Shown: one piece after another, positions 1-64,000 of the stretch | Numbering within the stretch: position 1 is the stretch's first letter | Layout: every line of letters starts with the position of its first letter | Assembly (NCBI GenBank): GCA_933822405.4 | Contig: CAKOGP040001001.1 | Coordinates: 434,056 to 498,055, forward strand | Source of the DNA: Cylindrotheca closterium | Taxonomy: Eukaryota; Bacillariophyta; Bacillariophyceae; Bacillariales; Bacillariaceae | DNA: 64,000 bases | Direction: 5' to 3' | Program-made: the position numbers and the translations under genes | The notes under the pieces: generated by a model | Told to the model about the DNA's origin: nothing | Seen by the model: the letters and a program-made list of their open reading frames with translations, nothing else | Database searches by the model: none

Positions 1-1
1 G

Positions 2-1183
2 GATACCGTGTCGGGGGCTGCACCTTTGTCCAACGCCTATGCTACCGGTACTTCTTCACCACCACCTGCTCCAGCCGCATATGTTGCCCCCGCGCCCTAT
101 GTTCCTCCTCCTGCAGCCGCGGCACCACCAGCCCCAGCAGCTCCTTCCACTCCCGTAGCCAGTTCTGGGAACTACATGGACAATTTGTCGTCTGCTTCCT
201 CGACTACACGTGGAGCTGGCATTAAATCTTATTTGGATTCCGTCCCCGCCAACGCGGCTGTCCGTGGTTCTGGCATGACTTCCTACTTGGATTCGGTCGC
301 TGGCAGCACTTATACTCCTTTTCAAGCCCCAGCAGCAGCGGCAGCTCCTCAGCCATATGTTCCACCACCTGCTCAACCATATGTTCCACCTCCTGCGCCA
401 GCTGCTGAAGTTGCCCAGCCCGTTGCTCCTCCACCAGCACCGGCCCAACCCTACGTTCCTGCCGAATCCAACACCGTTGCTTCTCGTGGTGGAAACTACA
501 TGGACAACCTTTCGACTTCTGCCGGTTCTACTACTCCTCGAGGAGCTGGTATTTCCAGTTATTTGGATACTGTCTCCAGCAATTCTGCCCGTCAAGGTGG
601 TGTTGGTATGACTTCCTATTTGAACAATATGGGAAAAGCTTCTGACTTTGCAACTATCGAGACTACTGGTACACCTGTAGCTCCCTATGTTCCTCCACCA
701 CCAGCTACTACCCCACCACCGGCTGCTGCTGTTCCCCAACCAGTTCAACAGGCTGCTGCTGCTCCCCAACCAGTCCAACAGCCGGTTGCTCCAGCTGCTC
801 CAGTCGCACCTTTGGTGGTTCCCCAAAGGTCTCCTTCTTATGTTCCACCTCGCCAATCGAGGAACGTTCCCGGTGGTCACTGGATGGATACCGTGACTCC
901 CATCAGCTCGTATGGATCTCACGGAGTCAATGGCGAATGGGATGACAGCAACTACCAAGCTGCCAATGATCGTTACAACCGCCGTCGAGCTGCCAAAAAC
1001 TACCAACAGGCACAGGCCGCAGCCTACACGGTTGGACAACAATATCAAAAGCAGCCTTCCTACAAGGAAGAGTCGTCCTCGTCCTCTTCGTCTCAAGAAC
1101 CCATTGAACCCTTGGCCGAGCGTGTGCAACGTCGTCAAAAGCGTCAAATAGAGACTTTTGGAGGAGGTTTCATTATTTCTTAA
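2..1183 (+). CDS. Pro/Ala-rich protein with repeated YLD/YMD motifs (5' partial)
   Basis: The frame is open to the left edge (the first codons read D-T-V-S, the end of a repeat motif), so the true start lies upstream. Numbering from the GTG at position 8 (391 residues), short motifs recur: NYMDNL at 55 and 163, SYLDSV at 74 and 92, SYLDTV at 184, SYLNNM at 203 and HWMDTV at 291. They form two similar blocks of three motifs separated by linkers rich in PYVPPP, Ala and Gln-Pro-Val. The C-terminus is charged (RYNRRRAAKNYQQAQ) and followed by a Ser run. There is no enzyme domain or membrane segment. Such spaced short motifs in a disordered chain suggest a multivalent scaffold or linker, but this is inference; I do not recognise the family. 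The 363-residue antisense frame is a mirror of the repeats. Confidence 0.75.
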   Translation, partial: DTVSGAAPLSNAYATGTSSPPPAPAAYVAPAPYVPPPAAAAPPAPAAPSTPVASSGNYMDNLSSASSTTRGAGIKSYLDSVPANAAVRGSGMTSYLDSVAGSTYTPFQAPAAAAAPQPYVPPPAQPYVPPPAPAAEVAQPVAPPPAPAQPYVPAESNTVASRGGNYMDNLSTSAGSTTPRGAGISSYLDTVSSNSARQGGVGMTSYLNNMGKASDFATIETTGTPVAPYVPPPPATTPPPAAAVPQPVQQAAAAPQPVQQPVAPAAPVAPLVVPQRSPSYVPPRQSRNVPGGHWMDTVTPISSYGSHGVNGEWDDSNYQAANDRYNRRRAAKNYQQAQAAAYTVGQQYQKQPSYKEESSSSSSSQEPIEPLAERVQRRQKRQIETFGGGFIIS

Positions 1184-1573
1184 AATTTATTCAAGCGCAG
1201 TGCAGCACACTGGATGGGCGCAAAAAGTGCATTGCTGACGACTGTCTTCATCATCATGACCCCACACCGACGAAATGACTGCTTCACTCCAAAAAAGCAG
1301 TGTTAACCTTGTGTGGGCGTCGTCTTTCCAAAACAACGCAACTACTCATTCGACTCGATCATACAAAAATAACACACGATGTCACGTCACGCATACTACT
1401 ACTCTTTTAGTTTATCCTTGCTCATTAGTATTCGTTTTGCAGCATGATTATGCATAGACTTGGTCAAATGGTGACCAAGAGTTTACAAATCCAATAATGC
1501 ATCTTTCTGCTGCACTTTTTCTACCACTACTACTACTACTACTACCACTACTACTACTACTACTACTACTAAC
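1184..1573. other. Intergenic region with (CTA)n microsatellite
   Basis: Convergent 3' flanks of the YLD-motif gene and the leftward I29-like gene. A CTA/CCA trinucleotide run covers about 1519-1571 and gives spurious poly-Leu or poly-Val frames. I see no other feature. Confidence 0.6.
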
Positions 1574-2431
1574 CTATGGGCCCAAATTGGAGTATGGTGA
1601 TACATTCCTTGTTCGCTTCCACCTATTCTCGTGTTGCATGGCGTTGAGAAAGGTTGGGGGGATTTGGGAATCATTTTTTTTCAGGGTTGGTGATGAGCTT
1701 TCTTCCGACTCATGATGGCTGTTGTGCTGCTCAGAAGAAGACTCATTATCACCATGGTTAATGTACTCAACGTACACTCCATTGCCAATCTGCTTGACAA
1801 CCGATGATGGTAGAACTCGACCACCGTTTGGAGTGGAATGATTCAAGGGCTCGATGCAGTGGTTATTTCCAGAACGTGGATTGCAATCGGCAAATTCACC
1901 CAAGTGGAAATCTTCCTCCAAGTTGTTCGCTGATTCATAGACGGCATGGAGAAGATTCTGTTTAAAGTCTTCAAACTTGTTAGGATCTTGCTGTTTGTTG
2001 TACTCTTGGCACCAACTATGATAGGCTTCGAGCAATAACATTTCTCGTCGATGCTCTTCTTGTGTCAGATCTCCATATTGATTCAGACGAAAGAAAGGAA
2101 GCCCACCGTGGCCTTCTTCGGCTTCCGCCAATAAATCCAAATAGTTTCGTTGGAAGGCTCTAAAATGGACCGGATCTGGTTGCTTGTTGTGCAACTCAGC
2201 CCACTTGCGATATTCGGAAGCAATGTGTTCCTCCATACCATAGGCATCCGGTTCGCTGACCACCTCGCCGTGGTTCCAGGGTATCCAATCGTCGTTGGAG
2301 GAAGTCACCAAAGGTTCGGACGACTTGATATCATCCAAGGAAACAATTACTCTGGATTTTCCAGGGGACCAACTAGACACCAGACTGGGAAAGCATATCA
2401 ACGAGAGAAGACAACCCGCCAAATTCATCAT
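1574..2431 (-). CDS. Secreted or plastid-targeted protein with two I29 (cathepsin propeptide)-like segments
   Basis: A 285-residue single-exon frame. The N-terminus (MMNLAGCLLSLICFPSLVSS, then W-S-P) is a hydrophobic signal peptide with an aromatic residue at the predicted cleavage site, compatible with secretion or with diatom plastid import. Residues about 71-131 resemble the I29 inhibitor or propeptide domain of papain-family proteases: a YRKWAELHNKQ helix, FRAFQRNYLDL, then the FRLNQYGDLTQEEH core (family pattern N-x-F-x-D-L-T-x-E-E). A weaker second copy follows at 135-184 (YHSWCQEYNK..., LGEFADCN). No protease domain follows; the C-terminal 100 residues are Ser/Glu/His-rich. Known I29 domains without a protease can inhibit cysteine proteases; that role here is inference. 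It is divergently transcribed from a gene that also starts with an I29-like segment. Confidence 0.65.
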   Translation of the reverse strand: MMNLAGCLLSLICFPSLVSSWSPGKSRVIVSLDDIKSSEPLVTSSNDDWIPWNHGEVVSEPDAYGMEEHIASEYRKWAELHNKQPDPVHFRAFQRNYLDLLAEAEEGHGGLPFFRLNQYGDLTQEEHRREMLLLEAYHSWCQEYNKQQDPNKFEDFKQNLLHAVYESANNLEEDFHLGEFADCNPRSGNNHCIEPLNHSTPNGGRVLPSSVVKQIGNGVYVEYINHGDNESSSEQHNSHHESEESSSPTLKKNDSQIPPTFLNAMQHENRWKRTRNVSPYSNLGP

Positions 2432-2750
2432 GGCAAGTACTTTAGGATGATGGCGGCAACGTTGGATGGTATCACTACCTTACAGCGATGATGGTTCTAG
2501 TACTTGAAATGAGTTCAGTATCTTTTTCTGATGGATGATGGTCGCAAAACGTCAGTAAAGCGAGTCTACCAATAGTCAAAAAACTCTTTGTCAGCAGCGA
2601 GTTTACCAATAGTCCAAAAACTCTTTGCGCGACCACCCTGAAATCATCTGCTTCAAATGTCTGGACCAGAATGAGAAGACTTTTTTCAAATCCATCACGA
2701 CCATGGACGCAGGATGGATACCAAAACTAAGGCAAAGGAGAAGGATCAAA
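2432..2750. promoter_or_regulatory. Shared divergent promoter region of the two I29-like genes
   Basis: About 320 bp between two head-to-head start codons. It contains an imperfect direct repeat of about 32 bp (from about 2560 and 2592: 'cgagt(c/t)taccaatagtc(c/a)aaaaactcttt'). Divergent arrangement and related N-terminal domains suggest co-regulation and origin by inverted duplication. No core promoter element was identified with certainty. Confidence 0.4.
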
Positions 2751-5700
2751 ATGTATAGATCGTTCGTGGTATTCCTTTTTCTCGCTTCAGAATCCAATGG
2801 ATTCTTCTTTCCAGCAGGGCTACACGTGCAGCAGACTGAGTCATCAATAATAAGGAGACGGCTTTCAAGTCTATCAAAGTCGATTCGCCACGGAGAAGAA
2901 GAAGACTCGGATGGGGTTTCTGAACGGCTTCGGTCCGCATACGAAGATTGGTGTCAGACATATGAGGAAACCTTTAGTTCGTCTAGACTGGAAGTATTCT
3001 CGTATCATTTTATGATGGCAGAGAACTATAGCAAACGGACAGGAGTCAAGGTCAAGCTGAACGAATTTGCGGGATTGACCGAGCCAGAGATCGAGGAGAT
3101 CCTGGCCATTATTGGCAAGGCAAGCGACGGAATTGAGAGACCACTGGGGGTAGAGTTTCTTGACTACGAATTCGAAGAAGAAGAACCATCGAGTCTAGTT
3201 CCTAATACTTTTACGGATACCATGGAACCACCTTCCGACATTTCAGACCAGAATCATGCCTTTGGATCCAATGATGCAGACGATAGGATCGCGACAGCAA
3301 CCAATACCTACTTGGAGACAATGGATAAAGCCTCAATAGTTCCACCAACAGGATCGAACCTATTCAAAGAAATCAGTGCATCGATATTGAACAAGGAAGA
3401 ATCAAGAAACAATGGCGACAGCACAAACGAAGAACCTGATCATGAAAAAGTGCCACCGTCATTGGATCCAATCTATGTCGAAGCAACTTACGAGGAAACT
3501 CAAATCCAAGACAACGTGTCATCAGAGACAGTTCCTAATTTCAGCGTTGTCGGAGATAATCCCACAGGAATCAATGCTAAGATGGAAGAAGAATTCGATA
3601 CAGACGAAGCCTTTTATTTAGGACAACAACGACAAGGCAGCGTTCCTCCCAGCAGCAATCAACATCATCAACATCATCCACAGCAACCACCATCACCGAG
3701 TACTACTAGGCCAAATAAGACTGAATCACCAGCCGCCACATCCATGGCACGAGAAGCTGCCAACCAAGCCAATATTGATCTTTCACTCATTCCAGGCACT
3801 GGGAAGAACGGAATAATAACACTGCACGATGTGGAATTGGCACGAGATTCGGCCATCGAAGTCGAATATCAATCCTATACCTCGGAGGAGAGGATACGAA
3901 ATGGACCATTCCGACATGAACAAGACTTATTCATGGATACTCCTTTTGATGATGGTGAATCATCATTTGACCCAGAGACATCCATGGATCATGATGCTAC
4001 TGCCAATGTCAATGGCTTGCAACAAGAACAGCAACCTGCAAATGGAATGGGATACATGCAGCAGGGTCCCGATGATTCTTCTTCACAAGACATGTTTTAC
4101 CAAAATCGACAGACTGACGAAATGTTTCAAGAAGATCCAACCGCTCAATATGATATGCACGCAGATAAGTTTAGAGATGAGCACCCATATCATCCAGCAG
4201 ATTCCCATGAACTTGACCAGCATCAGTACGGAGATTCAGATGATGACAAGTTCCGACAAGAACTGCAAGATCATTCAAATCATCAATCTGAGTCTGACAT
4301 TATGGATACTAGTGACTTGAGTTATGGTCCAACAGAGGAGCTGACTGAAAATGTCATTGGAAATGAAGAACCATCGTTTTCATCGGACCATTCTTTCCTT
4401 GGAGTGGATCCCTTGGATGAAAGAATCGATCGTGCTATCCATGGTGACGAATTTGAATTTGTGTCCCAACAGCAGTATCCTCAAGTCGAGGACGACTTTA
4501 TCGTTGAGCAACTTATTGAGAAAATTACCTCGGAGGATGGTCCTATTGGCTTGCACGATCTTGGTAATACGGTACCTCATGACAAAGAAGAAGACATTTA
4601 CCAATCAGAAGACTCACTGGAACATCATAACGAAGTACTTGCCGAATTTCCAGACTTGGAAGACGCCCAAGCGCTAGAGAGTGAGCGGAGGATGGAAGGT
4701 GAACTACATTCAGGTAACGAGGCAAAGCTACCTCGAGAAGATGAAGCAAGTGCTGAGGAAGAAATGATGTCCACTGGTTGGATAGCAGAGGAACCGGAAA
4801 AAGAACACTATGATCTTCCTGACTGGGTCGTTGGAAATGCCGAACCACTTGTTCCTCCACACTTGTCAGGTGCTGAAATGGTGACGGGGAACTATCATAT
4901 GGATACGGGGAACTATCATATGGATACGGGGGCACCCAAAGAAGAGAAAATGAAATATTCGACAACGAATATGTCTTCGCCATTAGATAATACCAACAGA
5001 TCACTACAAAGCCAAAGTCAAGGTCAAATGGCATCGGCTCAAAAGGCGCCAACGAGAAAAGTACGACGTGTTGCCTCGCCCAAGGCTCCTAGTGAATCTT
5101 GGGTGTTTTTGGATTCTGTGACCACTGAAGTTGTGGCAGGTGACCAAGTCACGTTGCAAGAGCTGACCTTTTGGATGAGTGAAGCGAAGGTTCAGAAATG
5201 GTGCAAAAAGGTTGGCGACCCTGTACACGTGGGGGAAACTTTGATGACAGTGGCTTGCGATACCAAGATCTCAAAGGAAAGTCTGGAGTGGGCTCCAACT
5301 CAGGATGTCAAGGCTACCAGCAACGGTTTCCTTGTTGCAAAACACTTTGGAGTAGGGGAAATGATGTCTATTGGCTGGACAGTTGGTGTCATTGGTACTT
5401 CGACTGAGGGGTTGCCGACTGTGGCTCCCGAGCCAGTCATAACCTACGAAGATGAGGAAGTCTCAAAAGCATTTGACGAGCCAAAGGAAAAGCCCAAGGA
5501 TGTGAAATTATCAAATCCCAGTCAAAGGAGAAATGCGATCTCAAACGAAGGTTCTTCGGAATCAAGAATAGAGACGGAGCATGATAGCACACCGCGGACG
5601 GCCGCGACCAAAAGAAAATCGCCTACTGCGAAAAACGTTGAGAAAGGGAAAAAGCAAGAATCGTCTATTAAGCCTGCAATGAAGTCATCGCTATCGATCG

Positions 5701-6677
5701 ATTGGGAGCCCAGGCTTGTGAAGATGGAAGGCCTGAACCATGTCCTCGTCCCTTTTCTTCAAAAGAAGATTGACACTTGGGAGCGCAATGCCAGGTTTCA
5801 TTTGCCAGCCACCAGTTCGCTGGACCAAGAAGTCTTGACATCCCAGAAGACCAAGATGACCATTCGTTGGGAGCCACAATTGAAGGACAGCGGAAGGAAG
5901 AAGTCTCGTGCTAAAAAGAGGAAAATGCTAAATAGTCAACACAGTTTCGCCAGGCTACCAGCAGTGTCTTGGGAGTTTGAAAAGTCGCAGATTCCAGCCA
6001 AGTCGAGCCCGGCAAAGGAGAAGAGAATGAGACAAATCTTCTTTTTCGAACCTACAGAAGGAGTAGCAAGAAAAGCAAGGAATGAAAACGGTCGCAAAAG
6101 GCTTGGCGGTAAGACTCAATGGGCTTCCTTTCCAACAATGATCAAGTGGGAGAATATGACCCACCCATTGCCGAAAAGGCAATATCCGCAAAAGCCCGAT
6201 GCAAACGACGACCAGACAGAAAACAATGAGACGGACATTCCTCAAAAGATGGTTTACGCCACTCCCATGGCCCGCGCCGCGGCTCGGTTGGCCGATCTCG
6301 ATCTGCAAGGTGTCTCTGGCACTGGCGACGGAGGTCGCATCACTCTTGACGATGTCAAGGATGTCCTATACCCAATGCTAATAATGAATAAGCAAGAACA
6401 GCAGCATCAGCAGCACCACCAAAAAGGTCGATTGCAATCCAGTCACGAATCATCCAAAGCAAAGAGAGCGCCACCGGCATCCTCCCCATTGCAATCTACC
6501 AAGAAATCATCACTGGGACAAGTTTACTCTTTGCGGATTCCATATGCGTCCCCAATGGCGAGAAAGCTGGCGGAAGAATATCAAATTGACCTGGCCACAG
6601 TCATGGCAAGTGGCCCACGGGGTCGCATCCTCTTGGATGACGTCCAAAAAGCCTTGGATGATAAAACGACACCATGA
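2751..6677 (+). CDS. 1308-residue protein: I29-like segment, three E3-binding-like (PSBD) domains and one lipoyl-like domain
   Basis: I chose the ATG at 2751 because it opens a signal peptide (MYRSFVVFLFLASESNG, then F-F-F-P) resembling a diatom plastid bipartite presequence; an ATG-less upstream extension is possible. Residues 60-125 are I29-like (AYEDWCQTYEE..., KLNEFAGLTEPEIEEI). A peripheral subunit-binding (E3-binding) fold is recognisable three times: about 325-365 (SMAREAANQANIDLSLIPGTG), 1167-1208 (PMARAAARLADLDLQGVSGTG) and 1264-1305 (PMARKLAEEYQIDLATVMASG), each ending in GRI/GII plus a DDV-type helix. Residues 790-888 resemble a biotinyl/lipoyl domain, with K839 in A-C-D-T-K-I as possible lipoyl lysine. 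Between lie acidic disordered stretches and four W-E-P/F/N segments near 982, 1038, 1073 and 1131. The acyltransferase catalytic domain of 2-oxoacid dehydrogenase E2 is absent, so this is not a normal E2. Confidence 0.75.
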   Translation: MYRSFVVFLFLASESNGFFFPAGLHVQQTESSIIRRRLSSLSKSIRHGEEEDSDGVSERLRSAYEDWCQTYEETFSSSRLEVFSYHFMMAENYSKRTGVKVKLNEFAGLTEPEIEEILAIIGKASDGIERPLGVEFLDYEFEEEEPSSLVPNTFTDTMEPPSDISDQNHAFGSNDADDRIATATNTYLETMDKASIVPPTGSNLFKEISASILNKEESRNNGDSTNEEPDHEKVPPSLDPIYVEATYEETQIQDNVSSETVPNFSVVGDNPTGINAKMEEEFDTDEAFYLGQQRQGSVPPSSNQHHQHHPQQPPSPSTTRPNKTESPAATSMAREAANQANIDLSLIPGTGKNGIITLHDVELARDSAIEVEYQSYTSEERIRNGPFRHEQDLFMDTPFDDGESSFDPETSMDHDATANVNGLQQEQQPANGMGYMQQGPDDSSSQDMFYQNRQTDEMFQEDPTAQYDMHADKFRDEHPYHPADSHELDQHQYGDSDDDKFRQELQDHSNHQSESDIMDTSDLSYGPTEELTENVIGNEEPSFSSDHSFLGVDPLDERIDRAIHGDEFEFVSQQQYPQVEDDFIVEQLIEKITSEDGPIGLHDLGNTVPHDKEEDIYQSEDSLEHHNEVLAEFPDLEDAQALESERRMEGELHSGNEAKLPREDEASAEEEMMSTGWIAEEPEKEHYDLPDWVVGNAEPLVPPHLSGAEMVTGNYHMDTGNYHMDTGAPKEEKMKYSTTNMSSPLDNTNRSLQSQSQGQMASAQKAPTRKVRRVASPKAPSESWVFLDSVTTEVVAGDQVTLQELTFWMSEAKVQKWCKKVGDPVHVGETLMTVACDTKISKESLEWAPTQDVKATSNGFLVAKHFGVGEMMSIGWTVGVIGTSTEGLPTVAPEPVITYEDEEVSKAFDEPKEKPKDVKLSNPSQRRNAISNEGSSESRIETEHDSTPRTAATKRKSPTAKNVEKGKKQESSIKPAMKSSLSIDWEPRLVKMEGLNHVLVPFLQKKIDTWERNARFHLPATSSLDQEVLTSQKTKMTIRWEPQLKDSGRKKSRAKKRKMLNSQHSFARLPAVSWEFEKSQIPAKSSPAKEKRMRQIFFFEPTEGVARKARNENGRKRLGGKTQWASFPTMIKWENMTHPLPKRQYPQKPDANDDQTENNETDIPQKMVYATPMARAAARLADLDLQGVSGTGDGGRITLDDVKDVLYPMLIMNKQEQQHQQHHQKGRLQSSHESSKAKRAPPASSPLQSTKKSSLGQVYSLRIPYASPMARKLAEEYQIDLATVMASGPRGRILLDDVQKALDDKTTP

Positions 6678-6810
6678 ATTTTTTAAAATCGATATCATCC
6701 TATGACACTTTTCTTGGAGACAAAGTCATAACCGAGAATTTTTAAATGTGTCTGTAATTTGAAATTATACTTTAAAGATTATACTTCAAAGCAGCGTGGC
6801 ACCGCCCAGT
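6678..6810. other. Short intergenic spacer
   Basis: AT-rich 3' flank between the lipoyl/PSBD gene and the convergent zinc-finger relic. It holds an imperfect direct repeat, 'attatacttcaaag'-like, near 6766-6792. Nothing else seen. Confidence 0.4.
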
Positions 6811-7370
6811 CTACTTTCCTGCTGTAGGAGCCGCAAAGAAGGAGCGAATGTCGATTTGCTTGCGCCCATCGTGCGGTGGAGATGACGACGAGTCCGTTTG
6901 CTTTCTCCTTTTAGCCGGAGGAGAAGGTGATAGGATGGGTACCTTTTCGTTTTGTTTCTCTTGTGTTTTTCAAAGCCTCAGACGTGTACACGGGCGCGTT
7001 GCAAATATTGTGTAGCTCACTGTATCTCTCGTGTCCCTTCCCTGATTGTGAACTGACATGATGGTCCCTTTCTTTCATTGTTTTATTTGCAGCCCGTTTC
7101 TTGTCACGCAGTTCCTTTTTTTCTGCAAAGTGTTCCCAATACCAGTTTCCAGACCATTCATTTGGTCCTACCTGAAAAAATCCATAATCTCGACACCACT
7201 GTGGTGATTTACCTTCGTAGGTTCCATCGGGGCGATAAAAATCAATATCCTTTCCTTCCTCGCGTGTTGCGTATATCTATCCCAATTCCGTCGTCTCCGA
7301 TGGTTTCTATAGCCATAATCATGATCTCCGTTGCTATGCCAATCACGATGGTTGCGTGTTATATTGTACA
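6811..7370 (-). pseudogene. Decayed copy of the C2H2/PIP-box gene
   Basis: The minus strand retains FYRPDGTYEGKSPQWC...GFFQVG, a W-S-G-N-W-Y-W-E-H-F block and a C-terminal K-Q-I-D-I-R-S-F-F box before a TAG at 6811, all homologous to the intact neighbour at 7637-9151. The copy is broken: an acidic N-terminal part lies in a different frame from the FYRPDG block, the first half of the zinc finger (both Cys) is missing, the second zinc His is lost, and one more frame change precedes the PIP box. Upstream sequence to about 7500 also resembles the intact gene's promoter. A tandem duplicate that has decayed, although its PIP box remains perfect. Confidence 0.7.
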
Positions 7371-7636
7371 ACAAGATCTGAAATCTGGTAGCTCTCGCGT
7401 CGTCCGCATTTCGTTGGCATTTTTTTGTTCGTTGGCTTTTATTATTGTTATGGCGCGCAAAATACGATTGCCGACTCTTCCGAATGAGATGAAGAGGTTT
7501 GGATATTTTACATGTAAACAAGGTCATCGTTTGACATTAGCAAGAGATATTCATGATCCGAACAATAAAACCTCTATATTTTTATGCTTCAAGGGCGGGG
7601 CTAGTAGCGTTGTAGCGTGCTATCGCCTAGCCTGGC

Positions 7637-9151
7637 CTACCTTCCTGTTGCAGGAGCAAAGAAGGATCGAATGTCCGTTTGCTTGCATTGAACCGGTGGA
7701 GGAGATGAGGGGTTTGGGACAAATATTGGCCCATTCGTTGTTTGACAGATGCCGTATTGCTCACGGTATCTTTCGTGTCCTTTCCCTTGGTGAAATCTGA
7801 CATGATAGTCTCGTTCTTCAATCGAATAAAACTGCTCGCTGCATCCTTGGAGTAGACATAAATGATTGCAATCCGAGCGCCGAGGCATGAGAAAATCATC
7901 CATGTCCCTCCCATCGCGTTCCAAAGCAAGTAACTCTTCTATTTCCCTCCTTTCGTATTCCAAAGCGCGTTCCTCTGCGGCTTCCATCTCCACCGCCCAT
8001 TTTTCTTTTTCCCGCTGTATTTCAACCCGCTCTTTCTCCCACTGCTCTTTTCTCTCTGGAAACTGTTCGTAATACCATTTTCCAGACCATTCAGTTTCTC
8101 CGACCTGAAAAAACCCATGATCTCGACACCACTGTGGTGATTTGCATTCGTAGGTTCCATCGGGACGATAAAAGTCAATATCATCTTCTTCCTCGACATC
8201 GTCGTGCCAATTATCCCAAGCACGTCGTGCACCAAACTTGTCTCTATAGTCATAGTCATCGCCTCCATGATCATAATCATCACTGTCCAAATCACATCGT
8301 ACACCCATTACACGCAGATCATGTTTCAGTTGGTCTAAAAGAGCATCATCGGCAGATTGGTACGAATCTTTTCCTCTTGTGCTGATCGGTGGCTGTACAC
8401 CCAGATTGTCCAAAAAGTCAAAACCCGATCGAAACGCGTCGTTTCCTCTTGTGCTCGTCGGAGGCATGAAGCCCATTAGCTCTTCAATTGTTGGGTAGAT
8501 ATTGTGTTGCTCGCGATATCTTGCGTGTCCATTTCCTGGGTGAGACCTGACATGATGATCTCTTTCTTCAATCGATGGAAAATGCTCGTTGCATCCTTTG
8601 AGTAGACATTTGTGTAAGCGCGGTGGGAGCAAACCATCTAAGTCCCTCCTTTCGTTTTCAAAATCGCGTCGCTCCCAAGCTTCTTTTTCCTGCCGCCTCT
8701 TCTCTTTTGCTAGGTGCCTTGTTGCCCGATCTTTCTCACGATTTTCCAATTCTTCTGGAAAATGTTCCCAATACCACCTACCCGACCAGACACCTGGTGC
8801 TACCCTAAAAAATCCATTGTCTAGACACCACCGTGGTGCTTTGCCTTCGTAGCTTCCATCGGGACGATAAAATTGAACATCGCGATCCAAATAATCATCC
8901 TCTGCGTCGCTATCTGCGGCGTCGCTATCCCAATGATAGTCACCATAACGATCTGTATAGCCAAGATCCCGATACGAATTGTTCTGATAACTGATCCCAT
9001 ATCCTCGATGATTGGTGTAGGCTTTAGGTCGTTTACCCCGATAGTCCATGCTGTGCCCGTAATCATCGCTATCTTCGTCGCTATCTTCGTCGGTATCCGG
9101 ATCACGTTGTAATTGTTCATACAGATCGTCCAAAAAACCTAAGCTAGACAT
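7637..9151 (-). CDS. Duplicated C2H2 zinc-finger protein with C-terminal PCNA-interacting (PIP) box
   Basis: A 504-residue frame composed of two similar halves. Each half has an acidic Asp/Tyr-rich lead, an F-Y-R-P-D-G-(S/T)-Y-E segment with a WSG(R/K)WY block, a charged helix rich in Glu/Arg/Lys, and a C2H2 finger: C182, C187, H200, H204 and C432, C437, H450, H454 (C-x4-C-x12-H-x3-H). After each finger comes GH(A/E)RYREQ. The last 14 residues contain Q491-T-D-I-R-S-F-F498, an exact match to the canonical PIP box Q-x-x-h-x-x-a-a used by p21, FEN1 and polymerase subunits to bind the PCNA sliding clamp. A nuclear, DNA-associated role in replication or repair is therefore likely; the enzymatic role, if any, is unknown. 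It lies between two broken relatives. The start is the ATG at 9151, whose downstream -S-S-L-G-F-L-D-D-L reads well. Confidence 0.8.
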   Translation of the reverse strand: MSSLGFLDDLYEQLQRDPDTDEDSDEDSDDYGHSMDYRGKRPKAYTNHRGYGISYQNNSYRDLGYTDRYGDYHWDSDAADSDAEDDYLDRDVQFYRPDGSYEGKAPRWCLDNGFFRVAPGVWSGRWYWEHFPEELENREKDRATRHLAKEKRRQEKEAWERRDFENERRDLDGLLPPRLHKCLLKGCNEHFPSIEERDHHVRSHPGNGHARYREQHNIYPTIEELMGFMPPTSTRGNDAFRSGFDFLDNLGVQPPISTRGKDSYQSADDALLDQLKHDLRVMGVRCDLDSDDYDHGGDDYDYRDKFGARRAWDNWHDDVEEEDDIDFYRPDGTYECKSPQWCRDHGFFQVGETEWSGKWYYEQFPERKEQWEKERVEIQREKEKWAVEMEAAEERALEYERREIEELLALERDGRDMDDFLMPRRSDCNHLCLLQGCSEQFYSIEERDYHVRFHQGKGHERYREQYGICQTTNGPIFVPNPSSPPPVQCKQTDIRSFFAPATGR

Positions 9152-9410
9152 GGTTTCTCCTCAATGGTTCTTTTGAATATATGGTTGCAGGTACATTGCA
9201 TGGATTGCAGTATTTGCAACAAGATCGGAAATATATATCCGCCACTCGTTGGTTGGCATTTTTGCGGTTGGCGCGCAAACTGTTACACTTCGACTACTCC
9301 GAATGAGTAACGAGTAAGTTCAAAGTGAAAGCCCCGCTTCCATCTGCAGCGCCCGTGCGGTTCCCCTTGCGCCCATTTCTATTGGTCTTGCCGTACTGTA
9401 TGTGGTAGTA
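9152..9410. other. Promoter region of the C2H2/PIP-box gene
   Basis: Holds a block (TTGCAACAAGATC..., TTGGCATTTTTGCGGTTGGCG, CTCCGAATGAGT) that recurs, diverged, upstream of the decayed copies (about 7370-7500 and 9705-9815). This marks the upstream boundary of the tandem duplication unit. Confidence 0.45.
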
Positions 9411-9666
9411 TCAAGAGTATAGGTGGTATTGCAAACCGCTCGTCGCGTTCTTCCACGGTTCCTGGTTCCTTTCGTTTTGGTAAGTATCAATAAGAACGTC
9501 CAGCTCAACGTCACCATGTTCTTCGTCCTCCTCACTACTATCATGATCATCATCGTCTTCATGTCCTTCCTTCATCCCAATCTATATAGCGATAGTCATC
9601 TCCATGGCCATATTGATCTCTGTAGCCAGAGCAATTGCGATAAGGGTTCCAATAGCGAGACGTCAT
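9411..9666 (-). pseudogene. Truncated N-terminal copy of the C2H2/PIP-box gene family
   Basis: A minus-strand ATG at 9666 begins MTSRYWNPYRNCSGYRDQYG and runs into an acidic Asp/Glu-rich region like the N-terminus of the intact gene, but hits a stop after about 36 residues. The acidic sequence continues in another frame to a TGA at 9411. No zinc-finger or WSG block follows. A third, truncated member of the local family. Confidence 0.5.
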
Positions 9667-10334
9667 GGTTTCTTCTGAATGAATCGCTATGTATAGATAC
9701 CGGTAGTTGCAACAAAATCTGAACATTGATCTGAATACCGGCAGCTCTCTCCTAGCCTAATATCACACGTCATTTTTTGGTGACTCCAATCCGACTGACT
9801 CCTCCGAATGAGTCGTCGAATTTGAATTGCACGCGCCCCGCAAAACACCGCGTCGGCACCGCTGCCGTTTGTACGAAATCGTATAGAATTTTGAAAACGG
9901 TCGGACTGGAAATCGCCAAGTCGGCCCCTCCGCCTCCATAGGAAAGAGATTTGCATGTAAATTTGAGTTGCACTCCAACATACAGTATACAGCAGCATAC
10001 CTATTGATACTTGTAGTATACTAGGAGTGGCGGTGCTTTCTCTTTCTTCCATCGCGTGTTCAAAAATACACCACTCCAGAAAACGTTGCACCTCTCGGAG
10101 AAGTTTCGCTTGGAGTTTGACTTGAGTCTTGCGAGATTGTAGGAAAAGCAAAACGCAAGGAATAGATTTGATTGATTGATTGATTGATTGACTGTTTGAT
10201 CAATTCGTTGAGTCGTCATCGTCCAAGCCATCTACCTATCTTTTTGCCTTTTTTTTCTCTCCTGAAAGTTAAACGTAACAAACGAACAAGCAAACAAAAC
10301 AACAACACCCCGTAATTAGAATAATACCAGCAAC
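9667..10334. other. Intergenic region upstream of the myristoylated-repeat gene
   Basis: Left part repeats the upstream block of the zinc-finger family (TTGCAACAAAATCTG..., CTCCGAATGAGTCG). A (GATT)n microsatellite lies at about 10169-10195. The 154-residue leftward frame here has no recognisable domain and is not called. Confidence 0.4.
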
Positions 10335-12696
10335 ATGGGAAATCAACCTTCCAGCAGCCGTCGTGGTAGCAAACGCCGAAAATCCAAGACCACGAGTGCG
10401 GCCCAAGAGGCCCGGGATGCCCTGGTGACACTCCAAGAAGGCATTTCCGCCGCTGCCAAGAACTTGGACGAAAGTGGAGCGGCTTCTCAATTGATTGATT
10501 CCGTTTGTGGAGGAGATTACTACGATGAGAATACCAGAAGTAGTGGTAGACGTAGCCGAAGGCCTCGTCGGAATCGTTCGTACAGTGACAGTGAAGATGA
10601 TGCGACATATGATGAAGAAGGAACCTATGACGATGATACTTATACTGATGGATCACGGACATATGATTCTTCGGTGCGAAACCGTCGGGACAGAGAGGAT
10701 GACGGCACGGTTGGAAGTAATTCGTATATTACCGAGTACACGGAGGAGGATGACTCCAAACGTCGAAAAGGCCGACGACCTTCATCCTATGACAGTGACA
10801 ATGACGATGATTCGAGATCAAAAGAAGGCGCCAATCCCACACGTGGAGCGCAGCCTCTTGCCAGTTCCTTTGCCAAACGGTGTTACTTTACCAAAGCTGG
10901 TATTGGAAAGACTTCGCAACACTACGAAGGTCTTACTCTGACTGGTAATGTTGTACTGATGTTGTCTTCTGCCATGAAATTGAAGGGTTGCCCTACGATT
11001 TGCGATGAAGATTTGAGGAGAGTGGAACAGACGTATCCAAATCAATTCAGTCGTCTTCCCGATGAGTTGTTGCTGAGTAGTGGATGGAGAAGAATCAGCA
11101 AGTACTGTCACTTTTCCAAGAAGCCAATTCCTGATGGCGTTCCATTCTTTCGTAAGTATTTCCAAGAGTTGCTCTGCATTGCACAAAAAAGCATGTTTCT
11201 CATTCGTGTGTCATTTCTATATACGCCACAGATTCCAAGAAACGATTGCATCACTCGGGTGGATACTTTTTCCTACTGGCAAGTTCCGTTGGAATGATCC
11301 GACCATGTGATGTCGAACCACTTACCAAGGATACATTGGTTCTGTTGGAAACCGATTTTCCAAACCAATGCGATGCTGCACCCCAAACTCTTGTCGAGGA
11401 TCCCAATGCTTGGACTTTGGTCAACAAGTTCTGCTTCTTTTCGGGAGGACCCATCAATACCGAAGAAGATGTCTATTATCAAGCTGACTTCGATGGTAAT
11501 CCAATCTTTATGCTGGCCTTTTTATCACCGTCTCTTACTCCCGACGAACTCTACAAGATCAACAGCACCATGGGTGAAACAGGCCTCAAGACTATGAAGG
11601 AAATTGAAGAAGTCGAATCCATTTATGATTTGACGGATCGTGACTTTGATGATCTCAAGCTATATCACCTGGGCCCCTGCAGAGCTTTGGCTCAATACAT
11701 TCTTCAGCCAACTGCATGGACCAAGGTGCTACCGCCTCATTTCAACGCTGCCCGCAATATTGCTATTTCTCGTGCGCAACAGTGGCAAGCGGAACACGGC
11801 CAAAAAGATTCCACTGATCATAGGCTGAAACCAACCTTGGACAATGTGGCCGCTCAAAATTTGGACATGGATGCTCCTGATCCAGATGACCCAATAGTGT
11901 CCCCGACATCCCCATTTTTGCCGGATGGTCGGTTCTTCAACAAGGAACCATCTCCTACCGTTCCTACTACTCCAGTTTCCAACTCGTTTAGGGAAGATGA
12001 AAAGAAGTCGGAAGATGAGGTCGAGCATAAGACGCATAACGAACATGGCAACGCGGAGAAGGAAGTGGAGGAGAAAGTTGTTGAGCAAAAGGAAACACCT
12101 TCTGCGCCAGCGCCTCTGGACACATCCATCGAGTCTATCAAGAGCGGAGAAGGTGACTTTATACCTATCAAACGCGAGGGATACACGTTGGGAAACACTC
12201 CCACTAGCAATCCCGCCAGTCCCGTGTCAACTGGAAGTGCAAGTTCCGCAGCCATGCGTGGTGCAAAAGAGCTCATTCGAAAAAAGAGAGCCCAGCGAAT
12301 GGAAGTGTAAGTTACAAACGATTTGAGTTTCGTTATGAAAATCCATTCGGCAGATCCCACTCACTCAATTTTCTTTTCTTTTATTTCTTGACCAACAGTT
12401 CGAAACGACAATCAGGTTCTCAGCCTTCGTCACCAACAGACGAACGGGATGGCTCGTCGTCCTCTCCTGCCAGCAAGAATTCTTTTGGGGATATTGGTCC
12501 CCAAGACTCTTCCTTTAGTGAAGAATCACAGATTGACAAGAACTCGAGAAGGGCCATGATTGTCAAAATGGCAAAGGCCCGAATCTCCAACAACACACCA
12601 GTTGCTAGCGATGAAGTATCGGGAACCTCTTCCTATCCATCCGTCAAACAAGGCAACAGTGATGGCAGTTGGGACATTGCGGGTGACTTGGACTAG
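10335..12696 (+). CDS. Probable N-myristoylated protein with three copies of a novel Cys/Phe repeat
   Basis: Three exons: 10335-11151, 11232-12306 and 12399-12696 (introns of 80 and 92 bp with GTAAGT/CAG ends), giving 729 residues in phase. The N-terminus MGNQPSS fits the N-myristoylation signal (Gly2, Ser in position 6) and is followed by the basic RRGSKRRKSK, the combination that anchors proteins such as Src and MARCKS to membranes. Residues about 60-170 are acidic with Tyr, Asp and Arg. The centre (about 175-420) is a three-fold repeat whose units begin RCYFTKAGIG, KYCHFSKKPI and KFCFFSGGPI and continue with a hydrophobic strand and a D-x-L-x-x-(V/L)-E-x-x-(Y/F)-P-N-Q-(F/C) helix. The C-terminal 300 residues are Ser/Pro/Glu-rich with KELIRKKRAQRMEV spanning the second intron. 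I do not recognise the repeat family. Confidence 0.8.
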
Positions 12697-12962
12697 CTTG
12701 ATTTGAAGGAAAAATACCTCTTATCATCCATCCATCCATCCATCCATCCATCCATCCATCAGCATAGGCATATCCTACGCTGTTTCAGTTTTAACAAAAA
12801 GAATAGTAACTAAGAAGTAAATTTGTGTGAAAGATGTCAAGAGTCAGTCAGTCAAACTTTTGCAAGGTTCTGGATATTGGGCCGTAGTGGTTGGTTTCAA
12901 TCATGTGCATACACTTTTTCAGTTTATTGAATGAATAGTAATACATGAAGTGCTATATAATT
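12697..12962. repeat. Intergenic region with (CATC)n microsatellite
   Basis: A CATC run covers about 12726-12760. From about 12834 there is a diverged copy of the 'GTCAAAGTCAAACTTTTG' block found at the 3' end of each HSF gene. Convergent with HSF copy 1. Confidence 0.55.
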
Positions 12963-13763
12963 TTACATGAAAGATGTCAAAGTCAAACTTTTGTAAGATT
13001 GTGGATATTGTGACGTTGTGGAAACTGCTCTGGAAAATTTTTCCATAGTTGGGAGTAAACCGTTGCTTGGTGTCTGATGGTTTAGTGAAGGTTGGAGGGA
13101 AGCAGTCCGTAAGCATTCCAAGGCAAAGTAGTCCTGAAAGTGACGCACAGTCATCGAGAACGAGTTGTTGGAAAGTGCATTGTTGCTGTTGTTGTTGGGC
13201 AAGTTTCCATTGGACTGCTTGGATGTGAGGCTGGGTGCCATGTTTATCGGACAAAAACTGGAGTTCGGTTCGAGTGGAGGAGGGCTTGATGTTGGACTGA
13301 TGACCTTGCACATAGTGGCTTGTTCTTGAGATCTTGGAGAAGAGGGACGAAAAGAACCAGACACTTGAAGTGGTTCCAACTCTCCTGTTGGCTTGAGAAT
13401 CACTTTCTTGTGTTTCATTTCCTTCTTCACTCGAACACGTTCCATCTGATTGCATTCGTCTGGCTTTCCTCGAATGAAATGAGGATGGAAGGCGGCACCC
13501 CTATCAGGGTCTCTGGTGAGTGTCTGAAAGCCCCAAAGATTCAAGTTTCGTTGAAATGTCTTGAACTTGTTGGAGCTAAAGTACTTTGGCATGACTTCTT
13601 CTGCAAAGGCATCCTTATCATGGACTTTGAAACCAAGTCCATTCGGCAGCCATGAGATGATTGCGTCATGTCCGCAGGTTTCAGTTTCCTCCAGGATAGC
13701 ATGCAGTTTCCAAGGGAACTGTACCTTTTGAGAGTTATCTAAAGCTTCGTTGTGATTTCTCAT
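12963..13763 (-). CDS. Heat shock factor-type transcription factor, copy 1
   Basis: 266 residues. The HSF DNA-binding domain occupies about 14-117: FPWKLHAILEETE, ISWLPNGLGFKVHDKDAF, VMPKYF, then the recognition helix FKTFQRNLNLWGFQ and RGAAFHPHFIRGKP. Diatom HSFs characteristically have Trp in NLWGF. A basic ERVRVKKEMKHKK tail follows; the rest is Ser/Asn/Pro-rich with no clear heptad-repeat (HR-A/B) trimerisation region, so it is shorter than animal or plant HSFs. Its first 425 bp plus the leader (13369-13790) are nearly identical to copy 4 (17939-18367). Unlike the other copies, the reading frame runs on through the conserved 3' block and ends SYKSLTLTSFM. It should bind nGAAn-type elements in the nucleus; target genes are unknown. 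Confidence 0.85.
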   Translation of the reverse strand: MRNHNEALDNSQKVQFPWKLHAILEETETCGHDAIISWLPNGLGFKVHDKDAFAEEVMPKYFSSNKFKTFQRNLNLWGFQTLTRDPDRGAAFHPHFIRGKPDECNQMERVRVKKEMKHKKVILKPTGELEPLQVSGSFRPSSPRSQEQATMCKVISPTSSPPPLEPNSSFCPINMAPSLTSKQSNGNLPNNNSNNALSNNSFSMTVRHFQDYFALECLRTASLQPSLNHQTPSNGLLPTMEKFSRAVSTTSQYPQSYKSLTLTSFM

Positions 13764-14430
13764 TGTATTTTACTTTTTCTCTTTTCTTTTTTGTGTGCTT
13801 GTCTCTGTTGAAGATGATTGTGGAGTTCCGTGGTTCGAAGTGGGATTACCACGAGCGAACGAAAAGGACATCGTATTTGTTGGGGGGCTCTTAGTTTGTG
13901 GGCGAACGAGCCACATCTTCAACTACAATTTCGCGTCAGCACAAAATAGGAACAAGTATATTTATATTGCATTGGCCATCCGCAGAAGGGGCTATGTCAA
14001 TTTAAGTGCAAATAGGCCCAAGGCGCTAACAACAACGAGGACAGCTGAGAAACGAGCTGTCAATTCCACTTTTCGCGTCAACCCATTCATGATCTATTTT
14101 TAAAAAAAAAGATATTTTTTTAAAACGTGGAAGAACCCCGTCAGTCGAAGTGCAACGTTGCGACGCAATACCGAAAGCAACAACCAGAACCGGAAAAAGC
14201 TGGCGACGGAGCATCGGTAGGTTCTTTGGTTCTTCCCATCAATCTGCTACATACAGTTTTGAATGAAGACTATTATCATAAGGAGAACAGTTGTTGTAGT
14301 ACACGGTTTCAGTTTCAAAAAAATTATCGTCTTCTGTAATACCGGTAGTTGTCAAAGTCAAACTTTTGTAAGATTGTGGATACAGTGACGTTGCTGAAAA
14401 TATCTCTAGCCGCCCTGGTATGCAGACATT
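13764..14430. repeat. HSF copy 1 promoter and relic of neighbouring gene's last exon
   Basis: About 13915-13962 carries a block (TTCAACTACAATTTCGCGTCA) shared with the upstream regions of HSF copies 3 and 4. From about 14005 to 14330 on the plus strand there is diverged similarity to the last exon of the myristoylated-repeat gene (AGGCCCAAGGCGCTAACAAC; GGAGCATCGGTAGGTTC). About 14347-14380 is the conserved 3' block of HSF copy 2. Confidence 0.45.
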
Positions 14431-15243
14431 TCAATAGATGATGGGTAGACCGTCGTTGCCGGCTTGGTGCAACGAGGCCGCCCGTAGGCACTCCAAAGCA
14501 AACTGGTACTCCTGAAAGCGTCGCACGTTCAGCGATAAGGAGTTGCTTGGATACCACATTGCTATCGGAGAAGCTTCCGCCACACTGCTGGAGTCCGAGA
14601 TCAAGTTGCATGGTTTCCGGAAATCAAGTGCGTCCGAGTAGTTTCGCACATTTAGCAACGCAAAGGGAGAGTTGTTGGATAGTGTGCGTTTCATGTTTTT
14701 CGAAGCCATAATTGTGCCCACTTCCAACGGAGGAGCTGATGTCACACTGATGACCTTAGCCGTATTGACGCGTTGAGATCTTGTTGGGAAAGCGGGAAGA
14801 AAGGAAGCATGCGAAGATGACTGCGATGAGGATGACCACAGTGGCTCCAACTCTCCTGTTGGCGTAAGAATCACTTTCTTGTGTTTCATTTCCTTCTTCA
14901 CTCGAACGCGTTCCATCTGACTGCATTCGTCTGGCTTTCCTCGGATGAAATGAGGATGAAAGGCGGCACCCCTATCAGGGTCTCTGGTGAGTGTCTGAAA
15001 CCCCCAAAGATTCAAGTTTCGTTGAAACGCCTTGAACTTGTTGGTTCTAAAGTACTTCGGCATGACCTGTTCTTCAAAGGCATCCTTATCATGGACTTTG
15101 AAACCAAGTCCATTTGGCAGCCATGAGATTATTGCATGATGGTCAAAGGCTTCAGTTTCCTCTAGAATAGCATGCAGCTTCAAAGGGAATTGGGGCTTTT
15201 GATAATTACTTTGTTGCACGAGCGTTTCGTTGGGATTTCGCAT
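14431..15243 (-). CDS. Heat shock factor-type transcription factor, copy 2
   Basis: 270 residues with the same HSF DNA-binding domain at about 20-123 (FPLKLHAILEETEAFDHHAI, VHDKDAFEEQVMPKYFRTNKF, FQRNLNLWGFQ) and basic ERVRVKKEMKHKK tail. The C-terminal half is Ser/Asn-rich with LNVRRFQEYQFALECLRAAS, a short amphipathic segment also present in copies 1, 3 and 4 (as FQDYFALECLR or LQNYIALECLR), which could be a weak oligomerisation or activation motif. About 470 bp of the 5' half (14727-15200) is virtually identical to copy 3, while the 3' half has diverged, suggesting recent duplication or gene conversion limited to the DNA-binding part. Confidence 0.85.
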   Translation of the reverse strand: MRNPNETLVQQSNYQKPQFPLKLHAILEETEAFDHHAIISWLPNGLGFKVHDKDAFEEQVMPKYFRTNKFKAFQRNLNLWGFQTLTRDPDRGAAFHPHFIRGKPDECSQMERVRVKKEMKHKKVILTPTGELEPLWSSSSQSSSHASFLPAFPTRSQRVNTAKVISVTSAPPLEVGTIMASKNMKRTLSNNSPFALLNVRNYSDALDFRKPCNLISDSSSVAEASPIAMWYPSNSLSLNVRRFQEYQFALECLRAASLHQAGNDGLPIIY

Positions 15244-15757
15244 GGTAGTCTATTGCTTTGTGGGGGTTGTTTCTGCTGAAGAATATATTGTATCCAGTCG
15301 GTATTATGTACGGTACCGATACCGGTAGAATAGCAAAGCATTAAAAAAGTGAAGAAAAGAACGTGAAAACCGTATAATGGGATCTATTTGGTGGCGAACG
15401 AGAGCGAACCGCCTTCAGTTGCAAGCAGATCTTAGCGTCAGCTCCCTCTGAATGAACAAGTGCAATAGCTGGCGAAGCATGGAGAACCGGGATGTCGACT
15501 GTTGGACTTCTTCCCATCCATCACTCATATTATGGAAACAGTGATGGCAGTTGCGTCACAGCTGGTACCTTGGACTAGTGGTAGATTTGGGCGCTATCCT
15601 ACATGTATGCACAGTTTCGATCAAACGATACGAGTATATGCGTACAACGTTTCAGTTTCTAAAAAATAGTACTATAATATAAATATATTGTATCATGAAA
15701 ATGTCAAAGTCAAACTTTTGTAAGATTGTCTCGAACCATTAGGATAAGGAAAGAAGC
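15244..15757. repeat. HSF copy 2 promoter and relic of neighbouring gene's last exon
   Basis: About 15460-15600 on the plus strand is a diverged copy of the end of the myristoylated-repeat gene, best seen as AACAGTGATGGCAGTTG followed by CTTGGACTAG (compare 12656-12696). About 15699-15730 is the conserved 3' block of HSF copy 3. Confidence 0.5.
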
Positions 15758-16624
15758 TCAATATTCTATGAGAGATGAACCGCTGTTGCCAGCCCAGAAT
15801 AGGGTGGCACGTGTGGACACAACCCGTAGGCACTCCAAGGCAAAGTAGTCCTGCAAGGCTTGCACGTTCAGTGACACGGAGTTCTTGGATACCGCATTGC
15901 AATCGGGCAAGCAGCCTCGATAGCGCTGCTGAAATGAGAGATCAAGTCGCACGCTTCGTTCTGGAGACACAGGAGTATCCGAGTAGTTTTGCAGGTTCAA
16001 AGGGAAGGAGGACTTGTTTGATACTGCGTTCCTGTTATGCAAGCTTACTTTGCGCGGCAGTGAGAGACTGGGTGGAATGCATTTCGGAGAAACACCCGGT
16101 TCTAGTGGAGGAGTGGATGTCACACTGATGACCTTAGCCGTATTGACGCGTTGAGATCTTGTTGGGAAAGCGGGAAGAAAGGAAGCATGCGAAGATGACT
16201 GCGATGAGGATGACCACAGTGGCTCCAACTCTCCTGTTGGCGTAAGAATCACTTTCTTGTGTTTCATTTCCTTCTTCACTCGAACGCGTTCCATCTGACT
16301 GCATTCGTCTGGCTTTCCTCGGATGAAATGAGGATGAAAGGCGGCACCCCTATCAGGGTCTCTGGTGAGTGTCTGAAACCCCCAAAGATTCAAGTTTCGT
16401 TGAAACGCCTTGAACTTGTTGGTTCTAAAGTACTTCGGCATGACCTGTTCTTCAAAGGCATCCTTATCATGGACTTTGAAACCAAGTCCATTTGGCAGCC
16501 ATGAGATTATTGCATGATGGTCAAAGGCTTCAGTTTCCTCTAGAATAGCATGCAGCTTCAAAGGGAATTGGGGCTTTTGACAGCTACTGGCACCTTGTGC
16601 TGATATTTCGTTGGGGATCCTCAT
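15758..16624 (-). CDS. Heat shock factor-type transcription factor, copy 3
   Basis: 288 residues; the HSF DNA-binding domain at about 20-123 has the same amino-acid sequence as in copy 2, as has the Ser-rich SSSSQSSSHASF stretch after it. The C-terminal half differs and includes SLNVQALQDYFALECLRVVS. No HR-A/B heptad region is evident. It sits in the same orientation as its neighbours about 500 bp from each, with its own upstream block shared with copy 4 (16743-16790). Confidence 0.85.
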   Translation of the reverse strand: MRIPNEISAQGASSCQKPQFPLKLHAILEETEAFDHHAIISWLPNGLGFKVHDKDAFEEQVMPKYFRTNKFKAFQRNLNLWGFQTLTRDPDRGAAFHPHFIRGKPDECSQMERVRVKKEMKHKKVILTPTGELEPLWSSSSQSSSHASFLPAFPTRSQRVNTAKVISVTSTPPLEPGVSPKCIPPSLSLPRKVSLHNRNAVSNKSSFPLNLQNYSDTPVSPERSVRLDLSFQQRYRGCLPDCNAVSKNSVSLNVQALQDYFALECLRVVSTRATLFWAGNSGSSLIEY

Positions 16625-17447
16625 GGTATTCTGTTGTTTCGTGTGTTTTATTTATTTTGTGAGTTTCGGAATAAAAGAAAAAAGTAATCGAACAGATGAA
16701 CGCTGTTTTTCATCCTCTTTGGTGGCGAACGAGGGCGATCCAACGTCAGCTTCAACTACAATTTTCACGTCAACACATTCAGGAAAAATTTTGTATTAAA
16801 AAATGTATTATCTATATAAAATACCACTTTCAATCTGGCCCGCGCTGTGTCACTCAAAGCACAAAGGCCGGAATGGCATTGTTTCAGTTGAAGATTTGAT
16901 ATCGTCACTTTCCATTCGGTATTTAGTATTTTTTTAAATTCTATTTTATTATAATAGCAACAAAGTTAAAAGAAAATGAACAGATCCCTGTTCTATCAGG
17001 CAACCTCTATGGTGGCGAGCGAATGTCAGCTTCAACTTCGATTTTTACGTCAACATATTCTGGAACAAGTGCATGCATCATTTGATGTGATACCCTTTTC
17101 CCCCTACCGGTATTATTGAGACCGTTCATCCGTACACGGGCTGGAAGGGCCTGTGTCAGTCAAAGCGAAAAGGCCTAAACGAATTTCCAACAAAATATAC
17201 TGCATGTTGTATAGAACCTACAGTACCTAGCTGGCCATGGAGCATCGGGAGGTTCTGCTCGTCCTACATCCTTCATACAGGCAACAGTGATAGCAGTTCC
17301 CACAAAGCGGATGGTACTAGATTTGAAAAAGACTAGTAAATAGGCATTATGCAGTTGATGTGAAAGATGTCAAAGTCAAACTTTTGTAAGATTGTGGATA
17401 CAATGTTGTTGAAAGTGTCTCGAACCACTAGGATAAAAGGAAAGATT
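16625..17447. repeat. HSF copy 3 promoter, orphan promoter block and exon relic
   Basis: The block GTCAGCTTCAACTACAATTT occurs upstream of copy 3 (16741-16790) and again, diverged, at about 17024-17075 with no HSF gene attached, so a unit has probably been lost here. About 17155-17330 on the plus strand is a further relic of the myristoylated-repeat gene's last exon (AAAGGCCTAAACGAATTTCCAAC; GGCAACAGTGATAGCAG). About 17366-17400 is the 3' block of HSF copy 4. Confidence 0.45.
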
Positions 17448-18332
17448 TCAATATATGATGGATGAACCACTGCCTGCATGGTTCAGCGAGGCTGCCCGTA
17501 GGCACTCCAGGGCAATGTAATTCTGCAAGGTTTGCACGTTTAGGGAGAAGCAATTGCTGTTCGGTACCACGTTACTACTCTGTGAGAAGGAGTTGCTGGA
17601 TGGCGAAAGGAAATTGGGCAGGCCTCCTGTGCACGGCTGGAGTGAGAGATCAAGTCTCATGGCCTTCGGAGACACAATGGTGTCGGAGAAGTCTTGTTGG
17701 TTTCGCAGGTTCAACGAGAACGAGTTGTTGTTGGACGCTTCGTTGCTGTGGGGCAAGCCTACTGATACTTTGCGAGGGAGTGAGAGACCAGGTGCCATGC
17801 ATTTCGGAGACACAATGGTACCCGGCACCAGTGGAGGAGTTGATGTTGGACTGATGACCTTGATCGTTTTGAGTTGTGATGATTGCGATCTTGGTGAAGA
17901 AGGGGCAGCCGAAGGTGACTGTGATGGGGATGAACACAGTGGTTCCAGCTCTCCTGTTGGCTTGAGAATCACTTTCTTGTGTTTCATTTCCTTCTTCACT
18001 CGAACACGTTCCATCTGATTGCATTCGTCTGGCTTTCCTCGAATGAAATGAGGATGGAAGGCGGCACCTCTATCAGGGTCTCTGGTGAGTGTCTGAAAGC
18101 CCCAAAGATTCAAGTTTCGCTGAAATGTCTTGAACTTGTTGGAGCTAAAGTACTTTGGCATGACTTCTTCTGCAAAGGCATCCTTATCATGGACTTTGAA
18201 ACCAAGTCCATTCGGCAGCCATGAGATGATTGCGTCATGTCCGCAGGTTTCAGTTTCCTCCAGGATAGCATGCAGTTTCCAAGGGAACTGTACCTTTTGA
18301 GAGTTATCTAAAGCTTCGTTGTGATTTCTCAT
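17448..18332 (-). CDS. Heat shock factor-type transcription factor, copy 4
   Basis: 294 residues. Its HSF DNA-binding domain (about 14-117) is the same as that of copy 1, including FAEEVMPKYFSSNKF and GFKVHDKDAF; the region after it is Ser/Pro/Asn-rich and longer than in copy 1, with LNVQTLQNYIALECLRAAS near the C-terminus. Copies 1 and 4 are the outer members of the array and share their 5' ends and leaders, while copies 2 and 3, the inner members, share theirs. This points to duplication of a two-gene unit or to conversion. Confidence 0.85.
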   Translation of the reverse strand: MRNHNEALDNSQKVQFPWKLHAILEETETCGHDAIISWLPNGLGFKVHDKDAFAEEVMPKYFSSNKFKTFQRNLNLWGFQTLTRDPDRGAAFHPHFIRGKPDECNQMERVRVKKEMKHKKVILKPTGELEPLCSSPSQSPSAAPSSPRSQSSQLKTIKVISPTSTPPLVPGTIVSPKCMAPGLSLPRKVSVGLPHSNEASNNNSFSLNLRNQQDFSDTIVSPKAMRLDLSLQPCTGGLPNFLSPSSNSFSQSSNVVPNSNCFSLNVQTLQNYIALECLRAASLNHAGSGSSIIY

Positions 18333-19146
18333 TGTATTTTACTTTTTCTCTTTTCTTTTTTGTGTGCTTGTGATGATGATTGTGGAGTTTTCCATTCATT
18401 CGCCTGCGCGAAGTAGCTGGCACCGAGAGCCAAACGAAGAGAACGTATTTTTATCATTGGGCCCGAGAAAAGGAAACATTTAATTAACGAATCCATGTCA
18501 GCTTCAACTACAATTTTCACGTCAACACATTCAGGAACAAACGCTTATGACAGTTGTTGATCCCATTTTGCGTCGAGACTCATTATTCGTTTCAGATTTC
18601 CCCCGACATCGACGTCAGCCAAAGGTCCCGTTATTTTGAAACTTTCTCCGGGCCATCTATTCGTTTCGGAGGTGTGATTTCAATTGAGAGTGTTCGTCCG
18701 CTTTGGAAACTAAAGACCGCTTCAAGTTCAACTGTGCGGGACCCACGCAAGCGAACTTCAACTACACTGGAGAACTAATATTCTTCCTCTCGTCATCTGC
18801 ATTGACGAGAATGCGACTATGGAACTTCTGCAAGACGTGGTAGGTTTTAAAAAGATGATTTTCTGGACAATCCTTTTAATTATCGACTTAAATATCGGTA
18901 TGTTTTATGACCCACTGAATATTAGAACGGGAACCCGTTGCTGGTCTGGGATAGCACCTTTGTTCCTCAGACGAACAGATCGCCAGCTGGCGTAAAGTAG
19001 TGTTGTTAGGGGTGACGTCGAACTGCTTCAAGTTCACTTGAATATCGTTGAAATGTTTCATCTACCCAATGTCGCCTGCTGACGTAGAATGCTGTTGGGC
19101 TGACGTCGGACGGCTTCAAGTTTACTTCAATATCGTTATGTTTTAT
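18333..19146. other. Intergenic region with imperfect direct repeat
   Basis: Contains the HSF copy 4 promoter block (18496-18545) and, near 18999-19146, two imperfect direct copies of about 65-70 bp (GTTGTTAGGGGTGACGTCGAA... and GCTGTTGGGCTGACGTCGGA...), each carrying TGACGTCG, a CRE/bZIP-like core. No gene is supported. Confidence 0.4.
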
Positions 19147-20229
19147 CTATCCACTAGAGCAAGAGTCCATCACCAATTGCTTGAAGCTCGAACGGGATCC
19201 TGATATAAGAATATTACATTGGTCCTGAACCTTTTGCAAGCTGACATGCTTTTCGGACGGTTTTAGGTTTACCGCCCGTGACACGAGATTCGTGTAGGAA
19301 ACCATCTCCCTCGCAAGGACGCAACACAACGACGAAACAGCCTTACTGGCGATTTCAGCCTTCCTAAAACTCACTTCTTGCACCGACGCGGAGTAGTGAG
19401 TGTAACGTTGACCATCTCCTTGTAATACTCCAGTTCCACCGACCATCTTGTCTAGATCTTTTGCATCCTGCCACAAATGTTCCGCCCGAATGGCTGTGAC
19501 GTAATGATTCGGTTTCTTCTGTATTGTTTTTTCTTCATAATACTCATAGTTGTATGCAAAATGAGCTCCGCCAGCTGTCGTATTGCCTTGAAGAACGCGA
19601 CGTGCAAGCTGAGAACATTCACTCGTATTGTCTTTGCCGAGACTATAAACCAACTCATTCATCGAGTTGAAACACTTGTAGAGGGGATATTTGATTTTTT
19701 GATTTTGATGATAGTAGAATGCAGAAGTAACTCGATCTATGGGATTGCGAATACTGAACAGAAACGTGTCAGTATGATTCATCAAGAAATCTTGTTCGTC
19801 CGGCGAAAAGAAGGAGCTTCCAATGTGCATATGGCCTCGGATATGATTGGTTAATGCGGAGTTGTTGCTTGATGATGCTAGACAATTTGCTGCGTTGGAC
19901 TCGTTGCGTTTCCAACAACCCAGCTCTTTCTTGTTCTTGGCCAGAAGAACTGGCAAGTGCATTCGTAATGTCATCCCACCTGCCTTTCCAACGTGAATGA
20001 AATACATTGCAGGAGAAGTGATTGAGAGAGACTTTGGCCATTTCATTGGAACATAATCATGGTTGTCAATAGGGTGGTTTATTCCTGGAGCTTTCAAATC
20101 GATTTCATCGTTAAGATTCCAAAGCATGAGCAAGAGGATCAGTAAGCAGCATGTCATGAATCCAATCTGAATGTGAAACGCCTTCCCTTGGTTTGGTGAC
20201 TTTTTTCTCCTGCGAAGTCTCACTCTCAT
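19147..20229 (-). CDS. Golgi-type membrane sulfotransferase
   Basis: 360 residues with type II membrane topology: a basic cytosolic tail (MRVRLRRRKKSPNQ), one helix at about 19-38, then a lumenal domain. The PAPS-binding motifs are visible: 5'-phosphosulfate loop FIHVGKAGGMTLRMH (78-91) and 3'-phosphate motif SIRNPIDRVTSAFYYHQ (159-175), with the conserved Arg161 and Ser169. Several N-x-S/T sites fit lumenal location. The family transfers sulfate from PAPS to carbohydrates, so sulfated cell-wall or mucilage polysaccharide is the likely product. The acceptor cannot be read from sequence. No intron needed; length is normal. Confidence 0.8.
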   Translation of the reverse strand: MRVRLRRRKKSPNQGKAFHIQIGFMTCCLLILLLMLWNLNDEIDLKAPGINHPIDNHDYVPMKWPKSLSITSPAMYFIHVGKAGGMTLRMHLPVLLAKNKKELGCWKRNESNAANCLASSSNNSALTNHIRGHMHIGSSFFSPDEQDFLMNHTDTFLFSIRNPIDRVTSAFYYHQNQKIKYPLYKCFNSMNELVYSLGKDNTSECSQLARRVLQGNTTAGGAHFAYNYEYYEEKTIQKKPNHYVTAIRAEHLWQDAKDLDKMVGGTGVLQGDGQRYTHYSASVQEVSFRKAEIASKAVSSLCCVLAREMVSYTNLVSRAVNLKPSEKHVSLQKVQDQCNILISGSRSSFKQLVMDSCSSG

Positions 20230-20503
20230 TATGACGACAAAGATTTAGATGCTAAAATCGCCATGGTATCTACTTCTTGTTGTTTCTGTCCGACCGCATA
20301 CAGCAGTGACTTGTGATGCGTGATCTATACAGTAATATGTGGCTTTAAATTGTTTTTGTTCTAAAAAATGTTACAATCTCATTTCGTTGCGGACGACTGA
20401 CAGAAGGTATTTTGATACTATCGAAGCACTTCGTGTGAATTAGAAAGAAGAAGAAGAATGATAGATCTGCTGTAGAAGAAGTATAATAGCTAGCTAAATT
20501 ATC
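20230..20503. other. Intergenic spacer
   Basis: Between the sulfotransferase promoter and the 3' end of the aminopeptidase gene. I see no feature apart from an AAGAAG-rich stretch at about 20442-20457. Confidence 0.3.
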
Positions 20504-22604
20504 CTAAAACCCTGGTGCATCCAGCAGGCTAAGAACTAGACCAACTCCGTACCCGGTTCCTCGTTGTCCATTAGTTCCAGGCCCTGCCATATCCACATGA
20601 AGCCATCCGTTCTTATAGTCCTTGTCCAAATGTGCTTCAATGAAATGCCCTGCACAGGAAGTTTGGGCATTGGATCGGTCCTTGACACTATTCTTCATAT
20701 CAGCGACTTCTGACTTAAATTCGTCCATTAAGAGCTCTGGGCTGTAAAGGAGGGGGTAAACCAAATCACCGCTGTGCATTCCTGCAGCCATGGCCCTGTT
20801 TTCAAGCTCTTCTGTATTTGCTAGAATACCAGCATGCTTTTTACTATAAAATCAAATACGAAAAATGAGTTAGCTAAAAGAAGTAATCGTAGCAACAGCA
20901 ACTTCCCAGCAATTGCTCAAGTGAGAACTCACCCAGTTGCCACAAGCTGAGCTCCAGTCAGCGTTGCCATATCCACTACCAGATCCAATCCGTCAATGTG
21001 TTTTGTGGCATGTGCGACGCCATCCGCTAGAACCAGGCGACCTTCGGCATCGCAGTTGTTGACTTCCACTGTCTTTCCACTATACATATCCAGAATGTCA
21101 TCGTTGCGAAAGGCATCAGGACCAATGGCGTTTTCGGCCAAGCAAAGAATGCAGTGAACCTTTTTTGGAACGCCCAATTGCACGGCGCTCCAAAATCCAG
21201 CAAAGACACCAGCCGAGCCTCCCCTTGAAGGTAGCGAAGAAAGAATTGGCGTGAGCATAGTTGCAACATCGTAAAACCCCGCTATGCATTACTTTGGACC
21301 TTACATATCATGTTTCATTCCGGCCATTCCAGCTCGAGTCTTGAGGGACAGGCCTCCAGTATCGTAAACGATTCCCTAAGAAGGAGCGAGTCAGTGGTCA
21401 GTAATATGAAGATGGTGGAGTCGAGACTACCATCAAAGATGGAAACTACGGGTGCAAATACAAAAGAAAACAACACTGAAACCTCAGGAGTATAGTTTTG
21501 GTGTCGTCATCCTTCCGTTTCGCGGCGGACGTATCCACAACCTACCTTTCCGACCAAGGCAACTGTCTCAGCATCTGCAGATCCATTAGTTCCATCGTAT
21601 TCCAGTAGAACCAATCGCGGAGGACAGTTTGCCGCTTGACCAACTCCATACAGTCCACCGTACTGTTTCAAATCATTTCCAACGATTTGTTTCATTTCTA
21701 CCTTGGGCTTGTCGCCACTCTTGTTGTAATCGTCGACCATCGATTGGATTTCCTTGGCATATTGAGACGTGGTCAAGAGAGCAGGATGAGAATCGACCAA
21801 GCGGGCCGCCAATTGGACACCTGCAGCAGCAACTTGAGCTGCTTTGAGTTCGGCTTCGCCATCGACCATGGTACCATCAGATTTGCAAAAGACGATGCTG
21901 ATGGTCCTTTTCTTATCGTCAGATGCCTCGTCATCGTCATCACCAGAAGCTTGAGTCTTGGACTTTTTGGAGAATAAAGGAAAAGCCTTGGCCATCGCCA
22001 TAGCGAGAGGGCCGATGGGGTGGTCGTCTGTCAATACTACCACACGAGTATTGCTTCCCTTGCCGCTAGTCCCGACCAACGATCCCACCAGTCTAGTCAA
22101 CGAATGTACAGCCATGGGATGGTTGTGTCTCGACAGTTCGCTGGGGAGCCCCCCAATGGAAAGTTTGTGTACTTTGTTGTTACTGGACAAGAAAGTTGAG
22201 GAAGACCCTCCTTTCTTTTTGCCAATGGATTTTAGGATTGTTTCAACTATAGGGCTATTGCTCTCATCTTGCAGTCCCAGTAATTCCACCAACTGTGACA
22301 TTAAAAGGTTGTCTAATGATGATTTCTTCCCGATGATCACCGTAGAATTGTAGTCTTCCATGGAAGGTAATGATGAGACAAAGTCTAACGTGGGGGCATT
22401 GGATGTGCCCGCATCTGCAGCGGTAGATGCGTGCAAAGAGGTACTGTAGAAACTAGTGGCAACCGATCTTGATGGTGACATCATTCTGGTAGCGAGTCCT
22501 CTCGCTTGCGGCGCCGGAACATTGAGAAAAGAAGACACTGATGTCGTCGTTGACAAACATAGTAGGAGTTGTGGGAAACCACGCCATGCACGGAAGGAGG
22601 CCAT
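20504..22604 (-). CDS. M17 leucyl aminopeptidase, probably plastid-targeted
   Basis: Four exons on the minus strand: 22604-21546, 21375-21305, 21223-20933 and 20843-20504 (introns 170, 81 and 89 bp), joining in phase to 586 residues. The M17 active site is rebuilt across the junctions: VGKG-IVYDTGGLSLK spans intron 1, MKHDM-GGSAG spans intron 2, then NNCDAEGRLVLADG and DMATLTGAQLVATG. Metal ligands (Lys, Asp, Asp, Asp, Glu) and catalytic Lys and Arg of the family are present; the usual NTDAEGRL reads NCDAEGRL. The N-terminus MASFRAWRGFPQLLLCLS...SVSS, then F-L-N-V-P, is a signal peptide plus ASAF-like site, so plastid import is likely. The family releases N-terminal Leu and other residues from peptides as a hexamer with two metal ions. 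A fragment of exon 1 recurs at 30548-30690. Confidence 0.9.
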
Positions 22605-23103
22605 TGTTTCAACGGATTTTTTTAGATTTCAATGCGATTAAAATTCTTGTAGATGCCTCACCAAGATGTGGGATAGAGGATACAGCACGATACAATTCTA
22701 GCTATACTGTAGACCTAAAATTGAATGTTGTATTGGCGGTGCGATCCGCCGAGGATGATGACGTGCACAAAAATCCAGAGATCTTTCAGCAGAACCTTTG
22801 TAATATTTGGGGTATACTACTTTATTCCCCAACCCCATTTCGGGTCCCATAAACAAGCTCTGTGATCTTGATAGTTACAATTCGACCGCGATGCTCCAGT
22901 CCACAACAAATAAGCGGATTGGGTCCTACAGTGGATGAAATGCTATGATTATTCAAAAGAAAGTATCCTATGGTAGTCGAGGATGATTCGATGACCTGAC
23001 GATAATTCCAGCCAATCGCGCAAAGTTGGATTCGAATAAAGTATGATGATTAAAAATACAATGCAATATGCTAGCGCGTCTATCAAAATTTTGAGATATC
23101 CGA
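22605..23103. other. Spacer between aminopeptidase and NO-type cyclase copy A
   Basis: Promoter region of the aminopeptidase and 3' flank of cyclase gene A. The last 60 bp (ATCAAAATTTTGAGATATCC) are shared with the 3' flank of copy B at about 30775. No gene seen. Confidence 0.4.
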
Positions 23104-26100
23104 TCAACTCTTGACGATATTCTCGACATTGGACAGTTCATTCGTTAGATCGTCAATCAAAGCCTGCACCATCCGGCTTCCCGCTCGCCCAGATTGGTCT
23201 TGAGATTCACTTCCACCGTGGCGAATAATGCCATCATCTGAATGCATCCGATACCAGTCCTGTTGCTTGAAGTGGCTGTGGATCTTGTCCCAGGTCAGCC
23301 CCTTCAACTCTTCAGATCCCGGTTGCCCCTTGTAGGCGATGGCGATGAGATTGCCACAGGCAGTCTGAACTTTCCGCTCGTACCGCCTGACGACCTTGGA
23401 CAAGGTCTCGACCTCAGAGACAATATGCGACGTCAATATCAATTCACTTCCATGTGACCTTGCAGAGGCAAGCGAGTTAGCAGAGGTACAGGAGATCCTT
23501 CGTGTACTGCGTTCCTCGTTACGTGCTATTGCAGCTTTCGTCATTTCCTCAGTAATTCTCTTCCCTTCAAGCTCCCACCGCTTCCGATTACTGCGGGCTT
23601 GCTTAATGAGCTGGTTGCTGACAATGTCAAAAATACCGCATTCTCGAAGATTTTCAGCAAGTGGGATCACCCAATTGTCAAAGAACCACAGCTCGCCGTT
23701 GTACCAGTTGGTCGATGGATCCTTGGGTGTTCGACCATCTTCATGGGCATCGTAAAATTCGTTGAACAGCTTCTCGTTCCACTCTCGATACAGCTCCCAG
23801 TTTTGCATTGTGTGCACAACATCGGATGCTTGCATAAGTTGCTCAATGACAATCGTCGCCTTTGTGTTGGACTCGTCCTCGTACGAGGTAGCCGAGTTAT
23901 CGTGGAAGACCTTTTCCCACCGAATCCTGCGAGTTTCCCGAAGGTCCTTGTCGAAAATATCAGTGGCCATGACGCAATTGACAAGCAAATGACGGAGTCG
24001 TTCTTTCTCCTGGGGCGAATCAAAGAGACACTTGTGGAGGTTCCGGTAACTGTCCGACATGAGAACTGCCCATGCTGTGTCGATTGAGTTTTGCTCGGCA
24101 ATACTCTTGTTGTTGTACCTCTCGGCGAGAGCTGGATTTTCATCAGCCAACTGACCGTTCGGAATTCCAATGTGACCCACATCATGGACCACAGCCGATA
24201 GTACAATGGCAAACTTGGCAAGCGGATCAGAAGCAATACCGCTCGCATCTTTGGACCCTTCCTTGGCATGGATCCCGGTCAGCAGAAGCTTTGCAAGATG
24301 CGCAACATGACTTGCGTGCATGAAGTTGTGGAATTCGTTGCTCTCGTATCCACTGGCAATTTGAACAACAAAGTCATGAAGCTCAGACCGAGCTTCTGGA
24401 CTGAGTTCTGGAGCAGCTTGGTTCGAATTGGCACCACCTTTTCCCTTTTTCATCTCGATCACCAGTTTGACTTCGTCCACAGGATTGGTAGCTCGAATAG
24501 ACTCCCCTGAAAGAGCTGTGTCAAATGGAGTCACGGAATCATGAGATGCAGCGACGTCCCTTAGCAGCTTCTCCAAGATGTCAACGTTATTGGCGATTAG
24601 ACTTTCCACAGACATATCGCAATATTTCTCCACCGAAGCGCGGCCGACAATGGCCCCTGGAAGCCTGGTAGCAGCAACCCATTCTCTTCCAGTGTCTCCC
24701 CAGAGAATAGTGTTCGTTTCGACAATTTTCTGGATATGGTCAAGGGACGGAAATGCGTCTTGCATGCGTGTGATAAGAGGCGTCACGGCATTCTTGAAGT
24801 ACATGTTCTGCTCGTAAAACCAACTGTCGCGTGGATCCTCCGCTCGATCGTTCCGAAAAGCTTTCAGAATCTCCTCAAACTGCAGTCGGTTTCGCTGGAT
24901 GAAGACATTGTAGGATTGCGTGTAATGACCAATCATCGCAGTGCAGACCATTAGACAGAGTTTCGCGTCGTTCAATTCTTTGAATCCACGGGCGGCCGCT
25001 GATTCCTTCTCAGTGATGGCATCATACTCTTCGACAACTGCCAAAAGCTTCTCTTCTGTTTCGATGTCGGTGGCCAGCATCAATTTCCGCAAAGATCCAC
25101 GGAAACTTGGGCATCCAAAGATGATCTCCTCGTACAAATCCGCAAATTCTTCTTCAAGTAATTCAAATGCCGTGATGAAGGCATGACGTTGTTGGTACGC
25201 CCCTTTGCCCTCATTCATTTGGAAATACAAATGCTTCTCTGCTTCAAGCTGCGCATTCGACACACCCTGGTGACCAATGCCATGGATCAAAACACAAAAA
25301 AGAAGGGCAAAACGGTCCCAAGGATTGTCGTAAAACGACGTGTTCTTCTCAATCCGAGAAGCCGCCCATGCCTCCCAGAGATAGACTGCCCTCGTGAATG
25401 TTTGTGCTGTCTGATCGAAATTGTGATACGGATTTTCTTCATTGTAGAGAATGGCGATTCGCTTCACAAATTCTTCCAATTCGGCAATAACAGTTTCCAT
25501 TCTGCTGGCGCTCTTGTGAACACACTGCTGTAAACACGATGAAAGCACAGCTGTGATTCGCTCAAGCGACTGTTCCAAAGACAAGGTCTCGTCCCACTTG
25601 ATACTCTCCCAGCTTTTGCCAAAGTGATAACACTGCTCTTCCGATAGATCAATGATTGTAGTCCCGGAGCCTTCGATGATGTCTTCTTCACCAGGTTCGA
25701 TGTCGCCTTCAAGGAGGCTATCAACACTATGAATCGACCCATCATCAGACTCATACGTTTTGTCTTGTGGCAAAAATGATGCGACGATTCGACCACAGCT
25801 GCTCTCTTCCTCTGGTCCACTGCCAGAACTTTCACTTTGAGAACTCATGGAATGGTCAGCAACGGAAAAAGCATCGACCAATCCTCCCTTGCGAAAGTAT
25901 TTTCTCTTTTTCCACGTCTTCGAAGCGATCATTTGTTCAGCGTGTTTTGAAAGTTCAGAAAGCGCTTTGGAGTTGCCCCCTTGGTTGAATTCAGTTCCAC
26001 TCTCGACAAAGTATGTGTAGTGTTGTCCTTTTCCTTTCATATCCACTAGACCACGGGCCTTGAAGTTGTACTGTGGTTCGTCCAGCTTGGCGAAAGTTCG

Positions 26101-28224
26101 GAGGCGACTGAACAAAACACTGGAGCAGTGAATCTTGCCAGGAATACCAGTCGACTCATGGCGAGCTGTTACATTCACCATATCTCCAAACAGACAGTAG
26201 TGGGGCGTCATGGTTCCAACAACTCCAGAGGTGCAGCTGCCAGTATGGATACCAATACGCATCTTCACTGGTGATCCATCAAGTGGTGACTTGACGTGTT
26301 TGCTACATTCAATAACAGCCAAGGCGAAATTCGTGACGTTCTCAGCATGAAATTCATCGGGCTCTGGAAGTCCCGAGCAGCACCTATATCAACGAAACAA
26401 AATGCGTGAGCGATAATCAAAGACGTGAGCGATATTCAACATTGAACAGGTACAGGTCATTTCAAATATTCTCACATGTACGCATCGCCAACCGTTTCGA
26501 CCTTGTACAAGTTGAAATGCGCAGCAAGATAGTCCATAATTGAGTAGAGCTGATTCATCATATCAATAATATCCCACGGTTCCACTTGGTCACAGATTTT
26601 GGTGAACCCAACAATATCAGAAAAGAAAAGAGTCACGTTTTCATGAAAGACTGGATCAACTGTTTTCCCCCGACGGAGGTCGTCAGCAACTTTGCGGGGG
26701 ATGATACTATGCAACAGTGTGTTGGATAGATTCTTTTCCGCGTCCATCTTTCTGCTTAGCTTGTCGAGCTTGTGCGCCTTGTCGGCTTCTTGCGTCACAT
26801 ATTCTCCCAAGAAAACGGCATCGCGTTGGTTGGATTGCAATGGAAGGTCAGATAGAGTCAAGCCCATATTGTTCAGTTCAGTGACGTTTGAAACTTCAGG
26901 ACTCAAGACGAACATGACCCTTTCACGTGATGTCTCAACCATCGATGCTTTGAATTTGATCCTATCATCTGACATGGCAACCTTCTTACCCTTAGGCTTG
27001 GTAGCAATCGAAGGCGATAGGATAAAATTTTGATCGGCCAGCTTCTTCATACTATTCCAGTTCCATGATGTTCCAAGAACCGGTTTAGTGATCTCGAGAA
27101 ACGTGTTGATATGACTTCCCATCATTTCGCTTGCCCTTCGCTGAAGTAGCTTTGGAAGCTTCGATCCAACTTGGACAATATGGAAATCGTTGTTCACCAG
27201 AACATGGAATGGAAAAATTCCCTTCATTCTGTCGTAAGAAACACCAGGGGAGTCTTCGGAGCTAGCCATTGAGCTATCAGCAGTATCGACCGTCTTGTCA
27301 GCTGAGTCATTCTTGATGTGTTCATGAGGAAATGGACACTTGCCCTTTGAAGCATCAGACTCGTCACCCTTTTCCAAGGTGGAGGTCTTGGTGTCTTGAC
27401 CATGAGAAAAAGGACATTTTCCAGTCGATTTCTTGGTTTCTTCGATTTCAATCGTCGTTTGCTTCAGCTTGCGCCCCGAAAATGGGCACTTGGCAGGCAA
27501 CGGCACGTCATCGAAGTTGACCTCTTCCTCGTCAACGTTTTGTGAAACCTTTGGAGAGAGCTTCCAGGTTTGTGTCGGATCAGTAGCAACTATCCTCCAG
27601 GTTGTGAAACTCGAACCGTCCACGTCCTGCAGTGATAGCCTAGTCATGTCAATCTCAACCCCAAAGTGGTAGGACGCGAGCTCCTGCGATATCAAGTCTG
27701 TTAGATCTTACAGAACAATATTTCATTCAGAAGTTCCATGCAGTGCTTACCTTCACGATCCCCACAACCCATGCTACTAACCGATTTCCACGCTGGCTGT
27801 AGTAATGTAATAGAATACTTCCCTCGTAGATTTCTGAGTCTGAGTCTTCGCACCAAAAGACAGGGGGGCAAAAGTTTCCGCCTGGGAAACTTTTTTGAAT
27901 GTGATCGTGCATGGCATTGAGATTCGACAACCATTGTCGTAAAGTTGAACCTTGGCATTTCAGCAATGCGTCATACCCATGTGAAAAGTGGTATCTGATG
28001 TTATAGTGACCGTATTCCTCGAGAATGGTATCGAATGAAGAGTTCAACACCTCAGCAGCAGCTGTGATGAGGTTGACCCAAGAATCGTAGCTGTAAAATG
28101 TTCTTGTGACGAAGGCTTGATCCTGGACATCGCAACCTGCCTTTGCCTTGATTGCGTGCCATGCCTTGACTCCTTGTTGCTCGAGCACCCACTCTTCGAA
28201 GATTTCATATACAAGCCCGTGCAT
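23104..28224 (-). CDS. H-NOX/HNOBA guanylyl cyclase fused to two phosphodiesterase domains, copy A
   Basis: Exons 28224-27751, 27683-26476 and 26383-23104 (introns 67 and 92 bp) give 1653 residues. Residues 1-158 are an H-NOX heme domain: MHGLVYEIFEEW start, proximal His106, and Y141-x-S143-x-R145. The position of the distal Tyr of O2-binding H-NOX is Val/Ala, which predicts NO selectivity. A linker has three Cys-Pro-Phe motifs (C224, C248, C274). HNOBA (about 310-455) and a signalling helix precede the cyclase, which keeps metal Asp514 and Asp558, guanine-selecting Glu554 and Cys624, and Asn631/Arg635. Two class I phosphodiesterase folds follow. The first (about 866-1120) has lost the metal ligands (HNFDQTA, HGIGHQG); the second (about 1230-1480) retains H1246NFMHA, H1294D1295VGH, Asp1369 and Asp1415. 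Predicted: NO-sensitive cGMP synthesis and cyclic-nucleotide hydrolysis in one soluble chain. The start is the ATG where H-NOX homology begins; an in-frame upstream extension is possible. Confidence 0.9.
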
Positions 28225-29939
28225 GGCTGAAAATAAAGTTGCTGATTTTGTGAGAAAGTTTGGAGTTGCGTCAGCTCGCAGGACCTCACATTTCTGCAAC
28301 AAAAAAAGACAGGAGCGTTTTTATGACGTCTAAAAAAAAAGCATGGACGTATCGCATACTTATTGCGTCATCAAATCGACATTTGATCAATAATCAACAG
28401 GAACGAGAATCGAGAATGTCATGATTTTTCGATTTGCCAGCACAGAAATGACGTTTTGTACAGCCAATGACAAGACGGGAAGGATAGGCGGAGAAGTATG
28501 TTCGACTTGTTGTTTCACTTTTTACGATCAAGTGAGAATGTATCAAAAGTTCCAAAGCATGTACAGTTGATACTGTATCCTACGCTGATAGTCCTCAGGT
28601 TCGCCGATGTTTTGTTCCAAAGTAAGCTTACATTGCTACTTTTTCTGGACATTTTCTTTTGTTTTAATTGTAGTGGTACCTCTTCTCCTGGGTTCCCTTA
28701 CGTAAGTGAGGGTGTGTCTCCATGGCGAATTACCATCACCTGCGCTCATATTGTCCAATGATGGTGAGAAATCCGGTCGAGCGCTTCTCATATGGAAGAG
28801 TCCCGAAGATAAAATTCGTTCTGTTCCCACACAACTTGACACCTGCCTTCCGGCGGATTCTCAGTTGTCAATACTATGCGCCATCCTTCATCCGCGTTCC
28901 GTCAAGCTCGAACTCTTGTATCCAATGGAGAGAAATTTGGCAGAATTATTTCTGCTCTTGGAAGAGCCTCGAAGATAAAATTCGTCTTGTTCCTGCACAT
29001 TGAACATATGCATCCTTGACACCTGCCTTCTCTGGATTCTCACACATGCCAGTATGCGTCATCCTTCCTCTATCCTCGTCTCTTCAGCCTTGGTTTCATG
29101 AACCATCTCGTGTCCTTGCTAAATATTAAGGCCTGGATTGTCGCAAATACGGATGATCATGCTCCGCTACAGCAGTAGCAGAATGATTTTTGTGTCAAGT
29201 CCGTTCGTCATTGCCAAAGAAGCTGTTAGCAGAAGCGTTGGATGCGCCAATGGAAGGCTGGTATTGTTATATTTCGATAACTCATTCATTTCCACCACCG
29301 CGTACTGTGCATGTATGAAGTCACGATCAGAGCAGCAGTCCGACCAGACCATTCTCATAGTTTCGTTCGACTTTCGTAAAACCTTGACATTTTCTTCCAA
29401 GCGCCATGAATATCTCCTCATTCTTCAACTTATTATGAGAGTCAGGATCTTTGACTCTTCTTCCAGCGGCCTCAATGGCTTCACCCAGCCAACGTGTGTC
29501 ACATTGTTGGTAGTGAATAAACANNNNNNNNNNCCAAGCGCCATGAATATCTCCTCATTCTTCAACTTATTATGAGAGTCAGGATCTTTGACTCTTCTTC
29601 CAGCGGCCTCAATGGCTTCACCCAGCCAACGTGTGTCACATTGTTGGTAGTGAATAAACATTGTCGTGATTGCATTGGCAGATTTATTCACCATTCACCA
29701 ATACATTTTTAATTTTCAAAAAAAAGATTGTAGATCCAAAATATTAAATCCGTTCCCACATTCATGGTGGCGTAAACAAGTCCTATCTCTTGCCTCGAAT
29801 GTTGTCAAGTTGATGAGGGATGGATGAGATGACAGGATGAGGGATGAGATGCTGTTGGGATTGCCCCACACTACGACGAGATGATATGCGCGCGATGAAT
29901 GAATGCGGACGTCGATCGTATTATAATAATATAAAAGAA
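28225..29939. repeat. 5' flank of cyclase copy A, shared with copy B
   Basis: Diverged similarity to the 5' flank of copy B (35927-37530), e.g. TCTCACACATGCCAGTATGCGTCATCC (about 29038 and 36956) and ATGGTGGCGTAAACA with GTTGTCAAGTTGATGAGGGATG (about 29764-29822 and 37470-37531), after which similarity stops. It also contains repeated GAAGATAAAATTCGT units (28806, 28971). Frames here are short and have no recognised domain. Confidence 0.5.
29397..29660. other. Assembly gap flanked by an exact 127-bp repeat
   Basis: Ten Ns at 29524-29533 are flanked by 29397-29523 and 29534-29660, which are the same 127 bp. This is the signature of two contigs that overlap by one k-mer (k = 127) and were scaffolded without merging. 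The real sequence is probably continuous with one copy; the apparent repeat and frames across the Ns are artefacts. Confidence 0.85.
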
Positions 29940-30546
29940 AAGCAGGCTGTGAATTGATTACACCGACTCAATCATGGTCAAAATAAATTTAGTCATCTCG
30001 CACATTGCATCATCGTCGTCGTCGTCGTCGTCATCATCATCATGAAGATAGCGCACCAGAATCAATCGAATCGACACATCGTCATCTTTATCCAGTGACG
30101 AAATCATCAGCATGATATCCTGAAACGTTGAAGCTCATCAACACCGCATCCAGGGAGATGACTTGGCACTTTAAAAGGCTGTAACCACTTGCCATGCCGC
30201 AGTATTACAAAATGCTACAATCTCAACGGAAGAATATGAAAAATAATCTTCATCTTTCAGTAACTGCAGTAAGATGAATGCGATGCCGTTTGGAATTGGA
30301 ACACTCGAACCGTTCAATCAAAGAATATACGATTTTGAAGATGCTCCGGCTATGTATATTACTGATCCACAAGACTTGTAGTGGCTCCCTACTTGAAGAA
30401 GAGTACCCATCGAGACTGATTGTGTTGTGAAGCGATATTTTACATTGTAAAGTGATATATGAAGACCAAAGAACGATCCCTGAGCGCAATCCGAGAACAG
30501 GGAAGCGAATCATTCAAGGCCGGCGATCTTGAGCTTGCTAGCAAAG
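29940..30546 (+). repeat. Dispersed repeat, copy 1, ending in a TPR-gene relic
   Basis: Shares diverged sequence with 42495-42549 plus 45430-46095, including TTGATTACACCGACT, a (GTC/ATC)n run at 30013-30042, GATGCCGTTTGGAAT and ACTTGTAGTGGCTCC. Its plus-strand end (30479-30546) encodes REQGSESFKAGDLELASKG, the first helix pair of a tetratricopeptide repeat. It stops abruptly where the aminopeptidase relic begins. Confidence 0.55.
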
Positions 30547-30547
30547 G

Positions 30548-30690
30548 AAGTCCCCCGAATGAAACGTTTGTATACCTTGTTGTAACTGGACAAGTGAGTT
30601 GAGAAAAGCCCTCCTTTCTTTTTGCAAATGAATTTTACCCTCGTTTCGAAAATGGGTCTGTTTCTGTCATCTTCTGTCATTCCGATCACG
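30548..30690 (-). pseudogene. Fragment of aminopeptidase exon 1
   Basis: About 140 bp match the aminopeptidase exon at 22148-22290, e.g. TGGACAAG(T/A)(G/A)AGTTGAG and CCCTCCTTTCTTTTTGC(A/C)AATG. It lies 3' of cyclase copy B in the same relative order and orientation as the real gene lies 3' of copy A, so it marks the left end of the duplicated segment, with an internal deletion. Confidence 0.7.
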
Positions 30691-30796
30691 GGAATCTACT
30701 TTCGAAAGCAAGGGAATTCAACCATGAACTGCTATGATTCTAAAATACATGTAATAAAATGTGCTACCGTGTTTATCAAAATTTTGAGATATCCAA

Positions 30797-33700
30797 TCAA
30801 CCCTTGACGATATTCTCGACCTTGGACAGTTCATTCGCCAGATCGTCAATCAAAGTCTGTACCATCCGGCTTCCCGCCCGTCCAGATGGGTCTTGAGATT
30901 CACTTCCACCGTGTCGAATAATGCCATCATCCGAATGCATCCGATACCAGTCCTGTTGCTTGAAGTGGCTGTGGATCTTGTCCCAGGGTTGCCCCTTCAA
31001 CTCTTCAGATCCTGGTTGCCCCTTGTAGGCGATGGCGATGAGATTGCCACAGGCAGTCTGAACTTTCCGCTCGTACCGCCTGACGACCTTGGACAAGGTC
31101 TCGACCTCAGAGACAATATGCGACGTCAATATCAATTCACTTCCATGTGACCTTGCAGAGGCAAGCGAGTTAGCAGAGGTACCGGAGGTGACCGAGGTCC
31201 TTCGTGCACTTCGTTCCTTGTTCCGTGCTATTGCAGCTTTCGTCATTTCCTCAGTAATTCTCTTCCCTTCAAGCTCCCACCGCTTCCGATTACTGCGGGC
31301 TTGCTTGATGAGCTGGTTGCTGACAATGTCAAAAATACCGCATTCTTGAAGATTTTCAGCAAGTGGAATCACCCAATTGTCAAAGAACCACAGCTCGCCG
31401 TTGTACCAGTTGGTCGATGGATCCTTGGGGGTCCGTCCGTCTCGATAGGCATCGTAAAATTCGTTGAACAGCTTCTCGTTCCACTCTCGATACAGCTCCC
31501 AGTTTTGCATTGTGTGCACAACATCGGATACTTGCATAAGTTGCTCAATGACAATCGTCGCCTTTGTGTTGCACTCGTCCTCGTACGAGGTAGCCGAGTT
31601 ATCGTGGAAGACCTTTTCCCACCGAATCCTGCGAGTTTCCCGAAGGTCCTTGTCGAAAATATCAGTGGCCATGACGCAATTGACAAGCAAATGACGGAGT
31701 CGTTCTTTCTCCTGGGGCGAATCAAAGAGACACTTGTGGAGGTTCCGGTAACTGTCCGACATGAGAACTGCCCATGCTGTGTCGATTGAGTTTTGCTCGG
31801 CAATACTCTTGTTGTTGTACCTCTCGGCGAGAGCTGGATTTTCATCAGCCAACTGACCGTTCGGAATTCCAATGTGACCCACATCATGGACCACAGCCGA
31901 TAGTACAATGGCAAACTTGGCAAGCGGATCAGAAGCAATACCGCTCGCATCTTTGGACCCTTCCTTGGCATGGATCCCGGTCAGCAGAAGCTTTGCAAGA
32001 TGCGCAACATGACTTGCGTGCATGAAGTTGTGGAATTCGTTGCTCTCGTATCCACTGGCAATTTGAACAACAAAGTCATGAAGCTCAGACCGAGCTTCTG
32101 GACTGAGTTCTGGAGCAGCTTGGTTCGAATTGGCACCACCTTTTCCCTTTTTCATCTCGATCACCAGTTTGACTTCGTCCACAGGATTGGTAGCTCGAAT
32201 AGACTCCCCTGAAAGAGCTGTGTCAAATGGAGTCACGGAATCATGAGATGCAGCGACGTCCCTTAGCAGCTTCTCCAAGATGTCAACGTTATTGGCGATT
32301 AGACTTTCCACAGACATATCGCAATATTTCTCCACCGAAGCGCGGCCGACAATGGCCCCTGGAAGCCTGGTAGCAGCAACCCATTCTCTTCCAGTGTCTC
32401 CCCAGAGAATAGTGTTCGTTTCGACAATTTTCTGGATATGGTCAAGGGACGGAAATGCGTCTTGCATGCGTGTGATAAGAGGCGTCACGGCATTCTTGAA
32501 GTACATGTTCTGCTCGTAAAACCAACTGTCGCGTGGATCCTCCGCTCGATCGTTCCGAAAAGCTTTCAGAATCTCCTCAAACTGCAGTCGGTTTCGCTGG
32601 ATGAAGACATTGTAGGATTGCGTGTAATGACCAATCATCGCAGTGCAGACCATTAGACAGAGTTTCGCGTCGTTCAATTCTTTGAATCCACGGGCGGCCG
32701 CTGATTCCTTCTCAGTGATGGCATCATACTCTTCGACAACTGCCAAAAGCTTCTCTTCTGTTTCGATGTCGGTGGCCAGCATCAATTTCCGCAAAGATCC
32801 ACGGAAACTTGGGCATCCAAAGATGATCTCCTCGTACAAATCCGCAAATTCTTCTTCAAGTAATTCAAATGCCGTGATGAAGGCATGACGTTGTTGGTAC
32901 GCCCCTTTGCCCTCATTCATTTGGAAATACAAATGCTTCTCTGCTTCAAGCTGCGCATTCGACACACCCTGGTGACCAATGCCATGGATCAAAACACAAA
33001 AAAGAAGGGCAAAACGGTCCCAAGGATTGTCGTAAAACGACGTGTTCTTCTCAATCCGAGAAGCCGCCCATGCCTCCCAGAGATAGACTGCCCTCGTGAA
33101 TGTTTGTGCTGTCTGATCGAAATTGTGATACGGATTTTCTTCATTGTAGAGAATGGCGATTCGCTTCACAAATTCTTCCAATTCGGCAATAACAGTTTCC
33201 ATTCTGCTGGCGCTCTTGTGAACACACTGCTGTAAACACGATGAAAGCACAGCTGTGATTCGCTCAAGCGACTGTTCCAAAGACAAGGTCTCGTCCCACT
33301 TGATACTCTCCCAGCTTTTGCCAAAGTGATAACACTGCTCTTCCGATAGATCAATGATTGTAGTCCCGGAGCCTTCGATGATGTCTTCTTCACCAGGTTC
33401 GATGTCGCCTTCAAGGAGGCTATCATCACTATGAATCGACCCATCATCAGACTCATACGTTTTGTCTTGTGGCAAAAATGATGCGACGATTCGACCACAG
33501 CTGCTCTCTTCCTTTGGTCCACTGCCAGAACTTTCACTTTGAGAACTCATGGAATGGTCGGCAACCGAAAGATCATCGACCAATCCTCCCTTGCGAAAGT
33601 ATTTTCTCTTTTTCCACGTCTTCGAAGCGATCATTTGTTCAGCGTGTTTTGAAAGTTCAGAAAGCGCTTTGGAGTTGCCCCCTTGGTTGAATTCGGTTCC

Positions 33701-35926
33701 ACTCTCGACAAAGTATGTGTAGTGTTGTCCTTTTCCTTTCATCTCTACGAGACCACGGGCCGTGAAGTTGTACTGTGGTTCGTCCAGCTTGGCGAAAGTT
33801 CGGAGGCGACTGAACAAAGCACTGGAGCAGTGAATCTTGCCAGCAATACCAGTCGACTCATGGCGAGCTGTTACATTCACCATATCTCCAAACAGACAGT
33901 AGTGGGGCGTCATGGTTCCAACAACTCCAGAGGTGCAGCTGCCAGTATGGATACCAATACGCATCTTCACTGGTGATCCATCAAGTGGTGACTTGACGTG
34001 TTTGCTACATTCAATAACAGCCAAGGCGAAATTCGTGACGTTCTCAGCATGAAATTCATCGGGCTCTGGAAGTCCCGAGCAGCACCTATATCAACGAAAC
34101 AAAATGCGTGAGCGATAATCAAAGACGTGAGCGATATTCAACATTGAACAGGTACAGGTCATTTCAAATATTCTCACATGTACGCATCGCCAACCGTTTC
34201 GACCTTGTACAAGTTGAAATGCGCAGCAAGATAGTCCATAATTGAGTAGAGCTGATTCATCATATCAATAATATCCCACGGTTCCACTTGGTCACAGATT
34301 TTGGTGAACCCAACAATATCAGAAAAGAAAAGAGTCACGTTTTCATGAAAGACTGGATCAACTGTTTTCCCCCGACGGAGGTCGTCAGCAACTTTGCGGG
34401 GGATGATACTATGCAACAGTGTGTTGGATAGATTCTTTTCCGCGTCCATCTTTCTGCTTAGCTTGTCGAGCTTGTGCGCCTTGTCGGCTTCTTGCGTCAC
34501 ATATTCTCCCAAGAAAACGGCATCGCGTTGGTTGGATTGCAATGGAAGGTCAGATAGAGTCAAGCCCATATTGTTCAGTTCAGTGACGTTTGAAACTTCA
34601 GGACTCAAGACGAACATGACCCTTTCACGTGATGTCTCAACCATCGATGCTTTGAATTTGATCCTATCATCTGACATGGCAACCTTCTTACCCTTAGGCT
34701 TGGTAGCAATCGAAGGCGATAGGATAAAATTTTGATCGGCCAGCTTCTTCATACTATTCCAGTTCCATGATGTTCCAAGAACCGGTTTAGTGATCTCGAG
34801 AAACGTGTTGATATGACTTCCCATCATTTCGCTTGCCCTTCGCTGAAGTAGCTTTGGAAGCTTCGATCCAACTTGGACAATATGGAAATCGTTGTTCACC
34901 AGAACATGGAATGGAAAAATTCCCTTCATTCTGTCGTAAGAAACACCAGGGGAGTCTTCGGAGCTAGCCATTGAGCTATCAGCAGTATCGACCGTCTTGT
35001 CAGCTGAGTCATTCTTGATGTGTTCATGAGGAAATGGACACTTGCCCTTTGAAGCATCAGACTCGTCACCCTTTTCCAAGGTGGAGGTCTTGGTGTCTTG
35101 ACCATGAGAAAAAGGACATTTTCCAGTCGATTTCTTGGTTTCTTCGATTTCAATCGTCGTTTGCTTCAGCTTGCGCCCCGAAAATGGGCACTTGGCAGGC
35201 AACGGCACGTCATCGAAGTTGACCTCTTCCTCGTCAACGTTTTGTGAAACCTTTGGAGAGAGCTTCCAGGTTTGTGTCGGATCAGTAGCAACTATCCTCC
35301 AGGTTGTGAAACTCGAACCGTCCACGTCCTGCAGTGATAGCCTAGTCATGTCAATCTCAACCCCAAAGTGGTAGGACGCGAGCTCCTGCGATATCAAGTC
35401 TGTTAGATCTTACAGAACAATATTTCATTCAGAAGTTCCATGCAGTGCTTACCTTCACGATCCCCACAACCCATGCTACTAACCGATTTCCACGCTGGCT
35501 GTAGTAATGTAATAGAATACTTCCCTCGTAGATTTCTGAGTCTGAGTCTTCGCACCAAAAGACAGGGGGGCAAAAGTTTCCGCCTGGGAAACTTTTTTGA
35601 ATGTGATCGTGCATGGCATTGAGATTCGACAACCATTGTCGTAAAGTTGAACCTTGGCATTTCAGCAATGCGTCATACCCATGTGAAAAGTGGTATCTGA
35701 TATTGTAGTGACCGTATTCCTCGAGAATGGTATCGAATGAAGAGTTCAACACCTCAGCAGCAGCTGTGATGAGGTTGACCCAAGAATCGTAGCTGTAAAA
35801 TGTTCTTGTGACGAAGGATTGATCCTGGACATCGCAACCTGCCTTTGCCTTGATTGCGTGCCATGCCTTGACTCCTTGTTGCTCGAGCACCCACTCTTCG
35901 AAGATTTCATATACAAGCCCGTGCAT
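30797..35926 (-). CDS. H-NOX/HNOBA guanylyl cyclase fused to two phosphodiesterase domains, copy B
   Basis: Exons 35926-35453, 34085... (35385-34178 and 34085-30797) give 1656 residues, with the same two introns as copy A at an exact offset of 7,702 bp over the H-NOX, HNOBA and cyclase exons. Coding sequence and introns are nearly identical to copy A; I see a handful of changes, such as D-D-L-S for D-A-F-S after the cyclase, Ala for Pro in G-I-(P/A)-G-K-I-H, and a three-residue insertion in the Ser/Thr stretch near the C-terminus (RRTSVTSGTSANS). All residues noted for copy A are kept: proximal His106, Y-x-S-x-R, three CPF motifs, cyclase metal and base-selecting residues, a degenerate first and intact second phosphodiesterase. 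Both copies therefore look functional. The 5' flanks differ more than the genes, so their expression may differ. Confidence 0.9.
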
Positions 35927-38174
35927 GGCTGAAAATAAAATGTTTGCTGATTTTGTGAGAAAGTTTGGAGTTGCGTCAGTTCGCATGAGCCTCGCGAATT
36001 GTTTCCAAAAATGACCGGGGCTTTCTGCGAAGTATCATATTTTAAATACTTATTGTGAAGTCAAAAAGACATTTGGTCATTTATTTATAGGCAAAAAGGA
36101 GAATCGAGAATGTCATGATTTTTCGGCTTTGTGAACAGGGAAGGGAAAAAAGGAAGCGACAATTCACAGCCAATGACAAGTGGGGAAGGATAAGAGCGGT
36201 GAAGTGTGGTCGACTTTTGTAGTTTCGCTTGATCATAGATGCGATCACCCGAGAAGTTTGTGTCATATTGTACAGTAGGTCATCCTGTAGTTTTCAGTAC
36301 TGTACTGTACTAGGTCCAAAGAGTTTTCAGCCGCTGACTAGGTCCAAAGAGTTTTCAGCCGATGACTAGGTCCCAAGAGTTTTCAGCCGCTGACTAGGTC
36401 CCAAGAGTTTTCAGCCGCTGACTAGGTCCCAAGAGTTAGTTTCCTGCCTCTGACTAGTTCCCAACAAGTTTCTCATTTTGGACATTTTCATTTGTGATCA
36501 TACCGGTAATATTACAGTCATTGGCAAGCAGCGGGGAGCACAAGCGGGGAAGTGACTGGTCATTTCACTTTTATTCCAGTGGGAAGTTCTTGGTTTGAGT
36601 CATAGTTCCAAGGACAGTACCAGTAATGAACACAGAGTTTTCAGCCGCTGCCTACCGTACCACCGGTATTTGCTCATCTGGATATTTTCATTTGAGAACG
36701 CATTCTGTACGCAGAATATTCGTCGATAAAATTCGTTCTGTTTCCACACACCTTGAAGACACCTCTCCTCTCTAGGATTCTCTTCCTTAAGCAAGGTATG
36801 TCATCTTTCCTCCATCCCCATCGCCTCAATCAACCAGTACATTATGACTTTCATCATCAGGCGCTCATTTTCCAACAGATTTCCTTATCATAGAAGTTCT
36901 CATGGAAGATAAAATTCGTTGTTTTCCTACACCTTTTGGCACCTGTCTTCTCTGGATTCTCACACATGTCAGTATGCGTCATCCTTCATCTATCCTCGTC
37001 TCCTCAGCCTTGTCATCGTGAATCATCTCATGTTCTTGTTAGCATCCGGCCGTCCAGTGTGAAGGCCTGCATTGTTGCAAGGGCGATCAAGCTCGAGCCA
37101 GTGACCCCATTCCATTTGCCAAGTGGAAGGGTTGCGTCGTTGACAGCCTTTGAGAATCTCGACTCAGTAATTCTTTGGGCTGCCGCTTTCAGCAATCCTA
37201 TTGTAGGTAAATCAATGATCGGGATGATTTTTGTGCGGAGTCCGTTCGTCATTATTGCAAAGCAAGATGTCAGTAGAAGAGTCGGATAAGTCAATATGAA
37301 AACTGTTTTGATGTATTTCGACAAACCATTCATTTCCACCCAGCCAATGTGTGCGTCACGCTGAAATTGTTGGTCAGTATATTTCAAGTATAGAATAAGT
37401 GATTGGATTATTGGGAGGTTAAGATTAAAGATCCAAAATATTAGATCCTTCCCACGTTGAAGTTGTTCATGGTGGCGTAAACAGTAAATAGGTCCTGTCT
37501 CGTTCCAACAGGTTGTCAAGTTGATGAGGGATGTGGATTGATGATTGATCGGCAAGACGGGAGACGTATGGGCGTTTCTAGCTCTTCCTTAGTCTCAATT
37601 TCCGTCGTGTCGATTACGGCGCGTCGCTTCAGTGAAGTACACGGTTGGCGGACGGAGCGAAGAGTGTCGACGAAGAGGACGGAAGATTTGGAGAAGACAT
37701 TGTTCGCAATGGGAGCTTGTGGGATGATGGAGACGATAGAAGGAGCTTAGCTGCTCGGTCAAGACCGTCAGCTTTTTTGCTTTTCCCGCCCTCACCACCC
37801 TCTCTCTCATTTGCACCATAGCTCGGTATACCCCATTTGGTCCGGGTTTGTCTGTCAATCCTATTGATTGTCCTTTTCGAATCCTATGATTCGACCTCGG
37901 TGCAAAACCAGTCACTAACTTAGTACCTCGCTACTGTGCCAAACCTACCCGCTTCTCGTATGTAGCATCAGGCTTTTGCCACAGTTTCCATGGTAGCATA
38001 CGTGCGCGATCTCTCCAGACAAAGACTACATCATGCGATTCATTCAAGCCCAGGAGTGGAGGCGGCGCCGGGTAATCTTCGATTAGACGTATGATACCGG
38101 TATATTATATTCAGTGTAGTCAATACGCAGTACGCATAAAATATGGTACCGGTATATTGAATACTGCAAGCATG
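35927..38174. other. 5' flank of cyclase copy B and gene-free spacer
   Basis: 35927-37531 is related to the flank of copy A. It includes a 28-bp minisatellite (36309-36437) and GAAGATAAAATTCGT units. A leftward frame at 37028-37555 and its diverged counterpart near 29167-29330 share M-N-(E/G)-L-S-K-Y and PTLLLT, perhaps a coding relic, but I do not recognise it. From 37532 to the satellite at 38175 I see no gene. Confidence 0.4.
36309..36437. repeat. 28-bp minisatellite, about 4.6 copies
   Basis: Unit ACTAGGTCC(A/C)AAGAGTTTTC followed by AGCCGCTG, starting at 36309, 36337, 36365, 36393 and 36421, with a further degenerate unit near 36461. It lies in the 5' flank of cyclase copy B; no equivalent array is seen at copy A. 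Confidence 0.85.
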
Positions 38175-41100
38175 TGTTTAAAGGGTGTGCATTGACAACA
38201 AGAATAATCGTAAAACCTTGATGCCTTAAAATTAATTGTGTTGATGTGAAAACATACAAGCAAACTATCGCTCAACGTACGCATAACGCGCACGTACAAA
38301 TCGCTAGTGTTGTCGGCTTCAGTCAGCGAGCCAACCAGTCTCAGGTATGTCTGCCTGGCCTTTAAACACTCCTCTCAAGCTGGAAACGCGCTAAAGCGTA
38401 ACAGATTGCAAATGGGGCAAGGACTTTGTTTCAAAGGTTGGACAAACAGTTCACAAACAAGGATTTCAACGAAACAGGGTACGTGGTTCGGTCAGGGCTG
38501 GAGACCTACATCCACCAGTACATGGATATATCGAATCATCGATCAATATCATAGACATATCGAATCACACATCGATAAATATCAAAACATAGAAATATTG
38601 AATCACCGATCAATATCATATATATATCAAATCACACATTGATCAATATCATATACATATCGGATCAATCATCAATAAATATCAAAACATAGAAATATTG
38701 AATCACCGATCAATATCATAGATATATCAAATCACACATTGATCAATATCATATATATATCGAATCACACATCGATAAATATCAAAACATAGAAATATTG
38801 AATCACCGATCAATATCATAGATATATCAAATCACACATTGATCAATATCATATATATATCGGATCAATCATCAATCTTTTTGATGTTCATCAAAATTTC
38901 TTTATTGTATGATGATCAGAAAAGGGGTCAGACAAACAGGTCATCCTCGTCATGTAGTAGTAGGGCAGCATCAAAAATTCGGGATGTTCCTATGCAGCAT
39001 ATTCGGGAATTGTAGGTCGGACCGATGTATGTCGGTCAGTATCACTCAGAACAGAACCACTGGATCCAAGCACATTTACATTGGCGTGGATGTCAAGTTC
39101 AGTCCTAGAATCAACCGGATGCTCAGCAGTAGTGTCATCAATTTGAGGTCAGCCGCAGGTGTGGCAAAGAATGGTGGGGACGTATTCATAGAAATTGTCG
39201 TCCATCATCTTCCGCCAGGGTTGGTCTGGTGGCTCAAGAATCCAATGCATCGCTTGTAATTTTCAATACATTACTGATACAACAGTGGGTTCCGCCGTGA
39301 CCAGTCAAGCCTTGCTCTTATCGAGAATAAAAGCACCGACTTCAGTAGATTTTCTTCAGCCTTTTGTCTTGGTCGACTTCTTGGAAAATTCAACCGTCTT
39401 CGGCTCATTTTGGCTCATTTCAGAAAATCAAAGCGTCTTGTCGTTTCAGGCATTGACTTCAAAGGAAAATGCGTTATAAAGAGCATTAGTCGTAGGTGTA
39501 GTAGCATCATAACAGAATCGTAGAGTGATGGGAGCTGATAAACTGTTTAAAGGATGTGCATTGACCTCAAAGGATAATCGTAAAACCTTGATGCCTTAAA
39601 AATTAATTGTGTTGATGTGAAAACATCCAAGCAAACTATCGCTCAACGTACGCATAACGCGCACATACAAATCGCTAGTGTTGTCGGCTTCAGTCAGCGA
39701 GCCAACCAGTCTCAGGTATGTCTGCCTGGCCTTAAAACACTCCTCTCAAGCTGGAAACGCGCTAAAGCGTAACAGATTGCAAATGGGGCAAGGACTTTGT
39801 TTCAAAGGTTGGACAAACAGTTCACAAACAAGGGTTTCAACGAAACAGGGTACGTGGTTCGGTCAGGGCTGGAGACCTACATCCACCAGTACATGGATAT
39901 ATCGAATCATCGATCAATATCATAGACATATCGAATCACACATCGATAAATATCAAAACATAGAAATATTGAATCACCGATCAATATCATATATATATCA
40001 AATCACACATTGATCAATATCATATACATATCGGATCAATCATCAATAAATATCAAAACATAGAAATATTGAATCACCGATCAATATCATAGATATATCA
40101 AATCACACATTGATCAATATCATATATATATCGAATCACACATCGATAAATATCAAAACATAGAAATATTGAATCACCGATCAATATCATAGATATATCA
40201 AATCACACATTGATCAATATCATATATATATCGGATCAATCATCAATCTTTTTGATGTTCATCAAAATTTCTTTATTGTATGATGATCAGAAAAGGGGTC
40301 AGACAAACAGGTCATCCTCGTCATGTAGTAGTAGGGCAGCATCAAAAATTCGGGATGTTCCTATGCAGCATATTCGGGAATTGTAGGTCGGACCGATGTA
40401 TGTCGGTCAGTATCACTCAGAACAGAACCACTGGATCCAAGCACATTTACATTGGCGTGGATGTCAAGTTCAGTCCTAGAATCAACCGGATGCTCAGCAG
40501 TAGTGTCATCAATTTGAGGTCAGCCGCAGGTGTGGCAAAGAATGGTGGGGACGTATTCATAGAAATTGTCGTCCATCATCTTCCGCCAGGGTTGGTCTGG
40601 TGGCTCAAGAATCCAATGCATCGCTTGTAATTTTCAATACATTACTGATACAACAGTGGGTTCCGCCGTGACCAGTCAAGCCTTGCTCTTATCGAGAATA
40701 AAAGCACCGACTTCAGTAGATTTTCTTCAGCCTTTTGTCTTGGTCGACTTCTTGGAAAATTCAACCGTCTTCGGCTCATTTTGGCTCATTTCAGAAAATC
40801 AAAGCGTCTTGTCGTTTCAGGCATTGACTTCAAAGGAAAATGCGTTATAAAGAGCATTAGTCGTAGGTGTAGTAGCATCATAACAGAATCGTAGAGTGAT
40901 GGGAGCTGATAAACTGTTTAAAGGATGTGCATTGACCTCAAAGGATAATCGTAAAACCTTGATGCCTTAAAAATTAATTGTGTTGATGTGAAAACATCCA
41001 AGCAAACTATCGCTCAACGTACGCATAACGCGCACATACAAATCGCTAGTGTTGTCGGCTTCAGTCAGCGAGCCAACCAGTCTCAGGTATGTCTGCCTGG

Positions 41101-42483
41101 CCTTAAAACACTCCTCTCAAGCTGGAAACGCGCTAAAGCGTAACAGATTGCAAATGGGGCAAGGACTTTGTTTCAAAGGTTGGACAAACAGTTCACAAAC
41201 AAGGGTTTCAACGAAACAGGGTACGTGGTTCGGTCAGGGCTGGAGACCTACATCCACCAGTACATGGATATATCGAATCATCGATCAATATCATAGACAT
41301 ATCGAATCACACATCGATAAATATCAAAACATAGAAATATTGAATCACCGATCAATATCATATATATATCAAATCACACATTGATCAATATCATATACAT
41401 ATCGGATCAATCATCAATAAATATCAAAACATAGAAATATTGAATCACCGATCAATATCATAGATATATCAAATCACACATTGATCAATATCATATATAT
41501 ATCGAATCACACATCGATAAATATCAAAACATAGAAATATTGAATCACCGATCAATATCATAGATATATCAAATCACACATTGATCAATATCATATATAT
41601 ATCGGATCAATCATCAATCTTTTTGATGTTCATCAAAATTTCTTTATTGTATGATGATCAGAAAAGGGGTCAGACAAACAGGTCATCCTCGTCATGTAGT
41701 AGTAGGGCAGCATCAAAAATTCGGGATGTTCCTATGCAGCATATTCGGGAATTGTAGGTCGGACCGATGTATGTCGGTCAGTATCACTCAGAACAGAACC
41801 ACTGGATCCAAGCACATTTACATTGGCGTGGATGTCAAGTTCAGTCCTAGAATCAACCGGATGCTCAGCAGTAGTGTCATCAATTTGAGGTCAGCCGCAG
41901 GTGTGGCAAAGAATGGTGGGGACGTATTCATAGAAATTGTCGTCCATCATCTTCCGCCAGGGTTGGTCTGGTGGCTCAAGAATCCAATGCATCGCTTGTA
42001 ATTTTCAATACATTACTGATACAACAGTGGGTTCCGCCGTGACCAGTCAAGCCTTGCTCTTATCGAGAATAAAAGCACCGACTTCAGTAGATTTTCTTCA
42101 GCCTTTTGTCTTGGTCGACTTCTTGGAAAATTCAACCGTCTTCGGCTCATTTTGGCTCATTTCAGAAAATCAAAGCGTCTTGTCGTTTCAGGCATTGACT
42201 TCAAAGGAAAATGCGTTATAAAGAGCATTAGTCGTAGGTGTAGTAGCATCATAACAGAATCGTAGAGTGATGGGAGCTGATAAACTGTTTAAAGGCATGT
42301 GCATTGACCTCAAAGGGTAATCGTAAAACCTTGATGCCTTAAAATTAATTGTGTTGATGTGAAAACATCCAAGCAAACTATCGCTCAACGTACGCATAAC
42401 GCGCACGTACAAATCGCTATAGTGTTGTCGGCTTCAGTCAGCGAGCCAACCAGTCTCAGGTATGTCTGCCTGGCCTTAAAACA
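38175..42483. repeat. 1,371-bp tandem satellite, three full units plus a partial
   Basis: Units at 38175-39543, 39544-40914, 40915-42285 and a partial to about 42483. Units 2 and 3 appear identical; unit 1 differs at a few bases. Each unit contains an internal AT-rich array of about 360 bp built from alternating ATATCGAATCA, AATATCAAAACATAGAAAT and GATCAATATCATATATATAT elements (first unit about 38516-38876). All frames are short and unrecognised in both strands, so I read it as non-coding satellite DNA. The real copy number may be larger if the assembly collapsed it. Confidence 0.9.
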
Positions 42484-42494
42484 CATGCGCGAGA

Positions 42495-42549
42495 ATGCTA
42501 TTTTAATTGATTACACCGACTAAATAAAAAAACAAGTCAGTCATACTAT
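42495..42549 (+). repeat. Left part of dispersed repeat copy 2, split by an inserted element
   Basis: ATTGATTACACCGACT and following bases match 29945-29990 of dispersed repeat copy 1. The match resumes only after 45430, on the other side of the inverted-repeat element. Confidence 0.5.
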
Positions 42550-45429
42550 GACCCCGATCCACGAAATACCCCCCCAAAATTCGGGTGAAATTTGGAATTC
42601 TGGGGACAAAGCAAAAATTTCAAAAGACACCTACGGACCTACAACCTTTTCAAAGCGCTAGAGAATACTTTGCCCATCCCTTGTAAAAAATCCCAAGTTC
42701 ATAGGAGGTGTTAGAGGGGCTCCACTGCAGAAAACAACTTTCGGGAAACGGCTAAAAAACCAGCCGTTAGTCAAAATTGACTCAATTGACTTGATATTGA
42801 CTAATGTGATTGCCAAAAAAAACTCAAGAGGCCAGAGGCTGATCTCGTACCATACGACCTTGTTGCGATTACATTCTTAGATAAATTTCAATGCGATATT
42901 ATAAGTATATATATTTGCTAGGACTAGGTCCACTTTGAATTAGAGATATTTCTGTATATCGATCTTAATTTCAGGCCATTCCACAAAGTCAATTGAAAAG
43001 AAGGAAAGAGAGAAAAAAATTATGCTATCCTAGATTCTTTTTTCCGCCATAGCCCTCCAAACCACCGCTCAAATTCGATTACTATATATATTTTGACCAA
43101 CTTTGAACTTGGTGCCATCGTGTCAGGGTATCGACTCGGCTACTGAGAAGGATTCCAGCCACATTCTTTCATGAACCTGGAATGATCCCCAAAGCAGTGT
43201 GAATGCTATTCAAACACTTTTACCTAGAAAATGTCCACTCCAAAGCCACCAATCTTCTCATACATACCCATGGACGACAAATATGTGTTAGAACAAGGCA
43301 TTTTTAGGAAATTCGGCCCACACCACCACCAAGTGGCTTTTTGGACCAGATTTCCATGATTTCTAACCCCGTTTGGGCGGCATGATTCTTAATCTAGGCG
43401 GAACCATTGCCTGGGTCCCAGAAAATTTAAACAATAGGCATCCAAGGGAGGCTCTGGTGTATTGTTGAATGGTTGGCTGTCTCCAGGGCGGCCACGCCGA
43501 CCTTCATGCTGAAAGGGGAACAGACAGCACCAAACACTGGAATTCCAATATCTCAACAAGTATTCATAACAAAACACAACCGAATGGATCCCCGAGTAGG
43601 TAGGATCACTGCCGAGCTTTCCAGCACATGTTGAATGGGAGGCACTGGCCCTCTTGACTTTCTGCCGACCAGTTTCGGTAGCCCAACAGAACCAGTCGAA
43701 CGAAACAAGGTAGATTGTAGTGTAACTGAGGCAAATAGAAGTATGAATGGCCGCTCCAGCCATAGTCTATCTATCAAATACGCTTGCCACAACATGTGCT
43801 TCACTTTTTACTTCTCTGGGCGTCCACACTGGCCAGTCCAAACGAGGGGAACCATCGCACCATGGCACCTTGATGTGCTCCAAATCGTCAATTTTGGTAG
43901 TTCGACACTCCGAACGAGTCTCTGTGTAGATATTGTCTTGATGGTGACGGTAGATATGAGTCGCACTCGGCAAATACGTCTTCTTGACACCTATCCGTCC
44001 AGTCCAAGCAACCAACGGAACCAATCATGGTGGATTATTGTGTGATTGCGGCCCAGAAAAAGATGTTCAACATAATTACTGCCGCTCCCGACGTAACATA
44101 TATATCAACTATGGTTGCCACAACCTCTGATTCCACTTTCTCTACTCATGGGGTCCAGGCCGTGCAATTTCATTGTGTCTGACGAATTTGCAACTCAATG
44201 GTCTGGGTTGAAAATTGTCCTGTAGGAACCCAGATAGAGAATATAGAATGGTATCATTGCCGTTAGTATAACAACATAAGCAACTTCCGCAGAACATTCT
44301 AGCTCTATGTTGCCTTGGGACTTCGTAGACGTCCCGAAACCTCTCGAAAAGTAGTTTTCGTACCTTGTTGAGGTTCTTTAGCAGTGATTTCAGAGGTGAG
44401 AATGGCAAATGCATCCATATCACTTCATACAAACAAGGTGGATTCGGGTACGATACAGAGAATGTCCGCGACCCACGAGTTTTCCTCCAGAGGGTGATGC
44501 TTTCCTCGGCCTCGAGGCTCACCATTGCCGACGGAAGGAAAATTTGATGTGGTTGAAGAATTCTCAACGGGCGAGCGCATAGAAGTGCGCAATGGGTTCT
44601 GAAACTGATGACGTACGGAAAAAACCGGGTTCGCGCGCAAATTCCACCAAGTGCCTCGTGGAAATTTTCCGTACCGATGGAACCAAAATGGCATCCAAGA
44701 CATCACCTTTGTCAACATTACCACTACAGTACTGAGGGAATACGTAACAAAGCTAACATATTACCTACATCCAAGCCTATACTACATTACCTACGACTCT
44801 TCGTCTTCTTTAATTCATTCCATTCTCTCCACAGTGGCAGTCTTCGCCATTCTCATCAAGCAACATCTTCATCAATTGCCATCAGCAACTGCCACAGCAA
44901 CATGGAAACCATAGTAGCTCTCCAACATAACAATCAACAGACCTTAGACCTTGGGGACAAAAAAAGGGAAGGAAAGGGAAGAGGAATCCTTCATTCGGTC
45001 GTGTCGTTTCCAGCCTCTTCCTTATTTTCGAATTTGTTTCATTTTCTCGTCGATAGCTATCACACCACTTCTCTGACCTTGCATGATTGCAAATCAAACC
45101 CCATTGCTCTTCTGGAACACGTGTTGTAGATGGTGTCTGTGATGTAGCCGGCGTAGTTACCTTCTTTGGCTTCCATTTCGCCCTCAATCATTGTCCCATC
45201 GTGAGTGGTGATGCGAATCAGTTGATTCATCATCCCGCAATCAAAAATTGTCGCAAAGTACTTTCGAGCATAGGGCTAAAATCCCCGAAAAATTGCCCTT
45301 TGCACTGTCTTATTGGCGTTAAAATACCACGTATTCTAAAAATGACCATTTTTAAATTCTATGGTGATATTTTTTTAGAAAAGCCCGAAAGTGGGTATGG
45401 GAAGGGGGGGTTTTTCGTGGATCGGGGTC
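42550..45429. mobile_element. 2.88-kb element with 26-bp terminal inverted repeats and CTAT target duplication
   Basis: The left end 42550-42575 starts GACCCCGATCCACGAAAT and ends in seven C; the right end 45404-45429 is its inverse with one mismatch. The base quartet CTAT lies directly outside both ends, consistent with a 4-bp target-site duplication. The flanks together match an uninterrupted repeat at 29940-30546, which serves as the empty site. Inside I find no intact transposase. The minus strand holds short broken frames (43389-43763, 43767-44024, 44142-44567); two internal segments around 43750 and 44040 resemble each other, hinting at a decayed repeat-containing gene. Likely a non-autonomous or decayed DNA transposon; superfamily not assigned. 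Confidence 0.65.
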
Positions 45430-46352
45430 CTATACTATCGCATTGATTGCACCTCGCACCATCATCATCATCATCATCATCAAGGTCTTTTAGGAGTCAC
45501 CCGAACCAGGGAAGGCCAGACGGTTTGGGTGACCCTAAACTACATTCGCATTATCATCTGTGTCCAGTGATGACATTATTTGCATCATCGCATGAAACCT
45601 TGAAGCTCGTGGGTCCTGCCAATTAACATCAGCACCATCAATGACTTATATTGTTTCATCTAGAAAAGGCGGTGATGTCCTCGCTGCAGCAGTATATATC
45701 ACGAAATGCTACAATTCCAACGGATGAATACAAAAAAAATCATCCTTCAGCAACTGCACTAAGACGAATGAGACGCCGTTTGGAATGAGAACAGTTGACC
45801 TATTCAACCAAAGAATGACGAAGGACGCTCCGGTTATTTAGTAATGCTACTCGAAATGATCCACGAGACTTGTAGTGGCTCCTTTTACTTTGTTTACTTG
45901 GAGAAGGGTGCCCTTCGAGACTGATTGTGCTGTGATGCGATATTTCACACTGTATTATCAGTGATATGCGAATTATGATAACTTTCATTTGGAAGGTCAC
46001 ATCTACTATCTGACTACCAAAGAACAATCCATGGGAAATCCGACAACAGGGAAACGAATCATTCAAGGCCGGCGATCTTGAGCTTGCGAGCAAAGGCTAC
46101 TCGCACCAAACGGCATGTGTCAGCTACCGCACAGCAGTCAATCTTTGCTTGCAGCGCTGGCAATCGGCAATTAAAGATGCCAAGCAAGCGCTGGTGATAC
46201 TCGAAGCGCCTACAGCCAAGGTGCTGATTATGATCCAAGAACTGCGGAGGGAGGGATTTCAACATCGATCTGGCGTTGGCGTTCAGAAATTCATCCGTGA
46301 ATGCAAATTATTGGCAACGAAAAGCGGGATGGTAGAAATGATCTTCTGTTGA
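45430..46352 (+). repeat. Right part of dispersed repeat copy 2 with TPR-gene relic
   Basis: Matches dispersed repeat copy 1 from an (ATC)n run near 45460 to about 46095. From about 46026 the plus strand reads a tetratricopeptide-like sequence: E-I-R-Q-Q-G-N-E-S-F-K-A-G-D-L-E-L-A-S-K-G-Y, then RWQSAIKDAKQALVILEAP and T-A-K, matching the helix pattern of co-chaperone TPRs (A-I-K-D-A-x-x-A-L near the end of a 34-residue unit). It ends at a TGA at 46352 just before a poly-G run. No start or full domain is present, so I treat it as a gene relic. Confidence 0.5.
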
Positions 46353-47311
46353 AGGCGGGGGGGGGGGGGGGGGGGGGGGTGGGGGGTGAGTGAAGTTGGA
46401 AAGAAACCGCCAAATGGAAATCTTGACTTTCATGGAAGCTTTGTCTCTGCCAAGATTGTAATGATGGTTTCGATTCCAATTACCTCATGTCGTGGCGGGT
46501 GCTTGCGTTGGCTGCGGGTATTAATTGATTTGGAAGATGACGAGCTCATCATGTCGTCGATAGCAATTGCTTTCAGTCCAGAGTTTGAAAGGAGTTTGTT
46601 AAAAGCTAATGTTTGGATGGCGGATGTGGGATGCACATGGTTTCACAAATCGTTCAGACTTCACCGGTTGGGTAAACTTTGTTTTCACGGAGCAGCCAGA
46701 GGAGATGCATGCAGGGAGCGGAATAGATTAGCAAGGTCGATCTTGGCAGGAACCGAACATTGTTTCGGATAAGAGCAGATCAGAGCCTCGTGAAAGCAGA
46801 AATAGCGCTCTCAATTGCTCTCAAGATTGGTGCAGCACTCGTCCCGCGGGTTCTGGTCTGCAATTCTTTCTCGTCGCCATGTCACTATCCTGTCATTCGT
46901 TGGTCACTTTTTGTTTATCTGTTTCCCACGCGAAAGTTCTCTATCGGGCATGACGTGTTCTGGATCCCGCGAACTGAAGTCGCACCGAACAAACAATCAG
47001 ACATTGAAGGTTTTCGCTGTTATTTTCAAATATCATCCGCATCCAAGGAGCTGTTCTTCGCCGTTTTAATCAGGAGTTCCATTGTCATCCGCTTCCAGAG
47101 AGCTTTGTTCCACGGTATTCGACACGAAATGGAGGAGTTCGCAATTTCTCGCATGTCGATGTCCGTATGGCAAAAATCATCAACCACAAAAAGACAAACA
47201 GATACAAACAAACGAAACAACAAAAGTGTAAGTCGGTCTGCAAATCGAAGGTTTCATTGCACCGATTGATGCTAACATTGCCTCGTTTCGTTACGTTTCG
47301 GTGCACAGCAA
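46353..47311. other. Intergenic region upstream of receptor cyclase copy C, with poly-G tract
   Basis: A run of 23 G at 46357-46379, then T and six more G, could form G-quadruplexes or be an assembly-sensitive homopolymer. The last part (about 47270-47311, GCTAACATTGCCTCGTTTC) is conserved before copy D (53391-53434) and ends just after CACAG or TTTAG, so a 5'-UTR intron is possible. Frames at 46386-46772 and 46760-47269 have no recognisable domain and are not called. Confidence 0.45.
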
Positions 47312-50300
47312 ATGAAAGAATTATTACAATCCCTGTGCATAACACTCGCAGCACTGGGCTCTCTTCAAAGCGCGAACAGCGAATATTTGGATATGGACGG
47401 ATGGACAGCCGACAAACACTGGGCTGTTGGAGACATCAACTGCACCCACGGGCTTCGCGAGTTCAATAGACATACACAAAAACAAGTCTACACAGTCGGG
47501 GTACACGCTCCAGCGGGCATTGACAAAGCATGGAACGAGTTCAACATGACTTTCGAGACATACTTGACAGAAGTCGTCGGAAAGCGCTTTGATCCTCCCA
47601 TCGAATTTCAGATGAAGCCATCGGAGTGGCCTTTGCTGGACTGGATTGATAATGCTGAAGATGTGGACTTTATGTATTCTGACACAGGTCTATACTCCTG
47701 CATCGGTACAGAGATTGGATCCCAGCCACTTGCAACAACCATTTCAAGTCTGGAGTCAAGGGGCAATCACTACGAGCTTGATATGTATGGTGTGAGTAAT
47801 TCTTTGATGTAGAATTTGCGGCGTAGAGGACGACAAACGGAAGGAAAACAATCCATTCTGACGTTTTTTCCCGACTCAATTCGCTCTAATTCTAATTTTG
47901 ATTCCTTCATACCATCAGGGCACAATCTTGGCTTTAGCAAGCAACAATGCAGTCAACACTATCGAAGATCTGAAAGACAAGGTGATTGCAGGACAGGCCT
48001 TCTCTGTGTTTGCTGCTGGACAATCACAGTTCTATGTCATGCACAAGGCTGGACTTGATTACATCATGGATCCAAAGCAAGTCATCTTCACAGGTAATCA
48101 TGATGAAACGGTACAGGGCGTCCTCAGCGGGAAATGGGACGTTGGCTTCGTTCCATCTGGAAGAGCTGAACGCACTGTCGATGAGGCAACCGGTGAATAC
48201 ATTGACTCTAATCTATTCAAGGTTATTGAGCCGAAGATTGCTATAATGAACAATGGCGATCTGTTCCCATTCCTTCATTCGACGCCGGTCTTTCCGGAGT
48301 GGCCCTTGTTTGCCAAGGAAGAAGTAGATGGTATCGTCTCCGAAGAAGTAGCAATTGCCATGATGGAATTTGGCGCACACAAGAGAGTTGGGACACTGAT
48401 GCATCAATGCATGGAAGATGCTGAAACTGCTGAGGAATTGGAACTCTGCAACACGATGCCCCCAGTATACTTTGATCCTGCTGCCCGCTGTGACACGACA
48501 CGAGAACTGGCAGAACTAGCATATCAGGCTGGGACATCTGGTCATCATTCTGGTATGCGGCCGGCAAAGTCTCACTTCCAAGTGAGAACAATGCAGCAAG
48601 ATGCAGGCTTTATCATCCGAGATGACATAAACAGTACGTATTTGATGCTTGTGGTGTGATCGTTATCGCATTTTGGGATGCTCATGATTCTCGGCGTTCT
48701 CATCTAGGCGAATGGCGCTGCGAACGAGCTTCGAAAACGTATGACGGTATCACGTGCCCAGAAGGCCACTACAAGATTGCGGAGCACCAATTCGACACAC
48801 ACTGTGACAACAAAGGCTTACCATGTCCTGAAGGTGCCACATGCTACTGCCGACCTTGTGTCGAGGCTTACGAGGTCGATGTGTTTCCTTGGGACACTGA
48901 GATCGATGGTGTTGTAACCGAAGATCGCGATAGGTGTAAGTTGACTCGTCGTCATGCTCTTAGCATTTGCTGCTATTGACGTTTCCCGTTTATGTTTTCG
49001 CAGGTGACAAAATGAGTCTGTGTGCCGAAGCGGAACAGAACGAAGAAATTCGTATCCATGCATACGATAACTTGCAGCGCTCGAATGCAACAGTGACGGC
49101 CTTGGTGCACCTTGGTCAGGAATCAAGGTATCTTGAAGTGATACATAATGCTGGTGGATTCAATCAGTACGAATTCCTGTTTTTGCATAGAAAGAGGGGT
49201 GTCGCTATTCTGGAAGTCTTCTTTGATGGAGTCCAAATCCCAGAATCACCATTCCGAATTCAAGTGACAGAAAAGAAATGTGCAATACGGGGAATGGTAG
49301 CGGTGAGTACGCCCTTGTGCATGTTCCATCATCGACATCATTCGGAAACTCACGTGTCCCTTTGCATCACAGAGCGAAGATGGTGTTTGTGAATGTTCAT
49401 CCAGCGCCATCGACATCTTTGGGGAATGTGTTTCGGAAGGAGTATTTGCTGGAGTTGTCTCTGGCATTTGTGTTATGATTGGCTTTGTTGTTGCGCTGTT
49501 CTACATTGCGTACAAGAAGAAAAAGAACGACGAAGTTTGGCACGTGAACGTGGAAGAATTACACTTTAATCACCCAGTCGAAATCGTCGGACAAGGCGCA
49601 TTTGGTGTCGTCTTACTGGCTGAGTATCGTGGCACAAAAGTTGCAATCAAGCGAGTTTTAGCGAAAAAGGACAAGAGCACGAGAAGTGGCTCTGTTGCGA
49701 GCATAGGTAGCGTCGGTGCCCGAAGTGTAAGCGAAGATGGCGAGCACGAAGACGTTGAGACCGGCGAAACACCTGGTACAACAAGCGGTGCTGGAGGCAC
49801 AGCTAGTGGGACAACCTCAGGCTTCGGTGATCTTGACTTCTTGGGAGGATTCAGCTTCAATGGAAGGAAGAGAGGGCGACTCAATCGCTTGTTTGGACGG
49901 GGTTACAAGGATTATTCAGCGAAGCTCAATTTGAGCATCCTTGGTTCAGTGTCAGCTAAAGGCTCAACGTCGCAGGGAATTGCCACTTGGCTGTTCCCAT
50001 CGTGCAACGAGACTGCTCGTCGTCATGAGGAATTCAAGGAAGAAATGAGGCTTCTATCAAGGCTTCGGCATCCTTGTATTACAACGGTGATGGGAGCCGT
50101 GATGAATGGAATCGAACCCGTAAGTTTCTGCTGTATATTCGTTGCGCTCCCACTTCCCTTGGGCCGACTTCTGACCACTGCTTTGTGATACTTTCAGATG
50201 ATGGTAATGGAATACATGGAAAATGGGTCCTTGTATGACCTTCTGCGCAACGAGTCTTTCTTCATGGGTGGAGAAATCATCTTGCAAGTTGTTCGCGACA

Positions 50301-52000
50301 TTGCCCAGGGTCTACTTTTCTTGCATTCTTCGAAGCCTGCGATTCTTCACGGTGACTTGAAGGCAAAGAATATCCTTATCGATTCTAGGTTCCGTGCGAA
50401 GGTTTGCGACTTTGGATTGGCAGTGAAGGGCAAGAACGATCTGTCTGGAACTCTCTACTGGTAAGCCTACGTGATAAGTTTATGAAGCCATAAACACCAC
50501 GAGCGCTAACAACTTCCATCCATTTATTTGATTGAAAACAGGCTGGCACCAGAATATTTGCGAAGACGATCAGAATATAATGCTACCTGCGACATTTACT
50601 CAGTTGGAATGATTCTATATGAGATTTACAGCCGCAAGACACCATATGAGGGAGAGCAACTTCGTAAGGTCCTGCGGAAGGTGTGCGACCCACGCATCAA
50701 CTACCGTCCAGCTCTCCCAGGGACCTGCCCCAAGCGCATGACCGAAGTCATGACCCGGTGCTGGAGCAGCGATGCATCCTATCGACATCAAGCCAAGGAC
50801 TTGGATATGATCTTTGGCGAAATGACTTCCCGTGACGCCGACCCTCTCTTGGAGGAGAGCAATACACGAGTGAGGACCGAAGTGGCAACTGGCGACATGT
50901 TGTACAAGGTGTTCCCAAAGAAGGTTGCTGACAAGCTTCGACACGGCGAGAAGGTGGAACCGTAAGTTGCTGAAATTGTTGCTATGTGTGCTTCAACTGC
51001 TCCCATTCCATAGGCACATGCTGACGCTTTTTCTGTTCCTCGTCTCTTCAATCAATTGCAGTGAAAATCACGACAATGTCACCATCTTCTTCAGTGATAT
51101 TGTTCGCTTCACCGATATTTCCCGTGCCTTGTCTCCTGTCAAGGTGTGCAATATGTTGGACCGACTGTATCTTGCCTTTGATGAGTTGTCGACGAAGCAT
51201 GGAGTTTTCAAAGTGGAGACGATTGGCGACGCTTGGATGGGTGTGACAAACTGTAAGTCGCTCTCTTGCTATTTTTTCTGTAAATCCATTCAGGGATGCG
51301 CTCCCTCACCTCGTAAATCTTTTTCGATTTCACAGTGGAAGGAAACCAAGAAGGTTCTCACGCCAAGCGTGTTGCCGAGTTTGCAATCGACGCCGTGGAA
51401 GCGGCTGGAAAGGTTTTGATTGATGCAGACGACCCTTCTGCAGGCCACGTCCACATTCGCGTCGGTCTCCATAGTGGTCCAGTCGTCAGTAATGTGATTG
51501 GATCATTGAATCCGAGGTATGGTCTCTTTGGAGACACTGTGAATACCGCCTCTAGGATGGAATCTCTGTCTGTGAGTGGTCGCATTCAATGTTCCGATGC
51601 TGCAGCCAATTTTTTGAAGGAACAAGCTCCTGCAATGCCTCTCTTGAGGCGCGGCAAGGTTGCAGTCAAGGGGAAGGGCAATATGGTAACCTACTGGGTT
51701 GGCAACTCTTCGGATCCATCCAAGGCACTACAAGCGAATGGAATCGGTTCTTTTGATGATCCACGTCCTGTTGTGAACTTCCAAGAGAAGCCGCAAATTC
51801 TCACATCCCCATCACCCATTTTCCGCCATCCCATCACACCACAACGCCACGACCACATTGCTGTGGACGATCCTTCTCGTCGCACGACCATGGCTGGTGC
51901 CCCCAGGTATGAAAAAGAGCAATCTCAGCCGCATTCGGTTGACAAACCTACTGAAGCCGACAAGCGTGTGATTAGCTTTCAACGATCTCTTTCACAGTAG
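47312..52000 (+). CDS. Receptor guanylyl cyclase with PhnD-like ectodomain and intact kinase domain, copy C
   Basis: Nine exons: 47312-47791, 47919-48633, 48708-48935, 49004-49302, 49373-50119, 50198-50460, 50542-50961, 51062-51252, 51336-52000; 1335 residues in phase. After a signal peptide, residues about 35-390 resemble phosphonate/phosphate-type periplasmic binding proteins (ALASNNAVNTIEDLKDKVIAG). A Cys-rich segment (about 400-475) and a filamin-like domain (about 480-573, ending P-E-S-P-F-R-I-Q-V) precede one membrane helix (599-621). The kinase keeps VGQGAFG, Lys667, helix-C Glu, H874-G-D876-L-K-x-x-N and D894-F-G, with a 115-residue Gly/Ser insert after Lys667. A coiled linker leads to a class III cyclase with metal Asp1063 and Asp1107, guanine-selecting Glu1103 and NTASRME; the usual Cys of C-L-F-G-D is Gly. 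Predicted: plasma-membrane receptor turning a small extracellular ligand into cGMP and perhaps phosphorylation. Confidence 0.88.
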
Positions 52001-53434
52001 ATGGACGAATGAAATGGATCAAAAACATGTCGATTCATTTTGCATATAATGATACATAATTATAACATACAACACTTTGGAAAAAAGCAATCTTGAGAAC
52101 ATCCTAAATGATTAACTTTCTTTCTGGACCTTGACCGATACCTCGAAGAGAATTAAAAATGGGGAGGCTGATGGTTTCCGTTACAAAAAATGAAGGTTCT
52201 CCGATTACTTCGACTGATGTAGGTTCGGAGCCAATAATGCCCGCATGACAACAGCAGTCCAAAGTGATGAAAACGATCATGAGGTTGTATGGGTTTTTCT
52301 GCTTGCGTTATCAGTTGCGACCAAACATCAATGACTGGTTACTGTAGGATCACAATATGCACATATCACATGGCTGAATCTCATCGGGTGCAATCGTTCA
52401 CACCGTTCATTAGCAAGAAGATCGTCGAGTAAATGCACATCGAGTCAGTCCTATTTTAGATGATCAACTTTGAATAGTTTGTTGCAACTATTAGATCGAC
52501 GATTCTGCGCAAGGCTTGGTATATACTGTACACGATATGACAATCTATTTGATCGTCTTTCCAGCGGCGGTTGCCAACAGAATTCTGGATCGTTCACTGG
52601 CGCGGAATGATCATTCCATTATGCAACTTTCTCGTGTTGCCCACGAAGTTATAAGTTTGGAGAGCAGGAATCAGTACAGCTACGGGATTTATCAAGTTGT
52701 AGACAAAGCCGAAAAAAGATACGAATCTCGCTTCCTCCTCGTGGTAGAATATCCGACCAAGTGAACTTCCCCGTTTCCACATTGGGCTCAAATTACAACA
52801 AAGCCAGAAAAGACTCGTAAGAAACTTGAAAGCGTTTAGTCGTAACGCTCATGAGCCTATTGACATGTGTTTCGTACAATATCCCCATCCCTTAGATAGC
52901 AAGGCTCAAAATTACAGGACATTGCACGAAACACAAGAAATAGAAGTATATGAGGTGTATTCTGTGGAAGCCGACAATGTCTTCCACTGACGCCATTTCT
53001 TTCGCTCTAGTACAGTTCCTGTGTACACATGTACCTGTGACCTGTATACGTGACCCTTTATGTATTCCGCTCTGCAACTTGCAACTTGGGAAAAAGAATC
53101 GAAAACAATATACAATATATATTAATAAAACGTCCAAGAGTTTTTTGAAAATACTACTTAACGCCGACACGCGTCTACAAGCAGCAGAACATTCTCTAGA
53201 GAACTATCCATAGTACAGTACTGGCTCGGAAGAATTGGTTCTTGTTGCGAAGACATCATCACACCCGCAGGCGAAATACGGATAATACGTTTGAAACTTT
53301 GGAAATGCAAAACCCCACAAAACAGAAAGCGGATCCGCTAGAATGTATGTAGGACTATACAACGGATTTCTCGTCACAGCGACTCAATCATGCTGACATT
53401 GCCTCGTTTCTTTGCGTTTTAGTAGTACAAGTCA
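52001..53434. other. Intergenic region between the two receptor cyclases
   Basis: About 1.4 kb holding the 3' flank of copy C and promoter of copy D. An 82-residue frame at 52516-52764 has no recognisable domain. No RNA gene or repeat stands out. Confidence 0.35.
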
Positions 53435-56400
53435 ATGAGAGAAGTATTGTCATCCCTGTGCATGGCACTTGCCGCACTGTGCTTTATCCCAAGATCCAAC
53501 AGCGAATATTTAGATATGGAAGGATGGACAGCCAACAAACACTGGGCTGTTGGAGATATCAACTGCACCCACGGACTTCGCGAGTTCAATAAACATACAC
53601 AAAAACGAGTCTACACAGTCGGAGTACACGCTCCAGCAGGCATTGACAAAGCATGGAACGAATTCAACATGACGTTCGAGACATACTTGACAGAAGTCGT
53701 CGGAAAGCGCTTCGATCCACCCATCGAGTTCAAGATGAAGCCATCAGAATGGCCTTTGCTGGACTGGATTGATAATGCTGAAGATGTGGACTTTATGTAT
53801 TCTGACACAGGTCTATACTCCTGTATCGGTACAGAGATTGGATCCCAGCCACTTGCCACGACAATTGCGAGTCTAGAATCAAGGGGGAACGAATACGAAC
53901 TAGACTCATATGGCGGTACAATCTTGGCTTTAGCAAGCAACAATGCAGTCAACACTATCGAAGATCTGAAAGACAAGGTGATTGCAGGACAGGCCTTCTC
54001 TGTGTTTGCTGCTGGACAATCACAGTTCTATGTCATGCACAAGGCTGGACTTGATTACATCATGGATCCAAAGCAAGTCATCTTCACAGGTAATCATGAT
54101 GAAACGGTACAGGGCGTCCTCAGCGGGAAATGGGACGTTGGCTTCGTTCCATCTGGAAGAGCTGAACGCACTGTCGATGAGGCAACCGGTGAATACATTG
54201 ACTCTAATCTATTCAAGGTTATTGAGCCGAAGATTGCTATAATGAACAATGGCGATCTGTTCCCATTCCTTCATTCGACGCCGGTCTTTCCGGAGTGGCC
54301 CTTGTTTGCCAAGGAAGAAGTAGATGGTATCGTCTCCGAAGAAGTAGCAATTGCCATGATGGAATTTGGCGCACACAAGAGAGTTGGGACACTGATGCAT
54401 CAATGCATGGAAGATGCTGAAACTGCTAAGGAATTGGAACTCTGCAACACGATGCCCCCAGTATACTTTGATCCTGCTGCCCGCTGTGACACGACACGAG
54501 AACTGGCAGAACTAGCATATCAGGCTGGGACATCTGGTCATCATTCTGGTATGCGGCCGGCAAAGTCTCACTTCCAAGTGAGAACAATGCAGCAAGATGC
54601 AGGCTTTATCATCCGAGATGACATAAACAGTACGTATTTGATGCATGCGTTGTGGTGGTCTTTACCTTATTGAAACACTCATGGTTCCCATCGCGTGTTT
54701 GCAGGCGGTTGGCACTGCGAACGAGCCTCGAAGACGTATGACGGTATCACGTGCCCGGAAGGGCATTACAAGATCGCCAAGGACCAATTCGACACGCACT
54801 GTTATCAAAAAGGCTTGCAGTGCCCTGAAGGCGCCACCTGCTATTGCCGACCTTGCATAGAAGCATACGAGTCGATGTCTTTCCATGGGACGTTTCTGTC
54901 GATGGTGCTGTACCCAAAGACCATGATAGATGTGGCAAGGTAAGTGAAGGTGGTATCTATTCGTCCTCAGCGACAGATTCCGATTAATTATATGTCTTCA
55001 CAGATGAGTCTTTGTGGAGAGGGGGAACAAAACGAAGATGTTGTCTTCCACGCCTACGATAACTTGGAGCGTACGAACGTAACAGTGACAGCCTTGGTAC
55101 ACCTTGGCCAAGAATCGAGATATCTTGAAGTGATACATAACGCTGGTGGATTCAATGAGTACGAATTCATTTTTTCGTATAGAAAAAGAGGTGTCGCTAT
55201 TCTGGAAGTCTTCTTTGATGGAGTCCAAATCCCAGAATCACCATTCCGAATCCAAGTTTCTGAAATGAAATGCCCAATACGGGGAATGGTAGCGGTGAGT
55301 GGACTATTGCCCATGTTTAGTATTGATATCGCTCGGACACTCATGTTTCCCGTTGCATCACAGAGCGAAGATGGTGTTTGTGAATGTTCATCCAGCGCCA
55401 TCGACATCTTTGGGGAATGTGTTTCGGAAGGAGTATTTGCAGGAATCGTCTCTGGCATTTGTGCTTTGATTGGCTTTATTGTTGCGCTGTTCTACATTGC
55501 GTACAAGAAGAAAAAGAACGACGAAGTTTGGCACGTGAACGTGGAAGAATTACACTTTAATCACCCAGTCGAAATCGTCGGACAAGGCGCATTTGGTGTC
55601 GTCTTACTGGCTGAGTATCGTGGCACAAAAGTTGCAATCAAGCGAGTTTTAGCGAAAAAGGACAAGAGCACGAGAAGTGGCTCTGTTGCGAGCATAGGTA
55701 GCGTCGGTGCCCGAAGTGTAAGCGAAGATGGCGAGCACGAAGACGTTGAGACCGGCGAAACACCTGGTACAACAAGCGGTGCTGGAGGCACAGCTAGTGG
55801 GACAACCTCAGGCTTCGGTGATCTTGACTTCTTGGGAGGATTCAGCTTCAATGGAAGGAAGAGAGGGCGACTCAATCGCTTGTTTGGACGGGGTTACAAG
55901 GATTATTCAGCGAAGCTCAATTTGAGCATCCTTGGTTCAGTGTCAGCTAAAGGCTCAACGTCGCAGGGAATTGCCACTTGGCTGTTCCCATCGTGCAACG
56001 AGACTGCTCGTCGTCATGAGGAATTCAAGGAAGAAATGAGGCTTCTATCAAGGCTTCGGCATCCTTGTATTACAACGGTGATGGGAGCCGTGATGAATGG
56101 AATCGAACCCGTAAGTTTCTGCTGTATATTCGTTGCGCTCCCACTTCCCTTGGGCCGACTTCTGACCACTGCTTTGTGATACTTTCAGATGATGGTAATG
56201 GAATACATGGAAAATGGGTCCTTGTATGACCTTCTGCGTAACGAGTCTTTCTTCATGGGTGGAGAAATCATCTTGCAAGTTGTTCGCGACATTGCCCAGG
56301 GTCTACGTTTCTTGCATTCTTCAAGGCCTGCGATTCTTCACGGTGACCTGAAGGCAAAGAATATCCTTATCGATTCTAGGTTCCGTGCGAAGGTTTGCGA

Positions 56401-58023
56401 CTTTGGATTGGCAGTGAAGGGCAAGAACGATCTGTCTGGAACTCTCTACTGGTAAGCTCATGTGACGGGTTGATGAAATTGCGTTGATATGGCAAGCGCT
56501 TACAAGTTTGATCGATTTTCATCATTGAAAACAGGCTGGCACCAGAATATTTGCGTAGACGATCAGAATACAATGCTACCTGCGACATTTACTCAGTTGG
56601 AATGATTCTTTATGAGATTTACAGCCGCAAGACACCATATGAGGGAGAGCCACTCCGCAAGGTCCTGCGCAAGGTGTGCGACCCACGCATCAACTACCGC
56701 CCAGCTGTACCTGGGACTTGCCCTAAGCGCATGGCCGAGATCATGACACGGTGCTGGAGCAGTGATGCCTCTTACCGTCATCCAGCCAAAGACTTGGATA
56801 TGATCTTTGGCGAAATGACTTCCCGTGACGCCGACCCTCTCTTGGAGGAGACCAATACACGCGTGCGGACTGAAGTGGCGACTGGCGACATGCTGTACAA
56901 GGTGTTCCCAAAGAAGGTTGCTGACCAGCTAAGACACGGCGAGAAGGTGGAACCGTAAGTTGCTGAAATTGTGTTGCCATTTGCGCTTTGACACGACCAA
57001 ATCCAGAAGCAGATACTGACGCTTTTTCTGGTCCTCGTCTCTTTAATCAATTGCAGTGAAAATCACGACAATGTTACCATCTTCTTCAGTGATATTGTTC
57101 GCTTCACCGATATTTCTCGTGCGTTGTCTCCAGTCAAGGTGTGCAAAATGTTGGATCGATTGTACCTTGCCTTCGATAATTTGTCTACGAAACATGGAGT
57201 ATTCAAGGTGGAGACGATTGGAGATGCCTGGATGGGGGTGACAAACTGTAAGTCGCTCTGGTGTTGCCTGTTGATTCATTCTCTCTGGGATGCACTCGCT
57301 TACCTCTTAAATCTCTTTTTCGATTTCACAGTGGAAGGAAACCAAGCCAATTCTCATGCCAAGCGTGTTGCCGAGTTTGCAATCGATGCCGTGAAAGCGG
57401 CTGGAAAGGTTTTGATTGACGAAGACGACGCGTCTGCGGGCCATATCCACATTCGCGTCGGTTTCCACAGTGGTCCAGTCGTCAGTAATGTGATCGGATC
57501 GTTGAATCCGCGGTATGGTCTCTTTGGCGACAGTGTGAACACGTCATCCAGAATGGAGTCTCTGTCTGTGAGTGGTCGCATTCATTGTTCCGAAGCTTCA
57601 GCCAAGCTTTTGAAGGAACAAGCTCCGGACTTGCCTCTCAAGAAGCGCGGCAAGGTTGCAGTAAAGGGAAAGGGCAATATGGTAACTTACTGGGTAGGCA
57701 ACTCTTCGGATCCGCCCAAGACATCGGGCCAGCACGCACCCGGTGCTTTTGATGATTCACGTCCAGTGGTGAACTTTAACGAGAAGCTACAAATCCTGAC
57801 ATCCCCTGCACCAATGGCAAAATTCTCCATTTTACGAAATGCAATTACCCCGCCAACCAGGTATAGGATTGCAATAAACGATGCTTCTCGACGCACAACG
57901 ATGGCGGGAGCCACCAAGTATTCAAGAGATCTTGCACCACCTGTTTATGAGCAGAAAGAGGCTGACAGTCCGGTTCGAGGTGAAATGCGTGCAATTGCCT
58001 ATAAACGTTCCCTGTCGCAGTAG
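53435..58023 (+). CDS. Receptor guanylyl cyclase, copy D, with a one-base frameshift
   Basis: Exons 53435-54629, 54705-54939, 55004-55294, 55364-56110, 56189-56451, 56535-56954, 57057-57247 and 57332-58023. It has the same domain order as copy C, about nine residues longer at the C-terminus, and lacks C's first intron (the frame reads straight through Y-G-G-T-I-L-A-L). In exon 2, just after the codons for E-A-Y-E (about 54871), one G is missing compared with copy C. In the resulting frame, use of the same splice sites reaches TGA immediately in exon 3; before and after that point the homologous frame is intact. It is either a real disabling deletion, a sequencing error, or rescued by another donor. 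Kinase catalytic residues, cyclase metal Asp pair and K-V-E-T-I-G-D-A-W are kept. Confidence 0.8.
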
Positions 58024-59397
58024 ATTGACAAACGGTTTGGTATTTGTGGTGTGTCTACATGATTTGATATCTCGTAAATACATAAATATATCAATTATAA
58101 TAGTGCGTATGCTAACTGATTTGAAAACAGACACTATTGCTCTGTGACCGCCATTCTACCGACTGGCCCATTCTTCAGAATGGCTGGGCCAGACTTATTA
58201 CTGAAAAGTATATCATTTTCGCGCATTTCCGCACGAAACGTGCGTATCGATATCACATACACTTTTCGGCAAAAGGCCTGCACGCATGGTGGGCCGCAAC
58301 ACCATATGATTCCTATGTAAAAATGTTGTTCCCACAAAAACATCACCGTCGATGGATACAAAACAAACGAGAGAAATGAAAGGAAATGAAAGAAGAGCAA
58401 AGGTGCTGATGTAAATGTAAGTTTTAGATGGCAACATCTCGGACTTCGTGTGGAATTTTCTCAAACATGGCTCCTGCAAAACCTGTACGGGTTGGACTGG
58501 TGACATCGGCATCGCTTTCGTCAAACCACCCTCTCTGAAAGGAACACCTTCCATGGACGGGGATACCAATAGACTTGCAACGGTGCGCTCCCGATCCTTC
58601 AAGTGCCACCGATTCACCTTTGCTTCCAGCACATTCACATTTGCCCACTCTTGGTGGCGTTTGATATGGCTGGAATGAATCCTCTTGTGTTATTGTCACA
58701 CATATCAATCAGCCACTGGACGTATCTGGACGAGGTCTCCGCATCCTGGGCACTACAGAGCAACCAGTTCATTGTAATCTGGCGCCATAATGAGGACAAA
58801 GGACCGCAAGGAGTATTATGTTGGCGCTCTTTTGTGAAGAACATACTGGATGGCATATCTTCCAGATTCGACACCACTTCTTCATCACCTGAATCAACAA
58901 TCAACATTGTTCTGCGCTGGCTGGTCCATGGGGTTATCGGTAATTTGATTCGATGTCTGTCGTTTCTGCTGAGAAGATCAAACCGATGAATGTTTGACAT
59001 CTCGCCTTTTACCATGACCCATTGGACCCAGCAGAGATACCCAGAAGAGATGTGACTAAAAACTTTCATGATAGTATATAAATATGACTAATATGAGCCT
59101 TCGAAAACTGAATGAATAAAAAACATATATTCCGGATCGCTGAGTTCCGCTTTCTGTGTAGGCACACGCGGAATTTTGTACGAGGAACAATCGCTCGAGT
59201 GGTACGCTTTCCGAAAAGTCTATCTATTTCCGGGTTTCTTCATATACTAAATTCACGAGGTGTTTCTACGTATTTCGCACGTTGATTTTGTACCAATTTG
59301 ATCACAACGAATTTGTTGTTCATCAAAAAAGACAGAAAATCATGAACCATCAATCGACGACGATGAAACATGCATTTACTTTTATTCAAGGTATTTC
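58024..59397. other. Intergenic region with unrecognised leftward frames
   Basis: Leftward frames at 58635-59069 (144 residues, GDEEVVSNLEDMPSSMFFTK...) and 58424-58708 (94 residues, Ser/Gly-rich) overlap and could be two exons of a small gene or a relic. I find no domain, no convincing splice pair and no related copy in the window. Confidence 0.3.
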
Positions 59398-62048
59398 CTA
59401 CAAGTATCTTCCACCGGGAAGATTCTTTTTGCACTGATCACTACAAAAACACATTTCCTCACCATTCTTTTGCATGTACCAATTTCGATCCATCGCACAG
59501 TTATTGTGAATGACGATGTTGCATCGGGCACATCGGTGTCGCCCAAGTTCCAACTCTTTGGAGCAACCGGCACAAGCACATGGTCCTAGTGGTCCTGGAA
59601 CTGATATTGGCGGATATGGATGCCTGATTCCAAATCTGTCAATGAGTTCTTGAAGATATGTGGGTGATGTTTGGTCGTGATGTCCGATGGCAACAGCTGG
59701 AGGCCCAGTTGGACCACGACCAACACCATACTCTTCCATCATTCGATCCTGTTCTGCATTTGCTTCAATTGAATATCGAGTCGAATTCAAGACACGAGGT
59801 GAGTGGTCTATCGGCTCAAGCAAGATACCCGCTCCTGCATGAATTGTTGCCTGTTGCAATCTTGCTGGATTCGTTGCATTTGCTGTTGTCTTTTGCTTTC
59901 CTCTTCTGAGGTACTTTGGATTTTTAGCCAGCGGTCGGACTCGATTTTTATACTGTCGTGCGGCAGGTTTTGCCTTCTGCCTCGATTCCAAGTAAGTTTT
60001 ATCTGACGGATTTCCATTCTTAACAATTTCTGACGGCGATACCTTCCTTGCGAAAGTAGAAAGACAGTGGCTTTTTGCACGAAACCTTTTTTTCCAAAAG
60101 GTCCCACATCTCATCGGTAGTACGTTTCAATTGTGCTTCAGTCACTTCTTCGCTCGTGTTACTAGGCATTTCTAACCCATTGTTCTCGAGATACCTGAAA
60201 AATTTCTGCCATTCAACTCGCATCTATGACTGGAGTGCTGTGGTCGGGAGGTGCTTTGGTCGTAGCTGGCGAAATGGTTCCATACCTTATACCCTTGAGC
60301 CAGCATCGAAGCGCTTGGGGAAGGTTTGGCTTTGGAGGGAACTCAAAGCCTTCCGGAACGGACCAGAACCTTTCGGTGTAAAAGTATTTTCCTTGATCAG
60401 GCTTTTGAAGCAACAATCCACCCCCTTGCTGAACTTGATTTCCAGGTGGCGGAATCTGAGCTGGCTGACCACCTTGGAACTGAGGAGGCAGGCTCCTAAG
60501 CATTGCTTGCAAATGTTCGGTAAGTTGTTTATTTGTTGCGTCTTGGTGCTTTTGAATGATGTCATTGATACCTTTTGCAGTAATGTTGCCGTTCGAAATT
60601 GCATTCTGCTCTATTCCATGGTGAACAGCCGCAACAAGGTCTGCCTTCAATTGCTCGTCGCGCTGCTTCTGGTTGTCCTCACTGATTCTTGTTTGTGCAA
60701 GTAACTGTATTAAGTTGTCATGAATTGCCTTCATTTGGCAAGTTGTTTCAATGTGTGGCGGGACGCCAGTAACAGTGGTCATGACATCGGGAGTTGGTTC
60801 AACAGTGATAAGCTGTTGCAATGCGTCAATTTCTGATCCTCTCATGTTGTAGAATGGAACCTTGACAAGTTCGTTGCTTGGGTTATGGGCAATGTACTCC
60901 TGGAACGACTTGGCATGCCATAGGCAACGCAACAACAAACCTGTACGATCATAGTCCGCTTCACTATGTGTTTTTAAGATGGGACCAAAGTTGGCGCTCA
61001 TGACTTCGCGGATCAGTGGGTGGCCCATCGGATTTGCCATTTTCCAATGTGGAGGTAAGGTCTTGAATGATGGTTTCATTGGGTCCTTTCCTGATAGTAT
61101 CTGGCCCAAGTAATGATTGCCAACTGGCAAAAATCTCCAGTATATGTCAAAGACGGAGCCCATTGACCAATCACCACGGTGTGTAATAGAAGAAAGGGAC
61201 GGGGCACATGTGGTTCCTGAGCTTGCATAGCTTGCGGCTCCTTTCCGCAAACCGTAAGCATTGAAGTGCCCTTTTCAACAGTGAGAACTAACAATGTTTC
61301 TCCTTTCCTCAGTTTTATATTTCTTTGCAGCACTGCCGTCCTTGATATTCCACATAAAAAGTTTCTGAGTTTGTCCAAGCTCGTTTTTGTACAAGGCACA
61401 GTACTTACCCATGGCTGTCCACTGGCACAAATAGTGATACTCATGATTTGCATAAATGTGTTTAGCAAAACATCTATCGCCATCTTTATCCTTTTTTGTA
61501 GTGTCATGTGTAACAGCATGTGCATCCAAAACAATTCTGAAGTTGCTGAATCCAAGGTAGTCAATGTTGCCACAACGGCTCATGCAGTTCCACTGGGTCT
61601 TTGTCCAAAAGTCTACCATTGTATTGCCATCTTCAGACGCCCACTTGCAAATTAACATGTAAAGCTCTTTTGTGATTGGGTCTGCCTCCTTTGTTTGGAC
61701 ATCCCCATTCCCCTTCCCAGCTGCAACCTGTCGCTTGTAGGAGAAAAGATAAAGATCAAATTTGTCCCAGCACTCTTGGGACAGTGCTTTGCCACGGATT
61801 TGGGCACCCCACTTGATAGCATCTCGAAACTTTTGCATATCTGCCTTGGTGCGCAGATTGCCTGCTGCAGTTCTCTCTTGATCCATGAGAAACTTGAGAA
61901 CATAATCTACGTTTAGACCTGCATAAATAAGATCATACTTGTACTTATCATAAAAGTACATTGCAGGATCATTCATTTCTGCAGATGTGTTTTTGCGAAC
62001 ACCAACTTCAAAGTATCTGAAGCACTTCTGTTGAAAATACTTTGTCAT
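59398..62048 (-). mobile_element. Decayed Crypton-like tyrosine-recombinase transposon gene
   Basis: Minus-strand coding runs 62048 to 59398 in pieces. The N-terminal piece (61275-62048) contains the DNA-binding-type part (FRDAIKWGAQI, WDKFDLYLFSYKRQ) and the first catalytic Arg region W-N-C-M-S-R-C-G-N-I-D-Y-L. After an in-frame TGA at 61275-61277 the same frame continues with N-A-Y-G-L-R-K-G-A-A-S-Y, where the catalytic H-x-x-R reads Y-x-x-R, then R-G-D-W-S-M-G-x-x-x-D-I-Y with the Tyr nucleophile. Two more frame changes occur near 60215 and 60050; the last piece ends in a Cys/His zinc-binding region (CACAGC, RCARCNIVIHNNC, CFCSDQC). Cryptons move by tyrosine recombinase and are known in stramenopiles. 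This copy is inactive: one stop, at least two frameshifts and a changed catalytic His. Element ends were not located. Confidence 0.75.
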
Positions 62049-64000
62049 TCTTAGAATTCAATTGCGGTAGTCTCTCCTGGTCTTGTCCGTTTTTTCATGT
62101 GACAAAGTTTTTTGAAGTCTTTGCTTGAAGTCATGTCCAAGCTCGTCTTCAGCATTGGTGGCACCATCTCCCAGAATAGCAGTCGTATTATCGACTGTTC
62201 TACTGTTCAGGTGCTTCTTCACGATACTGCTACCACTTCTGTTCATGTTTCGTTTAGTGTAGTGAGATGATGAAATCTGATGGGAAATCACAAATCAAAC
62301 AACTTTGTGACATTCGTGCCATCCTCCATCTCACGCATCTGTCGGTTGGAGCATAGACCACTACAATCGTATAGACATACAGACAGTATATATTTATATA
62401 CTTTTCGAACCAAAAATGATGCGTGCAGCGTGAATTTTTCCACGCTGGACAGTTACTTCCGGGTACCCCTCTTGAGCTGCATCCATTTTGGCTCGATTGT
62501 CCATGCATGGTGCATTTTGAAATCAAATGATTCTGATTGGCCAAATCTCAATTAGGTTTCGACAACCTCAACTCACAATTCACATCAAAATAAAATAAAA
62601 GACTTCATTGCACTTGATCTTCTGCTCTTTTCACTAGTTTATCATGACAAATGCCGTGTCAATTCTTGCTCTAGACATTCTAGCCTCCCATAGCAAGGAC
62701 AATGACACTTGTGACAATGTTGGTTTGAACAAACGAAAAAGCAACGTTGGTTTGAACAAATGAAAAAACAGCACTTTTGAAATCTAGCTAACCTCCTTGT
62801 TCTTCTGGTATCTAGCACTACCCTTTTCTTTCCATAGGTAAACTCCCAAAAGAACAATACAATTAATCAATAGATGGCTCCAAAACAAAGTCTCCACGAT
62901 ACCAATCTGGCAACACAACAAGAGAGAGAAAACGGAACTCCTTCCTTTTGCCAGGAGTTGTAGTGCTAAGCAAGAAGAAGAAGGTGAAATTAATGGAAGA
63001 ACAGGATGAAATGCAAAGAAAAAGTGCCGCGGAGAAGAAGGAAAAGGAGGATAAGAATAAAGAAAAGGAACAGACAAAGGAGGGAGGAGCAATTGAAGGA
63101 AGAAGAAGCCGTCTTGATGAAACAGAAAGATACAACGGTAGCCTATTTGGCAAATAAGGTAGCTTCCAATAGGGGAATTGTTGCCAATCTATGTTATCCA
63201 ACAATTCTAAGTTATCCAACAATTCCAAGTGTGGATACGTTCAATGCAAAGCAAGTCAAGAAGAAGAAGGCGTTGCAAGTCCAAAACGAATGACAACCCT
63301 TACCATTCGGATGAAAGATTTCCTGATGGGGAATACTATGAGGCTCAAGAAACAGTTGTCAAGGCGTACATGTCCATGAACAAACTTGTAAGATTATTTG
63401 GCTAGAAACCAAACTACTCGTATATAGTATAGTATACTACAACAATTTTAGTCAACATTTCTTAGTCCTATCATTTCAATTACAGTATTCCTATAGTAGT
63501 TATCTCTCTTTGACATGATCAGGGCGGACCAGTCCCAATTCTTTGCCAACCCCTGCTTGTCTGCTTGCAGTGTCAAAGTCCTCTGACATTTTGTCAGCTG
63601 ATTTGTCAGCTGATAGGTTGGATTTGCTGGATTCGTTTTTGAAACAAGTGAGGACGAGGAGTAGCCTATCCCTCACAATTCAAGGTCGCAAACTGGCAGG
63701 TGGCTAAGGTTGTCTCCCATGAGTTTGTGGAAACCTTCCAATCACTCGATTGCAGTAATGGTTCTGCGCTGTGATATGCTTTCTGCTCCTTGAAATTTTT
63801 GGATTTCTTGCTTGTCAATGAAGGCAATGCTGGAGCCGCGATCATAATGAAGTAAATGAAACGCATTTGGCCACGTCACTCATTGCTTGAACATTCAGGC
63901 CATAGCAGTCGTAAACTCAAGTAAACTCAATTGCTTTTGATATCCTGCCTGTTTGGCTTGGTTGCACATGGCAACCATTCATAAAAAGGATCCTTTTGCA
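62049..64000. other. Gene-poor right end of the window
   Basis: Includes a short direct repeat near 62720-62765 (GTTGGTTTGAACAAA(C/T)GAAAAA twice), a Lys/Glu-rich rightward stretch at about 62948-63160 (KKEKEDKNKEKEQTKEGG) whose frame changes at about 63130, and AT-rich sequence at 63420-63460. The charged stretch could be an exon or low-complexity relic; nothing is firm enough to call. Confidence 0.35.

Follow-up and report, generated by a model that had tools for sequence, protein, structure and literature searches.

Within the window, by which we mean the whole analysed stretch of 64,000 nucleotides from Cylindrotheca closterium, one minus-strand gene (hereafter copy A) encodes an H-NOX domain, an HNOBA domain, a class III guanylyl cyclase and two phosphodiesterase regions (PDE1 and PDE2), in this order, in a single polypeptide chain. 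We propose that its product is probably a soluble guanylyl cyclase that is gated by NO and carries, C-terminally in the same chain, a phosphodiesterase for the cGMP it makes; PDE1 would be a retained pseudo-phosphodiesterase, and the whole protein would act as a setter of the cGMP level.

Gene structure and domain order

Copy A extends from position 28224 to 23104 and comprises three exons and two introns, which upon splicing yield one protein of 1653 amino acids. A tandem paralogue (copy B) is located in the same window. The features, all on the minus strand, are as follows:

23104..28224, minus strand: whole gene of copy A, 3 exons, 1653 aa (spliced frame, Pfam, public protein match)
27751..28224, minus strand: exon 1 of copy A, aa 1-158 (spliced frame)
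27684..27750, minus strand: intron 1 of copy A, 67 nt, GT-AG (position and length identical in copy B)
26476..27683, minus strand: exon 2 of copy A (spliced frame)
26384..26475, minus strand: intron 2 of copy A, 92 nt, GT-AG (matched in copy B)
23104..26383, minus strand: exon 3 of copy A, including the stop codon (spliced frame)
27642..28221, minus strand: H-NOX (Pfam HNOB, aa 2-172), crossing intron 1 (Pfam, alignment)
27237..27617, minus strand: linker with three KCPF motifs, heme-regulatory-motif-like (motif count)
26676..27236, minus strand: HNOBA, aa 308-494 (Pfam)
26002..26645, minus strand: class III guanylyl cyclase, aa 505-688, crossing intron 2 (Pfam, residue check)
24670..25497, minus strand: PDE1, aa 857-1132, apparent pseudo-phosphodiesterase (Pfam/HMM, residue check)
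23533..24408, minus strand: PDE2, aa 1220-1511 (Pfam/HMM, residue check, structure match)
30797..35926, minus strand: copy B, tandem paralogue, 1656 aa, intron lengths as in copy A (spliced frame, comparison)

The initial annotation had described this locus as one frame that is continuous after the removal of two short introns, and its coordinates, strand and continuity are borne out by the spliced frame. The four Pfam families named there were all found in copy A above their family cut-offs (E-values: HNOB 6e-33, HNOBA 4e-30, Guanylate_cyc 1e-57 and PDEase_I 3e-40; for single PDEase_I domains, 2.5e-10 for PDE1 and 1e-31 for PDE2). The copy B protein is 98.4% identical to that of copy A, and the copy A model equals a public C. 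closterium predicted protein across all 1653 residues. The five-domain order is not peculiar to copy A, since Bacillariaceae records and Cylindrotheca fusiformis share it. At the sequence level, the E-values and the relatives sharing this order leave no room for a chance origin of the domain match. Separate genes or a prediction artefact were ruled out by the single spliced frame occurring twice in the window, the identical public model and the order shared by relatives. By Kyte-Doolittle hydropathy, no transmembrane segments were found N-terminal of the cyclase; the highest 19-residue mean (1.44, residue 1275) lies inside PDE2.

Predicted heme sensor, linker and possible cyclase dimers

The proximal His (His106, codon 27909-27907) and the Y-x-S-x-R motif (Tyr141, Ser143 and Arg145; 27804-27790), both of which had been annotated, occur in copy A and match human sGC beta-1 in the alignment. 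They are followed by HNOBA and by a class III cyclase carrying the annotated Glu and Cys (Glu554, Cys624). These are the marks by which an sGC-like cyclase is recognized in sequence, and Pfam and the residues support the earlier claim that an sGC-type H-NOX, a guanylyl cyclase and a phosphodiesterase reside in a single chain. Animal sGC beta-1 (PDB 6jt0_B, 6pas_B) shares with copy A the H-NOX, HNOBA and class III cyclase order, the proximal His and the YxSxR motif.

The linker between H-NOX and HNOBA, outside the catalytic fold, contains three KCPF motifs (Cys224, Cys248 and Cys274; codon starts 27488, 27416 and 27338). Cys-Pro is the core of the heme regulatory motif (PMC10377097), and we regard these sites as putative and heme-regulatory-motif-like. 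A Cys-Pro dipeptide, mostly Cys-Pro-Phe, occurs in this linker in 98 of 101 proteins, i.e. in those of the 123 supplied that have both H-NOX and HNOBA.

The distal residue of copy A, Trp152, corresponds to human beta-1 Ile145; as it is Trp and not Ile, selectivity for NO is presumptive. Instead of chiefly NO, the domain might report on heme supply, redox state, O2 or CO, with the Cys-Pro-Phe motifs making it a heme or thiol-redox sensor. Such a role would agree with the frequency of the Cys-Pro dipeptide and with the variability of the distal position, which among 42 H-NOX domains is occupied by Met (12), Trp, Leu and Phe (9 each), and Tyr, Val and Cys (1 each). However, Tyr at this position, the mark of O2-binding H-NOX domains, is thus found only once, and the C. 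closterium genome encodes an NO synthase. We therefore consider a sensor of this kind unlikely.

Asp514, Glu554, Asp558, Cys624, Asn631 and Arg635, which we take to be the catalytic and selecting residues of the cyclase, all lie within the copy A chain. Animal sGC has no phosphodiesterase; its alpha and beta chains form a heterodimer in which each contributes only a part of the cyclase site. Copy A is not divided in this way and differs from animal sGC both in its fused phosphodiesterases and in the complete set of cyclase residues per chain. As the complete class III set is present in one chain, the homodimer proposed in the initial annotation is possible, but this proposal loses weight because two paralogues, heme-less and PDE-dead, are potential partners. 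In these two C. closterium genes (the C330 pair, L037 and L040), the proximal His is replaced by Phe or Ile, and PDE2 has lost its third metal Asp, while all six cyclase residues are retained; the same heme-less class recurs in P0018, P0019, P0020 and P0022. The working unit might then, by analogy with animal sGC, be a hetero- or mixed dimer built of a heme-bearing, PDE-active chain and a heme-less, PDE-dead paralogue. On the other hand, the family chains hold both halves of the cyclase site and, unlike animal alpha and beta, would not need a partner for catalysis, so that we regard such a pairing as possible but somewhat doubtful. In a few family chains (L033, L035, P0012, P0021 and P0040) the cyclase Cys is replaced by Ala.

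The two phosphodiesterase regions

Of the two phosphodiesterase domains claimed earlier, both regions are present, but they do not amount to two enzymes. In PDE1 the metal-site/acid set reads H,Q,H,G,M instead of H,H,H,D,D, with Gln885 in place of the second His, Gly929 in place of the HD Asp and Met1044 in place of the third Asp, whereas Gln1086 is retained. This site is intact in none of the 23 double-PDE family members (P0034 and P0039, split by the HMM into pieces of less than 200 aa, lie outside the PDE1 family counts and the tree described below) and is broken in 14 of 14 C. closterium genome copies, and on this ground we reject PDE1 as an active enzyme. Pfam still recognizes the family in PDE1, and its fold is indicated by Pfam, HMM scores and a confident model, the PDB structure match covering model residues about 231-688, from the end of PDE1 onward.

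The metal site of PDE2, by contrast, is complete (His1246, His1250, His1294, Asp1295 and Asp1415), as expected of a bifunctional guanylyl cyclase/phosphodiesterase, and only PDE2 looks catalytic in copy A. Glu1458 occupies the position of the invariant purine-binding Gln, as placed by the domain alignment and the usual motif spacing, the residue-level PDB alignments ending before this site. Glu is also found there in all 107 intact domains among 124 matches in proteins without H-NOX. By analogy with PDE9 Q453E, it predicts a micromolar KM. In the nucleotide pocket a His stands where PDE4B has Asn, which makes the substrate preference uncertain.

PDE1 looks like a pseudo-phosphodiesterase that is retained by selection, and the loss of the metal site despite this retention suggests that it has turned into a regulatory part, most likely a structural partner of PDE2 and/or a cGMP-binding feedback domain. 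The purine-binding Gln is kept in 34 of 36 first-PDE domains (23 from H-NOX-family proteins and 13 from proteins without H-NOX, presumably exon-3 fragments of the same family), and many other columns are strongly conserved too. In the one gene pair compared, dN/dS is 0.18 for PDE1 and 0.18 for PDE2. We tentatively hypothesize, as a rather doubtful extension, that PDE1 is a metal-free cGMP receptor feeding back on the cyclase and PDE2, and that the Cys-Pro-Phe linker gives the protein, in addition to NO, another input that responds to heme or to thiol redox state. If so, a single chain would constitute a full controller from NO to cGMP that combines a sensor, an actuator, a sink and a sensor for feedback.

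It could be argued that PDE1 is a functionless, decaying relic beside a newly acquired PDE2, since its ligands have been lost through many differing substitutions across the family and the single-PDE Seminavis proteins P0038 and P0040, which have no PDE2, are likewise broken. The dN/dS value shared with PDE2 and the strongly kept columns speak against decay, as do P0023 (also present as genome stretch L032) and P0026, which retain PDE1 without PDE2, and we find this explanation quite unlikely. Even less credible, in our opinion very improbable, is the original suggestion that both phosphodiesterases hydrolyse and that a homodimer produces short, self-ending cGMP pulses or a local futile cycle. 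The two PDE regions and the full cyclase residue set in one chain would allow it, but the anatomy lends it no support: the metal site of PDE1 is broken throughout, and no GAF or further regulatory domain was found in the Pfam search of copy A. With the predicted micromolar KM of PDE2, a ceiling or set point fits better than a pulse or a futile cycle.

Proposed level setting, relatives and ancestry

In the level-setting mechanism that we favour, NO would bind the H-NOX heme, and HNOBA and the coil would transmit the change to the cyclase dimer, as in sGC, leading to cGMP synthesis. PDE2, as the sole intact metal site, would hydrolyse the product. With synthesis and breakdown fixed 1:1 in the chain, steady cGMP would equal KM x r/(1-r), where r stands for cyclase turnover divided by PDE turnover. 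NO would thus raise cyclase output against the fused PDE2 and set a level, without pulses; this level would depend on NO and not on the amount of protein. Such a set point requires that PDE turnover exceed cyclase turnover and that other phosphodiesterases contribute little; 113 PDEase_I matches were counted in the genome.

Fusions of a cyclase and a phosphodiesterase have already been published for diatoms and tied to sex-pheromone responses, the described forms being membrane proteins with unproven ligands (PMC4726125, PMC8027222). The receptor-type bifunctional protein of Seminavis robusta, which has two predicted transmembrane segments (PMC4726125, PMC8027222), resembles copy A in the cyclase followed by a phosphodiesterase, in the PDE2 lineage and in the Glu at the Gln position; copy A differs in being soluble and in having an H-NOX sensor and an extra pseudo-phosphodiesterase. 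Among the best 120 of 298 matches, receptor-type fusions (e.g. P0073, P0090) carry cyclase and PDE Pfam families only. Chlamydomonas CYG56 is an NO-responsive soluble guanylate cyclase of a green alga with an HNOB domain (PMC4620153); unlike for copy A, a fused phosphodiesterase is not mentioned in the review passages on it. Titles and abstract openings of the open-licence matches listed contained no report of a diatom protein that combines H-NOX, cyclase and PDE. A soluble form whose NO sensor is recognizable has a defined input, so that purifying this one protein would allow a direct test of what the fusion of a cyclase with its own phosphodiesterase brings about.

The C. closterium genome contains 14 H-NOX cyclase genes, 13 of them with both phosphodiesterases, and, as it encodes an NO synthase as well, suggests an extensive NO-cGMP network in this pennate diatom. 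Single-PDE H-NOX cyclases of Ditylum brightwellii (P0030) and Seminavis (P0034, P0038, P0040) share H-NOX, HNOBA, cyclase and a PDE of the PDE1 branch (P0034 lying outside the tree) but lack PDE2; their PDE is intact in Ditylum and broken in Seminavis. In a quick tree of 182 domains, with long branches flagged, PDE2 clusters with the diatom receptor-type cyclase-PDE fusions and apart from PDE1, on which ground we dismiss an internal duplication as its origin. From this tree, PDE1 appears to descend from the ancestral phosphodiesterase of diatom NO-cyclases, and PDE2 to have been added later from the receptor-type lineage. The family also provides a selectively retained pseudo-phosphodiesterase, and its loss of one phosphodiesterase and gain of another amount to a natural experiment.

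The H-NOX relatives sampled were proteins of 909-2893 aa, many of them from metagenomes; those that are named are, among the matches listed, diatom proteins, save P0216, an sGC from a tick, and P0225, a TPR protein from a bacterium. The counted sequences share kinship and are therefore not independent events, and the 15 single-PDE members include the truncated P0029. The full-length transcript protein, P0018, is of the heme-less, PDE-dead class, and P0009 lacks the first 104 residues in comparison with P0006.

Gene structure and tandem duplication

The gene at 23104-28224 on the minus strand (copy A) had been proposed in the initial annotation to encode a single polypeptide across two short introns, and this was borne out, as splicing at GT-AG borders gives a single 1653-aa frame ending at 23104. 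A domain search placed H-NOX (HNOB), HNOBA, Guanylate_cyc and PDEase_I on this protein, in agreement with the expected architecture. The identical 1653-aa protein is a public, unnamed Cylindrotheca closterium entry, called 'guanylate cyclase' in UniRef; copy A is therefore already annotated, under a name that covers the cyclase only.

Features of copy A and of the surrounding window
28224-27751, 27683-26476, 26383-23104, minus: exons of copy A (introns of 67 and 92 nt)
Copy A, aa 2-172: HNOB; 308-494: HNOBA; 505-688: Guanylate_cyc; 1245-1475: best PDEase_I match
35926-30797, minus: copy B, 1656 aa, two introns as in copy A, 98.4% identical
23065-28287 and 30758-35993: duplicated DNA block, identity 98.7%
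20929-22628, minus: gene adjoining copy A, presumably for a leucyl-aminopeptidase-type enzyme, from the look of its translated ORF
38175-42484: tandem repeats of ~1.37 kb, 99% identical, adjoining the A/B gene pair
47919-51810 and 53915-57806: 3.9-kb duplication, 90.6% identity
13369-18371: a number of dispersed repeats, 0.36-0.6 kb long, identity 83-99.6%

Copies A and B do not differ at synonymous sites in the linker, HNOBA, PDE1 (the first phosphodiesterase domain) and the PDE1-PDE2 linker; their synonymous divergence is 0.02-0.03 in H-NOX, the cyclase and PDE2, and 0.134 in the C-terminal tail, a patchiness that looks like partial gene conversion.

The two phosphodiesterase domains

Pfam recognized two PDE stretches in copy A, and when scored separately, both the PDE1 (40.9 bits) and PDE2 (110.8 bits) regions exceeded the cut-off of 24.8. 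The two PDE domains claimed in the initial annotation can thus be upheld as domains, but not as two enzymes. The five acid and metal positions (H, H, H, D, D) were compared, together with the purine Gln, across 190 PDE hits obtained by searching 147 proteins. PDE1 was intact in 0/23 double-PDE proteins of the H-NOX family and PDE2 in 18/23 (the records of three of the 23, P0004, P0016 and P0017, are without the H-NOX part). The PDE was intact in six of 15 single-PDE H-NOX proteins, Ditylum being among them, and in 82/82 single-PDE proteins without H-NOX (from the best 120 of 298). In copy A, the PDE1 site reads His881, Gln885, His928, Gly929 and Met1044, with Gln1086 present; PDE2 has His1246, His1250, His1294, Asp1295 and Asp1415, with Glu1458 at the Gln position. 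In cyclase-PDE proteins lacking H-NOX, each of the 107 intact domains (124 hits) has Glu where the purine-binding Gln is otherwise invariant. One cyclase/PDE protein of 2537 aa (P0048) has a globin domain and several PDE pieces.

The PDE1 Gln is conserved in 34 of 36 first PDE domains (23 from double-PDE proteins and 13 from fragments) and ranks 18 of 267 columns by entropy; in the same domains the first, second and third His rank 98, 220 and 83, and the two Asp 228 and 128. For one gene pair, copy A and its paralogue at 288 kb of contig C101, dN/dS (NG86) was 0.180 in PDE1, 0.181 in PDE2, 0.067 in H-NOX, 0.095 in HNOBA, 0.032 in the cyclase and 0.31-0.43 in the linkers and tail. From the conserved Gln, a dN/dS equal to that of PDE2 and the lost metal residues, we infer that PDE1 is constrained, yet without enzyme residues.

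A quick maximum likelihood tree of 182 PDE domains (midpoint-rooted, long branches flagged) separated 51 rows (PDE1 and single PDEs of H-NOX proteins, first PDEs of fragments) from 131 rows (PDE2 and receptor-type PDEs) with SH-aLRT of 100. The 23 PDE2 rows and 13 second PDEs of fragments formed one group of 36 (support 95), nested in a group of 42 with single-PDE fusions lacking H-NOX (support 96). The simplest history would be an ancestral NO-cyclase with a single active Q-type PDE, a state persisting in Ditylum, the metal site of which was then lost in pennate lineages (in Seminavis, P0038 and P0040 are broken and have no PDE2); an E-type PDE would have been gained afterwards from a receptor-type fusion, with occasional renewed loss of PDE2 (P0023, P0026).

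Sensor residues and the H-NOX cyclase family

In an alignment with human beta-1 over the first 174 residues, His106 of copy A occupies the position of the proximal His and YxSxR is retained. Trp152 is the distal residue, aligned with Ile145 of human beta-1. The 42 family members with that part have Met (12), Trp, Leu or Phe (9 each), Tyr, Val or Cys (1 each), which would favour NO rather than stable O2 binding. Near this family, P0180 and P0182 combine H-NOX and HNOBA with a hybrid histidine kinase and response regulator.

The linker between H-NOX and HNOBA contains Cys-Pro in 98 and Cys-Pro-Phe in 87 of the 101 proteins having both domains (of 123 given). The count includes one tick sGC, in which the CP is likely to be accidental; P0215, P0223 and P0224 have no linker CP. 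Composition predicts 13.9 CP dipeptides in the linker, as against 153 observed (PC, 11), and copies A and B each have KCPF three times. Among the 46 first relatives, CP is found in 42/42 of these linkers, in PDE1 in 33/45, and elsewhere in H-NOX (10/42), HNOBA (5/46), the cyclase (0/46), later linkers (5/46 and 1/29), PDE2 (1/28) and the tail (1/29). In an excerpt of a review on heme-binding motifs, CP dipeptides are singled out for their more frequent occurrence (PMC10377097). The linker Cys-Pro-Phe may be regarded as a candidate heme-binding motif.

For 14 of the 15 HNOB matches in the genome, copies A, B and C101:288399 included, HNOBA and a cyclase come next on that strand; the other match, on C340, is a gene of a different kind. 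Two PDE domains are present in 13 of the 14 genes (C540:705578 has PDE1 only), the metal site being broken in PDE1 in 14/14 and intact in PDE2 in 11/13. The cyclase guanine-side Cys is replaced by Ala in two genes (L033, L035). The proximal His is kept in 12/14; in the neighbouring C330 loci L037 and L040 it is replaced by Phe or Ile, the third metal Asp of PDE2 by Ser and Thr, and Gln stands at the PDE2 Glu position. P0018, P0019, P0020 and P0022 have the same pattern, and by their residues these heme-less, PDE-dead proteins form a conserved class. As their cyclase residues are intact, a role as sGC-alpha-like partners is possible. PDEase_I matches in the genome number 113, counted as pieces rather than genes, and many fall in clusters (C535, C539, C517); judged by these matches, its cyclic-nucleotide family is very large.

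Putative cGMP control, transcripts and NO synthase

In sGC, the signal passes from NO through H-NOX and HNOBA to the cyclase, and by this parallel the same relay would operate in copy A. If PDE2 turnover exceeds that of the cyclase, steady cGMP would equal KM x r/(1-r) whatever the quantity of protein, since a single chain carries the two activities, and the protein would act as a cGMP level-setter. The short cGMP pulses envisaged earlier find no support in the anatomy: they would require a delay, of which it gives no sign except in the case of a PDE1 that binds cGMP and thereby provides feedback. Among the literature matches listed, as far as their excerpts go, there was no description of an H-NOX cyclase fused to a pseudo-PDE. 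Excerpts of PMC4726125 and PMC8027222 describe diatom GC/PDE fusions as proteins predicted to have two TM segments and upregulated in response to sex pheromone.

No transcript of copy A was found; the MMETSP records noted were P0018 and P0009. The former ('complete', 1530 aa) has all four Pfam families and matches C. closterium P0022 at 88% identity, both belonging to the heme-less, PDE-dead class. The latter ('complete', 1525 aa) has the proximal His and an intact PDE2, and is 73% identical to P0006, of which it lacks the first 104 residues. The genome encodes a NO synthase in a 1352-aa frame, with oxygenase and flavodoxin over the cut-off and the FAD and NAD parts below it. Two NO synthase loci with opposite orientations, separated by a few kb, lie at C478:41000-56500 (L041, L042), one being the open 1352-aa frame and the other matched in pieces.
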